A DNA stretch of 64,000 nt from Bradyrhizobium oropedii (GTDB lineage Bacteria > Pseudomonadota > Alphaproteobacteria > Rhizobiales > Xanthobacteraceae): NCBI RefSeq assembly GCF_020889685.1, contig NZ_JACMYO010000011.1:1-64000 (forward strand), read 5' to 3'. Below the pieces are notes generated by a model. The model had not been told where the DNA came from. It saw only the letters and a list, made by a program, of their open reading frames with translations, and did not search any database. The stretch's first letter is position 1, and every line of letters begins with the position of its first letter. Both the position numbers and the translations under genes were made by a program. Below, in pieces: positions 1 through 64,000 of this stretch.

Positions 1-556
1 CGTCGCGATCGCCGCCGACGTCTCGGAAGCCGCCGCCGTCACCGGCCTGGTCGCGCGCGCCAAATCCGAGCTCGGCCCGATCGACATCCTCGTCAACAAT
101 GCCGGGATTGCGATCGTCAGGGGTGTCGACGACCTCACCGAAGAGGATTTCGACCGCACCATTACGGTCAACCTCAAATCGGCATTTCTCTGCACGCAGG
201 CGGTGCTGCCGATGATGCGCACCCGGAAATGGGGCCGCATCGTCAACATCTCTTCCGGTGCGGCGCGCGGCGCCGGCTCGATCGGACCGCACTACAACGC
301 ATCGAAGGCGGCGATGGAGGGGATGACCCGCGGCTATGCCGCACGCCTCGTCAAGGAAGGCATCACCGTCAATGCCGTTGCGCCTTCCCTGATCGAGACC
401 GACATGATGAAGGGCCAGGGCAGCCTGGTCAGCCGGATCCCGGTCGGCCGCTTCGGCACTGCCGAGGAAGTCGCGCAGGCCGTGATGCTGCTGGTCAACA
501 ATCCCTACATGACCGGACAAACCATCGCGATGAGCGGTGGTATGGCGTTCAACTAG
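1..556 (+). CDS. SDR-family oxidoreductase, 5' end outside window
   Basis: This is the C-terminal part of a classical short-chain dehydrogenase/reductase, open in frame from base 2. The translated part begins just before the conserved NNAG strand motif (I-L-V-N-N-A-G). It continues with a catalytic serine region (NISSG), the active-site YNASK motif and the typical C-terminal AMSGGMAFN end. Such enzymes use NAD(P)H to reduce or oxidise ketones or alcohols, many of them as 3-oxoacyl-ACP (FabG-like) reductases. The substrate cannot be told from sequence. The stop codon TAG lies inside the repeat element that follows. Confidence 0.88.
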   Translation, partial: VAIAADVSEAAAVTGLVARAKSELGPIDILVNNAGIAIVRGVDDLTEEDFDRTITVNLKSAFLCTQAVLPMMRTRKWGRIVNISSGAARGAGSIGPHYNASKAAMEGMTRGYAARLVKEGITVNAVAPSLIETDMMKGQGSLVSRIPVGRFGTAEEVAQAVMLLVNNPYMTGQTIAMSGGMAFN

Positions 557-603
557 AGCGTTTTCGAGCGAAGTGGAAACCGGTTCGCGTGAAGAAAACG
601 CGT
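553..603. repeat. Dispersed intergenic repeat, copy 1
   Basis: A segment of about 50 bases beginning CTAGAGCGTTTTCGAGCGAA and carrying an ACCGGTTCGCGTGAAGAAAA block recurs in inverse orientation at 2816-2864 with only a few mismatches. Elements of this look are common between genes in Bradyrhizobium and relatives. The TAG stop of the preceding SDR gene is part of the element. Confidence 0.7.
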
Positions 604-615
604 CAAAGCAAGAAG

Positions 616-656
616 CTAGAGCTTCAGTTCTGATTCAATCAGAACTGAAGCTCTAG
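616..656. terminator. Long perfect hairpin, possible bidirectional terminator
   Basis: Two 20-base arms (616-635 and 637-656) are perfect inverted copies separated by one base. Each outer end reads CTAG. The hairpin follows the SDR stop codon and could end transcription or be the conserved stem of a repeat family. It lacks a clean T tract, so the terminator role is an inference. Confidence 0.5.
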
Positions 657-727
657 GGTTCCCGAGCAGCGCAGACAGCATCGAACGGTTCACCAACCCT
701 GTCATCAAACCATGGCAGGAACTGTGC

Positions 728-976
728 TTGGCTGTAGCCGTTATCCGCTTGGCGAAACCGGATTTGGAGCTTGTCGTGATCGATCCGAAAACGCTTCTCG
801 AACGCGCGGCGCAGCTGGCCGATCAGGCCAAGGGCGAGGAAGAACCCGGCATCCGCGAACGGCTGCTGCGCATGGCCGAACACTATCGCGATCTCGCCGC
901 ACACGAGGCCTGGGCGCACGAAAATCCGCCATCGGTCGGCGCACTGACCAACGCGCTCGGCAACCGCACGCATTGA
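728..976 (+). CDS. Small hypothetical protein
   Basis: A short charged, helical reading frame, 82 residues from a TTG at 728. A GTG at 776 would give 66 residues and is the more natural start, because the protein then begins with a charged region (IDPKTLLERAAQ) of even composition. The sequence is rich in Glu, Arg and Ala, with a heptad-like pattern around RLLRMAEHYRDLAAHEA. Short alpha-helical proteins of this style are frequent in Bradyrhizobium and have no assigned role. I recognise no domain, and expression is not certain. Confidence 0.5.
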   Translation: MAVAVIRLAKPDLELVVIDPKTLLERAAQLADQAKGEEEPGIRERLLRMAEHYRDLAAHEAWAHENPPSVGALTNALGNRTH

Positions 977-1001
977 GTTGCAGCATTGAGCTGATCGTCG
1001 A

Positions 1002-1892
1002 TCAGCTCACGCGAATGCGATAGCTGAGCGACCGACGCGCACCCGGTGCGATATGCATCAGGCCGGGCTTGTCGGCGAACTCGCCGTCGAACTCCGCAGG
1101 GCTGGCAAAGCCGTGCCACGGCTCGATACACAGGAACGGCGCGCCGCCAGGCTTCGACCAGACGCCAAGCTCGCGAAAGCCACGCCAGGATATCTCGATC
1201 GCCGCGCCTTGCGTGGCTGCTGCCGGGCCTAGTGTCGCCGTGAAGAGGATCGATGTACTTGCGACCTGATCGAAGACCATCGCGTCGTCATCGAACAGCT
1301 CCTCCGTCAGCGCAAGCGTTCTGCCCGTGACCGGATTGGGTTCAGGATGCCGCCGCATCAATCCACCCTCCAGCCGCCGGATCGGCGCGGGTTCGGTCTT
1401 GCCGAAGGTCAGCGTGTAAGCCTCCTTCGGCAACCCGGGCACCAGCGGCCAGTTGAAGGCGGGATGACCGCCGAGCGAGGCCGGCAGCATCTCGTCGCCG
1501 GTGTTGATGACCTCGAAGGCGACGTCGAGAGCTGCGCCATCAACAGTGTAGGTGACCTCGAGCCTGAACGCGAAGGGATAACGTGCGCGGGTTTCCGCAT
1601 CGTCGGTGAGCGCGAGCTTGCAGGATCGCGCCCCCTGCTCCAACCAGGCAAAGCGGCGGTCGCGCGCGAAGCCGTGCTGCGTCATCGGATAGGCCTTGCC
1701 CTTGTGGCGCAGCGTGTCGTTCTTCAACCGGCCGACGATCGGGAACAGGATCGGCGCATGGCGTGGCCATTGCGATCCGGCCTGCCATAGCAGTTCCGTC
1801 CCTTCCGCATTCCTCAGCGACGACAGTTCGGCGCCCTCGGCCCGGATGGCCGCGGCGATTCCATCGCCGCGCAACGTGTGACTGTCGCTCAT
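1002..1892 (-). CDS. Aldose 1-epimerase family protein
   Basis: The 296-residue product matches the galactose-mutarotase/aldose 1-epimerase fold of the LacX/YeaD-like bacterial branch. It shows the N-terminal GAELSSLRN strand, the WPRHAPILFPIVGRL segment, the GGHPAFNWPL motif with the conserved His, and an EPWHGFASP stretch near the C-terminus. These enzymes interconvert alpha and beta anomers of aldoses or bind hexose-6-phosphates in the cytoplasm. The ATG at 1892 gives a full-length family member. The gene is divergent from the small gene on its left and does not look operonic with the hydratase beyond it. Confidence 0.85.
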   Translation of the reverse strand: MSDSHTLRGDGIAAAIRAEGAELSSLRNAEGTELLWQAGSQWPRHAPILFPIVGRLKNDTLRHKGKAYPMTQHGFARDRRFAWLEQGARSCKLALTDDAETRARYPFAFRLEVTYTVDGAALDVAFEVINTGDEMLPASLGGHPAFNWPLVPGLPKEAYTLTFGKTEPAPIRRLEGGLMRRHPEPNPVTGRTLALTEELFDDDAMVFDQVASTSILFTATLGPAAATQGAAIEISWRGFRELGVWSKPGGAPFLCIEPWHGFASPAEFDGEFADKPGLMHIAPGARRSLSYRIRVS

Positions 1893-2016
1893 GCCTCGCC
1901 TCGCCGGGTTACGCTGTGCCCTGACACGAGATGTTCGATGCCGGCGAGGCCGTCAACCCCAAAGCGATGGGGCCGCCCACGCATGGCGGCCCCAAGTCCT
2001 GAGCTAGGTCCTGAGC

Positions 2017-2784
2017 CTAGCCGGTGATCTTGGAGAAATCCGGCTGGCGTCGTTCGGCAAAGGCGGCGAAGGCCTCGCGCGCTTCGGCGCTCATCAGCCG
2101 CTCCTGGAAGATCTTGCCCTCGCGCGCCATTTGCGCGCTGATCCCTGCGGGATCGCGCATCAGCGCCTTGGTGTGCTGGAGCGAGCCGAACGGCCGCTTC
2201 GCCAGCGCATCCGCGGCGGCGCGTGCCTTGGCGCGGAGGTCAGCCAACGGCACCACGGCATTGGCGAGGCCGATGGAGACCGCAGTCTCCGCTTCGACCG
2301 GCTCACCGAGCGCGAACATCGCATAGGCCCGCGCATAGCCGATGCGCTGCGGCAGCAGATAGGTCGACGCCGCCTCCGGAACCAGCGCGAGATTGACGAA
2401 CGGCGTGATCAACCGCGCGGTCGGCGCGAGGTAGACGAGGTCGCAATGCAGCAGCATGGTGGTGCCGATGCCGACCGCATTGCCCTGCACGGCGGCAACC
2501 AGCGGCCGCGTCGCCTTGGCAAGGGCGGCCAGGAAGCGCGACACGTGACGCTCGCCCTGCACGCCGCGCGACACCGCGGCGAAATCGGCGAGATCGTTGC
2601 CTGCGGTGAAGCTGTCGCCGTCGCCTTGCAGCAGCACGGCGCGGATCGCGGAATCGCTTTCCGCGCGTTCAAGCGCGTTGGCCATCGCGCCATACATCGC
2701 GTTGGTGATCGCATTCTTCTTGTCCGGACGCGCCATCGTCACGGTGAGAACGCCACCGTCCAGCGCTACGACCACTTCACTCAT
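2017..2784 (-). CDS. Enoyl-CoA hydratase/isomerase family protein
   Basis: This 255-residue crotonase-fold enzyme carries the oxyanion-hole segments FTAGNDLADF and NAVGIGTTMLLHCDL, and a glutamate in LVPEAAS at the position of one catalytic Glu of enoyl-CoA hydratases. The fold handles acyl-CoA thioesters, most often hydrating 2-enoyl-CoA in beta-oxidation. Without the second classical Glu being clear, it could be an isomerase or hydrolase branch member. The MarR regulator gene lies about 75 bases upstream on the same strand, with a repeat element between them, so the two may be co-transcribed. Confidence 0.88.
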   Translation of the reverse strand: MSEVVVALDGGVLTVTMARPDKKNAITNAMYGAMANALERAESDSAIRAVLLQGDGDSFTAGNDLADFAAVSRGVQGERHVSRFLAALAKATRPLVAAVQGNAVGIGTTMLLHCDLVYLAPTARLITPFVNLALVPEAASTYLLPQRIGYARAYAMFALGEPVEAETAVSIGLANAVVPLADLRAKARAAADALAKRPFGSLQHTKALMRDPAGISAQMAREGKIFQERLMSAEAREAFAAFAERRQPDFSKITG

Positions 2785-2815
2785 GTCTCACTCCTGTTGC
2801 TTGCTTCTGTTCGAT

Positions 2816-2864
2816 GCGTTTTCTTCACGCGAACCGGTATCCAATTCGCTTGAAAACGCTCTAG
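2816..2864. repeat. Dispersed intergenic repeat, copy 2 (inverted)
   Basis: This is the reverse complement of the repeat at 553-603, with a few substitutions. It sits between the hydratase and marR genes. As in copy 1, its CTAGAG end supplies the TAG stop codon of the adjoining gene, here marR. Confidence 0.7.
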
Positions 2865-3295
2865 CCGTCTTTGTCCTTAGGAAACTTCTCTTGCAGGCTC
2901 GAGAGCCAGCGCGACACCACGTCGATCTCAGCTTCCGAAAAGCCGTCCATCAGGCGGTTGTTGATCACCCTGGTCCGCGTCGCGGCGCGCTTGCCGAGCT
3001 CCTGCCCCGCCACAGTCAGATGGAGCCGCTGGCTGCGCCCGTCCTCACCGTCACGCCGGCGCTTTACGAGGCCCGCACGTTCCATCCGGTCGGCGAGCCC
3101 GGTCATCGCCGACGGCACGATGTCGAGCGCCTGCGAGACGTCGCCGATCAGCGCACCGTCATTGCGCCCGAGAAAGAACAGCACGCCGGCCTGAGCCGAC
3201 GTCAGATCGTGCGCGGCCGTCTCCTGGTCGATGGCGCGCTGCAGCCGTCGATAGGCCACGGTCAGAAGAAAGATCAGCCGGTGTTCCGCTCTCAT
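2861..3295 (-). CDS. MarR-family transcriptional regulator
   Basis: A 144-residue protein with the MarR winged-helix layout: a helical N-terminus, the helix-turn-helix region around ALDIVPSAMTGLADRME (residues about 60-77), and the basic wing RRRDGEDGRSQRL. MarR dimers bind palindromes and usually repress their own gene and a neighbour until a small phenolic or acyl ligand releases them. Two strong palindromes lie directly upstream of this start (3307-3351), pointing to autoregulation. The enoyl-CoA hydratase downstream is the likely target, which suggests an aromatic or acyl-CoA inducer. Confidence 0.88.
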   Translation of the reverse strand: MRAEHRLIFLLTVAYRRLQRAIDQETAAHDLTSAQAGVLFFLGRNDGALIGDVSQALDIVPSAMTGLADRMERAGLVKRRRDGEDGRSQRLHLTVAGQELGKRAATRTRVINNRLMDGFSEAEIDVVSRWLSSLQEKFPKDKDG

Positions 3296-3306
3296 GCTCC
3301 TGTTAT

Positions 3307-3351
3307 ATATTTCGTATGCGAAATATCAAGATATTTCGTGCGCGAAATATC
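3307..3351. promoter_or_regulatory. Two palindromic operators upstream of marR
   Basis: The first site (3307-3326) has arms ATATTTCG and CGAAATAT around TATG. The second (3330-3351) has arms GATATTTCG and CGAAATATC around TGCG. Their centres are 24 bases apart, just over two helical turns. The position immediately upstream of the marR start fits binding by MarR dimers. Confidence 0.75.
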
Positions 3352-3576
3352 TTGGTTTGTCTTTTTGCGGCGCCTCAATGCGCCGGCATCCAAGCCCCGT
3401 AAAATACGAGGAATGAACCCTCTCAACCGCGTTGATTGCGGCATTTTGAACGCGTCGCCGGATCGCTGCACTGCGTTCCAGCAGAAAACCCTTGATCGAC
3501 AACGATCAAACGGGAAATCTTGCACCCGGGAGCCAAGTGCTCTCGCTTTCGGCTCGGGCGGGGTCACGAGAGTGTC

Positions 3577-4476
3577 ATGACGTCAGCGGCAAGTTCGGAC
3601 AGGGAGCGCGTTGTCCGCCCGAAGCGGCCGCGCCATCTCAGCGAGGCCATGCGTTGTGAGACCGCGTTTCGCCTGATCCTGTCCGAGTGTCTCGAGGAAG
3701 TTGCGACCAACCACGAAGCCCTGAGCTCCGGCGATCCGGCCGCGCTGCACCAGACCCGCATTGCACTGACACGGCTGAAGGCCGCGATCGCATTCTACGG
3801 CCCGATGGTCGCAGACAGCGAATGGACGCGACTGAAATCCGAACTGAAATGGCTGAGCGCCCATCTCGGCGCAACGCGCGACCTCGACGTCGCGATCGAG
3901 AACAGCAAGGGGCTGCCGGAAGAGCGCATGCTCCAGGCCGCGCGAAGCGACGCGTTCGACGCGCTCAAGGACGCCTTGCAAAGCGATCGTTACTGGCAAT
4001 GGTTCGACGGCATGTGGGACTGGGTCGGCAGCGGCCCCTGGACCACGCGGCAGAATCCTCGCGCCGCGCAGCGGCGGGCCGTGCCGGTCTCGGTGTTTCA
4101 CGCGCGCCGGCTGGCGCGATGGCATGGCAAACTGTGCCAGAAGAGCCGGGGGCTGCAAGGCATGGGCAAGAACAAGCGCCATCGCGTCCGTCTCGCCAGC
4201 AAGCGGCTGCGCTACGCCATCGAATTCTCGGAGGGCGGCCTGCCCCCTGACGAATACGCCTCGTGGCGGAACGTCCTGAAGCAACTGCGCAAGGGACAGC
4301 AACTGCTCGGCGAATTGAACGATGACGAGGTCCGTCGCGCGCTGATCGAAAGTGCCGATGCACTCGCGCAGCGCGCCCACGAACGCAAGGCCAAGCACCA
4401 GCGCGTGCACGAGCGGAAGCGCAAGAGCCAGCTGCTGCGCCGCGCAGCGGCGGTCTATCGGAAGATCGCCGAATGA
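3577..4476 (+). CDS. CHAD domain-containing protein
   Basis: The 299-residue product is a CHAD (conserved histidine alpha-helical) domain protein. It has the ALHQTRIALTRLKAA motif near residues 50-65 and a second conserved basic-histidine helix HRVRLASKRLRYAIEF near 205-220. CHAD domains form two four-helix bundles whose His, Arg and Lys residues bind polyphosphate. They are often found with CYTH phosphatase domains or on polyphosphate granules. This protein is CHAD only. I chose the ATG at 3577 because the sequence upstream in the same frame does not look coding. Confidence 0.85.
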   Translation: MTSAASSDRERVVRPKRPRHLSEAMRCETAFRLILSECLEEVATNHEALSSGDPAALHQTRIALTRLKAAIAFYGPMVADSEWTRLKSELKWLSAHLGATRDLDVAIENSKGLPEERMLQAARSDAFDALKDALQSDRYWQWFDGMWDWVGSGPWTTRQNPRAAQRRAVPVSVFHARRLARWHGKLCQKSRGLQGMGKNKRHRVRLASKRLRYAIEFSEGGLPPDEYASWRNVLKQLRKGQQLLGELNDDEVRRALIESADALAQRAHERKAKHQRVHERKRKSQLLRRAAAVYRKIAE

Positions 4477-4532
4477 ACACACATCAGCGCATCCCCATTG
4501 GGGGCGCTTGCGGCCTATGGAGCCGCTAAAGT

Positions 4533-4580
4533 TGATGTATTAAACATCACTTATTGCTCTTGTAGCATCACTACTTGATG
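4533..4580. promoter_or_regulatory. Inverted repeats upstream of the XRE-hyf operon
   Basis: Two related dyads occur about 50-100 bases before the XRE start. TGATGT and ACATCA flank five bases at 4533-4549. CATCA and TGATG flank five bases at 4566-4580. The surrounding DNA is unusually AT-rich for this window, as expected for a promoter. They are candidate operators for the XRE protein encoded next. Confidence 0.5.
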
Positions 4581-4630
4581 TGCATAAATGACATTTACAT
4601 AAACGCGATCTCACTGGACAGCCCCAATCG

Positions 4631-4903
4631 ATGATCACCGCGGCCCAGCTACGAGCTGCCAGAGCCTTGCTTGGCATCGATCAACGGCAGCTCGCCGAAC
4701 TGTCCGGACTTTCGGTGCCAACCATCCAACGCATGGAGGCGAGCGAGGGTACCATTCGAGGCAATGTCGACTCGCTGGTGAAACTGATCGACGCCCTCGG
4801 CACGGCCGGCGTCGAGGTCATCAACGAGGGGGCAGTCAGCAGCGGCGGCGGCCGCGGCGTACGATTGAAGGCCGGATCTGGCTCACCGAAGGTGCAGACA
4901 TGA
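4631..4903 (+). CDS. XRE-family helix-turn-helix regulator
   Basis: This 90-residue protein is mostly one Cro/C1-type helix-turn-helix domain. Residues 1-60 contain AARALLGIDQRQLAELSGLS followed by the recognition helix VPTIQRMEAS. The tail after residue 65 is short and glycine-rich. The stop codon overlaps the ATG of the hyfB-like gene in an ATGA arrangement, so the regulator is the first gene of the membrane-complex operon and is translationally coupled to it. It probably binds the dyads at 4533-4580 and controls the operon. The signal is unknown. Confidence 0.85.
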   Translation: MITAAQLRAARALLGIDQRQLAELSGLSVPTIQRMEASEGTIRGNVDSLVKLIDALGTAGVEVINEGAVSSGGGRGVRLKAGSGSPKVQT

Positions 4904-6915
4904 TCCCGGCGGTCGCTCAGCAGATCTGGTGTGTCGCCGCGCTGCTGGGAACGACCGCTCTCGCGATCGCATCGAGCAGATCGCGCCGATCCACTGCCCT
5001 GGTCTACGGCGCGACCTTTGCCATTTCACTGGTCGCATTGGCCGGGGCCCTGTTCTCGCTCATCGCCCGCACCGGCGCGACCGAACTGACGCTGCCAATC
5101 GGCTTGCCGTGGCTGGGATCGCATTTCCGCCTCGACGCGCTTGCCGCTTTCTTCCTCGTGGTGGTCAATCTCGGCGCCGCCGCGGCAAGTCTTTATGGCC
5201 TCGGCTACGGCAGCCACGAATCCACGCCACAGCGCATCCTTCCCTTCTTTCCGGCATTCCTGGCCGGGATGAATCTCGTCGTGCTTGCCGACGACGCGTT
5301 CACCTACCTGCTGTGCTGGGAGTTCATGTCGCTCGCGTCGTGGGCGCTCGTCATGGCGCACCACCGTGAACCGGACAATGCCCGGGCGGGCTACGTCTAT
5401 CTCGTGATGGCGAGCTTCGGCACGCTGGCTTTGTTGCTCGCCTTCGGCCTGCTGTCGGGCGCCGGTGGCGGCTACGGTTTTGCGGCCATCCGTAGCGCCC
5501 AGCACACACCGTCCGAAGCCGCGCTGGTGCTCGCGCTGATGCTGCTCGGTGCCGGATCGAAAGCCGGCCTGGTCCCGCTGCACGTCTGGCTGCCGCTGGC
5601 GCATCCCGCGGCACCGAGCCACGTCTCGGCGCTGATGAGCGGCGTGATGACGAAGGTCGCCATCTACGGCTTCATCCGGGTCGTGTTCGATCTGCTCGGG
5701 CCGCCAAGCTGGTCGGCGGGTGTCGTCGTGCTCATCCTGGGCGGTGCGACGGCCGTCATCGGAATTCTCTACGCGCTGATGGAGAACGATCTCAAGCGCC
5801 TGCTCGCCTACAGCACGATCGAGAACATCGGCGTCATCTTCACGAGCCTCGGCCTGGCGCTGGCATTTCAGGCGAACGGCTTCGGTCTGGCAGCGGCTCT
5901 CGCCTTCACGGCCGCATTGTTCCACGTGCTCAACCATTCGTTCTTCAAGAGCCTGCTGTTCTTCGGAGCCGGCGCCGTGCTGACGTCGACCGGCGAACGC
6001 GACATGGAGAAGCTGGGCGGCCTGATCCACCGCATGCCGCTCACGAGCTTCGTCTTTCTGGTCGGCTGCGTCGCGATCTCCGCGCTCCCGCCGTTCAACG
6101 GGTTCGTGTCCGAGTGGCTGATATTTCAAGCCGTCCTGCAGAGCCCCGACCTGCCGCAATGGGTGCTGAAGATCATGGTGCCCGCGGTCGGCGCCTTGCT
6201 GGCGCTGGCCGCGGCGCTCGCCGCCGCATGCTTCGTCAAGGCCTTCGGAATCACGTTCCTCGGGCGCGCGCGGAGCCCGGCCGCGGAAGCCGCCGGCGAG
6301 GTCGATCGCTATTCGCTCGCCGCGATGTTCAGCCTCGCCGCGCTCTGCTTTCTCGCCGGCATTCTGCCGGGCCTCGTGATCGACGCGCTTTCGCCGGTCG
6401 CGCAGGCCATGATCGGCCACCGGATGCCGGTTCAGGCGAACGACCCCTGGCTCTCGATCGTGCCGATCGAGGAGAGCCGCAGTTCCTACAACGGATTGCT
6501 CGTCTTTGCTTTCATCACCGCCGCGGCGTCGCTCGCGGTGTATTTCATCCATCGCTTTGCGTCGCGCGCGATCCGGCGCGGACCGGCCTGGGGCTGCGGC
6601 TTCGCCGATCCGACACCGGCGGCGCAGTATTCCGGTGCGAGCTTCGTCCAGCCGATCCGCCGCGTCTTCGGCACGCTGGTCTTCCAGGCCCGCGAGCATG
6701 TCGATATGCCCGCACCCGGTGACCTGCGGCCGGCCCGTTTCAAGGTCGATATGCACGATCTGGTCTGGGAGCGGCTGTACACGCCCCTGACCGAAGCAGT
6801 GTGGTTTTTGGCCGATCGGCTGAACCAGCTCCAGTTCCTGACCATCCGCCGCTATCTCAGCCTGGTGTTCGCAACCCTCGTCACGCTGCTGCTGGTGCTC
6901 GCGATATGGTCGTGA
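4900..6915 (+). CDS. hyfB: HyfB-like proton-conducting membrane subunit
   Basis: This 671-residue polytopic protein belongs to the NuoL/MrpA/HyfB antiporter-like family and is close to E. coli HyfB in length. Its central transmembrane block has the family's conserved charged residues, including the LCWEFMSLASW helix and the lysine in GAGSKAGLVPLHVWLPLAHP. The AYSTIENIGVI and AALFHVLNHSFFKSLLFF helices follow. In complex I and group 4 hydrogenases such subunits move protons or sodium ions across the membrane. It starts at the ATG overlapping the XRE stop, and its end overlaps the hyfC-like gene by ten bases. Confidence 0.9.
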   Translation: MIPAVAQQIWCVAALLGTTALAIASSRSRRSTALVYGATFAISLVALAGALFSLIARTGATELTLPIGLPWLGSHFRLDALAAFFLVVVNLGAAAASLYGLGYGSHESTPQRILPFFPAFLAGMNLVVLADDAFTYLLCWEFMSLASWALVMAHHREPDNARAGYVYLVMASFGTLALLLAFGLLSGAGGGYGFAAIRSAQHTPSEAALVLALMLLGAGSKAGLVPLHVWLPLAHPAAPSHVSALMSGVMTKVAIYGFIRVVFDLLGPPSWSAGVVVLILGGATAVIGILYALMENDLKRLLAYSTIENIGVIFTSLGLALAFQANGFGLAAALAFTAALFHVLNHSFFKSLLFFGAGAVLTSTGERDMEKLGGLIHRMPLTSFVFLVGCVAISALPPFNGFVSEWLIFQAVLQSPDLPQWVLKIMVPAVGALLALAAALAAACFVKAFGITFLGRARSPAAEAAGEVDRYSLAAMFSLAALCFLAGILPGLVIDALSPVAQAMIGHRMPVQANDPWLSIVPIEESRSSYNGLLVFAFITAAASLAVYFIHRFASRAIRRGPAWGCGFADPTPAAQYSGASFVQPIRRVFGTLVFQAREHVDMPAPGDLRPARFKVDMHDLVWERLYTPLTEAVWFLADRLNQLQFLTIRRYLSLVFATLVTLLLVLAIWS

Positions 6916-7862
6916 TCTCGGACATATTCGTTCAGCTTGGTCAGATGGCGCTTGTGCTACTGCTCGCGCCGCTCCTGACTGGCGTCGTGCGCAAGATCAA
7001 GGCCCGCCTGCTGCGCCGAAGGGGACCGTCGATCTTCCAACCCTACCGCGACCTGCTACGGCTGCTGCGCAAGGAGGTCGTCCTCGCCGAAAACGCGTCC
7101 TGGCTGTTCCGCGTCACGCCCTATGTGACGTTCGCGGCGATCTGGGTAGCCGCAGCGCTGGTCCCGACATTTGCGTCCGGCCTGGAATTCAGCTGGAGTG
7201 CCGACCTGATCGCGATCGTCGCCTTGCTCGGCAGCGCGCGCTTCTTCCTCGCGCTTGCCGGCATGGATGTCGGCACCAGCTTCGGCGGCATCGGCTCCAG
7301 CCGCGAGGTGATGATCGCCGCTCTCGCTGAGCCGGCCATGTTGTTGATGGTGTTCTGCGTCGCGCTCATTGCCGGCTCGACCCAGCTGTCGACGGTCGCG
7401 ACCTTCATGGCGTCATCCGAAGTGGGACTGCGCGTTTCGCTCGGCATGGCGATGATCGCGCTGATCATGGTAGCGCTCGCCGAGAATGCCCGCATTCCGG
7501 TCGACAACCCGGCGACGCATCTGGAGCTGACCATGGTGCACGAGGCGATGATCCTCGAATATTCCGGGCGTCACCTCGCCATGATCGAGTTCGGCGCCTT
7601 CCTCAAGCTGCTGCTCTATATCTCCCTGATCATCTGCGTGTTCTTCCCGTGGCAGATCACCACCGAGGGCGCGGGTCCGCTGTCCTATCTGGTGAGCGTT
7701 GCCGCCTACATCTTCAAGCTTGCGGTCGCGAGCCTCCTCCTTGCCGTGTTCGAGACCGCGACGGCCAAGATGCGGGTGTTCCGCGTCCCCGAATTCCTCG
7801 GCGCGGCGCTGATGCTCGGCCTGCTCGGCACGCTGCTTCGGTTCGTGTCACGGGGCTTCTGA
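6906..7862 (+). CDS. hyfC: HyfC-like (NuoH-type) membrane anchor subunit
   Basis: A 318-residue membrane protein of the NuoH/HycD/HyfC family. It shows the family's loop RRGPSIFQPYRDLLRLLRKE near residues 38-57 and the conserved acidic segment ENARIPVDNPATHLELTMVH near 186-205. In related complexes this subunit forms the junction between the peripheral electron-transfer arm and the ion-pumping subunits. I chose the ATG at 6906, which overlaps the hyfB end, because it leaves a hydrophobic N-terminus in the right place. An upstream in-frame extension would lie within hyfB. Confidence 0.9.
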   Translation: MVVISDIFVQLGQMALVLLLAPLLTGVVRKIKARLLRRRGPSIFQPYRDLLRLLRKEVVLAENASWLFRVTPYVTFAAIWVAAALVPTFASGLEFSWSADLIAIVALLGSARFFLALAGMDVGTSFGGIGSSREVMIAALAEPAMLLMVFCVALIAGSTQLSTVATFMASSEVGLRVSLGMAMIALIMVALAENARIPVDNPATHLELTMVHEAMILEYSGRHLAMIEFGAFLKLLLYISLIICVFFPWQITTEGAGPLSYLVSVAAYIFKLAVASLLLAVFETATAKMRVFRVPEFLGAALMLGLLGTLLRFVSRGF

Positions 7863-8524
7863 TGCACAATCTCGCCTTCGACATCGCTCATCTGCTCGCT
7901 GGCGGGCTCGTGCTGATCAGCTTCATGATGCTGTATCAGGACCGCCTGTATGCGCTGCTGAACATCTTCGCACTTCACGCCGCGGTGCTCGCGGCTTCCG
8001 TCGCCTGGCAGGCCTTCATCCAGAATGCGCCGCATCTCTACGTGACGGCAGCCATCGCACTGGTCTTCAAGGCGATCGTCATCCCGGTGGCGTTGCATCG
8101 GATCATCAAGCAGCTCGGCATTCATCGCGATATCGAAACGGCGGTGAGCATCGGTCCGACCATGCTTGCGGGCATGGGGCTCGTCGCCCTTTCCATGGTG
8201 CTGATGCTGCGCGTTACCGGTGCGGCCGATCCTCTGGCAAGGGAAGACCTCGCCTTCGCGCTGTCGGTGGTGCTGCTGGGATTGCTCGTCATGGTGACGC
8301 GGCGCAACGCCGTCAGCCAGGTCGTAGGCTTCATGTCACTGGAAAACGGATTGGTGCTGGCCGCGACCGGCGCCAAGGGCATGCCGCTCGTCGTGGAGAT
8401 CAGCGTGGCCTTCTCGATCCTGATCGCGTTCATCGTCATCGGCGTGTTCCTGTTCCGGATCCGGGAGCGGTTCGACACCGTCGACGTCGGCGCGCTCGAT
8501 GAATTCAGGGGAGAGCGGCGATGA
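7862..8524 (+). CDS. hyfE: HyfE-like (NuoK-type) membrane subunit
   Basis: The ATG at 7862 overlaps the hyfC stop as TGATG and gives 220 residues with about seven membrane helices, like E. coli HyfE (216 residues). The C-terminal half resembles NuoK/MrpC, with the helix VVGFMSLENGLVLAATG carrying a conserved glutamate and a final segment SVAFSILIAFIVIGVFLFR. Such subunits form part of the ion channel between the anchor and the antiporter-like modules. The following gene overlaps by four bases, which supports coordinated translation. Confidence 0.88.
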   Translation: MHNLAFDIAHLLAGGLVLISFMMLYQDRLYALLNIFALHAAVLAASVAWQAFIQNAPHLYVTAAIALVFKAIVIPVALHRIIKQLGIHRDIETAVSIGPTMLAGMGLVALSMVLMLRVTGAADPLAREDLAFALSVVLLGLLVMVTRRNAVSQVVGFMSLENGLVLAATGAKGMPLVVEISVAFSILIAFIVIGVFLFRIRERFDTVDVGALDEFRGERR

Positions 8525-9969
8525 CTGCGGCGTCCGATGCCGTTGCCTGGGTCCTGTTGATCCCGATCTGCGCGGCGGCGACGCTTGCGGCACTGCCCGG
8601 CTACCGGCTGACCGCCGGGATCAATATCCTGGCCAGTCTCGGCACCTTGCTGGCCGCGCTTTCGCTCTTCGTCATCGAACGCCCACAGCCCGGCCAGTAC
8701 CTGCTGATCGACGATCTCAACATCGTCTTCATCGTGCTCAACACCTTCGTGGGATTCACCACGAGCGTGTTCAGCGCGAGCTATATCGCTCACGAACTCG
8801 AGACCGGACGGCTGACGCCGGGCTATCTGCGATTCTACCATGCGATGTATCAGGTCATGATGTTCGGCATGAACCTCGCGTTCGTGTCGAACAATATCGG
8901 CCTGATGTGGGTCGCCGTCGAGATCGCCACGCTCACCACCGTCCTGATGGTCGGCATCTACCGGACCCATGCGGCGCTGGAAGCGGCCTGGAAGTACTTC
9001 ATCCTCGGCAGCGTCGGCATCGCGCTCGCGCTGTTCGGCACGATCCTGGTGTACATGGCCGCGCTGCCGGTCATCGGCGAGGGTCAGGACGCCATGGTGT
9101 GGACGGTGCTGATCAGCCGAGCGGCGACATTCGACCCGGCATTGCTCAATGTCGCCTTCATCTTCCTGCTACTCGGATACGGCACCAAGGTGGGCCTGGC
9201 GCCGCTGCACGCCTGGCTCCCGGACGCGCATGCCGAGGGCCCGACCCCGATCTCCGCCGTGCTGTCCGGCCTGCTGCTCAACGTGGCGCTCTATGCGGTG
9301 CTTCGCTTCAAGATCCTGCTCGCCGTCAATCCGGATGCGATATCGCCGGGCCCGCTGATGGTGACGATGGGACTGACCTCGCTCCTGTTCGCGGCGTTCA
9401 TGCTGTATCGCCGCCGCGACATCAAGCGGCTGTTTGCCTATTCCTCGATCGAGCACATGGGCATCATCGTGTTTGCGTTCGGGATGGGCGGTCCACTCGC
9501 CAACTTTGCCGGCCTGCTGCACATGGTGATGCACAGCCTCACCAAGTCGGGAATCTTCTACGCGGTCGGCCACATCGCACAGGTGAAAGGCACGCAGCGG
9601 ATTGCCAACATTCGCGGCCTGACCGAAACCCACCCGGCACTTGGCTGGAGCCTTGTGATCGGCGTAGTCGCGATCGCCGGTCTGCCGCCGCTCGGCATCT
9701 TCATGAGCGAATTCCTCATCGTCAGCTCCACCTTCGCGCGCCAGCCGCTGCTCGCCATCCCGCTGGTGTTCGGCCTGCTGCTCGCTTTCGGTGCGCTGAT
9801 CCTGCGCCTGACCAGCCTTGCATTCGGCGAGCCGCGCGGCAACGCCGCGCCGGCGGATGCATCCTATTTGCCGATGTTCGCGCATTTCGCGTTGGTGCTG
9901 ACCGCGGGCATCTACCTTCCGGGGCCGCTGGTCGTCTGGTTCCAGCACGTCGCCAACCTTCTGGGTTAG
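8521..9969 (+). CDS. hyfF: HyfF-like proton-conducting membrane subunit
   Basis: The 482-residue protein is a second NuoL/M/N-type antiporter-like subunit. Its hallmark helices are visible: MWVAVEIATLTTVLMVGIYR with the conserved glutamate, GYGTKVGLAPLHAWLPDAHA with the lysine, and AYSSIEHMGIIVFAFGMGG followed by LLHMVMHSLTKSGIFYAVGH. It is equivalent to HyfF in E. coli hydrogenase 4 and to NuoN/NuoM in complex I. With HyfB this gives the complex two putative ion-translocating modules. A HyfD equivalent is absent. The gene overlaps hyfE by four bases and is followed by hyfG after 16 bases. Confidence 0.9.
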   Translation: MTAASDAVAWVLLIPICAAATLAALPGYRLTAGINILASLGTLLAALSLFVIERPQPGQYLLIDDLNIVFIVLNTFVGFTTSVFSASYIAHELETGRLTPGYLRFYHAMYQVMMFGMNLAFVSNNIGLMWVAVEIATLTTVLMVGIYRTHAALEAAWKYFILGSVGIALALFGTILVYMAALPVIGEGQDAMVWTVLISRAATFDPALLNVAFIFLLLGYGTKVGLAPLHAWLPDAHAEGPTPISAVLSGLLLNVALYAVLRFKILLAVNPDAISPGPLMVTMGLTSLLFAAFMLYRRRDIKRLFAYSSIEHMGIIVFAFGMGGPLANFAGLLHMVMHSLTKSGIFYAVGHIAQVKGTQRIANIRGLTETHPALGWSLVIGVVAIAGLPPLGIFMSEFLIVSSTFARQPLLAIPLVFGLLLAFGALILRLTSLAFGEPRGNAAPADASYLPMFAHFALVLTAGIYLPGPLVVWFQHVANLLG

Positions 9970-9985
9970 CGAGGGAGAGCGGGAT

Positions 9986-11497
9986 ATGGCGACATTGATC
10001 GATCTGATCCGGGCAGGCCACAAGGTCGAGCGGCATCGTCCATGGCCGCGCGCAGTGGTGGACGCGAAAGTCTGGCGCTCCGCCGCCGGCGCCCTCGCCG
10101 ATGGCGGCTTGAGCCTGCTCGGGCTGTGGGGCGAACCGTCCTGCGTGCACATGGCGGTTCTCGACAACCGCACGTCCGCCATCGGCGTGCTCAGCCTGGA
10201 TTGTCCCGATCACCAATTCCCTTCGGTCGCAGCCCATCATGCTCCGGCGCTTCGATTGGAGCGCACCATCCACGACCTGTTCGGGCTTGTGCCTACGGGG
10301 ACACCGGATCCCCGTCCATGGCTCGATCATGGTCGATGGCAAAGGCGCTTCCCGCTCGGCGAGCGTCTCGATGCATCAACGGATGCAGCGCCTTATCGTT
10401 TCCTTCCGGCCGAGGGAGGCGGCCTGCACCAGATTGCGGTCGGCCCGGTCCATGCAGGCATCATCGAGCCCGGACATTTCCGCTTTACCGCGAGCGGCGA
10501 GACCGTCGTCCGCCTGGAGCAGCGGCTCGGTTACACCCATAAGGGCGTCGAGGGATTGATGGCGGGGAGCACCGTCGAGCAGGCCGTGCGGCTTGCCGGC
10601 CGGATCTCCGGCGACAGCACGGTCGCCTATGCACTGGCATTTGCGCAGGCGGTCGAGGCCGCGCAGCGGATTGCCGTGCCGCCACGCGCGCTGTTGCTGC
10701 GCGCGCTGATGGCCGAGCTTGAGCGACTGGCCAACCATCTCGGCGACATCGGTGCGATCTGCAACGATGCTTCGTTTGCGCTGATGCAGGCGCATTGCGC
10801 CGTGTTGCGCGAGTCCGTGCTGCGCGCTGCCGACGCTGCATTCGGCCACCGCCTGATGCGCGACCTTGTCGTTCCCGGCGGCCTCGCGCGCGACATCGCC
10901 GGCGATGGATCCAGCGCAATCCGCGCCGCGCTCGACCAGATCCGGCGGCATTTCCCGGCGCTGATCGAACTCTACGACAACACCGCCTCATTGCAGGATC
11001 GCACGGTCACCACCGGCGTGGTTACCCCGGCGCTCGCCCGGCAATTCGCCGCCGGCGGCTATGTCGGGCGTGCAAGCGGCCGCAACCATGACGCCCGACG
11101 CATGCCCGGTTATCTTCCCTATGATGGCCTGCGTTTCGAAGTTCCCGTGCTCAGCGATGGCGACGTCAACGCGCGGGTCTGGATCAGGATCCGCGAAGTC
11201 GAGCAGAGCCTCGGGCTGGCGGACCAGATCCTCGCTGGCCTCGAAGCCGGCCCGGTCAGGGTGTCGCTGCAAGCCGCGACGGAATCTTGCGAAGGCATCG
11301 CGCTCGTCGAAGGTTTCCGCGGCGATATCCTGGCCTGGCTGCGCCTGAGCGGCGATCGGATCGAACGATGTCATCTGCGTGATCCGTCATGGTTTCAGTG
11401 GCCCCTGCTCGAGGCAGCCATCGAAGCCAACATCGTGGCCGATTTCCCACTCTGCAACAAATCGTTCAACTGCTCCTATTCAGGGCAGGACCTCTAA
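9986..11497 (+). CDS. hyfG: HyfG/NuoCD-like large subunit lacking NiFe cysteines
   Basis: This 503-residue protein fuses a NuoC-like N-terminal domain (about residues 1-120, including ERTIHDLFGLVPTG) to a NuoD/HycE-like large subunit. In catalytic group 4 hydrogenases a CxxC pair follows the RLGYTHKG segment and a second pair ends the protein. Here the first position reads RISGDSTVAYALAF and the C-terminus reads FPLCNKSFNCSYSGQDL, so no CxxC pair is present at either end. A nickel-iron centre is therefore not expected. This fits the Ehr (energy-converting hydrogenase-related) class. The electron donor and acceptor are unknown. Confidence 0.85.
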   Translation: MATLIDLIRAGHKVERHRPWPRAVVDAKVWRSAAGALADGGLSLLGLWGEPSCVHMAVLDNRTSAIGVLSLDCPDHQFPSVAAHHAPALRLERTIHDLFGLVPTGTPDPRPWLDHGRWQRRFPLGERLDASTDAAPYRFLPAEGGGLHQIAVGPVHAGIIEPGHFRFTASGETVVRLEQRLGYTHKGVEGLMAGSTVEQAVRLAGRISGDSTVAYALAFAQAVEAAQRIAVPPRALLLRALMAELERLANHLGDIGAICNDASFALMQAHCAVLRESVLRAADAAFGHRLMRDLVVPGGLARDIAGDGSSAIRAALDQIRRHFPALIELYDNTASLQDRTVTTGVVTPALARQFAAGGYVGRASGRNHDARRMPGYLPYDGLRFEVPVLSDGDVNARVWIRIREVEQSLGLADQILAGLEAGPVRVSLQAATESCEGIALVEGFRGDILAWLRLSGDRIERCHLRDPSWFQWPLLEAAIEANIVADFPLCNKSFNCSYSGQDL

Positions 11498-11508
11498 GGA
11501 ACGGGGCG

Positions 11509-12042
11509 ATGCGCAAACTTCTATTCCAGAGCCTGTTTCGCCAACCATTGACCGAGCAAGCACCGCGGCCGGACGATGCCGCGCTTGCAGAGCTCGCGGC
11601 CATGGTCGGCCACACCGCAAGACGGCGCCTCGGCCGCAGCCTCTCGATCCGCGAAGTCGATGCGGGCTCGTGCAACGGATGCGAGCTGGAAATTCACGCA
11701 CTGAGCAATGCGTATTACGACGTCGAACGGTTCGGCATCCGGTTCGTCGCCTCGCCCCGTCACGCCGACGTCCTGCTCGTCACCGGTCCCGTCACCAAGA
11801 ACATGCGCGAGGCGCTGGAGCGCACCTATCGTGCGACCCCCGATCCCAAATGGGTCGTCGCCGCGGGCGATTGCGCCAAAGACGGCGGATGCTTCGCCGG
11901 CAGCTACGCGGTGGTTGGCGGGGTTTCCGCGGTCGTTCCGGTCGATCTCCACATTCCGGGTTGCCCGCCTTCTCCGATGGCCATTCTGCGTGGCCTGGTC
12001 GCCTTGCTCGAGACGGTGGACACCGGCGTCGCGGCAAGGTGA
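11509..12042 (+). CDS. hyfI: HyfI/NuoB-like iron-sulfur small subunit
   Basis: A 177-residue member of the NuoB/HycG/HyfI family. The four ligands for the proximal 4Fe-4S cluster are present: SCNGCELE (a hydrogenase-type CxxC), GDCAKDGGCF and PGCPPSP. The subunit should therefore still carry its cluster although the partner large subunit has no nickel-iron site. The ATG at 11509 lies 11 bases after hyfG. HyfA and HyfH ferredoxin-like subunits and maturation genes (hyp) are missing from the cluster, so the electron input path cannot be deduced. This is the last gene of the operon. Confidence 0.9.
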   Translation: MRKLLFQSLFRQPLTEQAPRPDDAALAELAAMVGHTARRRLGRSLSIREVDAGSCNGCELEIHALSNAYYDVERFGIRFVASPRHADVLLVTGPVTKNMREALERTYRATPDPKWVVAAGDCAKDGGCFAGSYAVVGGVSAVVPVDLHIPGCPPSPMAILRGLVALLETVDTGVAAR

Positions 12043-12094
12043 GAGCACGAAGAGAGACGAGGTGGCTGCGCCCGCAATGTCGCGGCAATGATCG

Positions 12095-13105
12095 CTAACC
12101 GCTGTCGCGCAGCACCAGCTCGAAGCCGAGATCGATGCGGCGCTCGCCGCCGCGCTCCAGGGTCAGCGTCGCCGCGGTGCGGCCGATCGCGTCGCCATGC
12201 ACGCTGATGGTGCTGAGCGTCGGCGAGATCAGCTGGCCCATTTCGAGATCGCCGAGCCCGATCACGGCGACCGGTTGCGCCGATGCCGGTCCGTCACGCA
12301 GCACCCCGGCCTTGCGCAGCCCCGACATGAAGCCGATCGCATGGGCATCGTTGGCGGCGAACACCGCGTCGACACCAGGCAGGCGTGCATGCGCCGCCAC
12401 GCTGCCTGAATCCTTGCGGTCCAGGATCAGCCGGCGCGGCTCGGCGAGGCCGCTTGCCAAGGCCTCGTCCCTGAAGCCGAACCAGCGGCGCGTCCCGCGC
12501 GGATCGTCGCCGCCGATGAAGGCGAGTTGCTTGCGTCCCTGCGCAACCAGATGCTTCGCGACCGCGACACCGGCCTTGTAATTGTCGAAGCCCGCGACCG
12601 CGTCGATCGGATTTGCCGGCAGATCCCAGGTCTCGACGATCGGGATGCGCGCATTGCGCAGCAGGCGGCTGCCGTCTTCGGTCGCCGGCGAGCCGACCAT
12701 GATGATCGCCTCGGGCCGCCGCGACAGCAGCGCCGCCAGCATGCGATCCTCGCGCGCCGCATCGTAGCGCGACTGCGCCAGGATCACGGAGAAGCCGAGC
12801 GGCTCGAGCTTGTCGGACAGGCCCTGCACGGTATCGGCGAAGATCGAGTTGGCGATGGTCGGCACCAGCACGCCAACCGAATTTGTCCGCGCGCTCGCCA
12901 GCGCGCCCGCCACCAGGTTCGGGATGTAGCCGAGGTCGCGCATCGCCTGCTCGACCCGCGCCCGGGTCTCCGGGGCGACCAGGTCGGGCATCCGCACCAC
13001 CCGGCTCACCGTGATCGAGGAGACGCCGGCGCGCTTGGCCACCTCCGAGAGGGTGGGCGCGGCACCGGTCGGGCCGGTCCCGGGTTCGGTCAGTTCGGAG
13101 CTCAT
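12095..13105 (-). CDS. LacI-family transcriptional regulator
   Basis: This is a 336-residue LacI/GalR regulator. The N-terminal helix-turn-helix has the typical TLSEVAKRAGVSSITVSRVV sequence. The hinge region follows, then a periplasmic-binding-protein-like sensor domain starting about residue 65 (VGVLVPTIANSIFADTVQGL). Family members repress sugar or related catabolic operons until a ligand is bound. I chose the ATG at 13105; a longer frame exists but would add residues that overlap the operators. The gene is divergent from the PhyH-MFS-isomerase cluster and two LacI-type palindromes lie between them, so that cluster is its likely target. Confidence 0.9.
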   Translation of the reverse strand: MSSELTEPGTGPTGAAPTLSEVAKRAGVSSITVSRVVRMPDLVAPETRARVEQAMRDLGYIPNLVAGALASARTNSVGVLVPTIANSIFADTVQGLSDKLEPLGFSVILAQSRYDAAREDRMLAALLSRRPEAIIMVGSPATEDGSRLLRNARIPIVETWDLPANPIDAVAGFDNYKAGVAVAKHLVAQGRKQLAFIGGDDPRGTRRWFGFRDEALASGLAEPRRLILDRKDSGSVAAHARLPGVDAVFAANDAHAIGFMSGLRKAGVLRDGPASAQPVAVIGLGDLEMGQLISPTLSTISVHGDAIGRTAATLTLERGGERRIDLGFELVLRDSG

Positions 13106-13143
13106 GGGCCGGAGCCTGCACGATTCCGGGTTGCCAAGCCACG

Positions 13144-13182
13144 ATGTTAGCGCTAGCATCGTCTAATGTTAGCGCTAACATT
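13144..13182. promoter_or_regulatory. Two LacI-type operators
   Basis: A perfect 18-base palindrome (AATGTTAGCGCTAACATT, 13165-13182) and an imperfect copy with one arm mismatch (ATGTTAGCGCTAGCAT, 13144-13159) lie side by side in the lacI/phyH intergenic region. Both have the central CG step expected for LacI/GalR operators. Centre-to-centre spacing is about 22 bases, two helical turns. They should control both divergent transcripts. Confidence 0.88.
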
Positions 13183-13203
13183 CAAGAAAAAGGGAGGAAC
13201 GGA

Positions 13204-14076
13204 ATGATTTCGGACGAACAGGCCCAGGCCTACAAGCGCGACGGAGTGATCGTGGTGCCCGAGGTGCTCACCCAGGAGACCCTCGGCAAGGTGCGCACGG
13301 TGCTCGCGGAGCTGGTGGCCGGCGCCGCCAGCGTGAGCGAGCACACCGACGTCTACGACCTCGAACCGGGCCACACGCCGGAGACCCCGCGCGTTCGCCG
13401 CATCAAGGCGCCGCACAAGGTACACCCGATCTTCGACGAGATCGTCCGCAGCCCCGCCGTGATCTCGATCCTGACCAGACTGATTGGTCCCGGGCTTCGC
13501 CTGCACGGCTCCAAGCTCAACATGAAGTCGGCGCAATACGGCTCGCCGGTCGAGTGGCATCAGGACTGGGCGTTCTATCCGCACACCAATGACGACATCC
13601 TCGCGATCGGCGTGCTGCTCGACGATTGCGATATCGAGAACGGCCCGATGCTGGTGACCCCGGGCACGCACACCGGCGCCACGATGTGGGATCATCATGG
13701 CGACGACGGCTGCTTCGCGGGCCTGATCGATCCTGACCAGATCCAGGACGACATCAAGCGTGCAGTGCCCTGCATGGGCAAGGCAGGCAGCATGTCATTC
13801 CACCACGTGCGCGCGCTGCACGGCTCGGCGACCAACACGTCGAACCGGCCGCGCAACCTGCTGCTGTATGAAGTCGCCGCCAGCGACGCCTGGCCGCTGA
13901 TGGGCGTGAAGGACTTCGACGAATTCAACAGCCGCCTGCTGGCGGGTCAGCCGGTGGTCGCACCGCGGCTCACCGACGTGCCGGTGCGGATGCCGCTGCC
14001 GCCGGCCAAACGCCAGGGATCGATCTACGAGACCCAGTCGGCGTCGAAGAAATCCTACTTCACGCGCGCTGCCTGA
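13204..14076 (+). CDS. Phytanoyl-CoA dioxygenase (PhyH) family protein
   Basis: A 290-residue non-haem iron(II)/2-oxoglutarate dioxygenase of the PhyH family. The iron ligands are visible as HQD in VEWHQDWAFYPHTND (about residues 118-132) and a later His in HHVRALHGSA, with the 2-oxoglutarate-binding Arg in the following NRPRNLLLYE. Start ATG 13204 has a good AGGGAGGA ribosome site. PhyH proteins hydroxylate diverse substrates, including ectoine precursors and small metabolites. The gene heads a cluster with a transporter and a sugar-isomerase-like enzyme under a LacI operator, which suggests uptake and oxidation of a carbohydrate-related compound. Confidence 0.88.
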   Translation: MISDEQAQAYKRDGVIVVPEVLTQETLGKVRTVLAELVAGAASVSEHTDVYDLEPGHTPETPRVRRIKAPHKVHPIFDEIVRSPAVISILTRLIGPGLRLHGSKLNMKSAQYGSPVEWHQDWAFYPHTNDDILAIGVLLDDCDIENGPMLVTPGTHTGATMWDHHGDDGCFAGLIDPDQIQDDIKRAVPCMGKAGSMSFHHVRALHGSATNTSNRPRNLLLYEVAASDAWPLMGVKDFDEFNSRLLAGQPVVAPRLTDVPVRMPLPPAKRQGSIYETQSASKKSYFTRAA

Positions 14077-14086
14077 GACCCAAGAC

Positions 14087-14112
14087 AATGCCCGCGGCTC
14101 GCCGCGGGCATT
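14087..14112 (+). terminator. Hairpin after phyH
   Basis: A 12-base perfect stem (AATGCCCGCGGC and its complement) with a two-base loop lies 10 bases after the PhyH stop. The downstream sequence is only weakly T-rich, so it may be an attenuator between phyH and the transporter gene rather than a full terminator. Confidence 0.6.
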
Positions 14113-14193
14113 GCTGCTTTCACGGGCACGATCCGAAACCACGCGATCGTGCTCGATCAAACGACCATAAAAATCAAAATTACGGGGAAACGA

Positions 14194-15540
14194 ATGACCG
14201 AGATGGCAAGAGATGGCGCTCGTACATCGCGCCTGCGTGTGATCCTGGCCGCAAGCATCGGCTCCGCGCTCGAATGGTACGACTTCTTCCTCTACGGCAC
14301 CGCAGCCGCGCTGGTGTTCGGCGAGCTGTTCTTTCCGAAGAGCGATCCCCTGGTCGGCACGCTGCTGTCGTTCCTGACCTTCGGCGTCGGCTTCGTGGTA
14401 CGGCCGTTCGGCGGCCTCCTGTTCGGCATCCTCGGCGACCGCTATGGCCGCAAGCCGGTGCTGGTCGCAACCCTCCTGATGATCGGCATCGGCACCACCG
14501 CAATCGGCTTCCTGCCGACCTATTCGCAGATCGGCATCTGGGCGCCGATCCTTCTGGTCGCGATGCGCGTCATCCAGGGCCTCGGCGCCGGTGCCGAGTA
14601 CGGCGGCGCGGTGATCTATCTGGTCGAGAACGCGCCGCCGAAACATCGGGGATTTTGGGGCGGCTTCGCGCCGCTCGGCGTCTCCGTCGGCAATCTGCTC
14701 GCCGCCGGCGCCTTCGCGCTGGTGACGATGCTGCCGCGCGAGGATCTGATGAGCTGGGGCTGGCGCCTGCCCTTCCTGGCAAGCTTCCTGCTGATCGTCG
14801 TCGGCATCTTCGTCCGCATGCGGATCACCGAGACGCCGGTCTATACCCAGGCGGTGGTGGCGCGCGGCAAGGTCGAGAGCAATCCGGCGATGGAGGCGTT
14901 GCGCCGGCACCCGCGCAATTTCTTCGTCGTGCTCGGTGCCCGCATGGCCGAAAACGGGCTCGGCTATTTCTTCCCGGTGTTTGGTCTCAGCTACGTGATC
15001 ACCACGCTCGGCGTGCCGAAAGCGGAGGCGCTGAGCGCGCTGATGCTGGCATTCACGGTCGAGCTGTTTGCGATCCTCGGCTTTGCGGCCTTGTCGGACC
15101 GGATCGGACGGCGGCCGGTCTACATGTTCGGCGCACTCGCCGGCGTTGCGCTTTCCTTCCCGTTCTTCTGGATGGTCGGGACCAAGGAGTGGGTCATGAT
15201 CGCGCTCGCCTTCATCCTGGCGCGTGCCGTGGTGACGGCGGCGATGTTCGGGCCGCAGGCGGCGTATTTCGCCGAACTGTTCCCGCCGCAACGCCGCTTC
15301 GCCGGCTTTGCCTTCGCACGCGAGCTCGGCTCGCTGCTGTCGGGCGGCCCGGCGCCGTTCGTCGCCACCGCGCTGGTGGCGGCCTACGGCACCTGGTGGC
15401 CGGTGGCCTGTTACGCGATGTTCCTGTCGGCCTGCACGGTGGTTGCGATCTGGATCGGGCCCGAGACCTATCAGGAGAACATCGACGCCGATGCGAGCGA
15501 ACAGGCCGAGCTGCCCACGGCGATCCCGGCACGGGCCTGA
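14194..15540 (+). CDS. MFS transporter, metabolite:H+ symporter type
   Basis: The 448-residue protein is a major facilitator of the MHS subfamily (KgtP/ProP/ShiA-like). It has the diagnostic SALEWYDFFLYGTAAALVF first helix, the loop motif GILGDRYGRKPVL, and the matching half-repeat ALSDRIGRRPVY. MHS proteins import organic acids, osmolytes or shikimate together with protons across the inner membrane. The substrate is presumably that of the neighbouring PhyH and TIM-barrel enzymes. The ATG at 14194 is chosen because the upstream frame extension is lysine-rich and not typical. The next gene begins three bases after the stop. Confidence 0.9.
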   Translation: MTEMARDGARTSRLRVILAASIGSALEWYDFFLYGTAAALVFGELFFPKSDPLVGTLLSFLTFGVGFVVRPFGGLLFGILGDRYGRKPVLVATLLMIGIGTTAIGFLPTYSQIGIWAPILLVAMRVIQGLGAGAEYGGAVIYLVENAPPKHRGFWGGFAPLGVSVGNLLAAGAFALVTMLPREDLMSWGWRLPFLASFLLIVVGIFVRMRITETPVYTQAVVARGKVESNPAMEALRRHPRNFFVVLGARMAENGLGYFFPVFGLSYVITTLGVPKAEALSALMLAFTVELFAILGFAALSDRIGRRPVYMFGALAGVALSFPFFWMVGTKEWVMIALAFILARAVVTAAMFGPQAAYFAELFPPQRRFAGFAFARELGSLLSGGPAPFVATALVAAYGTWWPVACYAMFLSACTVVAIWIGPETYQENIDADASEQAELPTAIPARA

Positions 15541-15543
15541 TCC

Positions 15544-16398
15544 GTGGCGCAGCAGCTGCGTGTCCTGCAGTCGCTCTGGGCGATGGAGCGGCGGCTGGCC
15601 GACGAGGCCGAATGGCCGCTGCAAACCCAGCTCGCGATGATCCGCGATGCCGGGTTTGACGGCGCCGGCGTGCGCTTCATCGACCCCGACTTCGCGCGCG
15701 AGGCGACGAGCTTCCTTCGCGCGCATGACATGATCTGGCAGGCGCAATGCTATCCGAAGAGCGTCGACGATCTGAAGCCGGTGCTCGAGCTGGTCGCGCA
15801 GCTCGGCGCCGATCATGTCAATTTGCAGCCGGATGTTCGGCCGCGCCGGCTTTCCGATTGCATTCCCCTGCTCGAAGGCTGGCGGCGGCTTGCCGCGGAG
15901 GCCGGCGTCGCCGTGCATGTCGAGACCCATCGCGACCGCATGACGACCGACCTGTTCTTCACGCTCGATTTGCTCGATTGCTTTCCCGACCTGCGGCTGA
16001 CCGCGGATCTCTCCCATTATCTGGTCGGCCGCGAATTCGCCTGGCCGGTCGACGACATCAATCATGCAATGATCCATCGCATCCTCGACCACGCGTGGGG
16101 CATCCACGGCCGCATCGCGAGCCGCGAGCAGGTGCAGATCTCGCTCGGCTTTCCCCAGCACCAGGGCTGGGTCTCGCTATTCACAGGCTGGTGGGACTAC
16201 GGCATCCGCTCCTGGCGCAGGCGCGCCGGGCCTGACGCGACCCTGACCTTCCTGTGCGAGCTCGGTCCCCCGCCCTATGCCATCACCGGCCCCGACGGCA
16301 GGGAATTGTCCGACCGTTGGCAGGACGCGCTGGTCATGAAGGACATGATCCGCGCGCTGTGGGATCGCATCGCAAGCGAGCCGCAAGGCGCGCCATAG
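15544..16398 (+). CDS. Sugar phosphate isomerase/epimerase-like TIM-barrel protein
   Basis: A 284-residue protein with the xylose-isomerase-like TIM barrel (AP endonuclease 2 superfamily). The metal-site pattern is visible in VHVETHRDRMTTD (Glu, His, Asp) and LTADLSHYLVG, with a later HGRIASREQVQIS. Such enzymes epimerise or isomerise sugars and inositol derivatives in the cytoplasm, using a divalent metal. It starts with GTG three bases after the transporter stop, which strongly suggests co-transcription. Its role is likely catabolism of the compound imported by the MFS protein. Confidence 0.85.
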   Translation: MAQQLRVLQSLWAMERRLADEAEWPLQTQLAMIRDAGFDGAGVRFIDPDFAREATSFLRAHDMIWQAQCYPKSVDDLKPVLELVAQLGADHVNLQPDVRPRRLSDCIPLLEGWRRLAAEAGVAVHVETHRDRMTTDLFFTLDLLDCFPDLRLTADLSHYLVGREFAWPVDDINHAMIHRILDHAWGIHGRIASREQVQISLGFPQHQGWVSLFTGWWDYGIRSWRRRAGPDATLTFLCELGPPPYAITGPDGRELSDRWQDALVMKDMIRALWDRIASEPQGAP

Positions 16399-16464
16399 CG
16401 TTGATTCAAGCGGGCCGCGGCGGCATTCTGACATGACATCCAGTTCAGAACGCCGCGAGGAGCC

Positions 16465-17976
16465 GTGCGCAGCCACTGCCGGACCGCACTTCAACGTCTC
16501 ACGCGCATCGCCATCCCGGCGCTTGCCGTCTTCGTTTGCGCCAAGGCGATCGCGGCGGAGCTGACGCTCGACGTCGCGACCATGCCGCGCGTCGCGACGA
16601 TCGACCCGCGCTTCCAGTCCTACAATATCGAGATGGTCGAGGTGACCGGTGGACGGTTCTGGAAGCCGTACGCCGCCAGCGATGCAAGGGCGGATGCAAA
16701 GGCGGAACGGCTTGCGGCCCGCGCTCCCATCGATCTGCACGATGCCAGGCTGCGCAAGCTCGCCGCAGCCCTCTCGCCCGCGTATCTGCGCGTCAGCGGC
16801 ACCTGGGCCAACAGCACGTTCTTCGCGGATTCCGGGACGCCACCGGCTGCACCGCCGACCGGCTTCAAGGGCGTGCTGACACGACAGCAATGGCGCGACG
16901 TGATCGACTTCTCGCACACGGTCGGTGCTTCCATCGTCACGTCCTTTGCGATCAGCCCCGGCACGCGTGACGCTGCGGGGCGATGGACCTCCGAACAGGC
17001 CCGGCAGCTTCTCGCTTTCACGCGCAAGACAGACCGCCAGATCGCCGCAGCCGAGTTCATGAACGAGCCCGATCTGCCGGCCATCGGCGGTGCGCCTGAG
17101 CGCGACGATGCCGCGGCCTATGGCCGGGATTTTGCCACGTTCCGCGCCTTCATGAAAGCAACAGCACCTGACGTGACGATCCTAGGCCCGGGCACGGTCG
17201 GCACCGGCGCGGATGCACGAGTGCGGTTCGCCGTATCGGCAGCCGGCGTCGATGCGGTCTCCTACCATCATTACGGCGCGCTCTCGGCGCGATGCGGCGG
17301 CGATCGCACCGCGAAGCAGGCATTGTCGGACGAATGGCTGGCACGAACCGGCAAGACATTCGCCCTCTACAAGACGCTGCGCGACCGGCTTGCGTCAAAT
17401 AAGCCGATCTGGCTGACCGAAACCGCCGAGACCGCCTGCGGCGGCAACCGCTGGGCCGCAACCTTCATCGATACGTTCCGCTATCTCGATCAGCTCGGCC
17501 GGCTGGCCAAGGCCGGCGTTCAGGTGGTGATGCACAACACGCTTGCGGCGAGCGACTATGGACTGCTCGGCGAGCGAACCCATCTGCCGCGGCCGAACTA
17601 CTGGGCCGCACTGCTGTGGCGACGGCTGATGGGAACGACCGTGCTCGATGCCGGCGTCGTCGAGGAACCCGGCTTACACGTCTATGCGCATTGCGCGCGC
17701 GACATGCCGGATGGAGTAGCCTTGCTCGTCATCAACAATGATCGTCGGACACAACGCAGGCTGACGCTGTCGGCCGCCTCGCAACGCTACACATTGGCGA
17801 GCGCAACGCCCGCGGACGGCACCATTCAGCTCAACGGCAGCACACTCGCGCTCGGAGCCTCCGATCAGATTCCCGTCCTGAGGAGCGACGCAGCCGCAGC
17901 AGGGGCGATCGCGTTCGCACCGGCAACGATCACGTTCCTGACCGTTGCCGGCGCGGGCAACACCAATTGCCGGTAA
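16465..17976 (+). CDS. Secreted GH79-like (heparanase-like) protein
   Basis: The 503-residue product begins with a signal peptide (positive start, hydrophobic AIPALAVFVCAKAIA, cleavage near residue 31). The mature part resembles family 79 glycoside hydrolases. A YLRVSGTWANSTFF strand comes first, then an acid/base-like FMNEPDLP motif, then a nucleophile-like TETAETACGGNRW motif, then a beta-sandwich C-terminal region. GH79 enzymes cleave beta-glucuronides in plant or animal polysaccharides. The GTG start has a GAGGAG ribosome site. It may release sugars for the preceding uptake cluster, though it is not clearly in the same operon. Confidence 0.75.
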   Translation: MRSHCRTALQRLTRIAIPALAVFVCAKAIAAELTLDVATMPRVATIDPRFQSYNIEMVEVTGGRFWKPYAASDARADAKAERLAARAPIDLHDARLRKLAAALSPAYLRVSGTWANSTFFADSGTPPAAPPTGFKGVLTRQQWRDVIDFSHTVGASIVTSFAISPGTRDAAGRWTSEQARQLLAFTRKTDRQIAAAEFMNEPDLPAIGGAPERDDAAAYGRDFATFRAFMKATAPDVTILGPGTVGTGADARVRFAVSAAGVDAVSYHHYGALSARCGGDRTAKQALSDEWLARTGKTFALYKTLRDRLASNKPIWLTETAETACGGNRWAATFIDTFRYLDQLGRLAKAGVQVVMHNTLAASDYGLLGERTHLPRPNYWAALLWRRLMGTTVLDAGVVEEPGLHVYAHCARDMPDGVALLVINNDRRTQRRLTLSAASQRYTLASATPADGTIQLNGSTLALGASDQIPVLRSDAAAAGAIAFAPATITFLTVAGAGNTNCR

Positions 17977-17991
17977 CGATGCGACGTCGCC

Positions 17992-18843
17992 TTATGCCGC
18001 GTCGCGGCTGGCGTCGGCGGATTCCGGCGAGCGCGCCACCAGATGGCTGAGCATGATCGCGGTCATCAGCCGCTCCATCTCGAGCCATGCGGTGACATGC
18101 GACATGGTCGGCCGGCCACCGAGCGCGAGCTGATTGACATCGTCGACCGCCGTCAATCCGCGCGGATAGAATTCGCGAAAGATCACGCGCTCGGCCAAAC
18201 CGTCAACCAGGCGGAAATTCAACGTCTTCGACAACTCGCTGAGGGCCTCGCCGACCAGGCGCTTGTTGCGCGACCCGAGCGTGGAAAGACGGTTGCGCAA
18301 AACCACCCATTCGAATGCCGGCTGATCGTGCGCGCTGCGCTGGCGTCGCGCTTCCTCCACCATTTCCGAATAGTGGCTGATACCGGTCACCTTGAAATCG
18401 TTCGGATCGACGGTGCCGAGCACGTCGAAGTCGAGGAAGCTGTCGTTCAGCGGCGTAATCAGGGTGTTCGCCAGCGAATGCGTGAACGTCGTCAGGTAAG
18501 TTTCGTGACCGGGGCAATCGATCACGACGAAATCGTGTGATCGGCTCAGCCGTTCGATGATCTCGGCAAGCGCGCTGCGGCCGAGCGTCTCGACCTCGCC
18601 GCTCCTGCCGCTCACCGTCTCAAAGCACATATGCACGGGGATGCCGAGATCCAGCGAGGTTTCCCGCGCCCAGTTCCGCCGGTTGTCGACGTAGTGTGTG
18701 AGCGACTTCTGCTTGTTGTCGAGATCGATGGTGGCGACACGCTGACCCGCCTTGATCAGCGCGACGGCGACGTGCATGGCAATTGTCGACTTGCCGGAGC
18801 CGCCCTTGTTGTTTCCGACAACGATTACGCGCGCGTTTGTCAT
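17992..18843 (-). CDS. mipZ: Division-plane positioning ATPase MipZ
   Basis: This 283-residue ParA/MinD-type ATPase carries the deviant Walker A motif KGGSGKS at residues 13-19, a switch region IDLDNKQKSLTHYVDNR and a Walker B-like FVVIDCPGHE segment. The layout and length match alphaproteobacterial MipZ. That protein binds ParB near the origins and forms a polar gradient that inhibits FtsZ assembly, so that the cell divides at midcell. The gene is transcribed alone, away from the hydratase region, and convergent with the GH79-like gene only 15 bases away. Confidence 0.9.
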   Translation of the reverse strand: MTNARVIVVGNNKGGSGKSTIAMHVAVALIKAGQRVATIDLDNKQKSLTHYVDNRRNWARETSLDLGIPVHMCFETVSGRSGEVETLGRSALAEIIERLSRSHDFVVIDCPGHETYLTTFTHSLANTLITPLNDSFLDFDVLGTVDPNDFKVTGISHYSEMVEEARRQRSAHDQPAFEWVVLRNRLSTLGSRNKRLVGEALSELSKTLNFRLVDGLAERVIFREFYPRGLTAVDDVNQLALGGRPTMSHVTAWLEMERLMTAIMLSHLVARSPESADASRDAA

Positions 18844-19052
18844 GGGGAATCCCTACCGGACGCTTGAGTCAAAGCAGGACGAAACAGAATTTAATGAATG
18901 GTTCGAATCTCCCTGATTCGACGAATCTCGACAAGAGTCGCCGCGACATTGTCGTGATCGAAATTCAGCCGGTTGCGACAAGATTGTCACAACCGCACTG
19001 AGGGCACGTACCGTGAACGCAATGCGCGTCTCAGGGACTAGGGTCCCGGGGA

Positions 19053-19841
19053 CTAGCGGCCCTGAAACACGGCCGCGCGGCGCTCCACGAAGGACTTGAT
19101 GCCCTCGGCCGCATCTGATGTGTTGAGCACGCGCTCGCGGATCTCCGGGATGATCGCAATTGCCGCCTGCTCGCCGGCTTCGATGAACTTGCGGCCCGCT
19201 TCTTTCGTCACCTGGATTCCGAGCGGCGCATTGCGCGCGATGATCTCTGCGAGGGCCATCGCGCGTTCGATCTGCTGCCCGGCCGACACGACCTCCTGCA
19301 CGAGGCCGATCCGATGGGCCTCAGCCGCGGTAAACTCGTCGCACAGCAACAGGTGATACATCGCATCGCCCCAGCCGGCGCGGCTGATGTAGCGGAAATG
19401 CGCGCCCGCCAGCGGCGCAATGCCGCGCCTGGCTTCCATCTGGCAGAAGCGGCTGTCGTCCGCGGCAACGACGATATCACCCGCCAGCATCATCTCGATG
19501 CCGACGGTGAACACGATGCCCTGCACTGCCGTGACGATCGGCTTCCGGCATCGCTTCGACAACCCGAACGGATCGACGTTGCCCTCCGGCAGCGGCTTGC
19601 GCGATGCGGTCGGGCCGAAGAATTTCGGCATGTCGAGACCCGCGGTGAAACTCCCGCCGGCGGCGCAGAGCACGCCGACCCAGAGGCCGTCGTCATTGTC
19701 GAGCAAGGTCAGCGCGTCGGACAGCTCTTCCATCATCTCCGGGCTGAAGGCGTTCTTCTTGGCGGGATTGTCGATGGTGATCTTCAGGATGCGATCGTGC
19801 CGCTCGTGGCGGACCCGCCCCTCGCTCGCGCTGCCGGACAT
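19053..19841 (-). CDS. Enoyl-CoA hydratase/isomerase family protein
   Basis: A 262-residue crotonase-family protein. Oxyanion-hole segments read GGSFTAGLDMPKF and GIVFTVGIEMMLAGDIVVAA, and the following helix has EARRGIAPLAGAHF. The usual pair of catalytic glutamates is not obvious, so hydratase activity is not assured. I chose the ATG at 19841, preceded by a strong GGGAGGA ribosome site; the frame continues upstream but would cover the operator. The gene diverges from a TetR regulator with a palindrome between them, which makes it the likely regulated target. Confidence 0.87.
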   Translation of the reverse strand: MSGSASEGRVRHERHDRILKITIDNPAKKNAFSPEMMEELSDALTLLDNDDGLWVGVLCAAGGSFTAGLDMPKFFGPTASRKPLPEGNVDPFGLSKRCRKPIVTAVQGIVFTVGIEMMLAGDIVVAADDSRFCQMEARRGIAPLAGAHFRYISRAGWGDAMYHLLLCDEFTAAEAHRIGLVQEVVSAGQQIERAMALAEIIARNAPLGIQVTKEAGRKFIEAGEQAAIAIIPEIRERVLNTSDAAEGIKSFVERRAAVFQGR

Positions 19842-19871
19842 CTGTTCCTCCCTGCTTTGTGACTGACGAAT

Positions 19872-19897
19872 TTCTGGATGATACTTGTCATCCAGAA
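19872..19897. promoter_or_regulatory. Perfect palindrome, likely TetR operator
   Basis: Arms TTCTGGATGA and TCATCCAGAA, ten perfect bases each, flank a six-base spacer in the region between the divergent hydratase and tetR genes. A further half-site (ATCCAGAA) lies about 14 bases on. The dyad is in the right place for a TetR dimer to repress both genes. Confidence 0.82.
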
Positions 19898-19945
19898 GCA
19901 TGATGGTCATAATCCAGAAAGAGAGTCAAACAGGGGCACTGCGAG

Positions 19946-20515
19946 ATGGGCCATTCCCAGGCCGACAAGGCCAGGAGCCGTGAGCGTATTCTGAACGAGG
20001 CCGCGACGCAGATCCGCGACAAGGGGCTCGACGCGCTCAGCATCGGCAGCCTGATGCAGCAGGTGAAGCTGACCCATGGCGGCTTCTATGGGCACTTCGC
20101 CTCGCGTTCGGATCTGATCGCCGCGGCGCTGCAACAGGCGCTGACCTCAGGCGAAGCCTCGGCGCACGCAGCGCGCGATCCCGACAAGCCGGTCAGCGTC
20201 AACGCGCTGGTGCGAAGCTATCTCAGCCGCAGCCATCGCGACCAGCCCAAGTCGGGCTGCGCGATCGGGGCGCTGATCTCCGATGTCGGCCGCGCCGACG
20301 AACAATGCCGCGCGGTGATGGAGCCGCACATCGAATCCTTCATCGCCAAGGTCGCCGAGACGCTCGTCGACGATAACGATAGCCGCGCGATCGTCGCGGT
20401 GAGTGCGATGGTCGGCGCACTCGCGATCTCGCGCGTCCTCACCGACCCGAAGCGGTCCGACGCCGTTCTGCGTACGGTGCGCGACAGCATCGTCGCGATG
20501 GCGTCCGACGAATGA
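19946..20515 (+). CDS. TetR-family transcriptional regulator
   Basis: The 189-residue protein has the TetR N-terminal DNA-binding domain: ILNEAATQIRDKGLDALSIG followed by a recognition helix with THGGFYGHFASRSDLI (residues about 40-55). The C-terminal ligand domain includes GCAIGALISDVGRADEQC, a pattern common in one large TetR branch of rhizobia whose members sense small electrophiles or acyl compounds. It diverges from the hydratase gene and the operator at 19872-19897 lies between them, so autoregulation and control of that hydratase are likely. The GST and SDR genes downstream are possible further targets. Confidence 0.9.
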   Translation: MGHSQADKARSRERILNEAATQIRDKGLDALSIGSLMQQVKLTHGGFYGHFASRSDLIAAALQQALTSGEASAHAARDPDKPVSVNALVRSYLSRSHRDQPKSGCAIGALISDVGRADEQCRAVMEPHIESFIAKVAETLVDDNDSRAIVAVSAMVGALAISRVLTDPKRSDAVLRTVRDSIVAMASDE

Positions 20516-20547
20516 TTTCGCCCGCGCCGCGGGCACCTTGTTTGTTT

Positions 20548-20621
20548 GAGCATGATCTCCGCGCAAACGCGTTCCGCGTTTGTCGCGAGGGAAAACCGGT
20601 TTCCACTTTTCCGGATCATGC
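20548..20621. repeat. Dispersed intergenic repeat of a second type
   Basis: The 74-base element has inverted 8-base ends (GCATGATC and GATCATGC) and an internal AACGCGTTCCGCGTT dyad followed by GGAAAACCGGTTTCCACTTT. Elements with this look are very frequent between genes in Bradyrhizobium and Rhodopseudomonas. The ACCGGTTT core is shared with the repeats at 553 and 2816, hinting at one broad family. Confidence 0.65.
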
Positions 20622-20638
20622 AATTGATGGAGCAAGCC

Positions 20639-21397
20639 ATGAACGACCGATCCGCCCTTGAGCCGACCGCGGTGCAAGGAAGCGTGCTGATTGCCGGCGT
20701 CGGCGCGTCCAACGGCCTCGGCGCCGCGATCGCGCGTCGCTTTGCCGCCGGCGGTTATCCCGTCGCGATCGCCGGCCGCAACGCCGAGAAGCTGGAGGCG
20801 ACGGCAGCCGAACTCGCCGCTGATGGCGCTGAGGTCACCCATGTCGTGGGCGATGCCTCAACGGCGGCCGATGTCGCCCGCTTCGTCACGGCTGCCGAGA
20901 AGCTCGCGCCACTCGCGATGGCCGTGCACAATGCAGGCTCCAACCGGCCCGCACCGTTCCTCAAGGTCAGCGAGCAGCGCTTCGAGGAGCACTGGCGCGA
21001 GCACGCGCTTGGCGGCTTCCAGCTCGCGCAGGCCGCGATCCCGGCATTGCTTGCGCGCGGCGGCGGCACGCTGGTGTTCACCGGCGCCAGCGGCTCGCTG
21101 CGCGGCAAGGCCAACTACTCACCATTCGCCGCCGCCAAGGCCGCACTGCGTGCGCTGGCGCAGAGCGTGGCGCGGGAATTCGGACCGCAGGGCATTCATG
21201 TCGGTCACGTCGTGGTCGACGGCGGCATCGGGGGTGATCGGCTGCTTAGCATGCGTCCGCAATTGAAGGACGAGCGCGGGCCGGATGGCCGGCTCAACAT
21301 CGCGGCCATCGCCGAGGCCTATTGGGTGCTGCATCACCAGCATCGTAGCGCCTGGACGCTGGAGCTCGACCTGCGGCCCTGGGCGGAACAGTTCTGA
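20639..21397 (+). CDS. SDR-family oxidoreductase with Phe at the catalytic Tyr site
   Basis: A 252-residue short-chain dehydrogenase/reductase. The cofactor loop reads GVGASNGLGAAIARRF and the core has HNAGSNRPAP and TGASGSLRGK. The active-site region reads SPFAAAKAAL, where the usual YxxxK motif has phenylalanine in place of tyrosine, while the lysine remains. Loss of the tyrosine normally abolishes classical SDR chemistry, so the enzyme may be atypical or a binding protein. The ATG at 20639 follows a repeat element. The gene runs parallel to tetR, GST and monooxygenase genes with gaps of more than 100 bases. Confidence 0.87.
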   Translation: MNDRSALEPTAVQGSVLIAGVGASNGLGAAIARRFAAGGYPVAIAGRNAEKLEATAAELAADGAEVTHVVGDASTAADVARFVTAAEKLAPLAMAVHNAGSNRPAPFLKVSEQRFEEHWREHALGGFQLAQAAIPALLARGGGTLVFTGASGSLRGKANYSPFAAAKAALRALAQSVAREFGPQGIHVGHVVVDGGIGGDRLLSMRPQLKDERGPDGRLNIAAIAEAYWVLHHQHRSAWTLELDLRPWAEQF

Positions 21398-21505
21398 CGA
21401 CGCGCGCCGCCGTCGTTCTCCGGGAAATCGGTTGCGATCCGCTGAAATCTTGTCAGGCTATGCGACAAGGTCCGTCGAGATCGCACCATACTCCGGGAGA
21501 AGGCC

Positions 21506-22429
21506 ATGTCGCAGCCCACGCCGATCCTGCATCATTTCGATCAGTCGCCGTTCTCCGAGAAGATCCGCATCATCTTCGGATTCAAGAAGCTCGCTTGGAA
21601 CTCGGTGCGGATTTCACGGATCATGCCGCGGCCGGACCTGATGCCGATGACCGGCGGCTATCGCCGCACGCCGACGATGCAGATCGGCGCGGACATCTAT
21701 TGTGACACCCAGATCATCATCCGCGAGGTGGAGCGGCGCTATCCGACGCCGACGCTGTTTCCCGCGGGCAATGCCGGAATGCCCTGGGCGCTCGGCATGT
21801 GGGCCGACCGGCCGTTCTTCCAGAACACGGTCACCCTCGCGTTCGGCTTCATCGGCGACAAGGTCCCGCAGGATTTCATCGAGGATCGCGAAAAGCTGCG
21901 CGGCGCCAAGTTCGATGTCGCCGCCATGGCCGCGGCGCTGCCGCAGATGCGCGACCAGTTCCGCGCCAATGTCGACTGGATCGAGGCGCAACTCGGCGAC
22001 GGCCGACCGTGGCTGTTCGGCGAGTTCAGCCTCGCCGACGTCAGCGCCTCCATGAACGTGTGGTACGCACGGCAAAGCATCGCCACGATCGACGAAATCA
22101 TGAAGCCCTTTCCACGTACTGCGGCGTGGGAAGAGCGCATCCGCGCCATCGGCCACGGCACGCGCACCGAGATGTCGTCGGCCGACGCGCTCGAGATCGC
22201 GGCGAAGGCGGAGCCGGAGTCGCCTGTGTTCGGCGACCCTGCGGACCCGAACGGTCGCAAGCCCGGCGACGTCGTCGGCGTGATGCCGGATGACTACGGC
22301 AAGATCCCGGTCCACGGCGAGATCGTCTCGCTGTCGGCGCAGCACATCGCGATCCGTCGGTCCGACGAACGGGTCGGCGAGGTCGTGGTGCATTTCCCGC
22401 GGGCCGGCTTCCTGGTCATCCCGGGCTGA
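21506..22429 (+). CDS. Glutathione S-transferase family protein with extra C-terminal domain
   Basis: The 307-residue protein has an N-terminal thioredoxin-like GST domain (residues 1-80; HHFDQSPFSEKIRIIFGFKK with the Ser-Pro motif at the glutathione site, and RTPTMQIGADIYCDTQIII). An all-helical C-terminal GST domain follows (to about 215, with FSLADVSASM). The last 80 or so residues form an additional region starting about SPVFGDPADPNGRKPGD, which ordinary GSTs lack. GSTs conjugate or reduce electrophiles with glutathione in the cytoplasm. The extra domain is unrecognised. Confidence 0.85.
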   Translation: MSQPTPILHHFDQSPFSEKIRIIFGFKKLAWNSVRISRIMPRPDLMPMTGGYRRTPTMQIGADIYCDTQIIIREVERRYPTPTLFPAGNAGMPWALGMWADRPFFQNTVTLAFGFIGDKVPQDFIEDREKLRGAKFDVAAMAAALPQMRDQFRANVDWIEAQLGDGRPWLFGEFSLADVSASMNVWYARQSIATIDEIMKPFPRTAAWEERIRAIGHGTRTEMSSADALEIAAKAEPESPVFGDPADPNGRKPGDVVGVMPDDYGKIPVHGEIVSLSAQHIAIRRSDERVGEVVVHFPRAGFLVIPG

Positions 22430-22637
22430 TCGCCGCCAGCCGCAGCCGCCCAGAAACGCTGCGTTTCGTGGCGTGACCTTGTCGGGCGGCGAACAGGCCA
22501 TAAGTCGGAAGCATCTCCAACCGAAGGCTCCACAGCGCAGGCTTGCGGACATCTCAGCAAGCAACACGACCTCTCGGCCTGCGCGCGATGGGTGGCCCGT
22601 GGCGGATGCTCCGCCACGCCGACAACTGGACTATGTG

Positions 22638-23672
22638 ATGACGACCTCTCTCGAATTCGGGCTCGACACGTTCGGCGACGTCACCAAGGACGCCGCCGGC
22701 GCGCCGCTTCCCCATGCCCAGGTGATCCGCAACGTCGTCGACGAGGCGGTGCTGGCCGATCAACTCGGGATCGATTTCATCGGGCTCGGCGAGCACCACC
22801 GGGCCGACTTTGCGATCTCTTCGCCTGAGACCGTGCTCGCGGCAATCGCCGCACGCACCCAGAACATCCGCCTCGGTTCGGCGGTGACCGTGTTGAGCTC
22901 GGACGATCCGATCCGCGTCTTCCAGCGCTTCGCAACCGTCGACGCGGTCTCGAACGGCCGCGCCGAAGTGATCCTCGGCCGCGGCTCCTTCACCGAATCG
23001 TTCCCGCTGTTCGGCTTCGACCTCAAGCAATACAACGAGCTGTTCGAGGAGAAGCTCGACCTGTTCACCGAGCTGTTGAAGCAGGAGCCGGTGACCTGGC
23101 AGGGCAAGCTGCGGCCGCCGCTGAAGGCTCAGTCGGTCTATCCGCCGATCGAGCACGGCCGGCTGAAGACCTGGATCGGTGTCGGCGGCAGCCCCGAATC
23201 GGTGGTGCGCGCGGCGCATTACGATCTGCCGTTGATGCTCGCCATCATCGGCGGCGATCCCAAGCGCTTCGCGCCCTATGTCGACCTGCACCAGCGCGCC
23301 TACCAGCAGTTCGGGCGGACGCCGAAGCCGATCGGCGTGCATTCGCCGGGCTACGTCGCCGAGACGGACGCGCAAGCTCGGGAAGAGCTGTGGCCCGACT
23401 ACAAGGTCATGCGCGACCGGATCGGCAAGGAGCGCGGCTGGCCGCCGATGGGCCGCGACGAGTTCGTCGCTGAAGCCGAGCACGGCTCGCTTTATGTCGG
23501 TGCCCCGGAAACCGTTGCGCGCAAGATCGCGGCGACCGTGAAGGCGCTCGGCGCGGCACGCTTCCAGCTGAAATACTCGGCCGGCCCACTGCCGCACGAG
23601 AAGCTGATGAAGAGCATCGAGCTCTACGGCAGCAAGGTGGTGCCGATGGTCCGCGACATGCTCGCTGCGTGA
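22638..23672 (+). CDS. Luciferase-like flavin monooxygenase family protein
   Basis: A 344-residue luciferase-like monooxygenase (LLM) with a bacterial luciferase TIM barrel. It shows the IDFIGLGEHHRADFAISSPE segment near residues 45-64, TQNIRLGSAVTVLSSDDPIR, and the VSNGRAEVILGRGSF segment. LLM proteins use reduced FMN or F420 to oxidise small molecules. This subgroup, annotated as FMN-dependent oxidoreductases, has no firm substrate. The ATG at 22638 is chosen because the coding signal starts there; an in-frame extension upstream crosses the previous gene. Confidence 0.86.
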   Translation: MTTSLEFGLDTFGDVTKDAAGAPLPHAQVIRNVVDEAVLADQLGIDFIGLGEHHRADFAISSPETVLAAIAARTQNIRLGSAVTVLSSDDPIRVFQRFATVDAVSNGRAEVILGRGSFTESFPLFGFDLKQYNELFEEKLDLFTELLKQEPVTWQGKLRPPLKAQSVYPPIEHGRLKTWIGVGGSPESVVRAAHYDLPLMLAIIGGDPKRFAPYVDLHQRAYQQFGRTPKPIGVHSPGYVAETDAQAREELWPDYKVMRDRIGKERGWPPMGRDEFVAEAEHGSLYVGAPETVARKIAATVKALGAARFQLKYSAGPLPHEKLMKSIELYGSKVVPMVRDMLAA

Positions 23673-23714
23673 CGCACGAGAGGCAGCATCTCGAGCCAGC
23701 CTCACAAAGCAAAA

Positions 23715-23738
23715 CCCCCGGCGTTTTGGCGCCGGGGG
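23715..23738 (-). terminator. Rho-independent terminator of the porin gene
   Basis: A nine-base GC stem (CCCCCGGCG with its complement) and six-base loop lie about 30 bases after the porin stop. On the minus strand the stem is followed by TTTT. The same hairpin may also stop transcripts from the monooxygenase on the other strand. Confidence 0.85.
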
Positions 23739-23769
23739 CTGTGTTAGATTGCAGTCAGATCAACCGGTA

Positions 23770-25341
23770 TTACCAGTTGCGCTGAGCGCGGAGCAGAAGG
23801 AGGACCGTGTTCTGGTCCTTCAGCTCGTAGATGGCGCCCGGCTTTCCGATAGCGGCGCTGCCCGGATACGTGATCGTGCCAGCGAACTTCTGATCCAGGT
23901 GAGTGTAGGTCAAATCTGCCGTGAAGGTCAGGTTCTTGACCGGGGTCCACTGGGTCTGCGTGCCGATCTGCGCAATGTTGTAGTCGGGGTTGCAGGAGGT
24001 CAGGTTGGATCCTGCGCCAAGCAGGAGGCCGAACGAACCACCCACACCAGTTCCGCCGGGACCGCAGATGTAGCCCTTGGCCGTGTCGTTGTAGCGGACG
24101 CCAGCATAAGCGCCGTAGATGCTGGTGTTCCAGCTCGGGCTCCAGTTGTGGACGTACGCACCGCGCATACCCCAGGTCTTGATCGTCTGCTGCGAGCCAC
24201 CGGTGACGAACACGGTGTCCGGCGCAATGCCGAAGCCGATGCTCTGGTAAGCACCAGGGATACCGGTGTTGCCGAAGATGGTGTTCGCGCCAGCCGAACC
24301 GGCGAGGTCCTGGATGTTGTAGCGGGTCGCACCGTCCGTGTAGACGCCCTGGATGTTGATCGTGTCGCCAGGTCCGGTCGGGATGTTCTTGATCGACAGG
24401 GCCAACTGACCTGCCCAGCCCCACTTGTCTTCCGGATGACCGGTCAACTCGTTGCCGCCGTAGTAGGCCACGTGGTTATCATGCGCCGCGAACGAAGCCT
24501 GGAACAGTCCCCAAGCCTGGTCGACACGCAGCATCGCGACGAGGTCCGGAGCAATCGTTCCGGCGTAGTCGCTGGCACCGAACACACCGAGGGCGCCAGG
24601 AGGCGCGATAGTGACCGGTGCACCAAGATTGATGGCACCAGCCTGATAGTACTGGGTCTGATCCTGCGCCGACAGAGAGAGCGACACGCCGTTGCCGAAC
24701 TGCGCGGTGTAGGTGAACTGGTTCACACCAGTGATCGTGCCGCCGCCGCCGACGAGACCGTCGAAGTTGTTGCCCGGATAGTTGGCCCACGGCGCCGAGA
24801 ACTGCGAGACCGCCTTACCGATGGTGAAGCCGGCGAACTGGATGAAGGCGTAGTAGACGCCGACCGTACCGCCCGCAACCGCACCGGAGTTGGCGTTGTT
24901 CGGTGCCGAAACCGTGCCGATTGGCGAGTAGACGGTCGATCCGTTGCCCTGCCCGGCATAGGTGTCCGACGTCCAGGAGAACGTCGCATCGAAGAAGGTG
25001 CGGACCACGCCGTATTCGGTCGCGGTGCGGGTATCGATGTTCAGGTCTTCACGCGAACGCCAGGTGTAGCCGTTGGTGAAGCGGTTCTTTGCACCACCAG
25101 CGCCCGAGGTGTTTCCGGTGTCGTCCGAGTTGGTGTTCGCGAGAACGTCCACGCGCAGGTAGCCGCCCAGCTTGATACAGGTATCGGTGCCCGGGATGTA
25201 ATAGAAACCGGGACCATACAGGGAGCAAACCTTCACGTACTCGACCGCTTTGGCCTTGACGGGAAGATCGGCCGCCTGAGCTCCGCCGACCGCGACGAGA
25301 GCCGCCGCCGAGCCGAGGATAAGGCTCTTAACCATCTTCAT
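23770..25341 (-). CDS. Outer-membrane porin of the Omp2b/Porin_2 family
   Basis: The 523-residue product has a clear signal peptide (MKMVKSLILG start, cleavage after AQA at residue 23) and a mature chain starting ADLPVKAKAVEYVKVCSLYG, as in alphaproteobacterial Porin_2 proteins. Two early cysteines (in VKVCSLYG and DTCIKLGGY) are typical of this family. The rest is Gly/Asn/Thr-rich beta-barrel sequence and ends with an aromatic-rich LLLRAQRNW. It forms a trimeric channel for small hydrophilic solutes. The start has an AGGAGGT-like ribosome site, and codon choice is markedly C-ending, as in highly expressed genes. Confidence 0.92.
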   Translation of the reverse strand: MKMVKSLILGSAAALVAVGGAQAADLPVKAKAVEYVKVCSLYGPGFYYIPGTDTCIKLGGYLRVDVLANTNSDDTGNTSGAGGAKNRFTNGYTWRSREDLNIDTRTATEYGVVRTFFDATFSWTSDTYAGQGNGSTVYSPIGTVSAPNNANSGAVAGGTVGVYYAFIQFAGFTIGKAVSQFSAPWANYPGNNFDGLVGGGGTITGVNQFTYTAQFGNGVSLSLSAQDQTQYYQAGAINLGAPVTIAPPGALGVFGASDYAGTIAPDLVAMLRVDQAWGLFQASFAAHDNHVAYYGGNELTGHPEDKWGWAGQLALSIKNIPTGPGDTINIQGVYTDGATRYNIQDLAGSAGANTIFGNTGIPGAYQSIGFGIAPDTVFVTGGSQQTIKTWGMRGAYVHNWSPSWNTSIYGAYAGVRYNDTAKGYICGPGGTGVGGSFGLLLGAGSNLTSCNPDYNIAQIGTQTQWTPVKNLTFTADLTYTHLDQKFAGTITYPGSAAIGKPGAIYELKDQNTVLLLLRAQRNW

Positions 25342-26017
25342 GTTAAACCTCCAAGTTGCTCTATCTCAGGGAAGGTTCCGGATCCGCCGGGTAAAACACC
25401 CTCAGGTTGGTTCCCTTTGTCCCTTAAACCCCGCTCAGTCGCTTCGCGCCTTCGGACACACCCGCATGAACGCGAGGGACTTAAGCGAACCACCTAAAAC
25501 GGGACGACCTTGGGATGCCCCCCTCCGTCGCAGTTCCATATGAGACAGAAGGCCCCCGATCACGCAACAAAAGACCGCTCGGTTGGGGAGGAGTTGCGGC
25601 TGTTTTCGGGCAAATGTTGCACAAATATCACGGACACTTGAACTGCGACGCTGCCGCAAGCCATTGATATGTATATCTAATATCCAAGTTACCGTTGGCG
25701 GGCACAGATTTGGGCAACACCGGGCGGAACGGTGTGCAAAACGCGTAATCCCACGGAGAAAGCGAAAGTTGGGGCCGATCGGGGAGCGGCTGATTCCGCC
25801 ATCCTGCCTGTCTTTTGGGCCCGAAAAATACCGGCATCTGAATGAGATAGCCCGCCTCGGATACCGCCGACTCGCACCTGGAAGGGGGCATTCCGATAGC
25901 TCGGAGCAGGCCAAAAGACAGCGAACGGATCACGAGAGATGTCCAGTAGCGAAGCTAGATGTCACTGAGATGTCAGCGCACGCGACAGAATCAGGACCGC
26001 CGGAGCAACGTCGCATC
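25342..26017. other. Intergenic stretch without a recognised gene
   Basis: Between the porin start and the Mfd-like gene are about 675 bases. The part next to the porin should hold its promoter and long leader. Reading frames exist on both strands, but none shows a recognisable domain or consistent codon bias. AT-rich bases around 25640-25690 stand out from the surroundings. I see no RNA gene. Confidence 0.5.
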
Positions 26018-29000
26018 TCACTCGTCCAGAATATCCATGAGATCGTCGATCCGCTCGAAAGGCGGCGCCTGCGTGTTGTCTGAATAGAAGACGCGATCGC
26101 CGTCGCGCTGAAGCGACCGTGCCCTCGATTTGGGCAGCCTTCCAGGGAGGAACGTCGCCGCGACGGCCTCGGGCCCGACGTCGAGCCTCACGATCCCGCG
26201 CCGCTTGCAGTCGATCCTGAGCCTCGCCGCCGCGAAGAAATCGCGGGCCGCCGGCGGCAGTTTGCCGAAACGACGAGAGGTCTCTTCCTCGAGGTCTTCC
26301 AGATCGTCCTCGCTCCGACACCTGGCGGCACGGCCATAAATCTCGAGACGCATGGATTCCGATTGCACGTAGCTCTTGGGCAGCAAGTCGGCGAGCGGAA
26401 GGTTGAGATCGGGCACCCACAGATCGGCGGCCCGATCGTTGGTCTTCTCCGAGGCCTGTTTGAGAAGATGGCTGTAGAGCACCGGCCCGAACACCTGCAC
26501 GTGGCCGGACTGCTGCTCGGAGAGCAGGTCCCCGGCACCTCTGAGGTCAAGATCGCGCTCGCTGATGGCGAAACCGGCGCCCGGTCTGCTGAACTCCTCC
26601 AGAACGGCCAGACGCTTGCCGGATTGCTCCGAACTGGATTCGGTCAACAGATAGGCGAAAGCACGCGTTCCGCCGCGTCCCACCCGACCTCTGAGTTGGT
26701 GGAGTTGTGCCAGGCCAAACTTTTCCGGCCAGCAGACCACGATGGTGTTCGCGCGGGGAATGTCGAGACCGCTTTCGACGATGTTGGTCGCGAGCAGCAC
26801 GTCGGCCTCGCCTTCGACGAAGCTCATCATTCGATCGTCAAGTTCGTCGGCAGGCAGCTTGCCGTGCAGGCAAACGATGCGAAGCTCCGGCGCCACCGCC
26901 TGCACCCGCGCCAGCATCGGCTCCAGATCCTGGATGCGCGGACAGATCAGGAAGCTTTGGCCGTGACGTCGCTGCTCGCGCAGCAATGCAGCGGCAATGG
27001 CCGCGTCCGAAAGCGGCGCGCTTTTGGTCACGACCGGCAGCCGATGCACAGGCGGAGTTGCGATCACGCTGAGATCCCTGAAGCCCGCGAGACCTGCCGC
27101 AAGCGTGCGCGGGATCGGCGTGGCACTCATCCAGAGCGTATGGACGCCCTTCGCCAGGCCCGAGAGCTTCGCTTTCTCCGCCGCACCGAAATGCTGCTCT
27201 TCGTCGACGACGACCAGACTGAGCTTGGCGAATTTCACGTCCTTGGATGCGATCGCATGGGTGCCGACCACCACCTTCATCTTGCCGCTTCGCAAGCCCT
27301 CCTTGGTCTCCCGCAACTCCTGAGCCGACGTCGCTCGCGACAAGCTTCCCACCTCGATGCCAAGCGGCGCGAACCGCTTGCGGAACGTCGCGACGTGCTG
27401 CCTAGCCAGAACGGTCGTCGGCACAACGATAGCGACCTGTTTGCCGGACAGGGCAACGGCGGCCGCGGCGCGCAACGCGACCTCGGTCTTGCCAAATCCG
27501 ACGTCGCCGCAGACGACCCGATCCATCGGATGACCTGACGCAAGATCATCCAGCACGTCCCGAATCGCCCTGGCCTGATCGACCGTCGTGAAATATGGAA
27601 AGCGCGCGACGAACCGCTCGTAGGCCGGACCGGGGGCGACCAGCCTCGGCGCGCGCCGGCGACGTCGTTGCGCGATGTGCCTCGCAAGCTGCTTGGCGGC
27701 AACCTGAATGTCCCGCTCCGCCTCGGTGCGGCGCGCCCACCACGTGCTTCCGTCGGCCCGGTCCAATGTCAGTCTGCCGCGCTCCGCTGCATACGGCCAG
27801 ATCAGCGCAAGGTCGGCGGGTGGAACGAGCACGGCATCATCGCCCGCAAATGCCAGCCTGATCATCTCGCGGGATGATCCCTTCCCCATGTCGTAGGTCT
27901 GCAAGCCGTCGAGCACCGCCAGCCCGCGCTGCAGATGGACGACGACCGCGCCCCGCTCAGGCACGTCGGGATGGTCGAAGGCCGCGCCCCAGGCTTTGGC
28001 CATCGGCTGCGGATGATGCGCCCTGCTGCCGAGCACGTCGGTCGCCGTCACGACGACAAGCGGCTTGCGGCCAGAACCGATGAAGCCGGTGTCGAAATCA
28101 GCCAGCAATGCCGCTTCGCCACCCCGTCCCTTCGCTGCCTCGTCCCAATCGGCACAGCGTTCCGCCTTGATGCCGCTCATCCGCTCCATCGCGCGCAGGT
28201 CGTCCTCCACCGCCGCGACCAACAGCAGCCGCGACCCGGCGCGCTCGGTGTCGGCGACAAATGCGCGGAGAGCTTTCCGTGACGAGGCGACCTTCGAGAA
28301 ATCGGGCGTCGGGGTGAACGCCGCCTTTCGCGGCAGCGCGCTCATGCGTTTGGTCAGCCGCTTCCAGTCGCCGGGCCCGAGATACTCGCGCTCCGCCTCC
28401 CTGCGGCCGGCCGCCTCCTTGATCGTGCCCAGCCAGCTCTCGGCATGGCCCGACACGCCGGCATCCGCGATCCAGTGGGCGCGATCACAATAATCCGGCA
28501 GCGCTGCGCGCTGTGCCCGCTTGCCTCCCAACGCGATCCGCTCGGACATCGGATCGATCAGCAGTTCCTGCGCGTCGAAGACGACGTCGTGCTCGTCCGG
28601 ATCGACGCCGGCGATCCTGCGGATCACGCCGCCGGAGTGTTCGATTCTGAACGGCCCGAGGGCGCCGGCGGGAAAGACTTCGAACGTCATGCCGTGGAAC
28701 AGCGCGCTCCCGGGAAAATCCGCCTCTTCGTCGAGATCGTAGCCGAGAGCCTCCAGACGATCCTTGAGATCCTGCTCGGAATAGTCCGCCCCCACCTTCA
28801 GGCTGATGCTGAGGCGCGCCCAACTGGCGGGCAACGGCAGGCGCTCCATGATCGCCTCCGCCGTCGACACCAGGAAGACCGGCTTCTTGCTCCTGGCGAG
28901 ACGCCGCAGCACCGAACTCCGTCGGCCGGCGATCTCGCGAGACGGCTCCAGTCCGTCGAAGGGCAAGGTATTCAGCCTCGGGAACACCAGCACCTCGAGC

Positions 29001-29218
29001 GAGGGATCGAGCGAATGGAGCACGCTGCCGAGGCGCTCCGCCCGGTTCTCACTCTCGGCAAGGAAAGCGATGCCGTCGCGGCCGGACTTCTTCCATTGCT
29101 CGAGGAGGTGGAGTGCCAGCATGCCGAGGGGCGAGGAAGATGAGATCCCGGAGCGCGCGGATCCCTTGCTTTTCTTCTTCGCGCCAACAGCGGCGCGGGC
29201 CTTCTTGGTATTCGCCAC
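26018..29218 (-). CDS. Mfd-like transcription-repair coupling helicase (paralogue)
   Basis: This superfamily 2 helicase of about 1065 residues has the Mfd layout. A UvrB-like N-terminal region comes first (residues about 20-330, with FLAESENRAERLGSVLHS). A CarD-like RNA-polymerase-interacting module follows (VVVHLQRGLAVLDG, about 420). The RecG-type motor has Walker A GDVGFGKTEVA near 570, VVDEEQHFG near 670 and ATPIPRTLAAGL. The C-terminal helicase motif LHQLRGRVGRGG comes later. Mfd removes stalled RNA polymerase and recruits UvrA. It is somewhat short for Mfd (about 1150), so it may be a second paralogue. I favour the GTG at 29218, since the upstream frame (ATG 29317) looks non-coding. Confidence 0.83.
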   Translation of the reverse strand: MANTKKARAAVGAKKKSKGSARSGISSSSPLGMLALHLLEQWKKSGRDGIAFLAESENRAERLGSVLHSLDPSLEVLVFPRLNTLPFDGLEPSREIAGRRSSVLRRLARSKKPVFLVSTAEAIMERLPLPASWARLSISLKVGADYSEQDLKDRLEALGYDLDEEADFPGSALFHGMTFEVFPAGALGPFRIEHSGGVIRRIAGVDPDEHDVVFDAQELLIDPMSERIALGGKRAQRAALPDYCDRAHWIADAGVSGHAESWLGTIKEAAGRREAEREYLGPGDWKRLTKRMSALPRKAAFTPTPDFSKVASSRKALRAFVADTERAGSRLLLVAAVEDDLRAMERMSGIKAERCADWDEAAKGRGGEAALLADFDTGFIGSGRKPLVVVTATDVLGSRAHHPQPMAKAWGAAFDHPDVPERGAVVVHLQRGLAVLDGLQTYDMGKGSSREMIRLAFAGDDAVLVPPADLALIWPYAAERGRLTLDRADGSTWWARRTEAERDIQVAAKQLARHIAQRRRRRAPRLVAPGPAYERFVARFPYFTTVDQARAIRDVLDDLASGHPMDRVVCGDVGFGKTEVALRAAAAVALSGKQVAIVVPTTVLARQHVATFRKRFAPLGIEVGSLSRATSAQELRETKEGLRSGKMKVVVGTHAIASKDVKFAKLSLVVVDEEQHFGAAEKAKLSGLAKGVHTLWMSATPIPRTLAAGLAGFRDLSVIATPPVHRLPVVTKSAPLSDAAIAAALLREQRRHGQSFLICPRIQDLEPMLARVQAVAPELRIVCLHGKLPADELDDRMMSFVEGEADVLLATNIVESGLDIPRANTIVVCWPEKFGLAQLHQLRGRVGRGGTRAFAYLLTESSSEQSGKRLAVLEEFSRPGAGFAISERDLDLRGAGDLLSEQQSGHVQVFGPVLYSHLLKQASEKTNDRAADLWVPDLNLPLADLLPKSYVQSESMRLEIYGRAARCRSEDDLEDLEEETSRRFGKLPPAARDFFAAARLRIDCKRRGIVRLDVGPEAVAATFLPGRLPKSRARSLQRDGDRVFYSDNTQAPPFERIDDLMDILDE

Positions 29219-29414
29219 GTCAAATCCGTCGTTATTTCGTGAGTCGATCGCCCGTCGACATGCATCTCGGGGCGACTCGGGGCTTGTCGCCAACCGGCAT
29301 GGAAACGAAAGCGGCACAGATTTCCAGATAGCCGGCCCCAGCCCGCCCCGAAATGCCGGCAGGGACTCGATCGGGAGAAATCGATTCTTCTATCGAAATC
29401 AACAGCTTGTTTGC

Positions 29415-29465
29415 TGGCTGGGGCGGGAGGGATCGAACCTCCGAATGGCGGAATCAAAATCCGCT
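29415..29465 (-). pseudogene. tRNA-Gln(TTG) 3' half, likely attachment-site scar
   Basis: The minus strand reads the 3' part of tRNA-Gln: the anticodon arm with loop TTTTGAT (anticodon TTG), variable loop, T arm GGAGGTTCGATCCCTCC, acceptor CGCCCCA and encoded GCCA end. The D arm and 5' acceptor strand are absent, and identity stops abruptly at 29465. Integrases that use tRNA genes leave exactly such a 3' fragment at the far end of the element. Its orientation places the inserted DNA to the right. The intact tRNA would be at the other end, outside the window. Confidence 0.87.
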
Positions 29466-29558
29466 CGATTATGCAATGATTTCAAGGCGCCTTTGGAAGA
29501 AACGGTCAAAACACGCTTCAACAATCTCAATAGGTTGGCAGCCGTTTCCAAATATAAA

Positions 29559-29589
29559 GGCAGCCCTCCATGAGGGGGTCAGGGCTGCC
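29559..29589 (-). terminator. Hairpin terminator of the SNF2 gene
   Basis: GGCAGCCCT (29559-29567) pairs with AGGGCTGCC (29581-29589). On the minus strand the hairpin overlaps the stop codon of the helicase gene and is followed by TTTATATTT, a good Rho-independent terminator tail. Confidence 0.75.
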
Positions 29590-32071
29590 GTCCACGCAAA
29601 CTCTCGGCTACTGCCGAGAGCACATTGGCCAGTTGCCTCGCCATCTCCGGTGGCGGCAGCGGAACCTTGAGAGTTTGCGCGCCGGTGTGCGGATCGCGCT
29701 CGACCCATGAACGTGCGACAGAGCCGGAGTCGTTCGCGGCCGCAATGGTGCCAATGAACTGTGCACCGATCTGCAGCAGCAATTGCCATGGATCGGAAGA
29801 TGCGTCGCCCAACCGCTGTTCGGCTTCGCCGGCCAGCGCGACCGCCACATCGTCAGCACCGACAACTGGATCTGCATCGACGGCGCCGACTGATTGTCCG
29901 CTGGCGGCGCCGTCGACCGCTCCTGCCTCCTCGGCAGGGGGGATGGCTTCGCCCGCACCCATGGTTCCCGTGACACCTTCCACGTCCTTCAGGAAGCGGT
30001 TGAGCCGCGACCCGCCCAGCGAAATCTCGCCGCTGCCACCGTCGAGAATTCCTTCCGACAACGAACGCTTGAATGCCAACACCGAAAGCATGCCCTCTTC
30101 GATCGAGCCTTTCGCAACGAAATTGATGACCTGAACCGGCCGCGCCTGGCCGAGCCGATGGACGCGTGCGATGCGTTGTTCGAGCACTGCCGGATTCCAT
30201 GGCAGGTCCATGTTCACCAGTGTCGAAGCGTGCTGCAAATTGAGACCCGTGCTGCCGGCATCGGTCGACAGGAACACGCGACAGGCGGGATCGTCGCGAA
30301 AGCGCTGAATGAGTTCCGGCCGCTTGTCCGACGGCACGCCACCATGGAAGCTCACATAGCCGATCCCACGCGCCTCCAGGCGGCGGATAACGATGTCATG
30401 GGTCCGCGTCCATTGCGAGAACACCACGGCTTTGGTCTCCGGCGTCGCAAACAACTGCTCGAACAGCGCGGCCAGTTCATCGGCCTTGACGCCGTGGTCA
30501 GTCTGCTGATCGAGCAGATAGGTGCTGTTGCAGGACATGCGCATGTTCTGAAGGGCGCAGGTCAGGCGCCGTTGATCCTTGTCCGAGAGAAACCTGGTCT
30601 TGCGCCAGCGTTGGACAATCCGGGCCACGATGTCCGCATTTTCCTGATGAAAAAGCTTTTGCGGTTCGGTCATTGGAACCAGCACGTTCTGGTCCGTCCG
30701 ACTGGGCAACTGCTGGAGCACCTCCGGCTTTCGCCGGCGGATCATGATAGGCGCCAGGGTTTGGCCAATCTTCTTCAGCCCCGTATAGCCAGTGACGCGG
30801 CCGGCCTCGTCCTTGACCTGATGTTCGTGCAAGAGCTTCCAGGTGGGACCCAGCCGGTGCTGATCGACGAATTGCACGATCGAGATCAATTCTTCCAGCT
30901 TGTTCTCCAGGGGCGTTCCAGTCAAAACGATCGCATACGGACTGTCGATGCGTTTCAAGGCTCTCGCTGCAATTGTGTTCCAATTTTTTACACGCTGAGC
31001 TTCGTCGACGATGACCAGTTCAGGCGCCCAGGCGGCGATCAGGTCTAGATCGCCCTGCAGCTTCTCATAGTTCGTAATCTTGCAGAAGTCGTCGAGCCCA
31101 TAGTCGTTCTGCCGTCGGGTTCGCCCGCCACTTATGACGCGCGCCGCGCGCTTGCCTCGCCGCCCGGAAAAACGAGCTATCTCGCTCTGCCATTGGTATT
31201 TGAGGGATGTCGGGCAAATCACCAGGACTCTCGATACGCCGAAGTGGCGGGCCAGTATTTCTGTCGCGGCGATTGCCTGTATCGTCTTGCCCAATCCCAT
31301 ATCGTCGCCGATCAACGCCCGACCAGCCCTCACCGCGAACAGCGCGCCCTCGGCCTGATAGGGATAAAGCGCCACCTTCAGGAGTCCTCGCAGCTTGGGG
31401 TCGGCGGCACCGCGCGGGAACAATCGCTCGAGCTTGGAAGCTCGATGATCGGCGTCCTGCCTTCCAGCAACGAAATCGAGGGTATCGTCATAGGCGCGAA
31501 ACTCGTGACCACTCTCCGACACCGAGGTCATGAAGCGCTTGAGCTCGCCCAGTCGATCGTCTGCGAGGATTCCATCACGCTTCATATCGAACAAGCGATC
31601 GGCAGCCAGCCTCACCGCTGGCGGACAATCCGTCCCGGGACGGAAGTGCACGCGGCGCGGGCCTGCATTGCGCAAATAGAGCTCGGAGAAGGCCGGCTGG
31701 TAGCCGCGTGCGAACGCTGCTTTTGCGCCTCGCTTTTTCTCTAATTGGGCGAGGGTGAACTCCAGGTGCTTGCAGGTCCCCAACTCATTCGTTGCGTAGT
31801 CGGGGCAAGAGCAGAAATTGCCTCCCGGCCCCAGGCCACGTACCGCCACGCGGTAACTCGATTTCGAATCGGGATTGGTGACCCGGAACTCGGAGAAGAA
31901 CGGCTCGCTGCCGAGATTTTCCAGCACAAAGGATTGCTCGCGGCCAAACTGGCGGCGTAAACCGCGCTGCCAATCGGCCGGTGATAGATCAACGGGCGCG
32001 TGGGTGCGCGCAAGCTTGACTTCTTTGTTCGGTTTCACGGCGGGCTCGCAACTACGGTACATCGATCTCAT
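29579..32071 (-). CDS. SWIM zinc-finger SNF2 helicase
   Basis: The 830-residue protein starts with a SWIM zinc finger (C87, C89, C100, H102 in the pattern CxC-n-CxH), followed by a SNF2/Rad54-type motor. The motor has Walker A GDDMGLGKT at 255-263, DEAQ at 356-359, LTGTPLENKLEEL, and C-terminal motifs STDAGSTGLNLQ and RVHRLGQ. Such proteins translocate on double-stranded DNA and remodel protein-DNA complexes. Bacterial SWIM-SNF2 proteins occur in mobile elements and defence contexts. After residue about 690 there is an acidic Ala/Gly/Asp-rich linker and a short helical tail. It is the first gene inside the element and stands alone. Confidence 0.9.
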   Translation of the reverse strand: MRSMYRSCEPAVKPNKEVKLARTHAPVDLSPADWQRGLRRQFGREQSFVLENLGSEPFFSEFRVTNPDSKSSYRVAVRGLGPGGNFCSCPDYATNELGTCKHLEFTLAQLEKKRGAKAAFARGYQPAFSELYLRNAGPRRVHFRPGTDCPPAVRLAADRLFDMKRDGILADDRLGELKRFMTSVSESGHEFRAYDDTLDFVAGRQDADHRASKLERLFPRGAADPKLRGLLKVALYPYQAEGALFAVRAGRALIGDDMGLGKTIQAIAATEILARHFGVSRVLVICPTSLKYQWQSEIARFSGRRGKRAARVISGGRTRRQNDYGLDDFCKITNYEKLQGDLDLIAAWAPELVIVDEAQRVKNWNTIAARALKRIDSPYAIVLTGTPLENKLEELISIVQFVDQHRLGPTWKLLHEHQVKDEAGRVTGYTGLKKIGQTLAPIMIRRRKPEVLQQLPSRTDQNVLVPMTEPQKLFHQENADIVARIVQRWRKTRFLSDKDQRRLTCALQNMRMSCNSTYLLDQQTDHGVKADELAALFEQLFATPETKAVVFSQWTRTHDIVIRRLEARGIGYVSFHGGVPSDKRPELIQRFRDDPACRVFLSTDAGSTGLNLQHASTLVNMDLPWNPAVLEQRIARVHRLGQARPVQVINFVAKGSIEEGMLSVLAFKRSLSEGILDGGSGEISLGGSRLNRFLKDVEGVTGTMGAGEAIPPAEEAGAVDGAASGQSVGAVDADPVVGADDVAVALAGEAEQRLGDASSDPWQLLLQIGAQFIGTIAAANDSGSVARSWVERDPHTGAQTLKVPLPPPEMARQLANVLSAVAESLRGRQP

Positions 32072-32221
32072 CGACGCACCTTCGGTTCACGGTTCAACAG
32101 GGTCGTCTCGCGAGACGATTTTGACCGCCGATCCTAGCTCCTGGCCAATCGCGACACACCCCCAGCGAGACCACAATCCACCGCGGATTGAACTCGTCCC
32201 CAGAAGCCAAACTTGGGCTTG

Positions 32222-33463
32222 CTACACGAGCGCCGCTCTCGGAAAGCCAAGACTCTCTCGAATGCCCGACTGCCAGGCCGCGAGAAGTCTTCCTCCGATC
32301 TCACGATGAACCGAATTCTCATTGAAATACTTCGTTACCTCCGGCGCCAGCTTCGCCAGAACATCGGCGACTTGCTCTATGATCTTGTTGATCATCTGCA
32401 CGGAAAGATCACATCGAGTTTGGCCAAGACGAACCAACGCTTTGCGGTCTGGCCATTTGGTCGAACCATTCAACGTAAGCGCCATGCCGTCCTTCGGCAA
32501 ATAGGGCACCGTGCTGACGAGATCATAAATCGGCGCAAGACGTGCGGGGCCAGTGACATCTTCATAGATGACGCCGAAGTTCTTCAGATGTGCGTCACCA
32601 TTGCGAAGCGCGCAATTGAGGACGAACAGCTTGAACAGATCCTCTAGCGCTTTGCGCTGTTCGGCCGGATCAATGAAATCGCGGGCACGCTTGAATAAGC
32701 GTGTTTCGTAGCCACCGTTGTATTTCTCGGTAGTGGGTACACCGTTGAGGACGCAAAAGTCCTCGTAGCCCAGATAAGTGCCATCGAGCCGCAGATCGAA
32801 GCGCTTCACAACGATGGCGGTACCGTTGTCCGAAAGCTGGAAATCCGGAACGGTCAATCCCACGGCCTTTGCGGCCGACAGGCAGAAATGTTCGTTGGCA
32901 GCCAGTTCGGGATATTCGTTCGGGTCCCAGAACTTTACGATGTGCGTAGCGCTGCGGAAGCTCTGGGATTGGCAATCACCCGTACCTTTTCCCGCGTCGT
33001 CGACAGCGCGGATCATCACCTTCGGCTGGATTCCCGAAAGCCCTGAATGGACCGCGAACTTCTCAAGAAGATAAGCGAACAACTCGCCACCGCGCTTTGC
33101 GCTGAGGATCTCGTCGATCGATTGGAATGGAACGTCCTCATTTAGCTCGACATCAAGATCAGAGTAGCGGATACGCCCAATCTGGGTTCGTCCAACAACC
33201 GCCAGCAAATCGAAATCATCAAACGTTCCGGTCGCCTTGGCAAATCTTCGGACAAGGTACGCCCGGAGCGCCCCCTCCGGGAGATTCATATCGAATACCG
33301 GCGCAAGACCATGTTGCGTATTCCAAGATGCCGTCCGCACTGGCATCGTGATCGAGACTGCACGTTCGGCTGCCACTTTCGGCTCGTAGACGAAAGCTGT
33401 CCCTCGCGGTCCATGGCGGTCCAAATGTCCAGCGGACTGCTGATCTGTCCAGACGCGGAGCAT
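32222..33463 (-). CDS. hipA: HipA-type serine/threonine kinase toxin
   Basis: The 413-residue product has the HipA layout: an N-terminal subdomain (MNLPEGALRAYLVRRFAK), the phosphorylatable loop region SGIQPKVMIRAV, and the kinase core with RNGDAHLKNFGVI (catalytic Asp, His-Lys-Asn triad, about residue 286) and LAPIYDLVSTVPY (metal-binding Asp). HipA toxins phosphorylate aminoacyl-tRNA synthetases or other targets to halt growth until the antitoxin binds. The start codon overlaps the hipB stop by one base (TAATG). This is a stabilisation or stress module of the element. It could alternatively act in phage defence. Confidence 0.9.
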   Translation of the reverse strand: MLRVWTDQQSAGHLDRHGPRGTAFVYEPKVAAERAVSITMPVRTASWNTQHGLAPVFDMNLPEGALRAYLVRRFAKATGTFDDFDLLAVVGRTQIGRIRYSDLDVELNEDVPFQSIDEILSAKRGGELFAYLLEKFAVHSGLSGIQPKVMIRAVDDAGKGTGDCQSQSFRSATHIVKFWDPNEYPELAANEHFCLSAAKAVGLTVPDFQLSDNGTAIVVKRFDLRLDGTYLGYEDFCVLNGVPTTEKYNGGYETRLFKRARDFIDPAEQRKALEDLFKLFVLNCALRNGDAHLKNFGVIYEDVTGPARLAPIYDLVSTVPYLPKDGMALTLNGSTKWPDRKALVRLGQTRCDLSVQMINKIIEQVADVLAKLAPEVTKYFNENSVHREIGGRLLAAWQSGIRESLGFPRAALV

Positions 33464-33714
33464 TAGCGAGCCTCCTCCGCTACCAGATCCTCGAGTGTCG
33501 GGCGACCGCGATTAAGCTGCGTCAACCTCAGGTCGAGATCTAACGCATTCAAGATACGAAGCAGATGTTTGATGCCCATTTCCGCAAGGCGCACATTCTC
33601 AAGCGCCTCCAGGCGTGCGCGGCTGATACCCGCAGCTTGTGCCAGCTTGGTCTGCGACCATCCCTTGGATTTACGGGCCGCCTTAACACGTTCGCCCAGT
33701 TCGATAAGGTCCAT
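33463..33714 (-). CDS. hipB: HipB-type XRE antitoxin
   Basis: An 83-residue Cro/C1-type protein. The helix-turn-helix is at residues 5-60: GERVKAARKSKGWSQTKLAQ, then AGISRARLEALENVR. It lies directly upstream of hipA, overlapping it by one base, as antitoxin genes in hipBA operons do. HipB binds HipA and operator DNA, so the protein both neutralises the toxin and represses the pair. The C-terminal tail (LTQLNRGRPTLEDLVAEEAR) probably contacts HipA or is a degradation signal. Confidence 0.88.
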   Translation of the reverse strand: MDLIELGERVKAARKSKGWSQTKLAQAAGISRARLEALENVRLAEMGIKHLLRILNALDLDLRLTQLNRGRPTLEDLVAEEAR

Positions 33715-33724
33715 GCTTGCAGCC

Positions 33725-33761
33725 TATAATAGTCAATTCGTGACCAAATTTGCCTATTATA
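33725..33761. promoter_or_regulatory. Inverted repeat before hipB
   Basis: TATAATAG (33725-33732) and CTATTATA (33754-33761) form a perfect 8-base inverted repeat separated by 21 bases, just upstream of the hipB start. The two half-sites sit on the same helix face and could be bound by HipB dimers. TATAAT-like sequence may also serve as the -10 box. Confidence 0.6.
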
Positions 33762-34228
33762 ATTGTCGGTTTGGCCGGGCGCATGCCTCATATGGAAGTT
33801 CGTTTATCAAAGATTGGCTCAAACGCCTCTTTAAGTAGGCAAACCCTGGGGTTGGGAAGATATTGGTCGCGGAAGACATTGACTAAATAGAACAAATAAG
33901 GAACATTTTCAATGCCTACCAACCGATGTCGCCCGCGACGGACGCTTTCGAAATTCCGTGCTGCTCTCACAGCGGCGACCGTTGTCGTCCGACGAGCGGC
34001 GCCGCATGGCGACCGGCGCGATGCCGACGAAGGATTTCACCCTCGCCGCTCGTGCGCGAAGAGATCAGCGAGCGACACCGACGAAGGACGACCAATGGCT
34101 ATCTGGGGTTCTGTAAACCGGGTGTATTCCGAGGGCCGAGATAGCACTGCACGCTGCAGCGGGTGGGAAAATAGACTAGCCTATCGCGCAAGTTGCGGAT
34201 CTCCGTCGGAATATCGAGAAGATTGCCC
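33762..34228. other. Intergenic stretch between hipB and jetA
   Basis: About 470 bases separate the divergent hipBA and jet operons. Short overlapping frames exist here but resemble nothing known. The region should hold the jet promoter; I cannot pick it out. No RNA gene is visible. Confidence 0.45.
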
Positions 34229-35749
34229 ATGCAAGCAGTAAGCGATTCGGCCGAACTTTTCAGGCACGTCAGCGCCGAAAAGGCCTACCTTTATCGCTGC
34301 ATCATGGACGTTTTCGCCGCAGCCAAGCGGCAGTACCGGCTGCAGCTAAGACCGGACGAAGTGCTTGCCGAAGCTCGATGGCCAGCCAAGCTCCCTGAGA
34401 TTGAAGAAGTCAATGCCGCGCTGACCCAGCTCACCGCTTGGGGCAATCTGGAGTCGCATCCTGACACTGCGCGGGTGTCCAGTCTCAGTGATTTCTACCG
34501 TGCTCGCTATCTCTATCGGCTCTCGCAGGGCGGTGAAGCCGTAGAATCGGCACTGGCGCTTTTCGTGCAGACCCTGGAGCGCCGCGCCGAACTGCAAAGC
34601 GTAGCCCTCGAAGACATCGCAAGCCGGCTCGAAGCCCTGCGGGCGCTGGCTGCCGAGACCGAGCCGGATGCGGCCAAGGTCCATGAAACGCTTCGGGATC
34701 TCGTCCGCGTTTTCGAAGGCCTTGCCGAGAATGCACAGGCGTTCATGGCCGGCGTTGCACGCAGCATTGAGCTGCAGCAGGCCCAAGCCGGTGCAGTGCT
34801 GAACTACAAGCGACAACTCATCGATTATCTGGAGCGCTTCATCGGCGATCTGGTGCGTCGGTCCGACACTATCGCCGGCTTGATCGATGCTCTGGAGCCC
34901 AGGATCGATGCGATGCTGCAACAGGTCGCCGCGCGCGAAGGGCGCGACGCCGCTCCGGGCGAAATCCAGGATCAGATCGACGCGCAAACCCGTTACCGGG
35001 GCGCATGGCGCGAGCGCTGGAGGGGGCTGCGTGGCTGGTTCTTCCGCTCCAGCCACGAACCATCGCAAGCCGAGCTGTTGCGAGCGCGGGCACGATCGGC
35101 CATTCCGCAGCTTCTGGCGGCCATCGCTGCACTCAATGAACGGCGGAGCGGCCGCAGCGATCGCTCAGCCGACTTCCGCGTTCTGGCCGGCTGGTTTGCC
35201 GCCTGCGCCGACGACAACGAGGCCCATCGGCTTGCCCGCGCCGCCTTTGCGCTAAATCCCGCGCGGCATTTCTCGCTCGACATCGATGCGGGGCTTGACC
35301 TGCCGGCCACCACCCGCTGGGCCGATGCCCCGCCCTTGGTGATTCACCCCCGCTTGCGTGAATACGGCGAAGCCGCTCCAAGAGGGCCTCTGCCGCGCGT
35401 ACGGGACCGTACGGAGGCCCGCGCGCGCCTGGCGCGCGAACTCGCACAAGAATCTCAGCAGGTCGAGGCAGCTCGCAAGCGCCTGGCGACCGGGCTGCCC
35501 ACACATCTTTCCAGCCTGGGCGAGCTCGACGCACACGCCTTCAGCCTGTTCTTGGGATTGCTTGGCGAAGCTCTGTCCGAGCAAGCTGGTCCAGAATCCG
35601 TAGCAGAACGGCCGACAGGTGACGGTCTGTTGCACATTCATCTGAAGCCGCTTCCTCCGGACAGTTATGCCGAAATCAATACGCCGCGGGGCACGTTCGG
35701 CGGGCGCGACCACGTGATCACAATCACATCGACACAAGACGCGCAATGA
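34229..35749 (+). CDS. jetA: Wadjet JetA-like kleisin subunit (DUF2397 family)
   Basis: The 506-residue protein matches DUF2397 (TIGR02677). Its N-terminus ELFRHVSAEKAYLYRCIMDV is the family hallmark, followed by helical coiled segments (residues about 100-270) and a C-terminal winged-helix-like region. In Wadjet/EptABCD systems this is the kleisin that bridges the two heads of the SMC dimer JetC and holds JetB. I chose the ATG at 34229, which begins the conserved region. The gene overlaps jetB by four bases, and all four jet genes overlap the same way, showing one operon. Confidence 0.87.
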   Translation: MQAVSDSAELFRHVSAEKAYLYRCIMDVFAAAKRQYRLQLRPDEVLAEARWPAKLPEIEEVNAALTQLTAWGNLESHPDTARVSSLSDFYRARYLYRLSQGGEAVESALALFVQTLERRAELQSVALEDIASRLEALRALAAETEPDAAKVHETLRDLVRVFEGLAENAQAFMAGVARSIELQQAQAGAVLNYKRQLIDYLERFIGDLVRRSDTIAGLIDALEPRIDAMLQQVAAREGRDAAPGEIQDQIDAQTRYRGAWRERWRGLRGWFFRSSHEPSQAELLRARARSAIPQLLAAIAALNERRSGRSDRSADFRVLAGWFAACADDNEAHRLARAAFALNPARHFSLDIDAGLDLPATTRWADAPPLVIHPRLREYGEAAPRGPLPRVRDRTEARARLARELAQESQQVEAARKRLATGLPTHLSSLGELDAHAFSLFLGLLGEALSEQAGPESVAERPTGDGLLHIHLKPLPPDSYAEINTPRGTFGGRDHVITITSTQDAQ

Positions 35750-37038
35750 AGACAAGTCGTCAGAGACCCAGGGACAGCCGCAGCATCGGCCAGCAGCAGC
35801 GCCAGTTCCAGCGCGAAGAATTTCGTAGCGCCCTTCGCGCCTTGTTGATGACGCCGTTGATGAGCCCGATGCATGAAGACTTCATTGCAGTGCGCCGCCA
35901 GGCAAACGCCCTGCAAGAGTGGTTTACCCGCGAAACCGGATGGCCGTTACAGATCGGACGGGAGGGCGCGCGCCTTTACAAGCGGCCCGCCGATCTCAAC
36001 AACTCCACCCGGGGCCTGCCCGACTATGATCGCCGCAAGTATGTGCTGCTCTGCCTTGCCTGCGCGGTGCTCGAACGCGCCGACCCCCAAGTCACCCTTC
36101 GCATTCTGGGAGAAAGATTACTCGGTTTTTCCGCCGAACCGGGACTGACGTCACTCGGTTTCACCTTCACGCTCGGCTCCCATCACGAGCGACGCGAACT
36201 GGTGGCGGTGTGCCGTACCTTGTTGAGCCTGGGCGTGCTGCAACGTGTTGCCGGTGACGAAGATGCTTTCGTGCAGGGTGGAGGCGATCAGGCGGATGCG
36301 CTCTACGATGTGCATCGGCCGGCGCTCGCCGGCCTACTGGCGGCCGTGCGGGGCCCGTCGACCTGGCCCGCAGAAGAGGCGCCCAACACACTGGACCAGC
36401 GGTTGCACACTCTGCTCGATGAGCACGTCGCGGACAGCGACGAGGGTCAGCGCACGGCGTTGAGACACCGGATCGCGCGTCGCCTCCTCGACGATCCGGC
36501 GGTTTACCTTGAAGACTTGAACCCGGACGCCCGTTCCTATTTCATAAACCAACGCGGGGCGATGGCCGCCCGTCTGTGCGACGCGACAGGTTTGGTCGCA
36601 GAGCAGCGAGCCGAGGGGCTGGCCCTTGTCGATGAAACAGGCACGCTAACGGATGTCGCAATGCCTGCCGAAGGCACCGATGCGCATGTGACATTGCTGG
36701 CTGCAGAATATCTCGCCACGGACTACCGGCAGCAAACCGATACCGCTGGTCGAAGGCAGCCCTTCGTCAAGCGCGAGCACGATATCGTCGACTTCCTGCG
36801 TGACGCCAAGAGCCGATATGGCCGCTATTGGCGGAAATCGGCACGCGAACCAGGCGCCGAACGTGAGCTCGCGAAGATTGCCATAGGGCGTCTTGAGAAG
36901 CTCCAGCTAATTGTCAGGAGCGCAGACTCCATCCTGCCGCTTCCGGCGCTCGCGCGTTTCGCGCTCGGCGAGGCCGAAATCCGCCAGGAAACACCGGACA
37001 TGCCAATCCCCGTCTCCGATGATCTCTTTTCCAGATGA
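35746..37038 (+). CDS. jetB: Wadjet JetB-like KITE subunit (DUF2398 family)
   Basis: The 430-residue protein fits DUF2398 (TIGR02678). The N-terminal third has FRSALRALLMTPLMSPMHED and the family segment GLPDYDRRKYVLLCLACAVL. The remainder is a string of winged-helix-type domains. JetB is the KITE-like subunit that dimerises and binds the kleisin JetA, regulating the SMC ATPase. The ATG overlaps the jetA stop (ATGA). Length is close to family members, with no truncation seen. Confidence 0.86.
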   Translation: MKTSRQRPRDSRSIGQQQRQFQREEFRSALRALLMTPLMSPMHEDFIAVRRQANALQEWFTRETGWPLQIGREGARLYKRPADLNNSTRGLPDYDRRKYVLLCLACAVLERADPQVTLRILGERLLGFSAEPGLTSLGFTFTLGSHHERRELVAVCRTLLSLGVLQRVAGDEDAFVQGGGDQADALYDVHRPALAGLLAAVRGPSTWPAEEAPNTLDQRLHTLLDEHVADSDEGQRTALRHRIARRLLDDPAVYLEDLNPDARSYFINQRGAMAARLCDATGLVAEQRAEGLALVDETGTLTDVAMPAEGTDAHVTLLAAEYLATDYRQQTDTAGRRQPFVKREHDIVDFLRDAKSRYGRYWRKSAREPGAERELAKIAIGRLEKLQLIVRSADSILPLPALARFALGEAEIRQETPDMPIPVSDDLFSR

Positions 37039-40000
37039 AGACGATGTCGGCCTTGCTTTCGCCACCGCACGAGAGGCCGAATCTACCAGTTCCAGCGCAA
37101 CCGCGCTGGCAACCCTTACGGCTCGGTGTCGTGGAGCTGTTTCATTACGACAGTGAAGAATTCTGGTTCCGCGACGGCCATCTGCTCTTGCGCGGCAATA
37201 ACGGCACCGGCAAGTCGAAGGTGCTGTCGTTGACCCTGCCCTTCCTGCTCGACGCGCAGGTCAAGCCATCGCGCATCGAACCCGACGGGGACAGCGGCAA
37301 GAGAATGGCCTGGAATCTCCTGATGAACAGCCACGATCGTCGCAATGGCTATGCGTGGATCGAATTCGGCCGCCTCGCCGACGACGGTACGCCGCGATAT
37401 CTGTCGCTCGGGGTCGGACTTTCCGCGGTCGCCGCCCGTCCGCAGGTGGAAAGCTGGTTCTTCCTGATCGAGGAAGCAGAGCAGGCGCCGCGCATCAATC
37501 AGGACCTCTGGTTGATGAGCGACCAGCGCGTCGTATTGACCAGGGAACGCCTTCGCGACGCTCTCCATAGCCATGGCCAGGTCTTCGACACCGCGACCAG
37601 CTATCGTCGCGCGGTCGACGAACGTCTGTTTCACCTCGGCGCCAAGCGTTACGATGCATTGATGGACACCCTTATCCAGTTGCGGCAGCCGCAACTTTCC
37701 AGGAAGCCGGATGAAACTGCGCTCTCGAACGCACTGACGGAGGCCTTGCCGCCACTTGCGCCGGAGTTGCTCGGCGATGTGGCCGAAGCGCTCGGCCAAC
37801 TCGAGGAGGACCGCCGTCAGCTTGAAGAATACCAGGCATTGACCAAGGCCGTTGTGCAATTCGACCAACGCTATCGCATTTACGCCGGAACGCAGAGCCG
37901 CCGGCAAGCGCGCGCGCTGCGTCAGGCCCAGACTGAATTCGACAGCGCCAGCCGAGCGCGCAGCGAGGCTCAAGTCCGGCTTGAGAACGCAAGCAGCGAT
38001 GAGGCGAAAGCCCAGACCGCACATCATGAGACGGAGGTCGCCCTGGCCAGCGAACGCGCCCGCCTCGAAACGCTACGTAGCAGCCCGACGATGGAAGATG
38101 CCAACCGCCTCGAATTGGCCGTGAAGGAAGCCGAGGTGCGTGGACGCGCAGCGCAGGGAGCAGCTTCAACCCTCGAGGAGTCAACCAAACGATCGGAGCG
38201 CAGCGCGAAGGATACGGAACTCGCCAATCAACGCGCGCTCGCGGCCGAACACAGGATGACTGGATTGCGTCATGACGGCATGACCCATGCCGAGGCGGCG
38301 GGTATCGCCAGCCTCCATGCGGAGAACCCGCTGTCAACGCTCACGACCAATGCACTGGTCGAGCTGACGCAAAAGACGTTCGACGGTGCATCGACCGCGC
38401 TGCAAGAATTGGTCACCAGACGACGCGAACAGATCGCGCTGCTCCGCCAGCGCCACGCCGACATGGCGTCCATCGAGACCGAGCACGCACAGCGCCTGCG
38501 TACACGTAATGATAGACAGGATGCGGTCGAAACCGCAGTGCACCGACGTGAGCTGGCCGATGCCGACGTTGAACGCAAGGGCATCGATCTCATCGAGACC
38601 TGGGAGCGATACTTCGCTAGCGTGAAACAACTGCAAGTTGGTTCCGACGATTGTCTTGCGGCGTTGGCGGCCTTGGGCGACTGGGTCGCGGCCCTGGATG
38701 GAGATAACCCGGCGCGCCTTTTGCTGCAGGCAGCCCAGTTGCAAACCAATTGGCGGCTTGCACAACGTCGCGCCACACTCGACGGCAAACGCCAGGTGCT
38801 GGAGGCTGAGCGCGAGACCCTCGGAGACGAGCGTAGCTGTCTCGAAGCCGGTATCGACACGATGCCCCCCGCACCTTACACGCGAAGCTCCGATGCGAGG
38901 GCTGCCCGTACCGGCGCGCCACTCTGGCAATTGGTGGACTTTCGTGACGCGGTAACCAGTCCGCAGCGGGCCGGCCTCGAAGCTGCGCTGGAAGCTGCCG
39001 GCCTTCTGGATGCATGGGTTTCGCCCGATGGCCGGCTGCAAACCAGAGATGGCGGCTCCATGCTGCACGATACGCAGGTCTTGGAGCGAGGACCGCATCC
39101 GACGTCACTTGCCAATTGGCTGCAGGCGGCCCTGCCGGACCACAGCACCGTATCAGTTGATGTCATCGAGCGGGTGCTGGCAACGATCGCCTGCAGCGAC
39201 GACGATCTTGTCGATAGTGAAGCGTGGGTGGCTCCGGACGGCCGATTCCGCCTTGGCAGTCTGGCAGGTGCCTGGGACAAACCTGCGGCGGTCTACATCG
39301 GATACGCTGCTCGCGCAGCGGCCCGTGAGCGACGGCTGGCCGAAATTGCCGAGAGACTAGTGTCAGTCGGCCATGAACTCGCGGCCCTGCAGGCGGAGAC
39401 CGAGCAACTCACCAACGATCAGCACGAGACAGACGCTGAATGGCGCCTGGCTCCGGCCGATGATGTCCTTCGAGAAGCCCACATCGCCGGCGTCGCTGCC
39501 GCCCGCGAGGCACAACTTGCCCGCGACCGGTTGGGCGAGGCAGACGCTCAATACCGGGAGGCGGAAGAAAATCTGCGGAGAGCGCGTGAACGGCTTGCCG
39601 CTGACGCTAGCGATTTGCGTTTGCCAATATCACCTGCCGCCCTGCCTGCGATCGAAGCGGCGCTGAACAACTATCAGGACGCGCAGATCCGGCTCACGCA
39701 AACCATCCATGAGCTGCGCCTGGCGCTCGCAGACCTACATAGGCAACGCGCCCGCGAAGCTGAACTGCTTGACGACGTGAAGAGGCATCAAGAGCAACGC
39801 GATACGGCTCGGATCGAGGCGGAAGAAGCATCATCGCGGCTTGTTGTATTGCGCGAAGCGGTAGGTGCAAGAGTCGAGGAACTGCAGCAGATGCTCAGCG
39901 AGGCGCGTGCCGGCGTCGACGGGTACGAGACCGAATGGAAGAAGGCAGGGACGGCCTTGCAAAAGGCCGGCGAAGCCCGTGCCGTCGCCCACGAGCAGTC

Positions 40001-41198
40001 CGCGACCGCTAATGTGGCGTTTGAGCGCGGCAGCGAAGCGCGTGCACAAGCCGTTTCGAAGTTCCGGCAATTCACCTTGGCAGGTCTGCTGTCGGCCGCA
40101 TTGACAGACCTGGAGGTACCGGACGCTAGCAGCCCCTGGACGATAGATCCGGCGCTGACGCTGGCCCGCCGCGCCGAACAGGCCCTGTCCGGCGTAAAGG
40201 ACGACGACGAGGCGTGGACGCGCGTCCAGCGGCAGATCGGCGAAGACTTTACCGAACTGCAACGTTCCCTCAGCGCGCTCGGCCATCAGGTGCTTGCCGA
40301 ACAGAGCGACTGGGGCCTCATCGTAAACGTCATCTACCAGAACCGGTCCGAACGCCCGGACCGCCTCGCGACGCGGCTTGCGGCAGAGATCGACCAGCGT
40401 ACCGAGCTGTTGAACGCCAATGAGCGCGCTGTGCTGGAAAATCATCTTCAGGCCGAGATCGCCTCCGAAATCCAGCGTCTGCTGCAGACAGCGGAGGCGC
40501 AGCGCGATGCGATCAACAAAGAACTGTACAGTCGGCCAACATCCACGGGCGTACGCTTTCGTCTATTGTGGCCGCCTCTGTCGGAAGAAGAAGGCGCCCC
40601 CGTCGGCCTGGAGGCTGCGCGTAAACGTCTCCTCAATACCAACGCGGACCTGTGGTCGTCCGAGGACCGTCGGGTTGTCGGCGCGATGTTGCAGCAGCGC
40701 ATCGCAGCCGAGCGCGAGCTCGCCGAAGTGGATGGCGGCAGCCTGATCGACCAGCTTTCGCGCGCGCTCGACTATCGACGCTGGCACAGATTCCGCGTCG
40801 AGCGCTGGCAAGACGGTCAATGGCGAAAACTTTCCGGCCCGGCCTCCAGCGGGGAGCGAGCCCTCGGCCTCACCGTGCCATTGTTTGCCGCTGTCGCCAG
40901 CTTCTACAGCCAGGGCAGCTACGCGCTGGCACCGAGGTTGATTTTGCTCGACGAAGCCTTTGCCGGCATTGACGATACCGCACGCGCTCATTGTATGGGC
41001 CTCATCCGGGAGTTCGATCTGGATTTCGTCATTACGAGCGAACGAGAGTGGGCCTGCTACGCTGAACTGCCTGGCGTATCGATCTGCCAGTTGCAGCGGC
41101 AGGAGGGCATCGATGCAGTGTTCGTTTCGCGCTGGACCTGGGACGGAAAGGCAAGAGTACGGGAAGCCGATCCCGACCGCAGGTTTGCGCCGGCATGA
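37035..41198 (+). CDS. jetC: Wadjet JetC-like SMC ATPase (TIGR02680 family)
   Basis: This 1387-residue SMC/SbcC-like protein is the motor of the complex. An N-terminal half-ATPase has Walker A GNNGTGKS at residues 54-61. Two long coiled coils (about 240-560 and 720-1000) flank a hinge-like globular centre. The C-terminal half-ATPase has signature SSGERALGLT near 1271 and Walker B LILLDEAFAGIDD near 1301. In Wadjet, JetABC extrudes DNA loops using ATP and detects small circular DNA, which JetD then cuts. The family includes mycobacterial EptC, which restricts plasmids. Both ATPase halves look intact. Confidence 0.9.
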   Translation: MKTMSALLSPPHERPNLPVPAQPRWQPLRLGVVELFHYDSEEFWFRDGHLLLRGNNGTGKSKVLSLTLPFLLDAQVKPSRIEPDGDSGKRMAWNLLMNSHDRRNGYAWIEFGRLADDGTPRYLSLGVGLSAVAARPQVESWFFLIEEAEQAPRINQDLWLMSDQRVVLTRERLRDALHSHGQVFDTATSYRRAVDERLFHLGAKRYDALMDTLIQLRQPQLSRKPDETALSNALTEALPPLAPELLGDVAEALGQLEEDRRQLEEYQALTKAVVQFDQRYRIYAGTQSRRQARALRQAQTEFDSASRARSEAQVRLENASSDEAKAQTAHHETEVALASERARLETLRSSPTMEDANRLELAVKEAEVRGRAAQGAASTLEESTKRSERSAKDTELANQRALAAEHRMTGLRHDGMTHAEAAGIASLHAENPLSTLTTNALVELTQKTFDGASTALQELVTRRREQIALLRQRHADMASIETEHAQRLRTRNDRQDAVETAVHRRELADADVERKGIDLIETWERYFASVKQLQVGSDDCLAALAALGDWVAALDGDNPARLLLQAAQLQTNWRLAQRRATLDGKRQVLEAERETLGDERSCLEAGIDTMPPAPYTRSSDARAARTGAPLWQLVDFRDAVTSPQRAGLEAALEAAGLLDAWVSPDGRLQTRDGGSMLHDTQVLERGPHPTSLANWLQAALPDHSTVSVDVIERVLATIACSDDDLVDSEAWVAPDGRFRLGSLAGAWDKPAAVYIGYAARAAARERRLAEIAERLVSVGHELAALQAETEQLTNDQHETDAEWRLAPADDVLREAHIAGVAAAREAQLARDRLGEADAQYREAEENLRRARERLAADASDLRLPISPAALPAIEAALNNYQDAQIRLTQTIHELRLALADLHRQRAREAELLDDVKRHQEQRDTARIEAEEASSRLVVLREAVGARVEELQQMLSEARAGVDGYETEWKKAGTALQKAGEARAVAHEQSATANVAFERGSEARAQAVSKFRQFTLAGLLSAALTDLEVPDASSPWTIDPALTLARRAEQALSGVKDDDEAWTRVQRQIGEDFTELQRSLSALGHQVLAEQSDWGLIVNVIYQNRSERPDRLATRLAAEIDQRTELLNANERAVLENHLQAEIASEIQRLLQTAEAQRDAINKELYSRPTSTGVRFRLLWPPLSEEEGAPVGLEAARKRLLNTNADLWSSEDRRVVGAMLQQRIAAERELAEVDGGSLIDQLSRALDYRRWHRFRVERWQDGQWRKLSGPASSGERALGLTVPLFAAVASFYSQGSYALAPRLILLDEAFAGIDDTARAHCMGLIREFDLDFVITSEREWACYAELPGVSICQLQRQEGIDAVFVSRWTWDGKARVREADPDRRFAPA

Positions 41199-42454
41199 CC
41201 GATGGGACCGAAGAACGTCTTCGACGCCTGCTCGGCGGCAACCATCTCGCCTCCCTGCGCAAGCGCCTGCGTCGGCGCTTCGAACGCGTGCCGCTGAATG
41301 GCGTGGTCGAGAGTTTTCGCATCGGCGACTTGACGGCGCCGGAGCACGCTGCGCTGGCTTCGCTGCTGGGTCGTCCGCAGCACTACGCGAGTTCGCTGCG
41401 GATCGATGTTCGCCAGGTCGACGCCGCCTTCCGGAATTCTGGCATCGCCTTCTCGCTGCGCGACGCGCTTGAGCGGCTTGACGGCCCGATTGCCAACCTC
41501 GCTAGCGAGCGATTTCAATCGCAAACCCTTTGGTCGGATGTGATCAGGGGCTGCAATCACCCCGGACTCGTCGGATTGCTCGAGAATCCGGCAGGCTTGG
41601 GCCTGCTCAAACGCCTCGCCAAACGAGAGCCTTCGGCAGCGAGCCAATTATGTCGCCGTGCTGAAGCGGTCCTGCAACGTCTGCCGGCGAACGGCATCAC
41701 GCGCTCGCAACTGGCTGCCGAGGTGTTGGGCGATGCCCATGCGCTGGATAGCGGACGGGCAACAGCCACCATCGTGATGGCGGTCTGCCGCCAGGCCATC
41801 CCGCGAACCTACGATGACTCTGTGGAGGAGAGCCCGGACGAGGAGAGACAAGACGGAGAACGGGATCGCGACATCTGGGCGAAGGTAGGGGTTCTCGTCA
41901 ACGAACTGGCACGCCCTGCCCTCTTTCTGAATCTCCCCACGAGCGAAACGGAAAGCTACGGAAGGCCGCCGGGAGAGCCGGCGTACGCGTCGCTGCGCGT
42001 TTTGCTGCGTTCATCGCCCAGATGGAACGTCGCCGGACGCGAAGTATACGTTTGCGAGAATGCAAACCTGCTTTCGATCGCTGCCGACCGCTGGGGTGCC
42101 AATTGCGCTCCGATGGTCTGCACCGATGGCATGCCGGCCGCCGCGCAGCGATGCCTACTCTCTCAACTCGCGTCCGCCGGCGCGCGACTTCAATATCATG
42201 GCGATTTCGACTGGCCGGGACTGCACATTGGCAACCACGTCATGCGGGAACACGGCGCGCAACCGTGGCGTTTCCTCGCGGAGGATTACGAGCTTGCCCT
42301 CCGGGCGGCCTCAGCCATCCCAGCCCCCCTCACGGGGAAGGTGGTCGACGCTGCCTGGGATCCGGCGTTGACGAAGGCTATGCGACATCATCGAGTCTCT
42401 ATCGCCGAAGAAGGCCTGGCGGCCTCATTGCTCGTCGACTTGGGCGACTACTAA
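41195..42454 (+). CDS. jetD: Wadjet JetD-like TOPRIM nuclease (DUF2399 family)
   Basis: The 419-residue protein fits DUF2399 (TIGR02679) with its N-terminal DUF3323-like region. The C-terminal half is TOPRIM-like. The glutamate motif appears in VYVCENANLL (about residue 285), then CTDGMPAAAQ, then the aspartate pair HGDFDWPGLHI (about 334). These are the metal-binding acids of TOPRIM nucleases. In Wadjet, JetD cleaves plasmid DNA after JetABC has extruded it. The catalytic motifs are intact, so the system may be functional. The gene ends the operon and abuts a decayed adhesin gene on the other strand. Confidence 0.87.
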   Translation: MTDGTEERLRRLLGGNHLASLRKRLRRRFERVPLNGVVESFRIGDLTAPEHAALASLLGRPQHYASSLRIDVRQVDAAFRNSGIAFSLRDALERLDGPIANLASERFQSQTLWSDVIRGCNHPGLVGLLENPAGLGLLKRLAKREPSAASQLCRRAEAVLQRLPANGITRSQLAAEVLGDAHALDSGRATATIVMAVCRQAIPRTYDDSVEESPDEERQDGERDRDIWAKVGVLVNELARPALFLNLPTSETESYGRPPGEPAYASLRVLLRSSPRWNVAGREVYVCENANLLSIAADRWGANCAPMVCTDGMPAAAQRCLLSQLASAGARLQYHGDFDWPGLHIGNHVMREHGAQPWRFLAEDYELALRAASAIPAPLTGKVVDAAWDPALTKAMRHHRVSIAEEGLAASLLVDLGDY

Positions 42455-45447
42455 CCTCCCAGCGCCAGTGACAGATCCAGAAGACTCCGCAGCTCTCGGG
42501 ACCGCCAGTTCATTCATTGATGCAACAAGGTCGGTCAGCGTGCCCGATACGATCGGTGTGACGGGCGTTGCATTGGCGACGCCGCCGGCCTCGATCACGG
42601 CGCCGGTCGTGGCCCCGGAAACGATGGCCGCATCGTTGGTGCCACTGATGTTGGTGGTCACTGGCGGTGGGGTAGCACTCAAGGCGAGGCCACTCGCAAC
42701 ATTCGTGCTGCCCAGAAGGTCAACTTGTAGGCTGGTCGTTGACGCATCATTGTCACGGTCGACTGCTGTCACGTCGAACAGCAGGTCGGTGCTGGGGATC
42801 CTCGTTCCCTCGCTGTAAGTGATGTTGTTGACGGTAAACGTGGTGTTGCCGGTTACGGCGTGATCGTACGACACCCCGATCTGGTTGTATTCCGACCCAA
42901 CGAAGAGCGTATCGGTCGAAGTTGCACTATCGAAGGTGGAGGTGTTTATCAGCGCGAGATTTGAAGTCTTTTCTACAACGATGCGGGCGTCACCCAATGG
43001 CTTTGGGATGTTGATGTTGAAGTCATGGATCTCGGTGGCACCATTAAAGACCTTGAATACGACGTCTGCGGTGCCGTTTCCTTGCCACTGCGTCAGAATG
43101 AAACTGACGTCCGTTTGCTCGGGCCTGAAGGTCAGAAGCAAGGTCTCGTTCTGATCCATCTGCAGTCCGGTGTCACCGACCGCGATGCCATTGCTCGACG
43201 CTTTGATGTCAGCAGGTGCACCGTTGAAGTCGCCGGTGATGACGAATAGACCGTCCGGAGCGGTGAGTGACAGTTGACCGCCGCCGGATGCTCCGAAATC
43301 GGAGCCGGTGACTGTCGTCTGCTGCAAGAAACCGACGCCCTCGATGTCAAACGTGTAAGTTCCGTCGGGGTTGATCCGCAGTGTAAAGAACGGATCGCTT
43401 AGAGTCCCGCCTGTATCGGCGAAGAACGCGTTCTAGTTCCACGCCGCCATTCACCGCTTGGGTCGTGTAGTAGAAGGTGTCGTCACCATTCCCGGTCACG
43501 TGCACCGACGTGATGCCGCCGCCCAGATCCGTTGTCGCGAGATTGTAACCATTCACCGCGCCATCGTGGACGGCTACGAGCATCGCGGCATCGCCATCGG
43601 CGCCGAAATTCACATGGTAGGTGCCGTTGGCGACTTGATTATCCTGGGCGAGAATAGTTGCGGTGTCGAAGCCTCCAATCATCGGACCGTCGTCGGTGAT
43701 GGTCAGCCCGGCTGCCAAGGTCGAGGGCCGCCGTCTGGAAGTCTCCGTCCTTGTCGGTGATCGTCGCCGTCAGGTTCACAATCCCGGCGGTCAGCGACAC
43801 AGCTTCGCCGCCGTCCGGGTTGGTGCCGAACGGCTGCAGCACCGCCCAGTACTCGGTGAAGGTCACGAGCCCCGTCGTCGGATCAAGCTGGATCGTGAAC
43901 GCGAGCGTGCCGCCGGCGGTACCCACATGACCTTCGATAGTGTTGTCATTCAAAACCAGCACGTCAGCCTCGCCGGTGTGCGAGTCGATCAGACCCGACG
44001 CCGCGCCGCTGCCGCCGGCGATCGACAGCGCATAGCGGATCGTCGAGCCGTCCGCCCCCTGAACCGCGGTGAACGCCGTCGAGAAGTTGCTTGACGTCGT
44101 CGCCAGCGTCGCGTCCGGCGCCGAGCCGGCGATGTGGTCGTCGAGTGCCGTCGCCGTCAGATGCGTCTCGCTCAGCGTCAGCGACGGTGCCGTCGCCAAC
44201 GCCACGATCGTCGGGCCGTCGTCGGTGACGGTCAGCTGGTTGCCGAGATCGCGCCTCACCGTCTGGAAACTGCCGTTCCTGTCAGTGATCGTTGCACTTA
44301 GGTTCACAATCCCGGCGGGCAACGACACACCTTCCCCGCCGTCCGGGTTGGTGCCGAAAGGTTGCGTCACAGCGCGGTACTCGGTGAAGGTCGCGACCCC
44401 GGTCGCCGGGTCAACGTTGATAGTGAACGCCAGCGCGCCGTCGATAGTGCCGACATGACCTTCGATGGTGTTGCCGCTCTGGACCAGCACGTCGGCGACG
44501 CCGGTATGCGAGTCGATCAGACCCGACGCGGCGCCGTTGCCGCCGGTGATCGACAATGCGTAACTGATTGTCGCTCCGTCCACTCCCTGGACCGAGATGA
44601 ACGCCCGTCGAGAAATCGCCTGACATTGTCGTCAACGTCACGTCCGGCGCCGAGCCGGCGATGTTGTCGTCAAGCGCCGTCGCCGTCAGATGCGTCTCGC
44701 TCAGCGTCAGCGACGGGCTGTTCCCGTCACGCCAACCATCGGGCCGCGGATGATGATCGTCACCTCCTCTGGTGTGCCGTCGATGCTGGTCACCGTGAAT
44801 GTGTCGGTCAACGTGTCGCCGACCTTGAGAGCCTGCACTGCGCTGTTGGCCTCGTCGAGCATGTAAGTCCACACGCCGTCAGTCGTCATGGTGAAGGTGC
44901 CGTAGCCGCCGGCGCTTTTCGTCGGCGAGCTGACTGCCGTGAACGTGTTGGTCGGATCGTCGGGGTCGGTATCAGTGAGCGTGCCGGTCGCGGTCTGCAG
45001 GCCGGGCGTGGCGTTGACGGCGGCACCGGCCTCGATCACCGAACCGGCGGTGGTGCCGGAAATGATGGCGGCGTCCTCGACGCCATTGATGATGATCGTG
45101 AAGGTTCGACTTGCCGAGAGCGTGCCGTCCGAGACCGTAATGACGAAGCTCTCGGTCGTGGGGATCTTGAGCGCATTTATCGCAACGTTGTTCGGGACGA
45201 ATGTGTAAGCCCCCGACTCGCTATTGAGATAGAGCGTGCCAAAGGAGCCGGTTTCCGACTCATCATATGCAAGTCCGTTGAGGACCGTGCTGCCGGCGGT
45301 CCCTCCGCCGATGCCGAATGTCAGCGTTCCGACGTTGGAAGTGCTGGCCGTGAACGTCCCGGTCGTCGACTTGAAGGTGTCGAATACTGCCGTATCGGCT
45401 TCGATCGGCCCCAGCCCGGCGTTCAGGATCGGCGGTTGAGGCGGCTT
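42455..45447 (-). pseudogene. VCBS/DUF5801-like repeat adhesin, broken and truncated at both ends
   Basis: Minus-strand frames encode fragments of one large secreted repeat protein. They include VCBS-type domains (GTLTDTDPDDPTNTFTAV, FVITVSDGTLSASRTFTII) and two DUF5801-like units (SETHLTATALDDHIAGSAPD). The reading frame must shift at about 44720, 44610, 43720 and 43430. The 5' end stops at the IS200 copy and the 3' end stops inside a VCBS repeat, where the DNA meets jetD. Such proteins are exported giant adhesins used for attachment. This copy cannot be expressed whole. Confidence 0.82.
43665..44715. repeat. Tandem repeat, two units of about 528 bases
   Basis: Within the adhesin relic, units starting near 44715 and 44188 (minus direction) each encode a LTLSETHLTA domain of about 176 residues with near-identical DNA over long stretches. 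Offset between matching positions is 529 bases, one more than a codon multiple, consistent with a frameshift in one unit. Such domain duplication is typical of repeat adhesins. Confidence 0.7.
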
Positions 45448-46086
45448 AAGCCAATAACCTCCAGCAAAGCTGGAGGTTTGATTGGGAACCGCCAAGGCGG
45501 TTTTAAGGGATGTTAGGACGATTGCTTGGATTTTGGGGCAGCTGAAATCTTTAGCTCAAACTGATCCAGTTGCTGGTCGGCCATTTCCTGATTCTTGATG
45601 TAGGCTCGGATCATTTCCTCATCACGGCCGACGGTCATGACAAAATATCCGCGTGCCCAGAATTTGTGGCCCAGGAAATTTCGCATCTTCCGTTCGACGT
45701 TCTGCGCGATCCAGATCGAACTCTTCCCCTTCATATACCCGATGATCTGCGCCACCGAATATTTCGGAGGTATCGATATCAGCATGTGGACATGATCCGG
45801 CATCAGGTGCCCCTCCTCGATCCGGCACCCCTTCCGTCGTGCCAGATTGTGAAATACCTGGCCCAGATGCCGCTTGATCTTCCCGAACAGCAGCTTCTTG
45901 CGGTACTTCGGCGTAAACACGACGTGGTGCTTGCACTCCCAAGTCGCGTGATTAAGATGATTGTACTCTGCTTCCATCATGGTCTCCTTGAGGGTTCTTG
46001 GCGGTTCCCCAAGGAGACTCCATGACTTCATTCCCGCAGCTGTAGAACTGCCGGTTTTCGCCCCGCCATAGGCGGGGGCTTAGCAG
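45447..46086 (-). mobile_element. IS200/IS605-family element, tnpA only
   Basis: A single Y1 transposase gene is flanked by subterminal hairpins. On the 3' side these are a 10-base stem at 45456-45478 (AACCTCCAGC, loop AAA) and a 7-base stem at 45487-45502. On the 5' side there is a GC stem at 46061-46077 (CCCCGCC, loop ATA). IS200-type elements move as single strands recognised at such hairpins and have no terminal inverted repeats. I cannot fix exact ends. The insertion bounds the 5' end of the adhesin relic. No TnpB gene is present. Confidence 0.82.
45513..45980 (-). CDS. tnpA: IS200-type Y1 transposase TnpA
   Basis: The 155-residue protein is a Y1 HUH transposase. The HUH histidines are H63 and H65 in MPDHVHMLIS, and the nucleophile is Y127 in MIRAYIKNQE. 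The N-terminal CKHHVVFTPKYRKKLL is the family's hallmark. It cuts and rejoins single-stranded DNA at the element's hairpin ends. The ATG at 45980 follows an AAGGAGAC ribosome site; a longer frame exists but runs into the element's 5' region. All catalytic residues are present, so the protein may be active. Confidence 0.92.
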   Translation of the reverse strand: MMEAEYNHLNHATWECKHHVVFTPKYRKKLLFGKIKRHLGQVFHNLARRKGCRIEEGHLMPDHVHMLISIPPKYSVAQIIGYMKGKSSIWIAQNVERKMRNFLGHKFWARGYFVMTVGRDEEMIRAYIKNQEMADQQLDQFELKISAAPKSKQSS

Positions 46087-46162
46087 GTTTGGTCAGACTA
46101 GACACAGCATGTCGCGCTCCATTCGTCGTGATAGGGACACTCTACTGGCCTGACTCAGGACC

Positions 46163-46194
46163 GTTCCACCTGAGTGAGGTTCCACCTGAGTGAG
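46163..46194. repeat. Two 16-base tandem repeats
   Basis: GTTCCACCTGAGTGAG occurs twice in direct, adjacent copies between the IS200 element and nodH. A degenerate third copy may precede it (CTGACTCAGGACC). Function unknown; it could be a slippage product. Confidence 0.6.
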
Positions 46195-46225
46195 GTGCAC
46201 TGTCGCTCGCCGCCGCGAAAGTCAG

Positions 46226-46966
46226 TCAGAAGTTACCGACCTCAAACAATCTAGCGTAAGGTCCGTCTGCGAAGTGAAGCCGCAACTCATGAAAATTCTG
46301 TACCGTCTGGTCCAGCGGTCGCGTTTCCTGGCGCTGAAGAATGGCGCGACCAGAAAGCTGAAGCGCTGGAACCCCGAAGAACTCCCAAATCGTTGCCAAG
46401 CAAGCGGCGGGTTCGCGAAGAAGACTCTCGTACTCAATCACAAGCATGTTGGTCAGCGCGAAGGAGTGCGCGACCCGAGCGTGGAAATTGTCGGCAGTCT
46501 TGAAGTAGGCCTCGCAGTCGGCGATTGACAATCTGACGCACGGCGGCGGAGCCGCGTTGTCAGAGCTGAATTTCAGCCATTGGCGGGTTTGCCTTGCCTG
46601 CACCAGCGATCGTAGCGATTCCAATGTGTTTCTGCGAACCACGAGGATGACCTTCAGGCCTGGCCAACCGGCCAGCTCGGCAAAAAAGCCCGGACGATCG
46701 TGAAACTGAGGTTCGTTGATCTTGCAGCCAACGTGCGTCACCTTGTCCCTCCGCGGGGGATAGCGCAGGTAGGCAAGTTCTAGGAGCTCGCGATCGCTAT
46801 GTAGCAGGCGATCCTTATCGGGCCACTTCGTATCATATGGATTGAGCAACTCACCGTTACTGAACACGTTCGGATGCTCGTTTAGCAATGCTTCCAGATA
46901 GTGCGTGCCAGTCCTTGGCATCGCAAGAATTACAAAGGGCTCAGGTGACAGTGCGGGGTACGTCAT
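46226..46966 (-). CDS. nodH: Nod factor sulfotransferase NodH
   Basis: The 246-residue protein agrees closely with NodH of Sinorhizobium in my knowledge of that sequence. It has FVILAMPRTGTHYLEALLNE with the PAPS 5'-phosphosulfate loop (PRTGTH, residues 17-22), then GCKINEPQFHDRPGFFAEL, then RRNTLESLRSLVQARQTR. NodH transfers sulfate from PAPS to the reducing-end glucosamine of Nod factors and thereby sets host range. The start is the ATG at 46966, matching NodH; an ATG five codons upstream is possible. The gene looks intact. PAPS supply (nodP, nodQ) is not in the window. Confidence 0.9.
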   Translation of the reverse strand: MTYPALSPEPFVILAMPRTGTHYLEALLNEHPNVFSNGELLNPYDTKWPDKDRLLHSDRELLELAYLRYPPRRDKVTHVGCKINEPQFHDRPGFFAELAGWPGLKVILVVRRNTLESLRSLVQARQTRQWLKFSSDNAAPPPCVRLSIADCEAYFKTADNFHARVAHSFALTNMLVIEYESLLREPAACLATIWEFFGVPALQLSGRAILQRQETRPLDQTVQNFHELRLHFADGPYARLFEVGNF

Positions 46967-47033
46967 TGCATGTGGCTCCAACTAATATTGATCGCGAGGC
47001 TTGGGGTGGCGCCCCGCACAAGAATCCACGCTG

Positions 47034-47163
47034 TCATCTCTCCGCCGACTCGTTCAATGATGTTGAGAAGCGGCGGGGACTAAATCCGCGCTCATGCAAC
47101 GCTGCAATCAAGCGGGACAGCACCATGACCCGTCTGGTCGCGCAGGCCGGCGTGAGTGTCCGG
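47034..47163 (-). pseudogene. 3' relic of a second nodB
   Basis: Minus-strand frames here spell a NodB C-terminus broken by a frameshift: THAGLRDQT in one frame, continued by VLSRLIAALHERGFSPRRFS in the next, ending at a stop at 47034. The intact nodB in this window ends [20 protein letters not shown] in the same order. The rest of the gene is missing. It lies just upstream of nodH, so it marks an old junction of two nod regions. Confidence 0.72.
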
Positions 47164-47257
47164 TTTCAACCCGCTCGGCTCTTTGTCCTGGTTCTCACAA
47201 TACGGCTCACGGGACCCGATCGGCGACGTGATTTGTACCAGGAGGCCAATACCCGAA

Positions 47258-48310
47258 TCATGGGGACGGCGTTCCATAACGCTGATAGATTGACTGGATT
47301 CCATCGAGGACCTCGCGTGACAGGCTGACTTCCACACTGGCGATGTTCTGCTTTAGCTGCAGCTCGGAGGTCGCGCCTACGAGGGTGCTTGCAACGAATG
47401 GCCGGCTGCTGACGAATGACAACGCGCCGTGCGCTGGATCAATGTTATATTCCCGAAACAGCGTTGTATATGCGAGGGCCGCATGCTGGGCCCTCTCATT
47501 GCTGTAGCGGAAGAATCTCCCTAATAAGTTCAGCCGCGAACCGCCTGGTCGCTACCCACCCAGGTACTTACCGGTCAGTGTGCCCATCGCGAGCGGCGAA
47601 TACGCTAGAAGCCCTACCCGTTCGCGCTGAGCCATCTCGGCGAGGCCGTTCTCGAAGTCGAGGTTAAGCAGATTGTACGGATTCTGAATGCTCATCACGC
47701 GGGCTAAACCATGTACTTCTGCGTGATGCAGGAAGCGCGCAAGGCCCCAAGGTGTTTCGTTGCAGAGCCCGATGTGACGAACACGACCGCTTCTGACGAG
47801 TGCGTCCAACGCCTCCAGCGTCTCCAGGATCGGGACCGTGTCCTCGTCGAGTTCGTACTGGTAGTCGACTAACTGAAAGACGTTGGTGCTGCGGTCGGGC
47901 CAGTGCAGTTGGTAGAGGTCGATATAGTCCGTGTGGAGCCTTTGCAGGCTGGTGTCCACGGCCTCGAACAGATTGGCGCGTGTGTAGCTGACGCGGCCGT
48001 CGCGCACATAGGGCAAGTTTGCCTTGCCTGCTCGAACAGGGCCGACGGCTTTGGTCGCAAGCACGACGTCTTGCCTGCGCCGGGTCTTGCGTAGCCAACT
48101 GCCGATATAGCGCTCCGCAAATCCATGTGTCTCCGCACGGGGTCGCACAGGGTACATTTCGGCAGTGTCGACCAAGTTTATGCCGGCATCTAGGGCTGCG
48201 TCCAGTTGCGCGTGTGCCTCGGCTTCCTCGTTCTGCTCCCCCCAACTCATAGTGCCCAAGCCGAGTGCGCTCACCTTCAGGCCGCTGCGGCCCAGTTCAC
48301 GATACTGCAT
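47258..48310 (-). pseudogene. Aldo/keto reductase with in-frame amber codon
   Basis: From the ATG at 48310 a Tas-like aldo/keto reductase begins (MQYRELGRSGLKVSALGLGT; catalytic Asp/Tyr in LVDTAEMYP; Lys in VLATKAVGP; His in YQLHWPD). After GTLTGKYLGG a TAG at 47552-47554 interrupts. Translation past it in the same frame continues the family sequence (RPGGSRLNLLGRFF to SFVSSRPFVASTLVGATSEL) to a natural stop at 47258, giving the normal length of about 350. The stop most simply came from CAG. A truncated 252-residue product would lack part of the cofactor site. It lies between nodJ and nodH; its part in nodulation is unknown. Confidence 0.85.
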
Positions 48311-48345
48311 CGCATATCTCCTTCTCGTAGTGGTCGTGAGTAGCG

Positions 48346-49134
48346 TCAACGCATCAGGCGTCGACGAAACAGTGCCGCCGACAGGAAGAACGGCAATACT
48401 GCGTACATGCAAATTATACCGATATGCAGGCCGACGCTGCCGGCCGGGCGGCCAAGCATCGCCGGACGAATGAGATCGATCGAATGTGCCAGCGGCAAGA
48501 AGCGCCCCACCTGCTGAAAGGCGTCGGGCAGTTGGGTAACCGGGAAGACCGCGCCGGACAGGAACAGCATGGGTGTGAGGACGAGCGTCTGGTGAAACAC
48601 GAAATAGTCGTAACTTGGTGAAAGCGCTGCGACGACCATCGCCAGGCTCGCGAAGGTGAGACCGGTAAGGGCGATAGCTGGCAGCGCATAGAGGATGGAT
48701 GGCCACGCTGCGTAGCCCAGGATGGCGGCAACAATCGTAATTGCCGTCCCGGCCAGAAAGGCCTTGCTGGCTGCCCACGCCGCTTCACCGAGAAGGATGT
48801 CGCCGAGCGTGAGCTGCGTGCACAGGACTGCTTCCCAGGTGCGCTGATGATGCATGCGAGCGAAAGCCGCATGAATGGTTTCGAAGGTGGCGGAAATCAT
48901 CGCGCTTGTCGCGACCATGCCAGCCGCCAGAAACGCGACATATGAGGTGCCGTCAACGCGACCTAGCATTGCTCCGAGGCCCAAGCCGAGGCCGAATAGA
49001 GAGCTCATGGGCTCGGCGGCGTTCCCGAGAACCGATGCCAGCGCGACTTTCCGCCACGCCAGATAGTTGCGTCGCCATACCGCGATCCAGTTCCACGCAT
49101 TGGCGGGCAGAGCCGCCGCATAACGTCCCCACAT
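48346..49134 (-). CDS. nodJ: Nod factor export ABC permease NodJ
   Basis: A 262-residue inner-membrane protein of the ABC-2 permease type with about six transmembrane helices, and the NodJ pattern [20 protein letters not shown] at the start and [20 protein letters not shown] near the C-terminal part. NodI and NodJ together export lipochitooligosaccharide Nod factors. The gene begins three bases after nodI and appears complete, with no frameshift or missing segment. Confidence 0.93.
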
Positions 49135-49137
49135 GGT

Positions 49138-50052
49138 TCAGTCCTTCATCTCCCGACCAGTCAGCAGCAAAAAGACATCCTCAAGATTCGGTGGACGCTG
49201 CAGAAAGCGTAGACCCGTGTGCCCGCGCGGCTGCCCGCGCACCCGCTCCGGATCTGGCGCATAGCAAAAGAGCGTCTCACCGCTCACGTCGATACGCTGC
49301 GCGTACGGCCTGATCAGCGCACCGAACTCATGCGGATTGCCACCGTAGATCTCGATCACTTGGCAGCCGATCTGCTCGTCGATTAGGATGTGAGGCCGGC
49401 CTTCAGCGATCTTGCGCCCTTGCTCGAGTACGCACAGCCGGTCGCACAACCGCTCGGCTTCTTCCATGAAGTGGGTGGTCAGAAGAATCGTCTTGCCGCG
49501 CGCCAACAGCGAGCGCAACCGTTCCCAGATCAGGTGGCGCGCGTGCGGATCGAGGCCGGTTGTCGGCTCGTCCATGACGAGGAGCTGAGGGTCATTGATG
49601 AGCGCACGCGCTATCGTCAGGCGCCGCTTCATGCCGCCAGAGAGTTCGGCGACGCGCGCATTCGTCTTGTTCTCGAGGCGAGCGAACTCGAGCAGTGACG
49701 GCGTGACCGCTTCGATTTGGTGCGCGCTCATGCCGAAATAGCGCCCGAACACCAGCAGGTTCTCCCGGACTGTGAACTCAAGATCAAGATTGTCGAATTG
49801 CGGGACCACGCCTATGCGCATGCGAGCCAAGCGAGCGCGTCCCGGCACTGGTTCCCCGAGCACGGTGATGTTGCCCGCGTCAGCTGACGCCATGCCGAGA
49901 ACCATGCGCGCAATCGTGCTCTTGCCTACGCCATTCGGTCCCAGCAAGCCGAAGCACTCTCCCGACGCAACGGTGAACGACAGCCGGTCGACAACGACCT
50001 TGTCGCCATATGACTTTGTTACGCCGGTAAGGCCGATCGCTATCGCGGACAT
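49138..50052 (-). CDS. nodI: Nod factor export ATP-binding protein NodI
   Basis: The 304-residue ATPase has Walker [10 protein letters not shown], signature LSGGMKRRL, Walker [14 protein letters not shown] and the switch His in LLTTHFMEE, all intact. The C-terminal extension typical of NodI follows. With NodJ it powers Nod factor secretion. Its start overlaps the end of nodU by 13 bases. The intact state of nodI and nodJ contrasts with their broken neighbours nodU and nodS. Confidence 0.94.
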
Positions 50053-51759
50053 GCGCTCATCTTGGCGTGAGGGATGCCGTCGCCCGGCGATAGCTCAGCT
50101 GCAAGCGGCTTGGTCAACAGCAGGCCGTCGCACCATACGTGTTCAACGCGTCCCCACTGGCAGGCTGCGGCGGCATCCGGAAAAAACCCACGCCCATGGT
50201 GGTTGGCACTTGTATTGCAAAGCGGCGGAATGCCCGTGAGTTTTTCATATTCGACGAGAAGCTCAGCGACTTTGTGCTCAGAGTTTCTAGGAACGGTCTG
50301 CAACCGGGCAGACCCGTCGAGATGTACAACGGCGGGGATTTTGTCCCGCCATTCCGCTCGCGACTGGTGATCGAACAGCATGTAAGGATCCGGCGTTCCA
50401 GGGCTGAAAATTTCCGGCGCGCGATCTTCCAGGCATATCGGCGCCACTGGCCGGAAGTGTTCGCGACGTTTGATGTCGTTAAGATGATCCTTCATTCCCG
50501 CCGATGTCGCGGCTGCGAGAATGCTTCTGCCGCCCAACGCTCGTGGTCCGAGCTCAGCGCGGCCGGCGAGGAAAATCACGGGCTTATTGCTCGCCAGGAT
50601 GGCAGCAAGTTCATGCATACTACACGGCGCAGCCTCCCACTCAGACGGCACATCGGTGCGTGCCAGGGCAGGGCCACTGTAGACCGACCATTCCGGCACG
50701 AAGCCTATGTCCGCCGCCATTGCGGCACAAGCCGCGCCGATTGCCGAGCCGCTGTCATTCGGAAAGGGCGGCACCCAGACAGCATCGCACAGGCCATTAG
50801 CACGTAGTGCACTGTTCCATTTTATGTCGAGACCGCAGCCACCGGCTATACACAAGTTGCGCGATCCCGGAAAACCCGAATGCCGCTGCAAAGCGACTGT
50901 CACTTCCTGAACAAGGAGACGCTCGAGAAAACAATGAAAAGATGCAAGTACATCTTCGGGTGCCTTAGCCTTCAATCGCAGCGCGCTCCGCTCGAAGAAG
51001 TCGTGCATAGCCGCAAGTGACGACTCCGCGCTGTTTATGCCCGCTCGGTAACGGCGAGCCTGCTCCGTGTCGGCCGCAAAGCGCTCCTCGTAGAGCTCCT
51101 GAAATACCGCCATCATGGCTTCATCAGCACACCCGAGCGCGGTGTAAGCCATCAGCTTGTCGGCAACACCTAGGTCCCAGCCGGTCCGGTTCGCCTGCCT
51201 ATAAGGTCCGAAGTGAGAGCCAGCGGCACCATATGCATGGCCTATCATCGGGAACAGGCATTCGAGGAACCGGGCGCCCCGACGATCTACATAGTAGAGA
51301 CGTGGAAAGATGCAGCCGTCCCATACCAAGCAGAAGGCTGGTTGTCCGGCTTTGGCAAAGGGGCTGGTGCAGTATGCGGAGGCCACATGGCCTGTGACAT
51401 GCGGATAGCTTCTATAAGGGAAGAGCCTGCCCTCGAGCATGAGCCCAAAGCCGTCGTGCGAAGTGAGAAGGCCCTCGGCATAGCGTTCAACATACGGCGC
51501 CCCTTTAAGAGTGATCGCTGCCGCCCCACTGAGGGCCTCGGATTGGGATTCGACTTCCCCGTCCCAACCATCGATGACAAACCGATCGACATCCCGCGGA
51601 TCCAGACCGTGCTCCGCTAAAGCGGCGACAACTGCGTCGAGATTGTCGATGGCTTGATATCGCAGATTGTTGCCCCGCTTCTCCTGCTCGACGCAACCGT
51701 CCGTCCTCGACAAGAGCGATCGCCCCGTCATGCGTCAGCTTTATACCGCAGATGCGCAT
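50040..51759 (-). pseudogene. nodU: Carbamoyltransferase NodU, frameshifted near its start
   Basis: NodU adds a carbamoyl group to the non-reducing end of Nod factors. The natural start at 51759 encodes MRICGIKLTHDGAIALVEDG, the expected NodU N-terminus, and then runs out of frame. The rest (VEQEKRGNNLRYQ to the end at 50040, about 555 residues) continues in another frame. The usual gene has about eight more bases between DGR and CVEQEK, so a small deletion caused the shift. An ATG at 51731 could start the downstream frame but would replace the THDGA active-site segment. The remaining body looks complete. Confidence 0.8.
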
Positions 51760-52386
51760 TGTGCCTCCATGTCAACGTCGGCGATTCGATTGACTCGAGA
51801 TCGAATCGGATTTCGGAAGCAGGCGAGCAAGCAGTCTTCGTTGACCGACTCGTCATGGCACTGCAGCCGCTCGACCTCGATCAGCGTTTCGTTCAACATG
51901 CTGATGACCGTCTCGGCACCAGCATGGTGACCCAGCGCCGACACGTGGCATCGCGCGCGGATCCGAAAACCAGCGGCCCTTCTGGCGCAAGCATCCGCAC
52001 TAGGCGCGTATCTCGGCCGTGTCAGCCAGGTGATCGAGAACTGCCGCCACGACGATCAAATCGAACAGCTCTCCGGTCGAGAACTGCTGAACGTCGCAGA
52101 CTATCCACGTGATGTGCGACCATCTCTTCGTCCGTTGGCACGCTCGACCAATCGCTCGCGGCACGACATCGAGCGCTCTGAGCCGCTTGCAGTGCGGCGC
52201 CAGCTTTTCCGTGAATGCGCCGGCTGCGCACCCCACTTCGAGGGCATTTGTGATAGACCCTCTGGAAAGCGAAAGCCGCGGCATTTGCGTGTGACGCTCC
52301 CGCTCAAACGGATTTCCGTCGAGGCGCCACGGATCGTCGGCAGCCAGTTCCCGCTCTAACAGTTGGTATTTCTTATCCAGGCTCAC
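51741..52386 (-). pseudogene. nodS: N-methyltransferase NodS, two frameshifts
   Basis: NodS methylates the terminal amino group of the Nod factor, using S-adenosylmethionine. The first 128 residues are typical (YQLLERELAADDPWRLDGNP; SAM-binding LEVGCAAGAFTEKL) and end at a stop after AEIRA. The next piece (MLAPEGPLVFGSARD) lies in the same DNA but in a different frame, with about 20 bases missing between. A further single-base loss after CRRW puts the C-terminal piece (GHHAGAETVISMLNETLIEV) in a third frame. The protein therefore cannot be made whole. It overlaps nodU by 19 bases. Confidence 0.85.
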
Positions 52387-52435
52387 GAGCTATTCACCTA
52401 TGTAACTGCACGATCACTCGCCGCTGCAAGCGCTG

Positions 52436-53590
52436 TCAGACGTTACCAACGTCGAAGAAGCACACGAAAGATCCCTCCTTCGGATTGACCCACCAATTCC
52501 CGGACCTTCTGTAACATTTGGTCCAGCGACCGGATTTCGGATGACGACCTGCTTTCCCCCCGTTTGGTAGCTTGGCAGCCTGGCGCGACAGCCAATCGCT
52601 ATTGCTCAATGTACACAATGCATAGGCTTTCACGGGGAGTAAGAGAAAGATGTTGATGAGTGTGCGCAGAGAAAAGCCGAGAAATCGAAGTTCGCGAGCA
52701 CGAAACTCTGCGACGCTGCAGCGAACCACGGTCATTGATGCGATAATCAGTCCTGCCCACCACGGCACTGTGGCTGTGAGTGCGAGCTGCGCGAGCGCCG
52801 TTAGCGATGACAGGGCGAGAAGTAGCGGGCCGAGATTCTGTCCGACTACATCTAGCGTGAGATAGCGATCCTCACCGAAGTCGCTTGGCTTTCCCCGAAA
52901 GAATTGCGTCTCGTACTGATCTAGTAGCAACAGGAGCGCGGAACGACGGTACATCGCACATGGGCCGCAGCAGCACATAACGGCGCCGAAGCGAGCTTGT
53001 GCCGCGCGCTCTTCGTTGCAAGCCAACCAGTACTCCATATCAATCAACCGGGTCAGCCAAGTGTCGCTTCGGTTGCTCGCCGTCAACTGCCCCATGGCCG
53101 CCCCGATCGCTGGATCCTGCATCTTCCGTGCAAGCTTCGTGACCACATCGGCAGCTATTATCGTGTCCGAGTCGACGTTGAGCACGAGATCTCCAGATGA
53201 GCGGCGTATCACAGCGATCTGTGCCTTCCGCTTTCCGACATTCTTTCGCAGCAGAATGAAGCCGAACCTCGGGTCGTCAGAGTAGGCGTCGTGAACGGGT
53301 GCCACAGCGTCGAGATTTCCAGAACCGTCATCAACCACATAGACCCGCAGCTTTCCGGCGTAGTCTTGGCTTGCAATGGACTTCAGACACGCCGAGAGCG
53401 TACGCGGGTCCTCGTTGAAGCAGAGGACGATGACATCCACGCTTGGTAGAGCGTCGGAGTTGACCACGTCGCCCGACGGCGATGAAACGTTTGTCGGCAG
53501 AGCATAAAGCACCTGCACGCTTCTATGGACAGTCGAGAGAAGCGCATAGACCGAGATAGCGACAGTGCTGGTTGTGGTAAGCAGGTTCAT
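52436..53590 (-). CDS. nodC: Chitin-oligosaccharide synthase NodC with internal deletion
   Basis: NodC polymerises the N-acetylglucosamine backbone of Nod factors at the inner membrane. The N-terminal membrane helix and GT2 catalytic start are intact (VDVIVLCFNEDP; the DxD-type NVDSDT; MGQLTASNRSDTWLTRLIDM), up to SDFGEDR at about residue 241. The chain then jumps to YLTLDVVGQNLGPLL. Family members have about 60 residues between these, including the QxxRW motif required for processive synthesis. I find no QxxRW anywhere in the product. The frame stays open to 384 residues. The ATG at 53590 overlaps the nodB stop. The enzyme is very probably inactive. Confidence 0.85.
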   Translation of the reverse strand: MNLLTTTSTVAISVYALLSTVHRSVQVLYALPTNVSSPSGDVVNSDALPSVDVIVLCFNEDPRTLSACLKSIASQDYAGKLRVYVVDDGSGNLDAVAPVHDAYSDDPRFGFILLRKNVGKRKAQIAVIRRSSGDLVLNVDSDTIIAADVVTKLARKMQDPAIGAAMGQLTASNRSDTWLTRLIDMEYWLACNEERAAQARFGAVMCCCGPCAMYRRSALLLLLDQYETQFFRGKPSDFGEDRYLTLDVVGQNLGPLLLALSSLTALAQLALTATVPWWAGLIIASMTVVRCSVAEFRARELRFLGFSLRTLINIFLLLPVKAYALCTLSNSDWLSRQAAKLPNGGKAGRHPKSGRWTKCYRRSGNWWVNPKEGSFVCFFDVGNV

Positions 53591-54261
53591 AGGGTGCCGG
53601 TTTGGTGAGGTTGAGGAAGCGAGCGGATTGAAAATCCGCGGACATGCAATGCTGGAATCAGGTTGGAAAGCGCCAAGACGGTCTGATCGCGCAGACCAGC
53701 ATGAGTGCCCCGTCCCAACTCGCTGGGTGGACATCCATCGTGCAAGAGCACAATTGCTCCCGGCCGGATAGAGGCCATCACCGCGTTGACAATCGCGTCA
53801 ACGCCGGGACGAGACCAGTCTCGCGGGTCTACCGACCAGTGCAGGGCAGCCAGCCCAGCCCTCGCTGACGTAGCGAGCACCTCTTCGGTCCACATGCCAT
53901 AGGGTGCACGCATGTGCCGCGGCGAGGCCTGGGGGCATGCCATCCTGATGACTCTGCTCGCCGTTAGTATTTCTTGTTGCACTTCGGCGAGTTCGCATCT
54001 GGACAAGTCCGGATGAGTCATTGTGTGGTTTGCGACCTCGTGCCCTTCTGCGACCATTCGTCTGATTAGTTTCGGCTGGTCCGCCGCGTACGCGCCAATG
54101 ACGAAGAAAGTCGCTGGCACTCGGTGTTCCGCCAGCACATCGAGGACATTCGGCGTGCAAAGTGGATTAGGACCGTCGTCAAACGTCAGATAGACGCCGC
54201 GACTTTCGGTGCGGTCAGCGTATTCGCCGCGCGCTTCGCAAGAGCAGTCGAGGTGTGTCAC
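53587..54261 (-). CDS. nodB: Chitooligosaccharide deacetylase NodB
   Basis: The 224-residue protein is a polysaccharide deacetylase (carbohydrate esterase 4). The metal site is complete: TFDDG with Asp28/Asp29, then His79 and His83 in HTMTH. RAPYG and LLHDG follow as motifs 3 and 5. NodB removes the acetyl group from the terminal sugar so that NodA can acylate it. It starts in an ATGA overlap with nodA. The sequence shows no breaks and should be functional. Confidence 0.94.
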
Positions 54262-54893
54262 AGCTCCGGCCCGTTCCGATCAATCATCGTGCCGGTCGGC
54301 CACTCGCTCATCGACCGTCCAATTGGTATAATCACGATGAGTACGTCCTCGGTGCGTGTGGGCGGCTTGTCGAGACGCACATCTGGAAGGGTCGACCGCA
54401 CGCGAACCCCCGACAAAACGGTTGCCAAACCCTGCCGGGCGCCCCTTTCAACATGCTTCTGCAGCACAGGCCGAACCGCGCCGAAGCCGAAGGGAACACC
54501 AAGCTCCTGCAGGGTTGGACGCAGGACGTGCACTGCACCGTGATAGGTGACTCCGAGTCCCTCAAAATCTCGACGTACCGCGTACAAACCTAGGTCGGCC
54601 ACTAGTACATCGACCGCGCCAACCTTGATGAAACGGCGCAGTAAGCCCATATGAGCCGCTACATCGCGCGAGTCGTAGCCGATTACACGGAGCTCAGGCC
54701 TCGCGCCGGCCCAACTTCGACTGCCTTCGAATGGCTTTCCATTAAACGCCCCAGTCGGCCCATACGTCTTTCGAAAGAACTCGGCGAGTTCGACATGGTC
54801 GGCGAGTTGCAACTCGTTTTCCCAGCACAGCTTCCACCGCACCTGAGAGCGCATTGAGAGACCCCCCGTAGAGCTGGATACGGCAATATTCAT
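54258..54893 (-). CDS. nodA: Nod factor N-acyltransferase NodA
   Basis: The 211-residue NodA adds a fatty acyl chain to the deacetylated terminal sugar of the chitin backbone. The conserved [35 protein letters not shown] and [15 protein letters not shown] segments are present. The ATG at 54893 has an AAGGAGG ribosome site and gives the family's normal length. It is the first gene of the nod operon and appears intact. The stop of a short response-regulator-like frame overlaps its start. Confidence 0.93.
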
Positions 54894-55186
54894 GGGTGCC
54901 TCCTTTGCGCCGACCGGCATTCGAGTGTGGACTTGACGCACGCGAGCAGTTCGCTACCGATGAACGGCTTCACCAGGGAATGGGAAACGCTGGCTCGCAG
55001 CGCCCGCAGCGTCGGGCGACGATCGAGGGTGACGTGCCTATCAGCGTCGATGGCCGGAGCAGTGTAACGCGCCTGAAGGTGACGAATAAATGCCCACCGA
55101 CGCCCAGCGCTGTCGCATCTGAAAACAGAGAAAGCCTCGTAATCGGAGTTATTTCGGAGCAGACGCAGGAACACACTTTTCGACAC
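54890..55186 (-). pseudogene. Response-regulator receiver remnant before nodA
   Basis: A 98-codon frame whose second half resembles the C-terminal part of a CheY-like receiver: an R-A-L-R-A helix, then [20 protein letters not shown] with the conserved Lys-Pro of receivers. The first half has no receiver sequence, and the phosphorylatable aspartate and acidic pair are absent, so it cannot work as a response regulator. It may be the 3' end of a NodW- or FixJ-like gene. Its stop overlaps the nodA start (ATGA). It could be a translated leader, but I favour a relic. Confidence 0.5.
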
Positions 55187-55278
55187 GATATCTTAGCTCT
55201 CGGGCCAAACCCGACAGCGCCTAGGTTGATGCATCGTACTATTTAGCGTTGACCGCCAGCTTCGAGAAGCCTTGAGCA

Positions 55279-55521
55279 TCACTGTCCTTCGTCAGCGACC
55301 GGTACGTGGCCTTCACGTTTCAATTTAGAAAATCCTCGATCCGTGGCCATAAAGCGCGCCAACATGGGGGCGATGAGCTTAGTCGGTTCGACCACTTGAC
55401 CACCTTGACGCGTAAGGGCTTCTGCATATGCAATGAGATCGCGATGCACGGCCGCCGGCAGCTCCGTACTCACTTTGACCGGCTTGTCGTCTGGAAGCTC
55501 TCCTATTTTGAGCTTTGGCAT
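55279..55521 (-). CDS. DUF2274 protein linked to trbI
   Basis: The 80-residue protein (MPKLKIGELPDDKPVKVSTE...) matches DUF2274, which follows trbI in many conjugative elements of Proteobacteria. The rest includes LPAAVHRDLIAYAEALTRQ, like a ribbon-helix-helix DNA-binding fold. It starts four bases after trbI. Its role in transfer is unknown; it may be a small regulator. The ATG at 55521 is the natural family start; the frame upstream crosses trbI. Confidence 0.85.
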   Translation of the reverse strand: MPKLKIGELPDDKPVKVSTELPAAVHRDLIAYAEALTRQGGQVVEPTKLIAPMLARFMATDRGFSKLKREGHVPVADEGQ

Positions 55522-55525
55522 GTTG

Positions 55526-56737
55526 TCACCCTCTATACGGCGTAAGTATGAGGTCACGATTGACAAGAACACGAACCGGGAAACCAGGTCGCACGGTCAG
55601 AGTAGGCTGGATGCTGAAACTGCGGCGAACGACCTGCTGTCCGGTTTGATTCAGTGAGTCGGAGGCGCCGTGTCGCAATGCTTGGATGATCGCGCTGTCG
55701 TTGCTATTTGTGTCGGAGCCCGCGCCTAGTTCCGTCCCAACAGCTAGAAGCGTCGATAGTGCCGCAGCCTTGAATAGCTCACCCCAGTGATTGTCGACTT
55801 GGTCTTCGAGGCCTGCGTAGCCGACAGTGTCAGCGCCAGGCTGCCGCTCGAGAACAATGGATCGTCCATTCGGCACGATCAGCCGGGTCCAGACGAGCAA
55901 GACGCGGGACTGGCCGAAAGTGACCTGGCTATCGTAGATCCCGATCAGACGCGATCCCTGAGGTACAAGCAGATAGCGACCGGTCGGCGTGTCAAAGACA
56001 TTCTCGGTTACTTGCGCGGTAATCTGGCCTGGCAGGTCCGATCGGATCCCGGTGATCAAGGCCCCTGGAATTACCGTCCCGGCCAGCACGATGTAGGGTG
56101 AAGCGGGCTTGGTGACGCGGTCAGGGCTTACCGTGCGCCGATCCACAGAAGCATTCACGAAGGCAAGCTTGCGGTCCTGACCGTTTTGCGCAGATCCATC
56201 GTCGACGGGGCTCATTGCGTTCGGTGGCACGACGCGGTCGCTTCCAACAGCCGCAGCAGCGGGCGGACGCAACTCTCGTCCATTGGTCGAAGCGAACAGA
56301 TGACTGATGCGGGCTGCCTCGGTCTCTTGATCCCGACGCTGCTGGTCCGGGTCAGCGCCGATCGTCGGCGACTGGCCTTGAGCGGCAAGGATCGGTCGAC
56401 CGAGGTCCCCGGGGAGCGGCGGACCGAGCTGCGGGATTGGCTGGCGCGGAACGCCAGCATAGTCCTTCGGCAGCGTCGTAATTCCGTCGGCAACATTGTG
56501 ATGATCGGTACTGTAAAGCTCGTCGGCCGTCGAGTTTCGGGAACGATTGTTCTGCAGCGACCACAATACAGTTCCACCGATGACGAGCAATGCAACGGCG
56601 CTGCCTCCAGCCAGGACTTTCCGCGACAACCGCGTCACGCGCGGATGCTCCGCTCTCAAGCGGAAGCTCTCGGACTGCTCCCCTTGTGTCTCCGGCGGAA
56701 CTGCTTGCTCGTGATCGTTTGCATTCCGAGTGCTCAT
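55526..56737 (-). CDS. trbI: Conjugal transfer protein TrbI (VirB10-like)
   Basis: A 403-residue VirB10/TrbI family protein. It has a short cytoplasmic N-terminus, one transmembrane helix (VLAGGSAVALLVIGGTVLW, about residues 41-59), a proline-rich periplasmic linker, and the C-terminal domain with GTVIPGALITGIRSDLPGQI and YLLVPQGSRLIGIYDSQVTF. It spans the envelope and connects the inner and outer parts of the mating channel. It overlaps trbG by four bases. No truncation is seen. Confidence 0.93.
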   Translation of the reverse strand: MSTRNANDHEQAVPPETQGEQSESFRLRAEHPRVTRLSRKVLAGGSAVALLVIGGTVLWSLQNNRSRNSTADELYSTDHHNVADGITTLPKDYAGVPRQPIPQLGPPLPGDLGRPILAAQGQSPTIGADPDQQRRDQETEAARISHLFASTNGRELRPPAAAAVGSDRVVPPNAMSPVDDGSAQNGQDRKLAFVNASVDRRTVSPDRVTKPASPYIVLAGTVIPGALITGIRSDLPGQITAQVTENVFDTPTGRYLLVPQGSRLIGIYDSQVTFGQSRVLLVWTRLIVPNGRSIVLERQPGADTVGYAGLEDQVDNHWGELFKAAALSTLLAVGTELGAGSDTNSNDSAIIQALRHGASDSLNQTGQQVVRRSFSIQPTLTVRPGFPVRVLVNRDLILTPYRG

Positions 56738-57759
56738 GACGACGGCCTCCCGTCGGTCCTGACAATCCTGACCCTCTGCTGGTGCTCGCCGCCAAGCCGC
56801 AGTTCGGCGGCAGCAAACAGCCGATCGACGATCAACACGTTGCCGTAAGCGCGATAGTTGACGAGCTCGGTCTTGCCGTCTGGACCGATGACGAAGAGCG
56901 GAGGCATCTCGCCCTGCACGATGCCTTTCGGGAATTCGACGTAGACCTTGCGGCCATCGTCATATGCGGCGAGCGGCCGCCAGGGTGGACTGTCCCCTTC
57001 GATGGCATAGCGGGAGATGCGCTGCGCCGGCTCCGGAAGAACGGGCTTCAGAGCGACCGAACGCGATCGTTCCCGTGCAGTTTCTGGATAGTACCAGGCA
57101 ACAGACGGCATGTATGGCCGCTCGCGGGAACGGAGCTCGATCAGGTAGGTGCGCCGATCGGTATTGACGACCAGGTTGGTCTCGATTGACGCGCGGGTCG
57201 GCTTGACCAGGATGTGGACGCGTCGCGTGTCGCCGTTCCCGCTCTCGGTATCGCCCACGACCCAACGTACGGTATCTCCGGCCGCGATGGGCCCCGATCC
57301 CGTCAACTGTTCCCCTTCCTCAAGCGCGATATCCGTGATCTGCCCGGGCGCGGCGTAAATCTGATAGAGAGCGCCAGGACTGTAGGCGTAGATTTGCGCC
57401 GCGTTGAAATACCCCCGCTTGCGCGGTTCGACCCGGGCGGCGCTGTTTGCCGTCTCAACCCGGCTCACGGGTTCTGGCTCTTCCTTCCCGGCCGACTTGC
57501 CGCCGAGCGCCGGCTTCCAGAGCGGTGGAATGTGAAGCGGTCGCAATCTGTCGTCGAAATGCGCAGGAGCCGCCGGCAACGGAGGCACGTCCGCGTCATA
57601 GCTGATCTCCGGCGGAATGTAGGTCGCGCACCCACCGAGCGGCGAGGAACCGACCAGGAGAGCCAACAGAATTGCTCGCTTCGCGGCCACGAATTCCGGC
57701 AGTGCCGAATTGTGCGGGATGGGCCGGTTCGAATGAACGTCATGCGGCGTCTTGGTCAC
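56734..57759 (-). CDS. trbG: Conjugal transfer protein TrbG (VirB9-like)
   Basis: A 341-residue outer-membrane-associated VirB9 homologue. The N-terminus has a lipoprotein-like signal with lipobox LGGC at about residue 44. The C-terminal domain has RWVVGDTESGNGDTRRVHIL and the FIGPDG-like loop FVIGPDGKTELVNYRAYGNV. TrbG forms the outer ring of the channel with TrbI. It overlaps trbF at the upstream end and trbI at the downstream end by four bases each. Confidence 0.93.
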   Translation of the reverse strand: MTKTPHDVHSNRPIPHNSALPEFVAAKRAILLALLVGSSPLGGCATYIPPEISYDADVPPLPAAPAHFDDRLRPLHIPPLWKPALGGKSAGKEEPEPVSRVETANSAARVEPRKRGYFNAAQIYAYSPGALYQIYAAPGQITDIALEEGEQLTGSGPIAAGDTVRWVVGDTESGNGDTRRVHILVKPTRASIETNLVVNTDRRTYLIELRSRERPYMPSVAWYYPETARERSRSVALKPVLPEPAQRISRYAIEGDSPPWRPLAAYDDGRKVYVEFPKGIVQGEMPPLFVIGPDGKTELVNYRAYGNVLIVDRLFAAAELRLGGEHQQRVRIVRTDGRPSS

Positions 57760-58439
57760 TGACCCAACTCCTTTGACCAGTTGATGGCGCGGACATAGAC
57801 GCCAAGGGGGTTTTTGCGCAGGCGTTCGGCATCGCGGGGTGTCTCGATCACGATCGAGAGAATTGCAGTCCAGCGCTCAGTCGAACTCAACGAGCCGTTG
57901 TCGTAGACGCGCTGGGTCCACGCGACGCGAAAGCTCTCCGAAGACGCGCGAATGACGCTCGAGACGTCTACGGAGATTTGAGCCTTGCCCAGCTTCGCAA
58001 AGGGGTCATCGTTGCGCGCATAGTCGTTCAGCGCAGCCGCCCCACGATCCGTCGTAAAATCATAGGCCCGGAGCCAGTTTTGGCGCAGAACGATACCGTC
58101 GGCCGGCAGGCCTCTGACGTCCTCGATGAAGCGCGCCAGATGGTAGGCGATCTGAGCGTCAGTAGGTTGATAGTCGATGTTGGCCGGCGCAACTCTTTGG
58201 GCTTGGCCGAGATGATCGACTTCAACGACCCAGGGCGTGATTGAGCCTTGGCTCGATTGCGAGACAAGGCTACCTGCGAGACCGGCCGATAGCGTCAGGC
58301 AGCCGAACGCCATTAAGCGCCAATTCTTGGCTTGTAAGCGGGCGGATCCAATGCGTTCATCCCAAACCTGCGCTGCTTTCTGATACGGCGTAACCGGTTC
58401 GGGCATACGCCCGTAGTGCACTGATGGTCGTTTGAACAT
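57756..58439 (-). CDS. trbF: Conjugal transfer protein TrbF (VirB8-like)
   Basis: A 227-residue bitopic inner-membrane protein. An N-terminal cytoplasmic segment (PYQKAAQVWDERIG) precedes one membrane helix (LMAFGCLTLSAGLAGSLV, about 42-59) and the periplasmic VirB8-like domain. That domain is involved in assembly of the channel. The trbL stop lies about 100 bases upstream, a wider gap than elsewhere in this operon. A trbH gene, present between trbG and trbI in some systems, is absent here. Confidence 0.92.
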   Translation of the reverse strand: MFKRPSVHYGRMPEPVTPYQKAAQVWDERIGSARLQAKNWRLMAFGCLTLSAGLAGSLVSQSSQGSITPWVVEVDHLGQAQRVAPANIDYQPTDAQIAYHLARFIEDVRGLPADGIVLRQNWLRAYDFTTDRGAAALNDYARNDDPFAKLGKAQISVDVSSVIRASSESFRVAWTQRVYDNGSLSSTERWTAILSIVIETPRDAERLRKNPLGVYVRAINWSKELGQ

Positions 58440-58538
58440 CGATAGTTGCCCCTGAGATCAAGTGATCGGTTTCGAATCGTGCGGTGTCCGCGTTTCATTC
58501 GCCCGCGCAGCGGCTGGCGAAGGCGCAGTGGCTAAGTG

Positions 58539-59768
58539 TCAGCGCTCTCCTTCAGACAAATCGACGGAAGAGCCGCTGCCACCGTGATCGGCGGAGCGGA
58601 CCGCGTGGCCGGCTGCCGATGCACCGTGCCGAATAGTCTCGGCATGCTTCATACGCCGCGCCCAATCGGGCTGACCTTCAGCCGAGGTGCTCGCGGCCTG
58701 CGCGCCGGCTTCCCCACCTGCGCCGAGCGTAGCCGCTGCACGACGCAAGGGGCTCATGGCAGCGGAAGCGCCGGCCTCCGCGACGCCGGCAAAGCTGCCG
58801 CTCCGGTAGGCGGCTGATGTTGCGCTCATGGCGGCGCCGCCGCTACGCGCGGCACCCGCAATCGCACCGCCAGCGAGACCGGCACCGCCGGCGGCAAGAC
58901 CTGCGCCCGCCGCAACAATGCCGCCGGCAGCAAGGCCTGTTCCAATCGCCGCACCGGCGCCGAGTTGCGGTCCGCCCGACACCAGGCCGTTGGCGATTCC
59001 GGGACCGAAGATGCCCAGGCCCAGCAAGGAGAGCGCCGCAAGCACCAGGGTCATCGCGTCTTCAATGGTCGGCTGGGCGCCGCCGAAGCCTGCGGTGAAC
59101 TGCGAGAACAGGATCGAACCGATGCCGACGATGACGGCCAGGACCAGCACCTTGATCCCTGAGGAGATGACGTTGCCCAAGACCCGCTCTGCCGCGAACG
59201 CAGTCTTGCCAAACAAGCCGAAGGGAATGAGCACGAAGCCGGCAAGCGTGGTGAGCTTGAACTCGATCAGGGTGACAAAGAGCTGGATCGCCAGAATAAA
59301 GAAGGCGAGCAGCACAACGACCCAGGCGAACAGGAGAACGACGATCTGAACGAAATTCTCGAAGAAACTGATGTAGCCCATCAAGTTGGAAATCGAATCG
59401 AGCAGCGGTCGGCCGGCGTCCAGCCCGACTTGAGCGATCTTTCCTGGCCGCAGGAAGTCCGACGCGGAGAGGCCTGCGCCAGATGCTTTCAACCCAAGAC
59501 CCGCAAAGCTCCCGAAAACGATGCGTGCCAGATTATTCCAATTGCCGATGAGATAGGCAAAGACGCTTACGAAGAGCGTCTTCTTGACGAGGCGCGCGAT
59601 GATGTCTTCGTCCGGCCCCCAACTCCAGAACAACGCAGCAAGCGTGATGTCGATCGCGGCGAGGGTCGCTGCGAGATACCCAACGTCGCTACCGAGCAGC
59701 CCGAAGCCGTTGTCGATGTAACGCGTGAACGTTTCCAGGAATTGGTCGATGATCCCCGTACCCGTCAT
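58539..59768 (-). CDS. trbL: Conjugal transfer protein TrbL (VirB6-like)
   Basis: The 409-residue polytopic protein matches TrbL. It has an N-terminal amphipathic start (TGTGIIDQFLETFTRYIDNG), several membrane helices up to about residue 270, and a long Ala/Gly-rich C-terminal tail. VirB6/TrbL proteins form the inner-membrane part of the DNA channel. The ATG at 59768 overlaps the trbK-like stop by four bases, which sets the start; a longer frame would run across trbK. Confidence 0.92.
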   Translation of the reverse strand: MTGTGIIDQFLETFTRYIDNGFGLLGSDVGYLAATLAAIDITLAALFWSWGPDEDIIARLVKKTLFVSVFAYLIGNWNNLARIVFGSFAGLGLKASGAGLSASDFLRPGKIAQVGLDAGRPLLDSISNLMGYISFFENFVQIVVLLFAWVVVLLAFFILAIQLFVTLIEFKLTTLAGFVLIPFGLFGKTAFAAERVLGNVISSGIKVLVLAVIVGIGSILFSQFTAGFGGAQPTIEDAMTLVLAALSLLGLGIFGPGIANGLVSGGPQLGAGAAIGTGLAAGGIVAAGAGLAAGGAGLAGGAIAGAARSGGAAMSATSAAYRSGSFAGVAEAGASAAMSPLRRAAATLGAGGEAGAQAASTSAEGQPDWARRMKHAETIRHGASAAGHAVRSADHGGSGSSVDLSEGER

Positions 59769-60136
59769 GGCTTGCTCGCCTCGGGCGTCGCCGGTTGCGG
59801 ATATCCTTGCGGGATCCGGCTCTGATCCTTTGGGGCGGGCCCCCACACCGCTGCGGGTTCTTCTTGGCCAGGAACCGCGGCATCGGATTTCTTGGCCAAG
59901 AAGCGTCGCCGGTTTTCGGCCCACACTTGCTTGCAGTGCTGATAACCCGAGGCTTCCTGCGCAGTGACACTGCGGCAGCGTGCAAGGTCAGAGCTGGTTG
60001 CATTTGTCGTCTGCTCCACCTTCGGCGGCGGAGGAGGACCGTCTCCGCCACGAAGCTGAATCGTGCAGGCAGTGACGACCAACACACCTATTGTCGTAAG
60101 CAGCGACAACGCCTTGAATGCCCTTACGTCGGTCAT
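59765..60136 (-). CDS. trbK: Putative entry-exclusion protein TrbK-alt
   Basis: This 123-residue protein has an N-terminal hydrophobic segment and a possible lipobox (VVTAC at residue 24), followed by a short soluble part with RCRSVTAQEASGYQHCKQVWAENRRRF. It lies between trbJ and trbL and fits the trbK-alt family, which is linked to trb operons of rhizobial elements. TrbK proteins act as entry exclusion factors, reducing re-entry of the same element. It overlaps trbJ by one base. Confidence 0.86.
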   Translation of the reverse strand: MTDVRAFKALSLLTTIGVLVVTACTIQLRGGDGPPPPPKVEQTTNATSSDLARCRSVTAQEASGYQHCKQVWAENRRRFLAKKSDAAVPGQEEPAAVWGPAPKDQSRIPQGYPQPATPEASKP

Positions 60137-60864
60137 CAGTGGAACATCTGCACATTGGAGGATTGATAGCCCTGTCCTGGCGTCAGGAACCGCCTGAGCT
60201 GCTCTCGTCCCTGATCCTGGGCCGAGGCGCGCTGAGCCGCTTCGAGGCTCTGCACCCTGCCCTGTGCCGTCACGACAGCGGTGAGGTCGGCAAGCTGCTG
60301 CGCGTTCAGCGCGAGAATCTGATTGCCAGCTTGCGTTGCCTGCAGAGCGCCGCTTGCGCCTTGGCTAGACGTTACGAGCGCGGAAGTCTGGATGCGGTTG
60401 GTGTCGAGGTTGCCAACAATGCCCGCCTGAACGCGCAGCGCGTCTTGCGTTGCGGCATAGGAATTTTGCCATCGCGATTGAGCGTTGGCGACTAGCAACT
60501 GATTCGATTGGCTACCCGTGGCCGGCGCATAGCTCGTCGAAAACGCGCGATCTATCTGCTCGACGTCATAGGCGATACGCTGGGCCTGGGCCAGCAATTG
60601 CTGGGTACGCTGGATCGACGATTGCAGTTGCTGCAACGAAGAGTACGGCAGGTTTGCTAGATTCCTAGCCTGATTGATCAGCACCTGCGCCTCGTTCTGT
60701 AACGAGGTAATCTGGTTGTTTATCTGCTGGAGCTCTCGCGCAGCTGTCAGGACGTTCTGAACGTAGTTGTTGGGATCAAAGACGATCAGCGCCCGCGCGG
60801 GCACCGCGACGCTAAGCACCAGCGCGATAGTGCCAGTAGCCGCCAATAGGCCAAGACGCCTCAT
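60136..60864 (-). CDS. trbJ: Conjugal transfer protein TrbJ (VirB5-like)
   Basis: A 242-residue secreted protein with a signal peptide (GLLAATGTIALVLSVAVPARA, cleavage near residue 25), then VFDPNNYVQNVLTAARELQQ and long Gln-rich helices. TrbJ is a VirB5-like minor pilus component. It overlaps trbE by four bases. It appears complete. Confidence 0.92.
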   Translation of the reverse strand: MRRLGLLAATGTIALVLSVAVPARALIVFDPNNYVQNVLTAARELQQINNQITSLQNEAQVLINQARNLANLPYSSLQQLQSSIQRTQQLLAQAQRIAYDVEQIDRAFSTSYAPATGSQSNQLLVANAQSRWQNSYAATQDALRVQAGIVGNLDTNRIQTSALVTSSQGASGALQATQAGNQILALNAQQLADLTAVVTAQGRVQSLEAAQRASAQDQGREQLRRFLTPGQGYQSSNVQMFH

Positions 60865-63302
60865 AGCGATTTCTCCAGATTGACGAGATTGGGGATCAGA
60901 TCGCTCGCCCAGGCGACGCCACGTTGCTCGAGCCAGGCAGGCACGAAGCCGTCGGGTCCATGTTCGGCGATGAGCTGCGTGATGGCGGCCTGGTCTGTCT
61001 TGGAAGAGGCTGCGGTGAATGCGAGCGCAACCTCGCCTAGCCCAAGTTCGAACATCCGGTTGCCGCGCCGAGACTGGCAGTAGTAGTCGCGCTTTGGCGT
61101 TGCCCGGCTCAGAAGCTCGATCTGGCGGTCATTGAGGCCGAAGCGGCGATAGATGGCAGTGATCTGCGGTTCGATCGCCCGTTCGTTTGGCAGCAACAGG
61201 CGCGTTGGACAGCTTTCGATGATCGCTGGTGCGATCGCGGAACCATCGATATCCGAGAGCGACTGGGTAGCGAAGATGACGGAGGCATTCTTTTTCCGAA
61301 GCGTCTTCAACCATTCCCGGAGTTGCCCCGCAAAATCCTCGTCATCGAGGGCAAGCCAACCTTCATCGACAATCAGGAGTGTCGGCCGGCCATCGAGACG
61401 ATCACCAATACGATGGAAGAGGTACGCCAGCACGGCCGGCGCAGCACTCGTTCCGATCAAGCCTTCGGTCTCAAACGCCTGGACCGAGGCCTCGCCAAGG
61501 CGCTCGAATTCGGCATCGAGCAGGCGCCCGGACGGACCGCCGAGGCAATATGGTTGCAAGGCGCGTTTCAGAGAGTTCGATTGGAGCAGGACTGACAGGC
61601 CCGTGAGGGTGCGCTCCTCCCTCGGCGCCGAAGCGAGAGATGTCAGCGCCGACCAGAGATGATCCTTGACCTCCGGGGTGATCTCGACCTTTTCCCGTGC
61701 CAAGATCGCGCCGATCCATTCCGTCGCCCATCCGCGCTCGGAAGGATCATCAATCCAGGCCAGCGGCTGCAGGGCGACGGGTTGTTCGCCTCCGTCGGAC
61801 AATGCGCCGCCGAGATCATGCCAATCACCGCCCATGGCGAGGGCGGCCGCCCGAATCGAACCACCGAAGTCAAACGCGAAGACCTGTGAGTTCGGATAAC
61901 GCCTGAACTGTAGCGCCATCAGCGCGAGCAACACTGACTTGCCAGCGCCTGTCGGCCCCACCACAAGGGTATGACCGACGTCGCCGACGTGGAGCGAGAA
62001 TCGGAACGGCGTTGATCCCTCGGTCTTGCCGAACAGAAGCGGCGGACCCTTGAAGTGCAGATCCCTCGCCTCTCCGGCCCACACGGCCGACATCGGAATC
62101 ATATGAGCGAGGTTGAGGGTCGATACCGGCGGCTGCCGCACGTTGGCATAGACGTGCCCGGGCAGACTGCCGAGCCAGGCTTCGACGGCGTTCACCGTCT
62201 CGATCATGCAGGTGAAATCGCGGCCCTGGATGACCTTCTCGACCAGCCTCAGCTTTTCATCGGCAGCATTGGGATCGCGGTCCCAGACAGTGATGGTCGC
62301 TGTAACAAAGGTTTGTCCGATCTGATCCGACCCCAATTCCTGCAACGCCGCGTCGGCATCAAGCGCCTTGTTGTGTGCGTCGGTATCGAGCAGCGTCGAC
62401 GCCTCGTTGGTCATGACCTCCTTGAGAATGGCGCCAATCGACTTTCGCTTGGCGAACCACTGCCGCCGAATCTTGGTCAGCAGCTTGGTGGCGTCGGTCT
62501 TGTCGAGCATGATTGCGCGCGTCGACCAACGATACGAGAATGCCAGGCGATTCAGGTCGTCCAGGATCCCCGGGGTCGTCGCGCCCGGGAAGCCGACAAT
62601 CGTCAAGACCCGCACGTTCGCTGAACCCAGCATCGGCTCTAGCCCGCCGGTCAACGGCTGGTCGGACAACAGCGCATCGAGGTACATGGGAACTTCGGGC
62701 ACCCGAACGCGATGACGCTTGGTCGAGATCGTCGAGTGCAGGTAGGTCAGCGTGTCCTGATCATCGAGCCAGCCGCATTCCGGCATGAACCCTTCGACGA
62801 GTTGCAGCACGCGGTTGGTTTGATCAATAAACCCGCGCAGCACCTCCCGGGCATCTGCTCCAACGGTGCGGTCGCGGCCTTCATAGAGCAATCGCTCCGC
62901 CTTAGCCGCCCCCTCCTCGGGAGGCAGATAGAGGAAGGTCAAGAAGTAGCTGGACTCATAATGGGCGCCCGCCTCTTCGAATTGAGCTCTGCGCTCGGCG
63001 TCGACCAGTGCAGACGCGACATCCGGAAAGGTGTTCGGCGGGTAAGCACCCGCAAAATGGCGTTGCGCTTCAACGAAGACCGCCCAACCAGATCCCAGAC
63101 GGCGCAGCGCGTTATTCAGGCGACCGGCGACGCCGACAAGCTCGGCCGGCACCGCGCTGTCGAGGTCAGGCCCCCGGAACTTTGCTGTCCGCTGGAACGA
63201 GCCGTCCTTGTTCAGGATGATTCCCTCGTCGACGAGGGCTGCCCAGGGCAGGAAGTCGGCGAGACGCGCGTTGGAATGACGATATTCGGCAAGGTTCATC
63301 AT
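60861..63302 (-). CDS. trbE: Conjugal transfer ATPase TrbE (VirB4-like)
   Basis: The 813-residue ATPase is the largest Trb protein. The N-terminal CagE/TrbE region has the family start MMNLAEYRHSNARLADFLPW. The RecA-like domain has Walker A GPTGAGKSVLL near residue 449, and a Walker B LLIVDEGWLAL near 646 followed by FATQSLSDI. It energises pilus assembly and substrate transfer at the inner membrane. The start codon is ATG at 63302, ten bases after trbD. An in-frame extension upstream covers trbD and is rejected. Confidence 0.94.
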   Translation of the reverse strand: MMNLAEYRHSNARLADFLPWAALVDEGIILNKDGSFQRTAKFRGPDLDSAVPAELVGVAGRLNNALRRLGSGWAVFVEAQRHFAGAYPPNTFPDVASALVDAERRAQFEEAGAHYESSYFLTFLYLPPEEGAAKAERLLYEGRDRTVGADAREVLRGFIDQTNRVLQLVEGFMPECGWLDDQDTLTYLHSTISTKRHRVRVPEVPMYLDALLSDQPLTGGLEPMLGSANVRVLTIVGFPGATTPGILDDLNRLAFSYRWSTRAIMLDKTDATKLLTKIRRQWFAKRKSIGAILKEVMTNEASTLLDTDAHNKALDADAALQELGSDQIGQTFVTATITVWDRDPNAADEKLRLVEKVIQGRDFTCMIETVNAVEAWLGSLPGHVYANVRQPPVSTLNLAHMIPMSAVWAGEARDLHFKGPPLLFGKTEGSTPFRFSLHVGDVGHTLVVGPTGAGKSVLLALMALQFRRYPNSQVFAFDFGGSIRAAALAMGGDWHDLGGALSDGGEQPVALQPLAWIDDPSERGWATEWIGAILAREKVEITPEVKDHLWSALTSLASAPREERTLTGLSVLLQSNSLKRALQPYCLGGPSGRLLDAEFERLGEASVQAFETEGLIGTSAAPAVLAYLFHRIGDRLDGRPTLLIVDEGWLALDDEDFAGQLREWLKTLRKKNASVIFATQSLSDIDGSAIAPAIIESCPTRLLLPNERAIEPQITAIYRRFGLNDRQIELLSRATPKRDYYCQSRRGNRMFELGLGEVALAFTAASSKTDQAAITQLIAEHGPDGFVPAWLEQRGVAWASDLIPNLVNLEKSL

Positions 63303-63312
63303 GACCGCGAAC

Positions 63313-63576
63313 TCAGACGTTGAGATGACCGGGAATGCGCAGATGCCGGCGCACCACATCGATGAAGGCGGGGTCGCGCTTGGCGGCCCAGACAGCGGCC
63401 ATATGGCCGATGAACCAGAGGACAAGACCGGCGATCCACAACCGCAGTCCGAGCCCAAGGGCTGCCGCAAGCGTGCCGTTCACGATCGCAACCGATCGCG
63501 GCGCGCCGCCCATCAGGATTGGCTCAGTGAGCGCGCGGTGAACGGGCACGACAAAGCCTGTGACCGGTTCATCCAT
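63313..63576 (-). CDS. trbD: Conjugal transfer protein TrbD (VirB3-like)
   Basis: An 87-residue small membrane protein with FVVPVHRALTEPILMGGAPR at the start and two hydrophobic segments. It is a VirB3 homologue linking TrbC and TrbE during pilus assembly. It starts with a one-base overlap of the trbC stop. Confidence 0.91.
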   Translation of the reverse strand: MDEPVTGFVVPVHRALTEPILMGGAPRSVAIVNGTLAAALGLGLRLWIAGLVLWFIGHMAAVWAAKRDPAFIDVVRRHLRIPGHLNV

Positions 63577-63902
63577 CAGATCACCACGCCGCCGCCGAAG
63601 GAGAAGAACGACAGGAAGAAACTCGAGGCGGCAAACGCGATCGACAGACCGAACACGATCTGGATCAGCCTGCGGAAACCACCTGACGAGTCCCCGAACG
63701 CAAGCGTGAGCCCGGTCACGACGATGATGATGACGGCGATGATCTTGGCGACCGGACCTTCAACCGACTGCAAGATCTGATTGAGTGGCTGCTCCCACGG
63801 CATGTTCGAGCCGGCAGCCCATGCTGGTGCTGACGTCAAAAGAACCAGCCCGGACGTGGCAAGCGAAGCGGCATCTCGACGAAAACGAAATTGCGGATGC
63901 AT
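63576..63902 (-). CDS. trbC: Conjugal transfer pilin TrbC (VirB2-like)
   Basis: The 108-residue propilin begins at ATG 63902. It has a signal peptide (SGLVLLTSAPAWA, cleavage near residue 29), then GSNMPWEQPLNQILQSVEGP and two hydrophobic helices (IIAVIIIVVTGLTLAFG and FGLSIAFAASSFFLSFF). After processing, TrbC pilins form the conjugative pilus. The trbB stop lies one base upstream. Confidence 0.91.
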   Translation of the reverse strand: MHPQFRFRRDAASLATSGLVLLTSAPAWAAGSNMPWEQPLNQILQSVEGPVAKIIAVIIIVVTGLTLAFGDSSGGFRRLIQIVFGLSIAFAASSFFLSFFSFGGGVVI

Positions 63903-63903
63903 G

Positions 63904-64000
63904 TCAGTCTCCTGCTGATGAAAGGCTGTAGTCGCCGGCCGCACCAAGCCCCGCGACGAGGGCGAGCTCAGCGAGGCGACGGTCAGCGCCGCGGCCCGCA
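63904..64000 (-). CDS. trbB: TrbB ATPase, C-terminal end only
   Basis: The window ends within this gene. The last 31 codons read GRGADRRLAELALVAGL and end GDYSLSSAGD, which fits the C-terminus of the VirB11-like ATPase TrbB (gRG..RR.......GL...GDY). It sits one base upstream of trbC, as expected of the trbBCDEJKLFGI order. Confidence 0.8.
   Translation of the reverse strand, partial: AGRGADRRLAELALVAGLGAAGDYSLSSAGD

What the first reader, a model, noticed from the sequence alone, without database searches (positions are those of the whole stretch)
34229..42454. Complete Wadjet-type system of the DUF2397/TIGR02680 subtype carried on a conjugative element
All four genes overlap by four bases and keep the key motifs (SMC Walker A/B and signature; TOPRIM Glu and Asp pair). 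Wadjet cleaves small circular DNA, and its presence on an element that itself transfers and circularises raises the question of self-avoidance. The element may escape by its size or by its integrated state.
Basis: partly seen in the sequence, partly recalled or inferred. Interest (0 to 1): 0.65.

Follow-up and report, generated by a model that had tools for sequence, protein, structure and literature searches.

The report
Anti-plasmid system on symbiosis mobile element
A complete four-gene machine of a kind that cuts small circular DNA rides near the end of a mobile element that also carries root-nodulation and conjugation genes in a Bradyrhizobium soil bacterium, and the element is probably spared because it is too big to be a target.

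Summary
jetA-D at 34229-42454 are full-length type II Wadjet genes, in order, joined by three ATGA overlaps, with the ATPase and TOPRIM residues intact. One end is at window 29415, with Wadjet 4.8 kb inside it, then nodABCUIJ and a trb/coupling/relaxase module. The other end, on another contig, has the intact tRNA, a divergent integrase-like gene and type III secretion genes. Three relatives show the empty site. In Bradyrhizobium altum Pear77 the compared element segments are 99.97-100% identical, apart from one gap in nodC, while flanking chromosome is 87-95% identical: recent transfer. Self-avoidance is best explained by size: published tRNA-Gln symICEs are about 0.68 Mb, and circles above about 100 kb escape Wadjet. 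A type II Wadjet also sits on a 578-kb nod-bearing conjugative plasmid of Cupriavidus taiwanensis. The system is a new member of a known kind; carriage by symbiosis elements is the new part. Function is inferred.

The parts
29415..29465 (-). attachment core: displaced 3' part of tRNA-Gln(UUG); left border of the ICE
   Evidence: 50-nt exact copy at the 3' end of the intact tRNA-Gln on contig C33; identity to B. altum starts here
29579..32071 (-). SNF2-family helicase, neighbour of type II Wadjet in some relatives
   Evidence: PF00176; full-length homologues beside Wadjet in L069, L072, L074
32222..33463 (-). HipA-family toxin
   Evidence: PF07804, PF13657
33463..33714 (-). HipB-like helix-turn-helix protein, 83 aa
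   Evidence: translation; HTH_37, HTH_3 and others; named HipB by position
34229..35749 (+). jetA (kleisin-like; DUF2397, TIGR02677, JetA2)
35746..37038 (+). jetB (KITE-like; DUF2398, TIGR02678, JetB2)
37035..41198 (+). jetC (SMC ATPase; TIGR02680, JetC2)
   Evidence: solved relative 9qe0 chain A
41195..42454 (+). jetD (TOPRIM nuclease; DUF3323+DUF2399, TIGR02679, JetD2)
48346..54941 (-). nod cluster: nodJ, nodI, nodU, nodC (in-frame shortened), nodB, nodA
   Evidence: Pfam; nodulation annotations of matching plasmids; nodC shortening
55526..63470 (-). conjugation genes trbI, trbG, trbF, trbL, an unassigned ORF, trbE; continuing beyond the window with a T2SSE/VirB11-like ATPase, coupling protein, DUF3363 relaxase, SLT and replication initiator
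   Evidence: Pfam

Best explanation
This is an intact type II Wadjet (jetABCD) carried as cargo, 4.8 kb inside one end of a large tRNA-Gln symbiosis ICE of Bradyrhizobium. Shown here: the four genes, their motifs, the ICE borders, the conjugation and nodulation modules, the empty site in relatives and near-identity with a second, clearly different Bradyrhizobium genome. Inferred from the family: JetABC loads on DNA and extrudes loops; on a small circle the two motors meet and JetD cuts. Small and medium plasmids, and small excised elements, are thus removed from any cell that holds the ICE. Inferred: the ICE is spared because its integrated form is part of the chromosome and its excised circle is far above the roughly 100 kb limit. 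The likely benefit is to the element: it keeps rival small circular elements out of its host.
For: Family matches far above cut-offs for all four genes. Catalytic residues conserved. Frame-intact operon with three ATGA overlaps. trb, coupling, relaxase and replication genes on the same contig. Attachment core found exactly twice in the own genome, once at the intact tRNA-Gln beside an integrase-like gene. Empty site with the two chromosome halves contiguous in 3 genomes, G139, G044 and G011. Identity to B. altum: 1 difference in 21,781 bases at the Wadjet end and 1 in 24,240 at the tRNA end, against 144 in 2,088 just outside the tRNA. Published tRNA-Gln symICE size about 0.68 Mb and Wadjet limit of about 100 kb. 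JetC relatives on plasmids: 15 of 72,556 records, the smallest 148,985 bases.
Against: No activity or expression was measured. The ICE is split over contigs. Physically shown length is 49.4 kb plus 24.2 kb, below 100 kb; it passes 100 kb only if the nif segment, 31.1 kb at 99.99% identity to B. altum, is counted as part of it. The integrase-like gene has no direct Pfam, PHROGs or NCBIfam match; only a 32% homologue in the same genome matches Phage_integrase (E 1.9e-5, below the curated cut-off). Plasmid sizes are weak support: only 2 of the 15 JetC records cover 80% of the query, and in the HipA control 6 of 60 listed records (of 99) are under 100 kb, not clearly different from 0 of 15. Type II systems may have a different size limit from the systems measured.
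Confidence: 0.8

Rival explanations
1. Passenger: the Wadjet is intact but serves only the host cell or nobody, having been caught by the ICE near its end as ordinary accessory cargo.
For: In the stretches fetched around the other 10 Bradyrhizobium Wadjets over the cut-off there was no nodA, B, C, J or U, no trb, no rhcV and no ICE integrase; three had only 31-34% ABC-ATPase matches to nodI. jetD ends against decayed adhesin-like sequence, as expected of a chance insertion.
Against: Intact, with a single base difference over 21.8 kb to B. altum, and kept on an element that moved recently. A second, only 42% similar type II Wadjet also sits on a symbiosis plasmid.
Confidence: 0.3
2. Self-limiting system: Wadjet attacks the excised ICE circle and so slows its transfer, or is regulated to be silent during transfer.
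For: It lies on the element that circularises; a hipBA-like pair stands just upstream.
Against: Expected circle size is far above the reported limit, and the element moved recently with Wadjet intact.
Confidence: 0.06
3. JetABCD without nuclease role: a condensin-like complex that helps fold or partition the large ICE.
For: JetABC closely resembles MukBEF-type SMC complexes (PMC10586767, passages).
Against: jetD is intact with E288, D337, D339 conserved; a pure condensin would not need it.
Confidence: 0.05

Closest known systems
Wadjet type II (JetABCD, TIGR02677/02678/02680/02679)
   Same: All four genes, order, domains and motifs; solved relatives JetC and JetA in PDB 9qe0/9qe1
   Different: Nothing seen in the proteins; the carrier (nodulation ICE) is unusual. 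Nearest non-identical JetC is 71% identical over its best segment
Monopartite tRNA-Gln symICE of Bradyrhizobium (PMC9174649; part 1 of 3 of the text read plus passages)
   Same: Inserted in tRNA-Gln, symbiosis genes, monopartite as far as seen
   Different: Wadjet is not mentioned in the parts read; size in this strain unknown
Wadjet on genomic islands and ICE-like elements (PMC12629846, PAPI-2 islands; PMC12375680, F. caldus type I; passages read)
   Same: Wadjet carried within mobile or ICE-like DNA
   Different: Other hosts; no symbiosis genes in the passages read
Cupriavidus taiwanensis 578-kb conjugative plasmid NZ_CP016951.1
   Same: Type II jetABCD and nod genes on one conjugative element
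   Different: Plasmid, not ICE; JetC only 42% identical, so probably an independent acquisition

Membership tests
Wadjet type II | four adjacent genes jetA-B-C-D in one operon | tested here: met
Wadjet type II | family profiles DUF2397, DUF2398, TIGR02680, DUF2399 rather than other types | tested here: met
   type 2 profiles best for all four; JetC1 only at 5e-7 over the Walker B end
Wadjet type II | intact SMC ATPase motifs | tested here: met
Wadjet type II | TOPRIM acidic residues in JetD | tested here: met
   E288, D337, D339
Wadjet type II | removal of small circular DNA | not testable with these tools
   needs plasmid assays
Symbiosis ICE (tRNA-Gln symICE) | insertion at the 3' end of tRNA-Gln with a repeat at both ends | tested here: met
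Symbiosis ICE (tRNA-Gln symICE) | relaxase, coupling protein, T4SS | tested here: met
Symbiosis ICE (tRNA-Gln symICE) | integrase at one end | tested here: inconclusive
   gene beside the tRNA is 58-59% identical to one beside the same core in B. altum and 32% to a protein that matches Phage_integrase at 1.9e-5; no direct family match
Symbiosis ICE (tRNA-Gln symICE) | nodulation and nitrogen-fixation genes between the ends | tested here: inconclusive
   nod genes: met. nifH lies on a separate contig, 100% identical to B. altum, placed in the element only by inference
Symbiosis ICE (tRNA-Gln symICE) | excision and transfer | not testable with these tools
   near-identity in a diverged genome supports recent movement only

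The most novel reading that the evidence does not exclude
Very large symbiosis elements use a size-gated nuclease as a weapon between mobile elements: being above the size limit themselves, they can carry a sequence-blind system that removes every smaller circular rival from the cell and so hold the symbiont niche. The SNF2 helicase at 29579-32071, also found beside type II Wadjet in unrelated bacteria, would be an accessory of this system.
Probability: 0.25. Interest if true: 0.65.

Novelty: new member of a known kind. Interest (0 to 1): 0.4.

Why it matters
It gives a natural case in which a system that destroys small circles travels on an element that must itself become a circle, so the size rule can be tested in one strain. 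It also suggests that nodulation elements, which spread among soil bacteria and decide which legumes are nodulated, may shape which plasmids their hosts can keep.

Tried and rejected
Generic ICE or plasmid: rejected because nod genes, type III secretion genes and the tRNA-Gln borders define a symbiosis ICE.

B. altum locus as a circular form: its different integrase-like gene beside the core (L003) first looked like an excised circle. The ICE's own integrase-like gene was then found at the tRNA end in B. altum too, so a second element in tandem is more likely.

Integrase family: I first called the two genes tyrosine integrases from their C-terminal motif. Pfam, PHROGs and NCBIfam gave no match for either. 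Only their 32% homologue on contig C51 matched Phage_integrase, E 1.9e-5, under the curated cut-off. The report now says integrase-like.

General link between Wadjet and nod genes in Bradyrhizobium: not found. Nine of the 11 genomes with TIGR02680 over the cut-off also have nodA over its cut-off, against 71 of 117 overall (my tally). Besides the window, the stretches fetched around the other 10 showed no nodA, B, C, J, U or trb; some stretches were cut short by contig ends.

Plasmid size as proof of self-avoidance: the 15 JetC records are all of 148,985 bases or more, but only 2 cover 80% of the query. JetD gave 18 records, 17 of 216,910 bases or more and one partial hit on 72,694. The HipA control had 6 of 60 listed records (of 99) under 100 kb, so the test is weak. 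Ten of the 15 JetC records are Streptomyces, where linear plasmids are common (recalled).

SNF2 in the C. taiwanensis plasmid: only 29% identical, so not counted as the same neighbour. The SNF2 protein had no plasmid match at E 1e-100.
Full report
THE GENES. Four ORFs on the + strand, 34229-35749, 35746-37038, 37035-41198 and 41195-42454, match the four type II Wadjet families over nearly their whole length: TIGR02677 582 bits, TIGR02678 393, TIGR02680 1463 and TIGR02679 393, all far above the curated cut-offs. Pfam and PADLOC agree. The three junctions are each ATGA. In alignments of 90 rows each (some are duplicate copies of one locus; short pieces were dropped) the JetC Walker A, signature and Walker B residues and the JetD residues E288, D337 and D339 are at least 97% conserved and present in the window. 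A JetC and a JetA relative have solved structures, 9qe0/9qe1; JetD gave no credible PDB match by sequence.

THE CARRIER. Right of jetABCD, on the - strand, come nodJIUCBA and then trbI, trbG, trbF, trbL and trbE (nod names also from the annotated plasmids; the name nodJ for the ABC-2 permease is recalled). The contig continues to 78783 with a T2SSE-family ATPase, an MFS protein, a coupling protein, a DUF3363/relaxase protein, an IS110, an SLT protein and a replication initiator. Left of 29415 the ORFs scanned look like ordinary chromosome, with an mfd-like gene and metabolic genes.

THE BORDERS. A 50-base sequence at 29416-29465 occurs exactly twice in the 9.04-Mb genome, allowing 2 mismatches: here, and on contig C33 at the 3' end of an intact tRNA-Gln(UUG). 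Beside it on C33 is a gene 59% identical to one that abuts the same core in B. altum. It has the C-terminal R-H...H...Y pattern of tyrosine recombinases (my reading), but no family library matched it directly; its 32% homologue on contig C51 matches Phage_integrase at 1.9e-5. Further in are type III secretion genes (FHIPEP, YscJ_FliF, T3SS_ATPase_C, FliP, Bac_export_1). In G139, G044 and G011 the chromosome left of 29465 is contiguous, through an intact tRNA-Gln, with the chromosome on the far side of C33. This is the empty site. The element therefore runs from window 29415 to the C33 tRNA, and jetA starts 4.8 kb inside.

RECENT MOVEMENT. The JetC scan returned Bradyrhizobium altum Pear77 at 100% and the next relatives at 71% or below (80 loci kept of 105 confirmed). 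Window 29415-51195 differs from B. altum at one base of 21,781. At the tRNA end 1 of 24,240 bases differs inside the element and 144 of 2,088 just outside it, the last outside difference lying 14 bases before the tRNA; further chromosome is 87-91% identical. The chromosome left of the element is about 89% identical. A 31.1-kb segment with nifH is 99.99% identical. The one larger difference is a gap in nodC. That the two genomes are different species is inferred from these flank identities. In B. altum a second integrase-like gene stands at the other side of the core, which suggests a tandem element.

SELF-AVOIDANCE. Weisberg and colleagues (PMC9174649; part 1 of 3 and passages read) give about 0.68 Mb for the tRNA-Gln symICE. 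A review (PMC10586767; passages read) states that circles above about 100 kb, and linear DNA, escape Wadjet. A study in Clostridium cellulovorans (PMC12287153; abstract and passages read) quotes a threshold of 50-100 kb and reports that jetABCD limits conjugative plasmid uptake. Size is therefore the simplest answer. For this strain I can show only 49.4 + 24.2 kb of element, 104.7 kb with the nif segment placed by identity.

OTHER CARRIERS. On plasmids, JetC relatives (E up to 1e-20) occur in 15 of 72,556 records, all of 148,985 bases or more, 2 of them covering at least 80% of the query. One is the 578-kb conjugative plasmid of Cupriavidus taiwanensis (NZ_CP016951.1), which has jetABCD at 345472-353862 and nod genes at 14966-20697. 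Its JetC is 42% identical, so two unrelated symbiosis elements probably gained type II Wadjet separately. In Bradyrhizobium 11 of 117 sampled genomes pass the TIGR02680 cut-off; apart from the window none showed nodA, B, C, J, U or trb genes in the fetched stretch, though three had weak ABC-ATPase matches to nodI. In 4 of 79 other Wadjet loci (L004-L082) a trb gene lies within about 10 kb (L031, L039, L051, L059). No matched control was run for this.

NEIGHBOUR HELICASE. Full-length homologues (59-74%) of the SNF2 protein at 29579-32071 stand directly beside jetABCD in L069, L072 and L074, and partial ones in L032 and L073: 5 of 79 loci. In 139 other fetched loci (1.04 Mb, mostly Bradyrhizobium, including other Wadjet stretches) the only hits at E 1e-30 were copies of this same element. 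This is a lead, not a result.

LITERATURE. Searches for Wadjet with 'symbiosis island' (1 paper), 'Bradyrhizobium' (1), 'rhizobi' (4), 'integrative and conjugative element' (15) and 'megaplasmid' (6) listed no title or abstract start that reports Wadjet on a symbiosis element. I read passages of PMC12715929, PMC6579920, PMC12287153, PMC12629846, PMC12342005, PMC10482375, PMC12375680 and PMC10544981; the rest I saw only as listings. Wadjet on other islands or ICE-like DNA is already in print (PMC12629846; PMC12375680). The library is open-access only.

VERDICT. A real, intact, ordinary type II Wadjet on an interesting carrier. New member of a known kind; interest 0.4.

Noticed in passing
52436-53734 (-): nodC on this element is 177 bp (59 residues) shorter, in frame, than in the otherwise near-identical B. 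altum element; the missing part holds the QQLRW motif. A second nod operon with that motif is on contig C48.
   Followed up: partly
29579-32071 (-): SNF2 helicase whose homologues sit beside type II Wadjet in 3 loci fully and 2 partly, of 79.
   Followed up: partly
42425-44583 (-): Antiparallel decayed sequence runs right up to the jetD stop: an ORF without Pfam match at 42425-43327 that reads like a repeat adhesin, then DUF5801 at 43639-44583, as if jetABCD had landed in a giant adhesin gene.
   Followed up: no
29415-29465 and L176: The tRNA-Gln(UUG)/mfd site looks like an insertion hotspot: two cores 13 kb apart in G070, about 42 kb between mfd and a core in G005; in G074 a different type II Wadjet (JetC 40% identical) lies 0.6 kb from a tRNA-Gln(UUG).
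   Followed up: partly
genome G000, contigs C11, C48, C212: Three separate full-length nodA matches in one genome, the other two 61% and 75% identical to the window copy.
   Followed up: partly
L003:977-2362 and L095:10563-12314 (-): Integrase-like proteins at the two sides of the tRNA-Gln core form a family that Pfam, PHROGs and NCBIfam do not recognise directly; 28-31% relatives on 6 Bradyrhizobium plasmid records are annotated hypothetical in 5 and not annotated in 1.
   Followed up: partly
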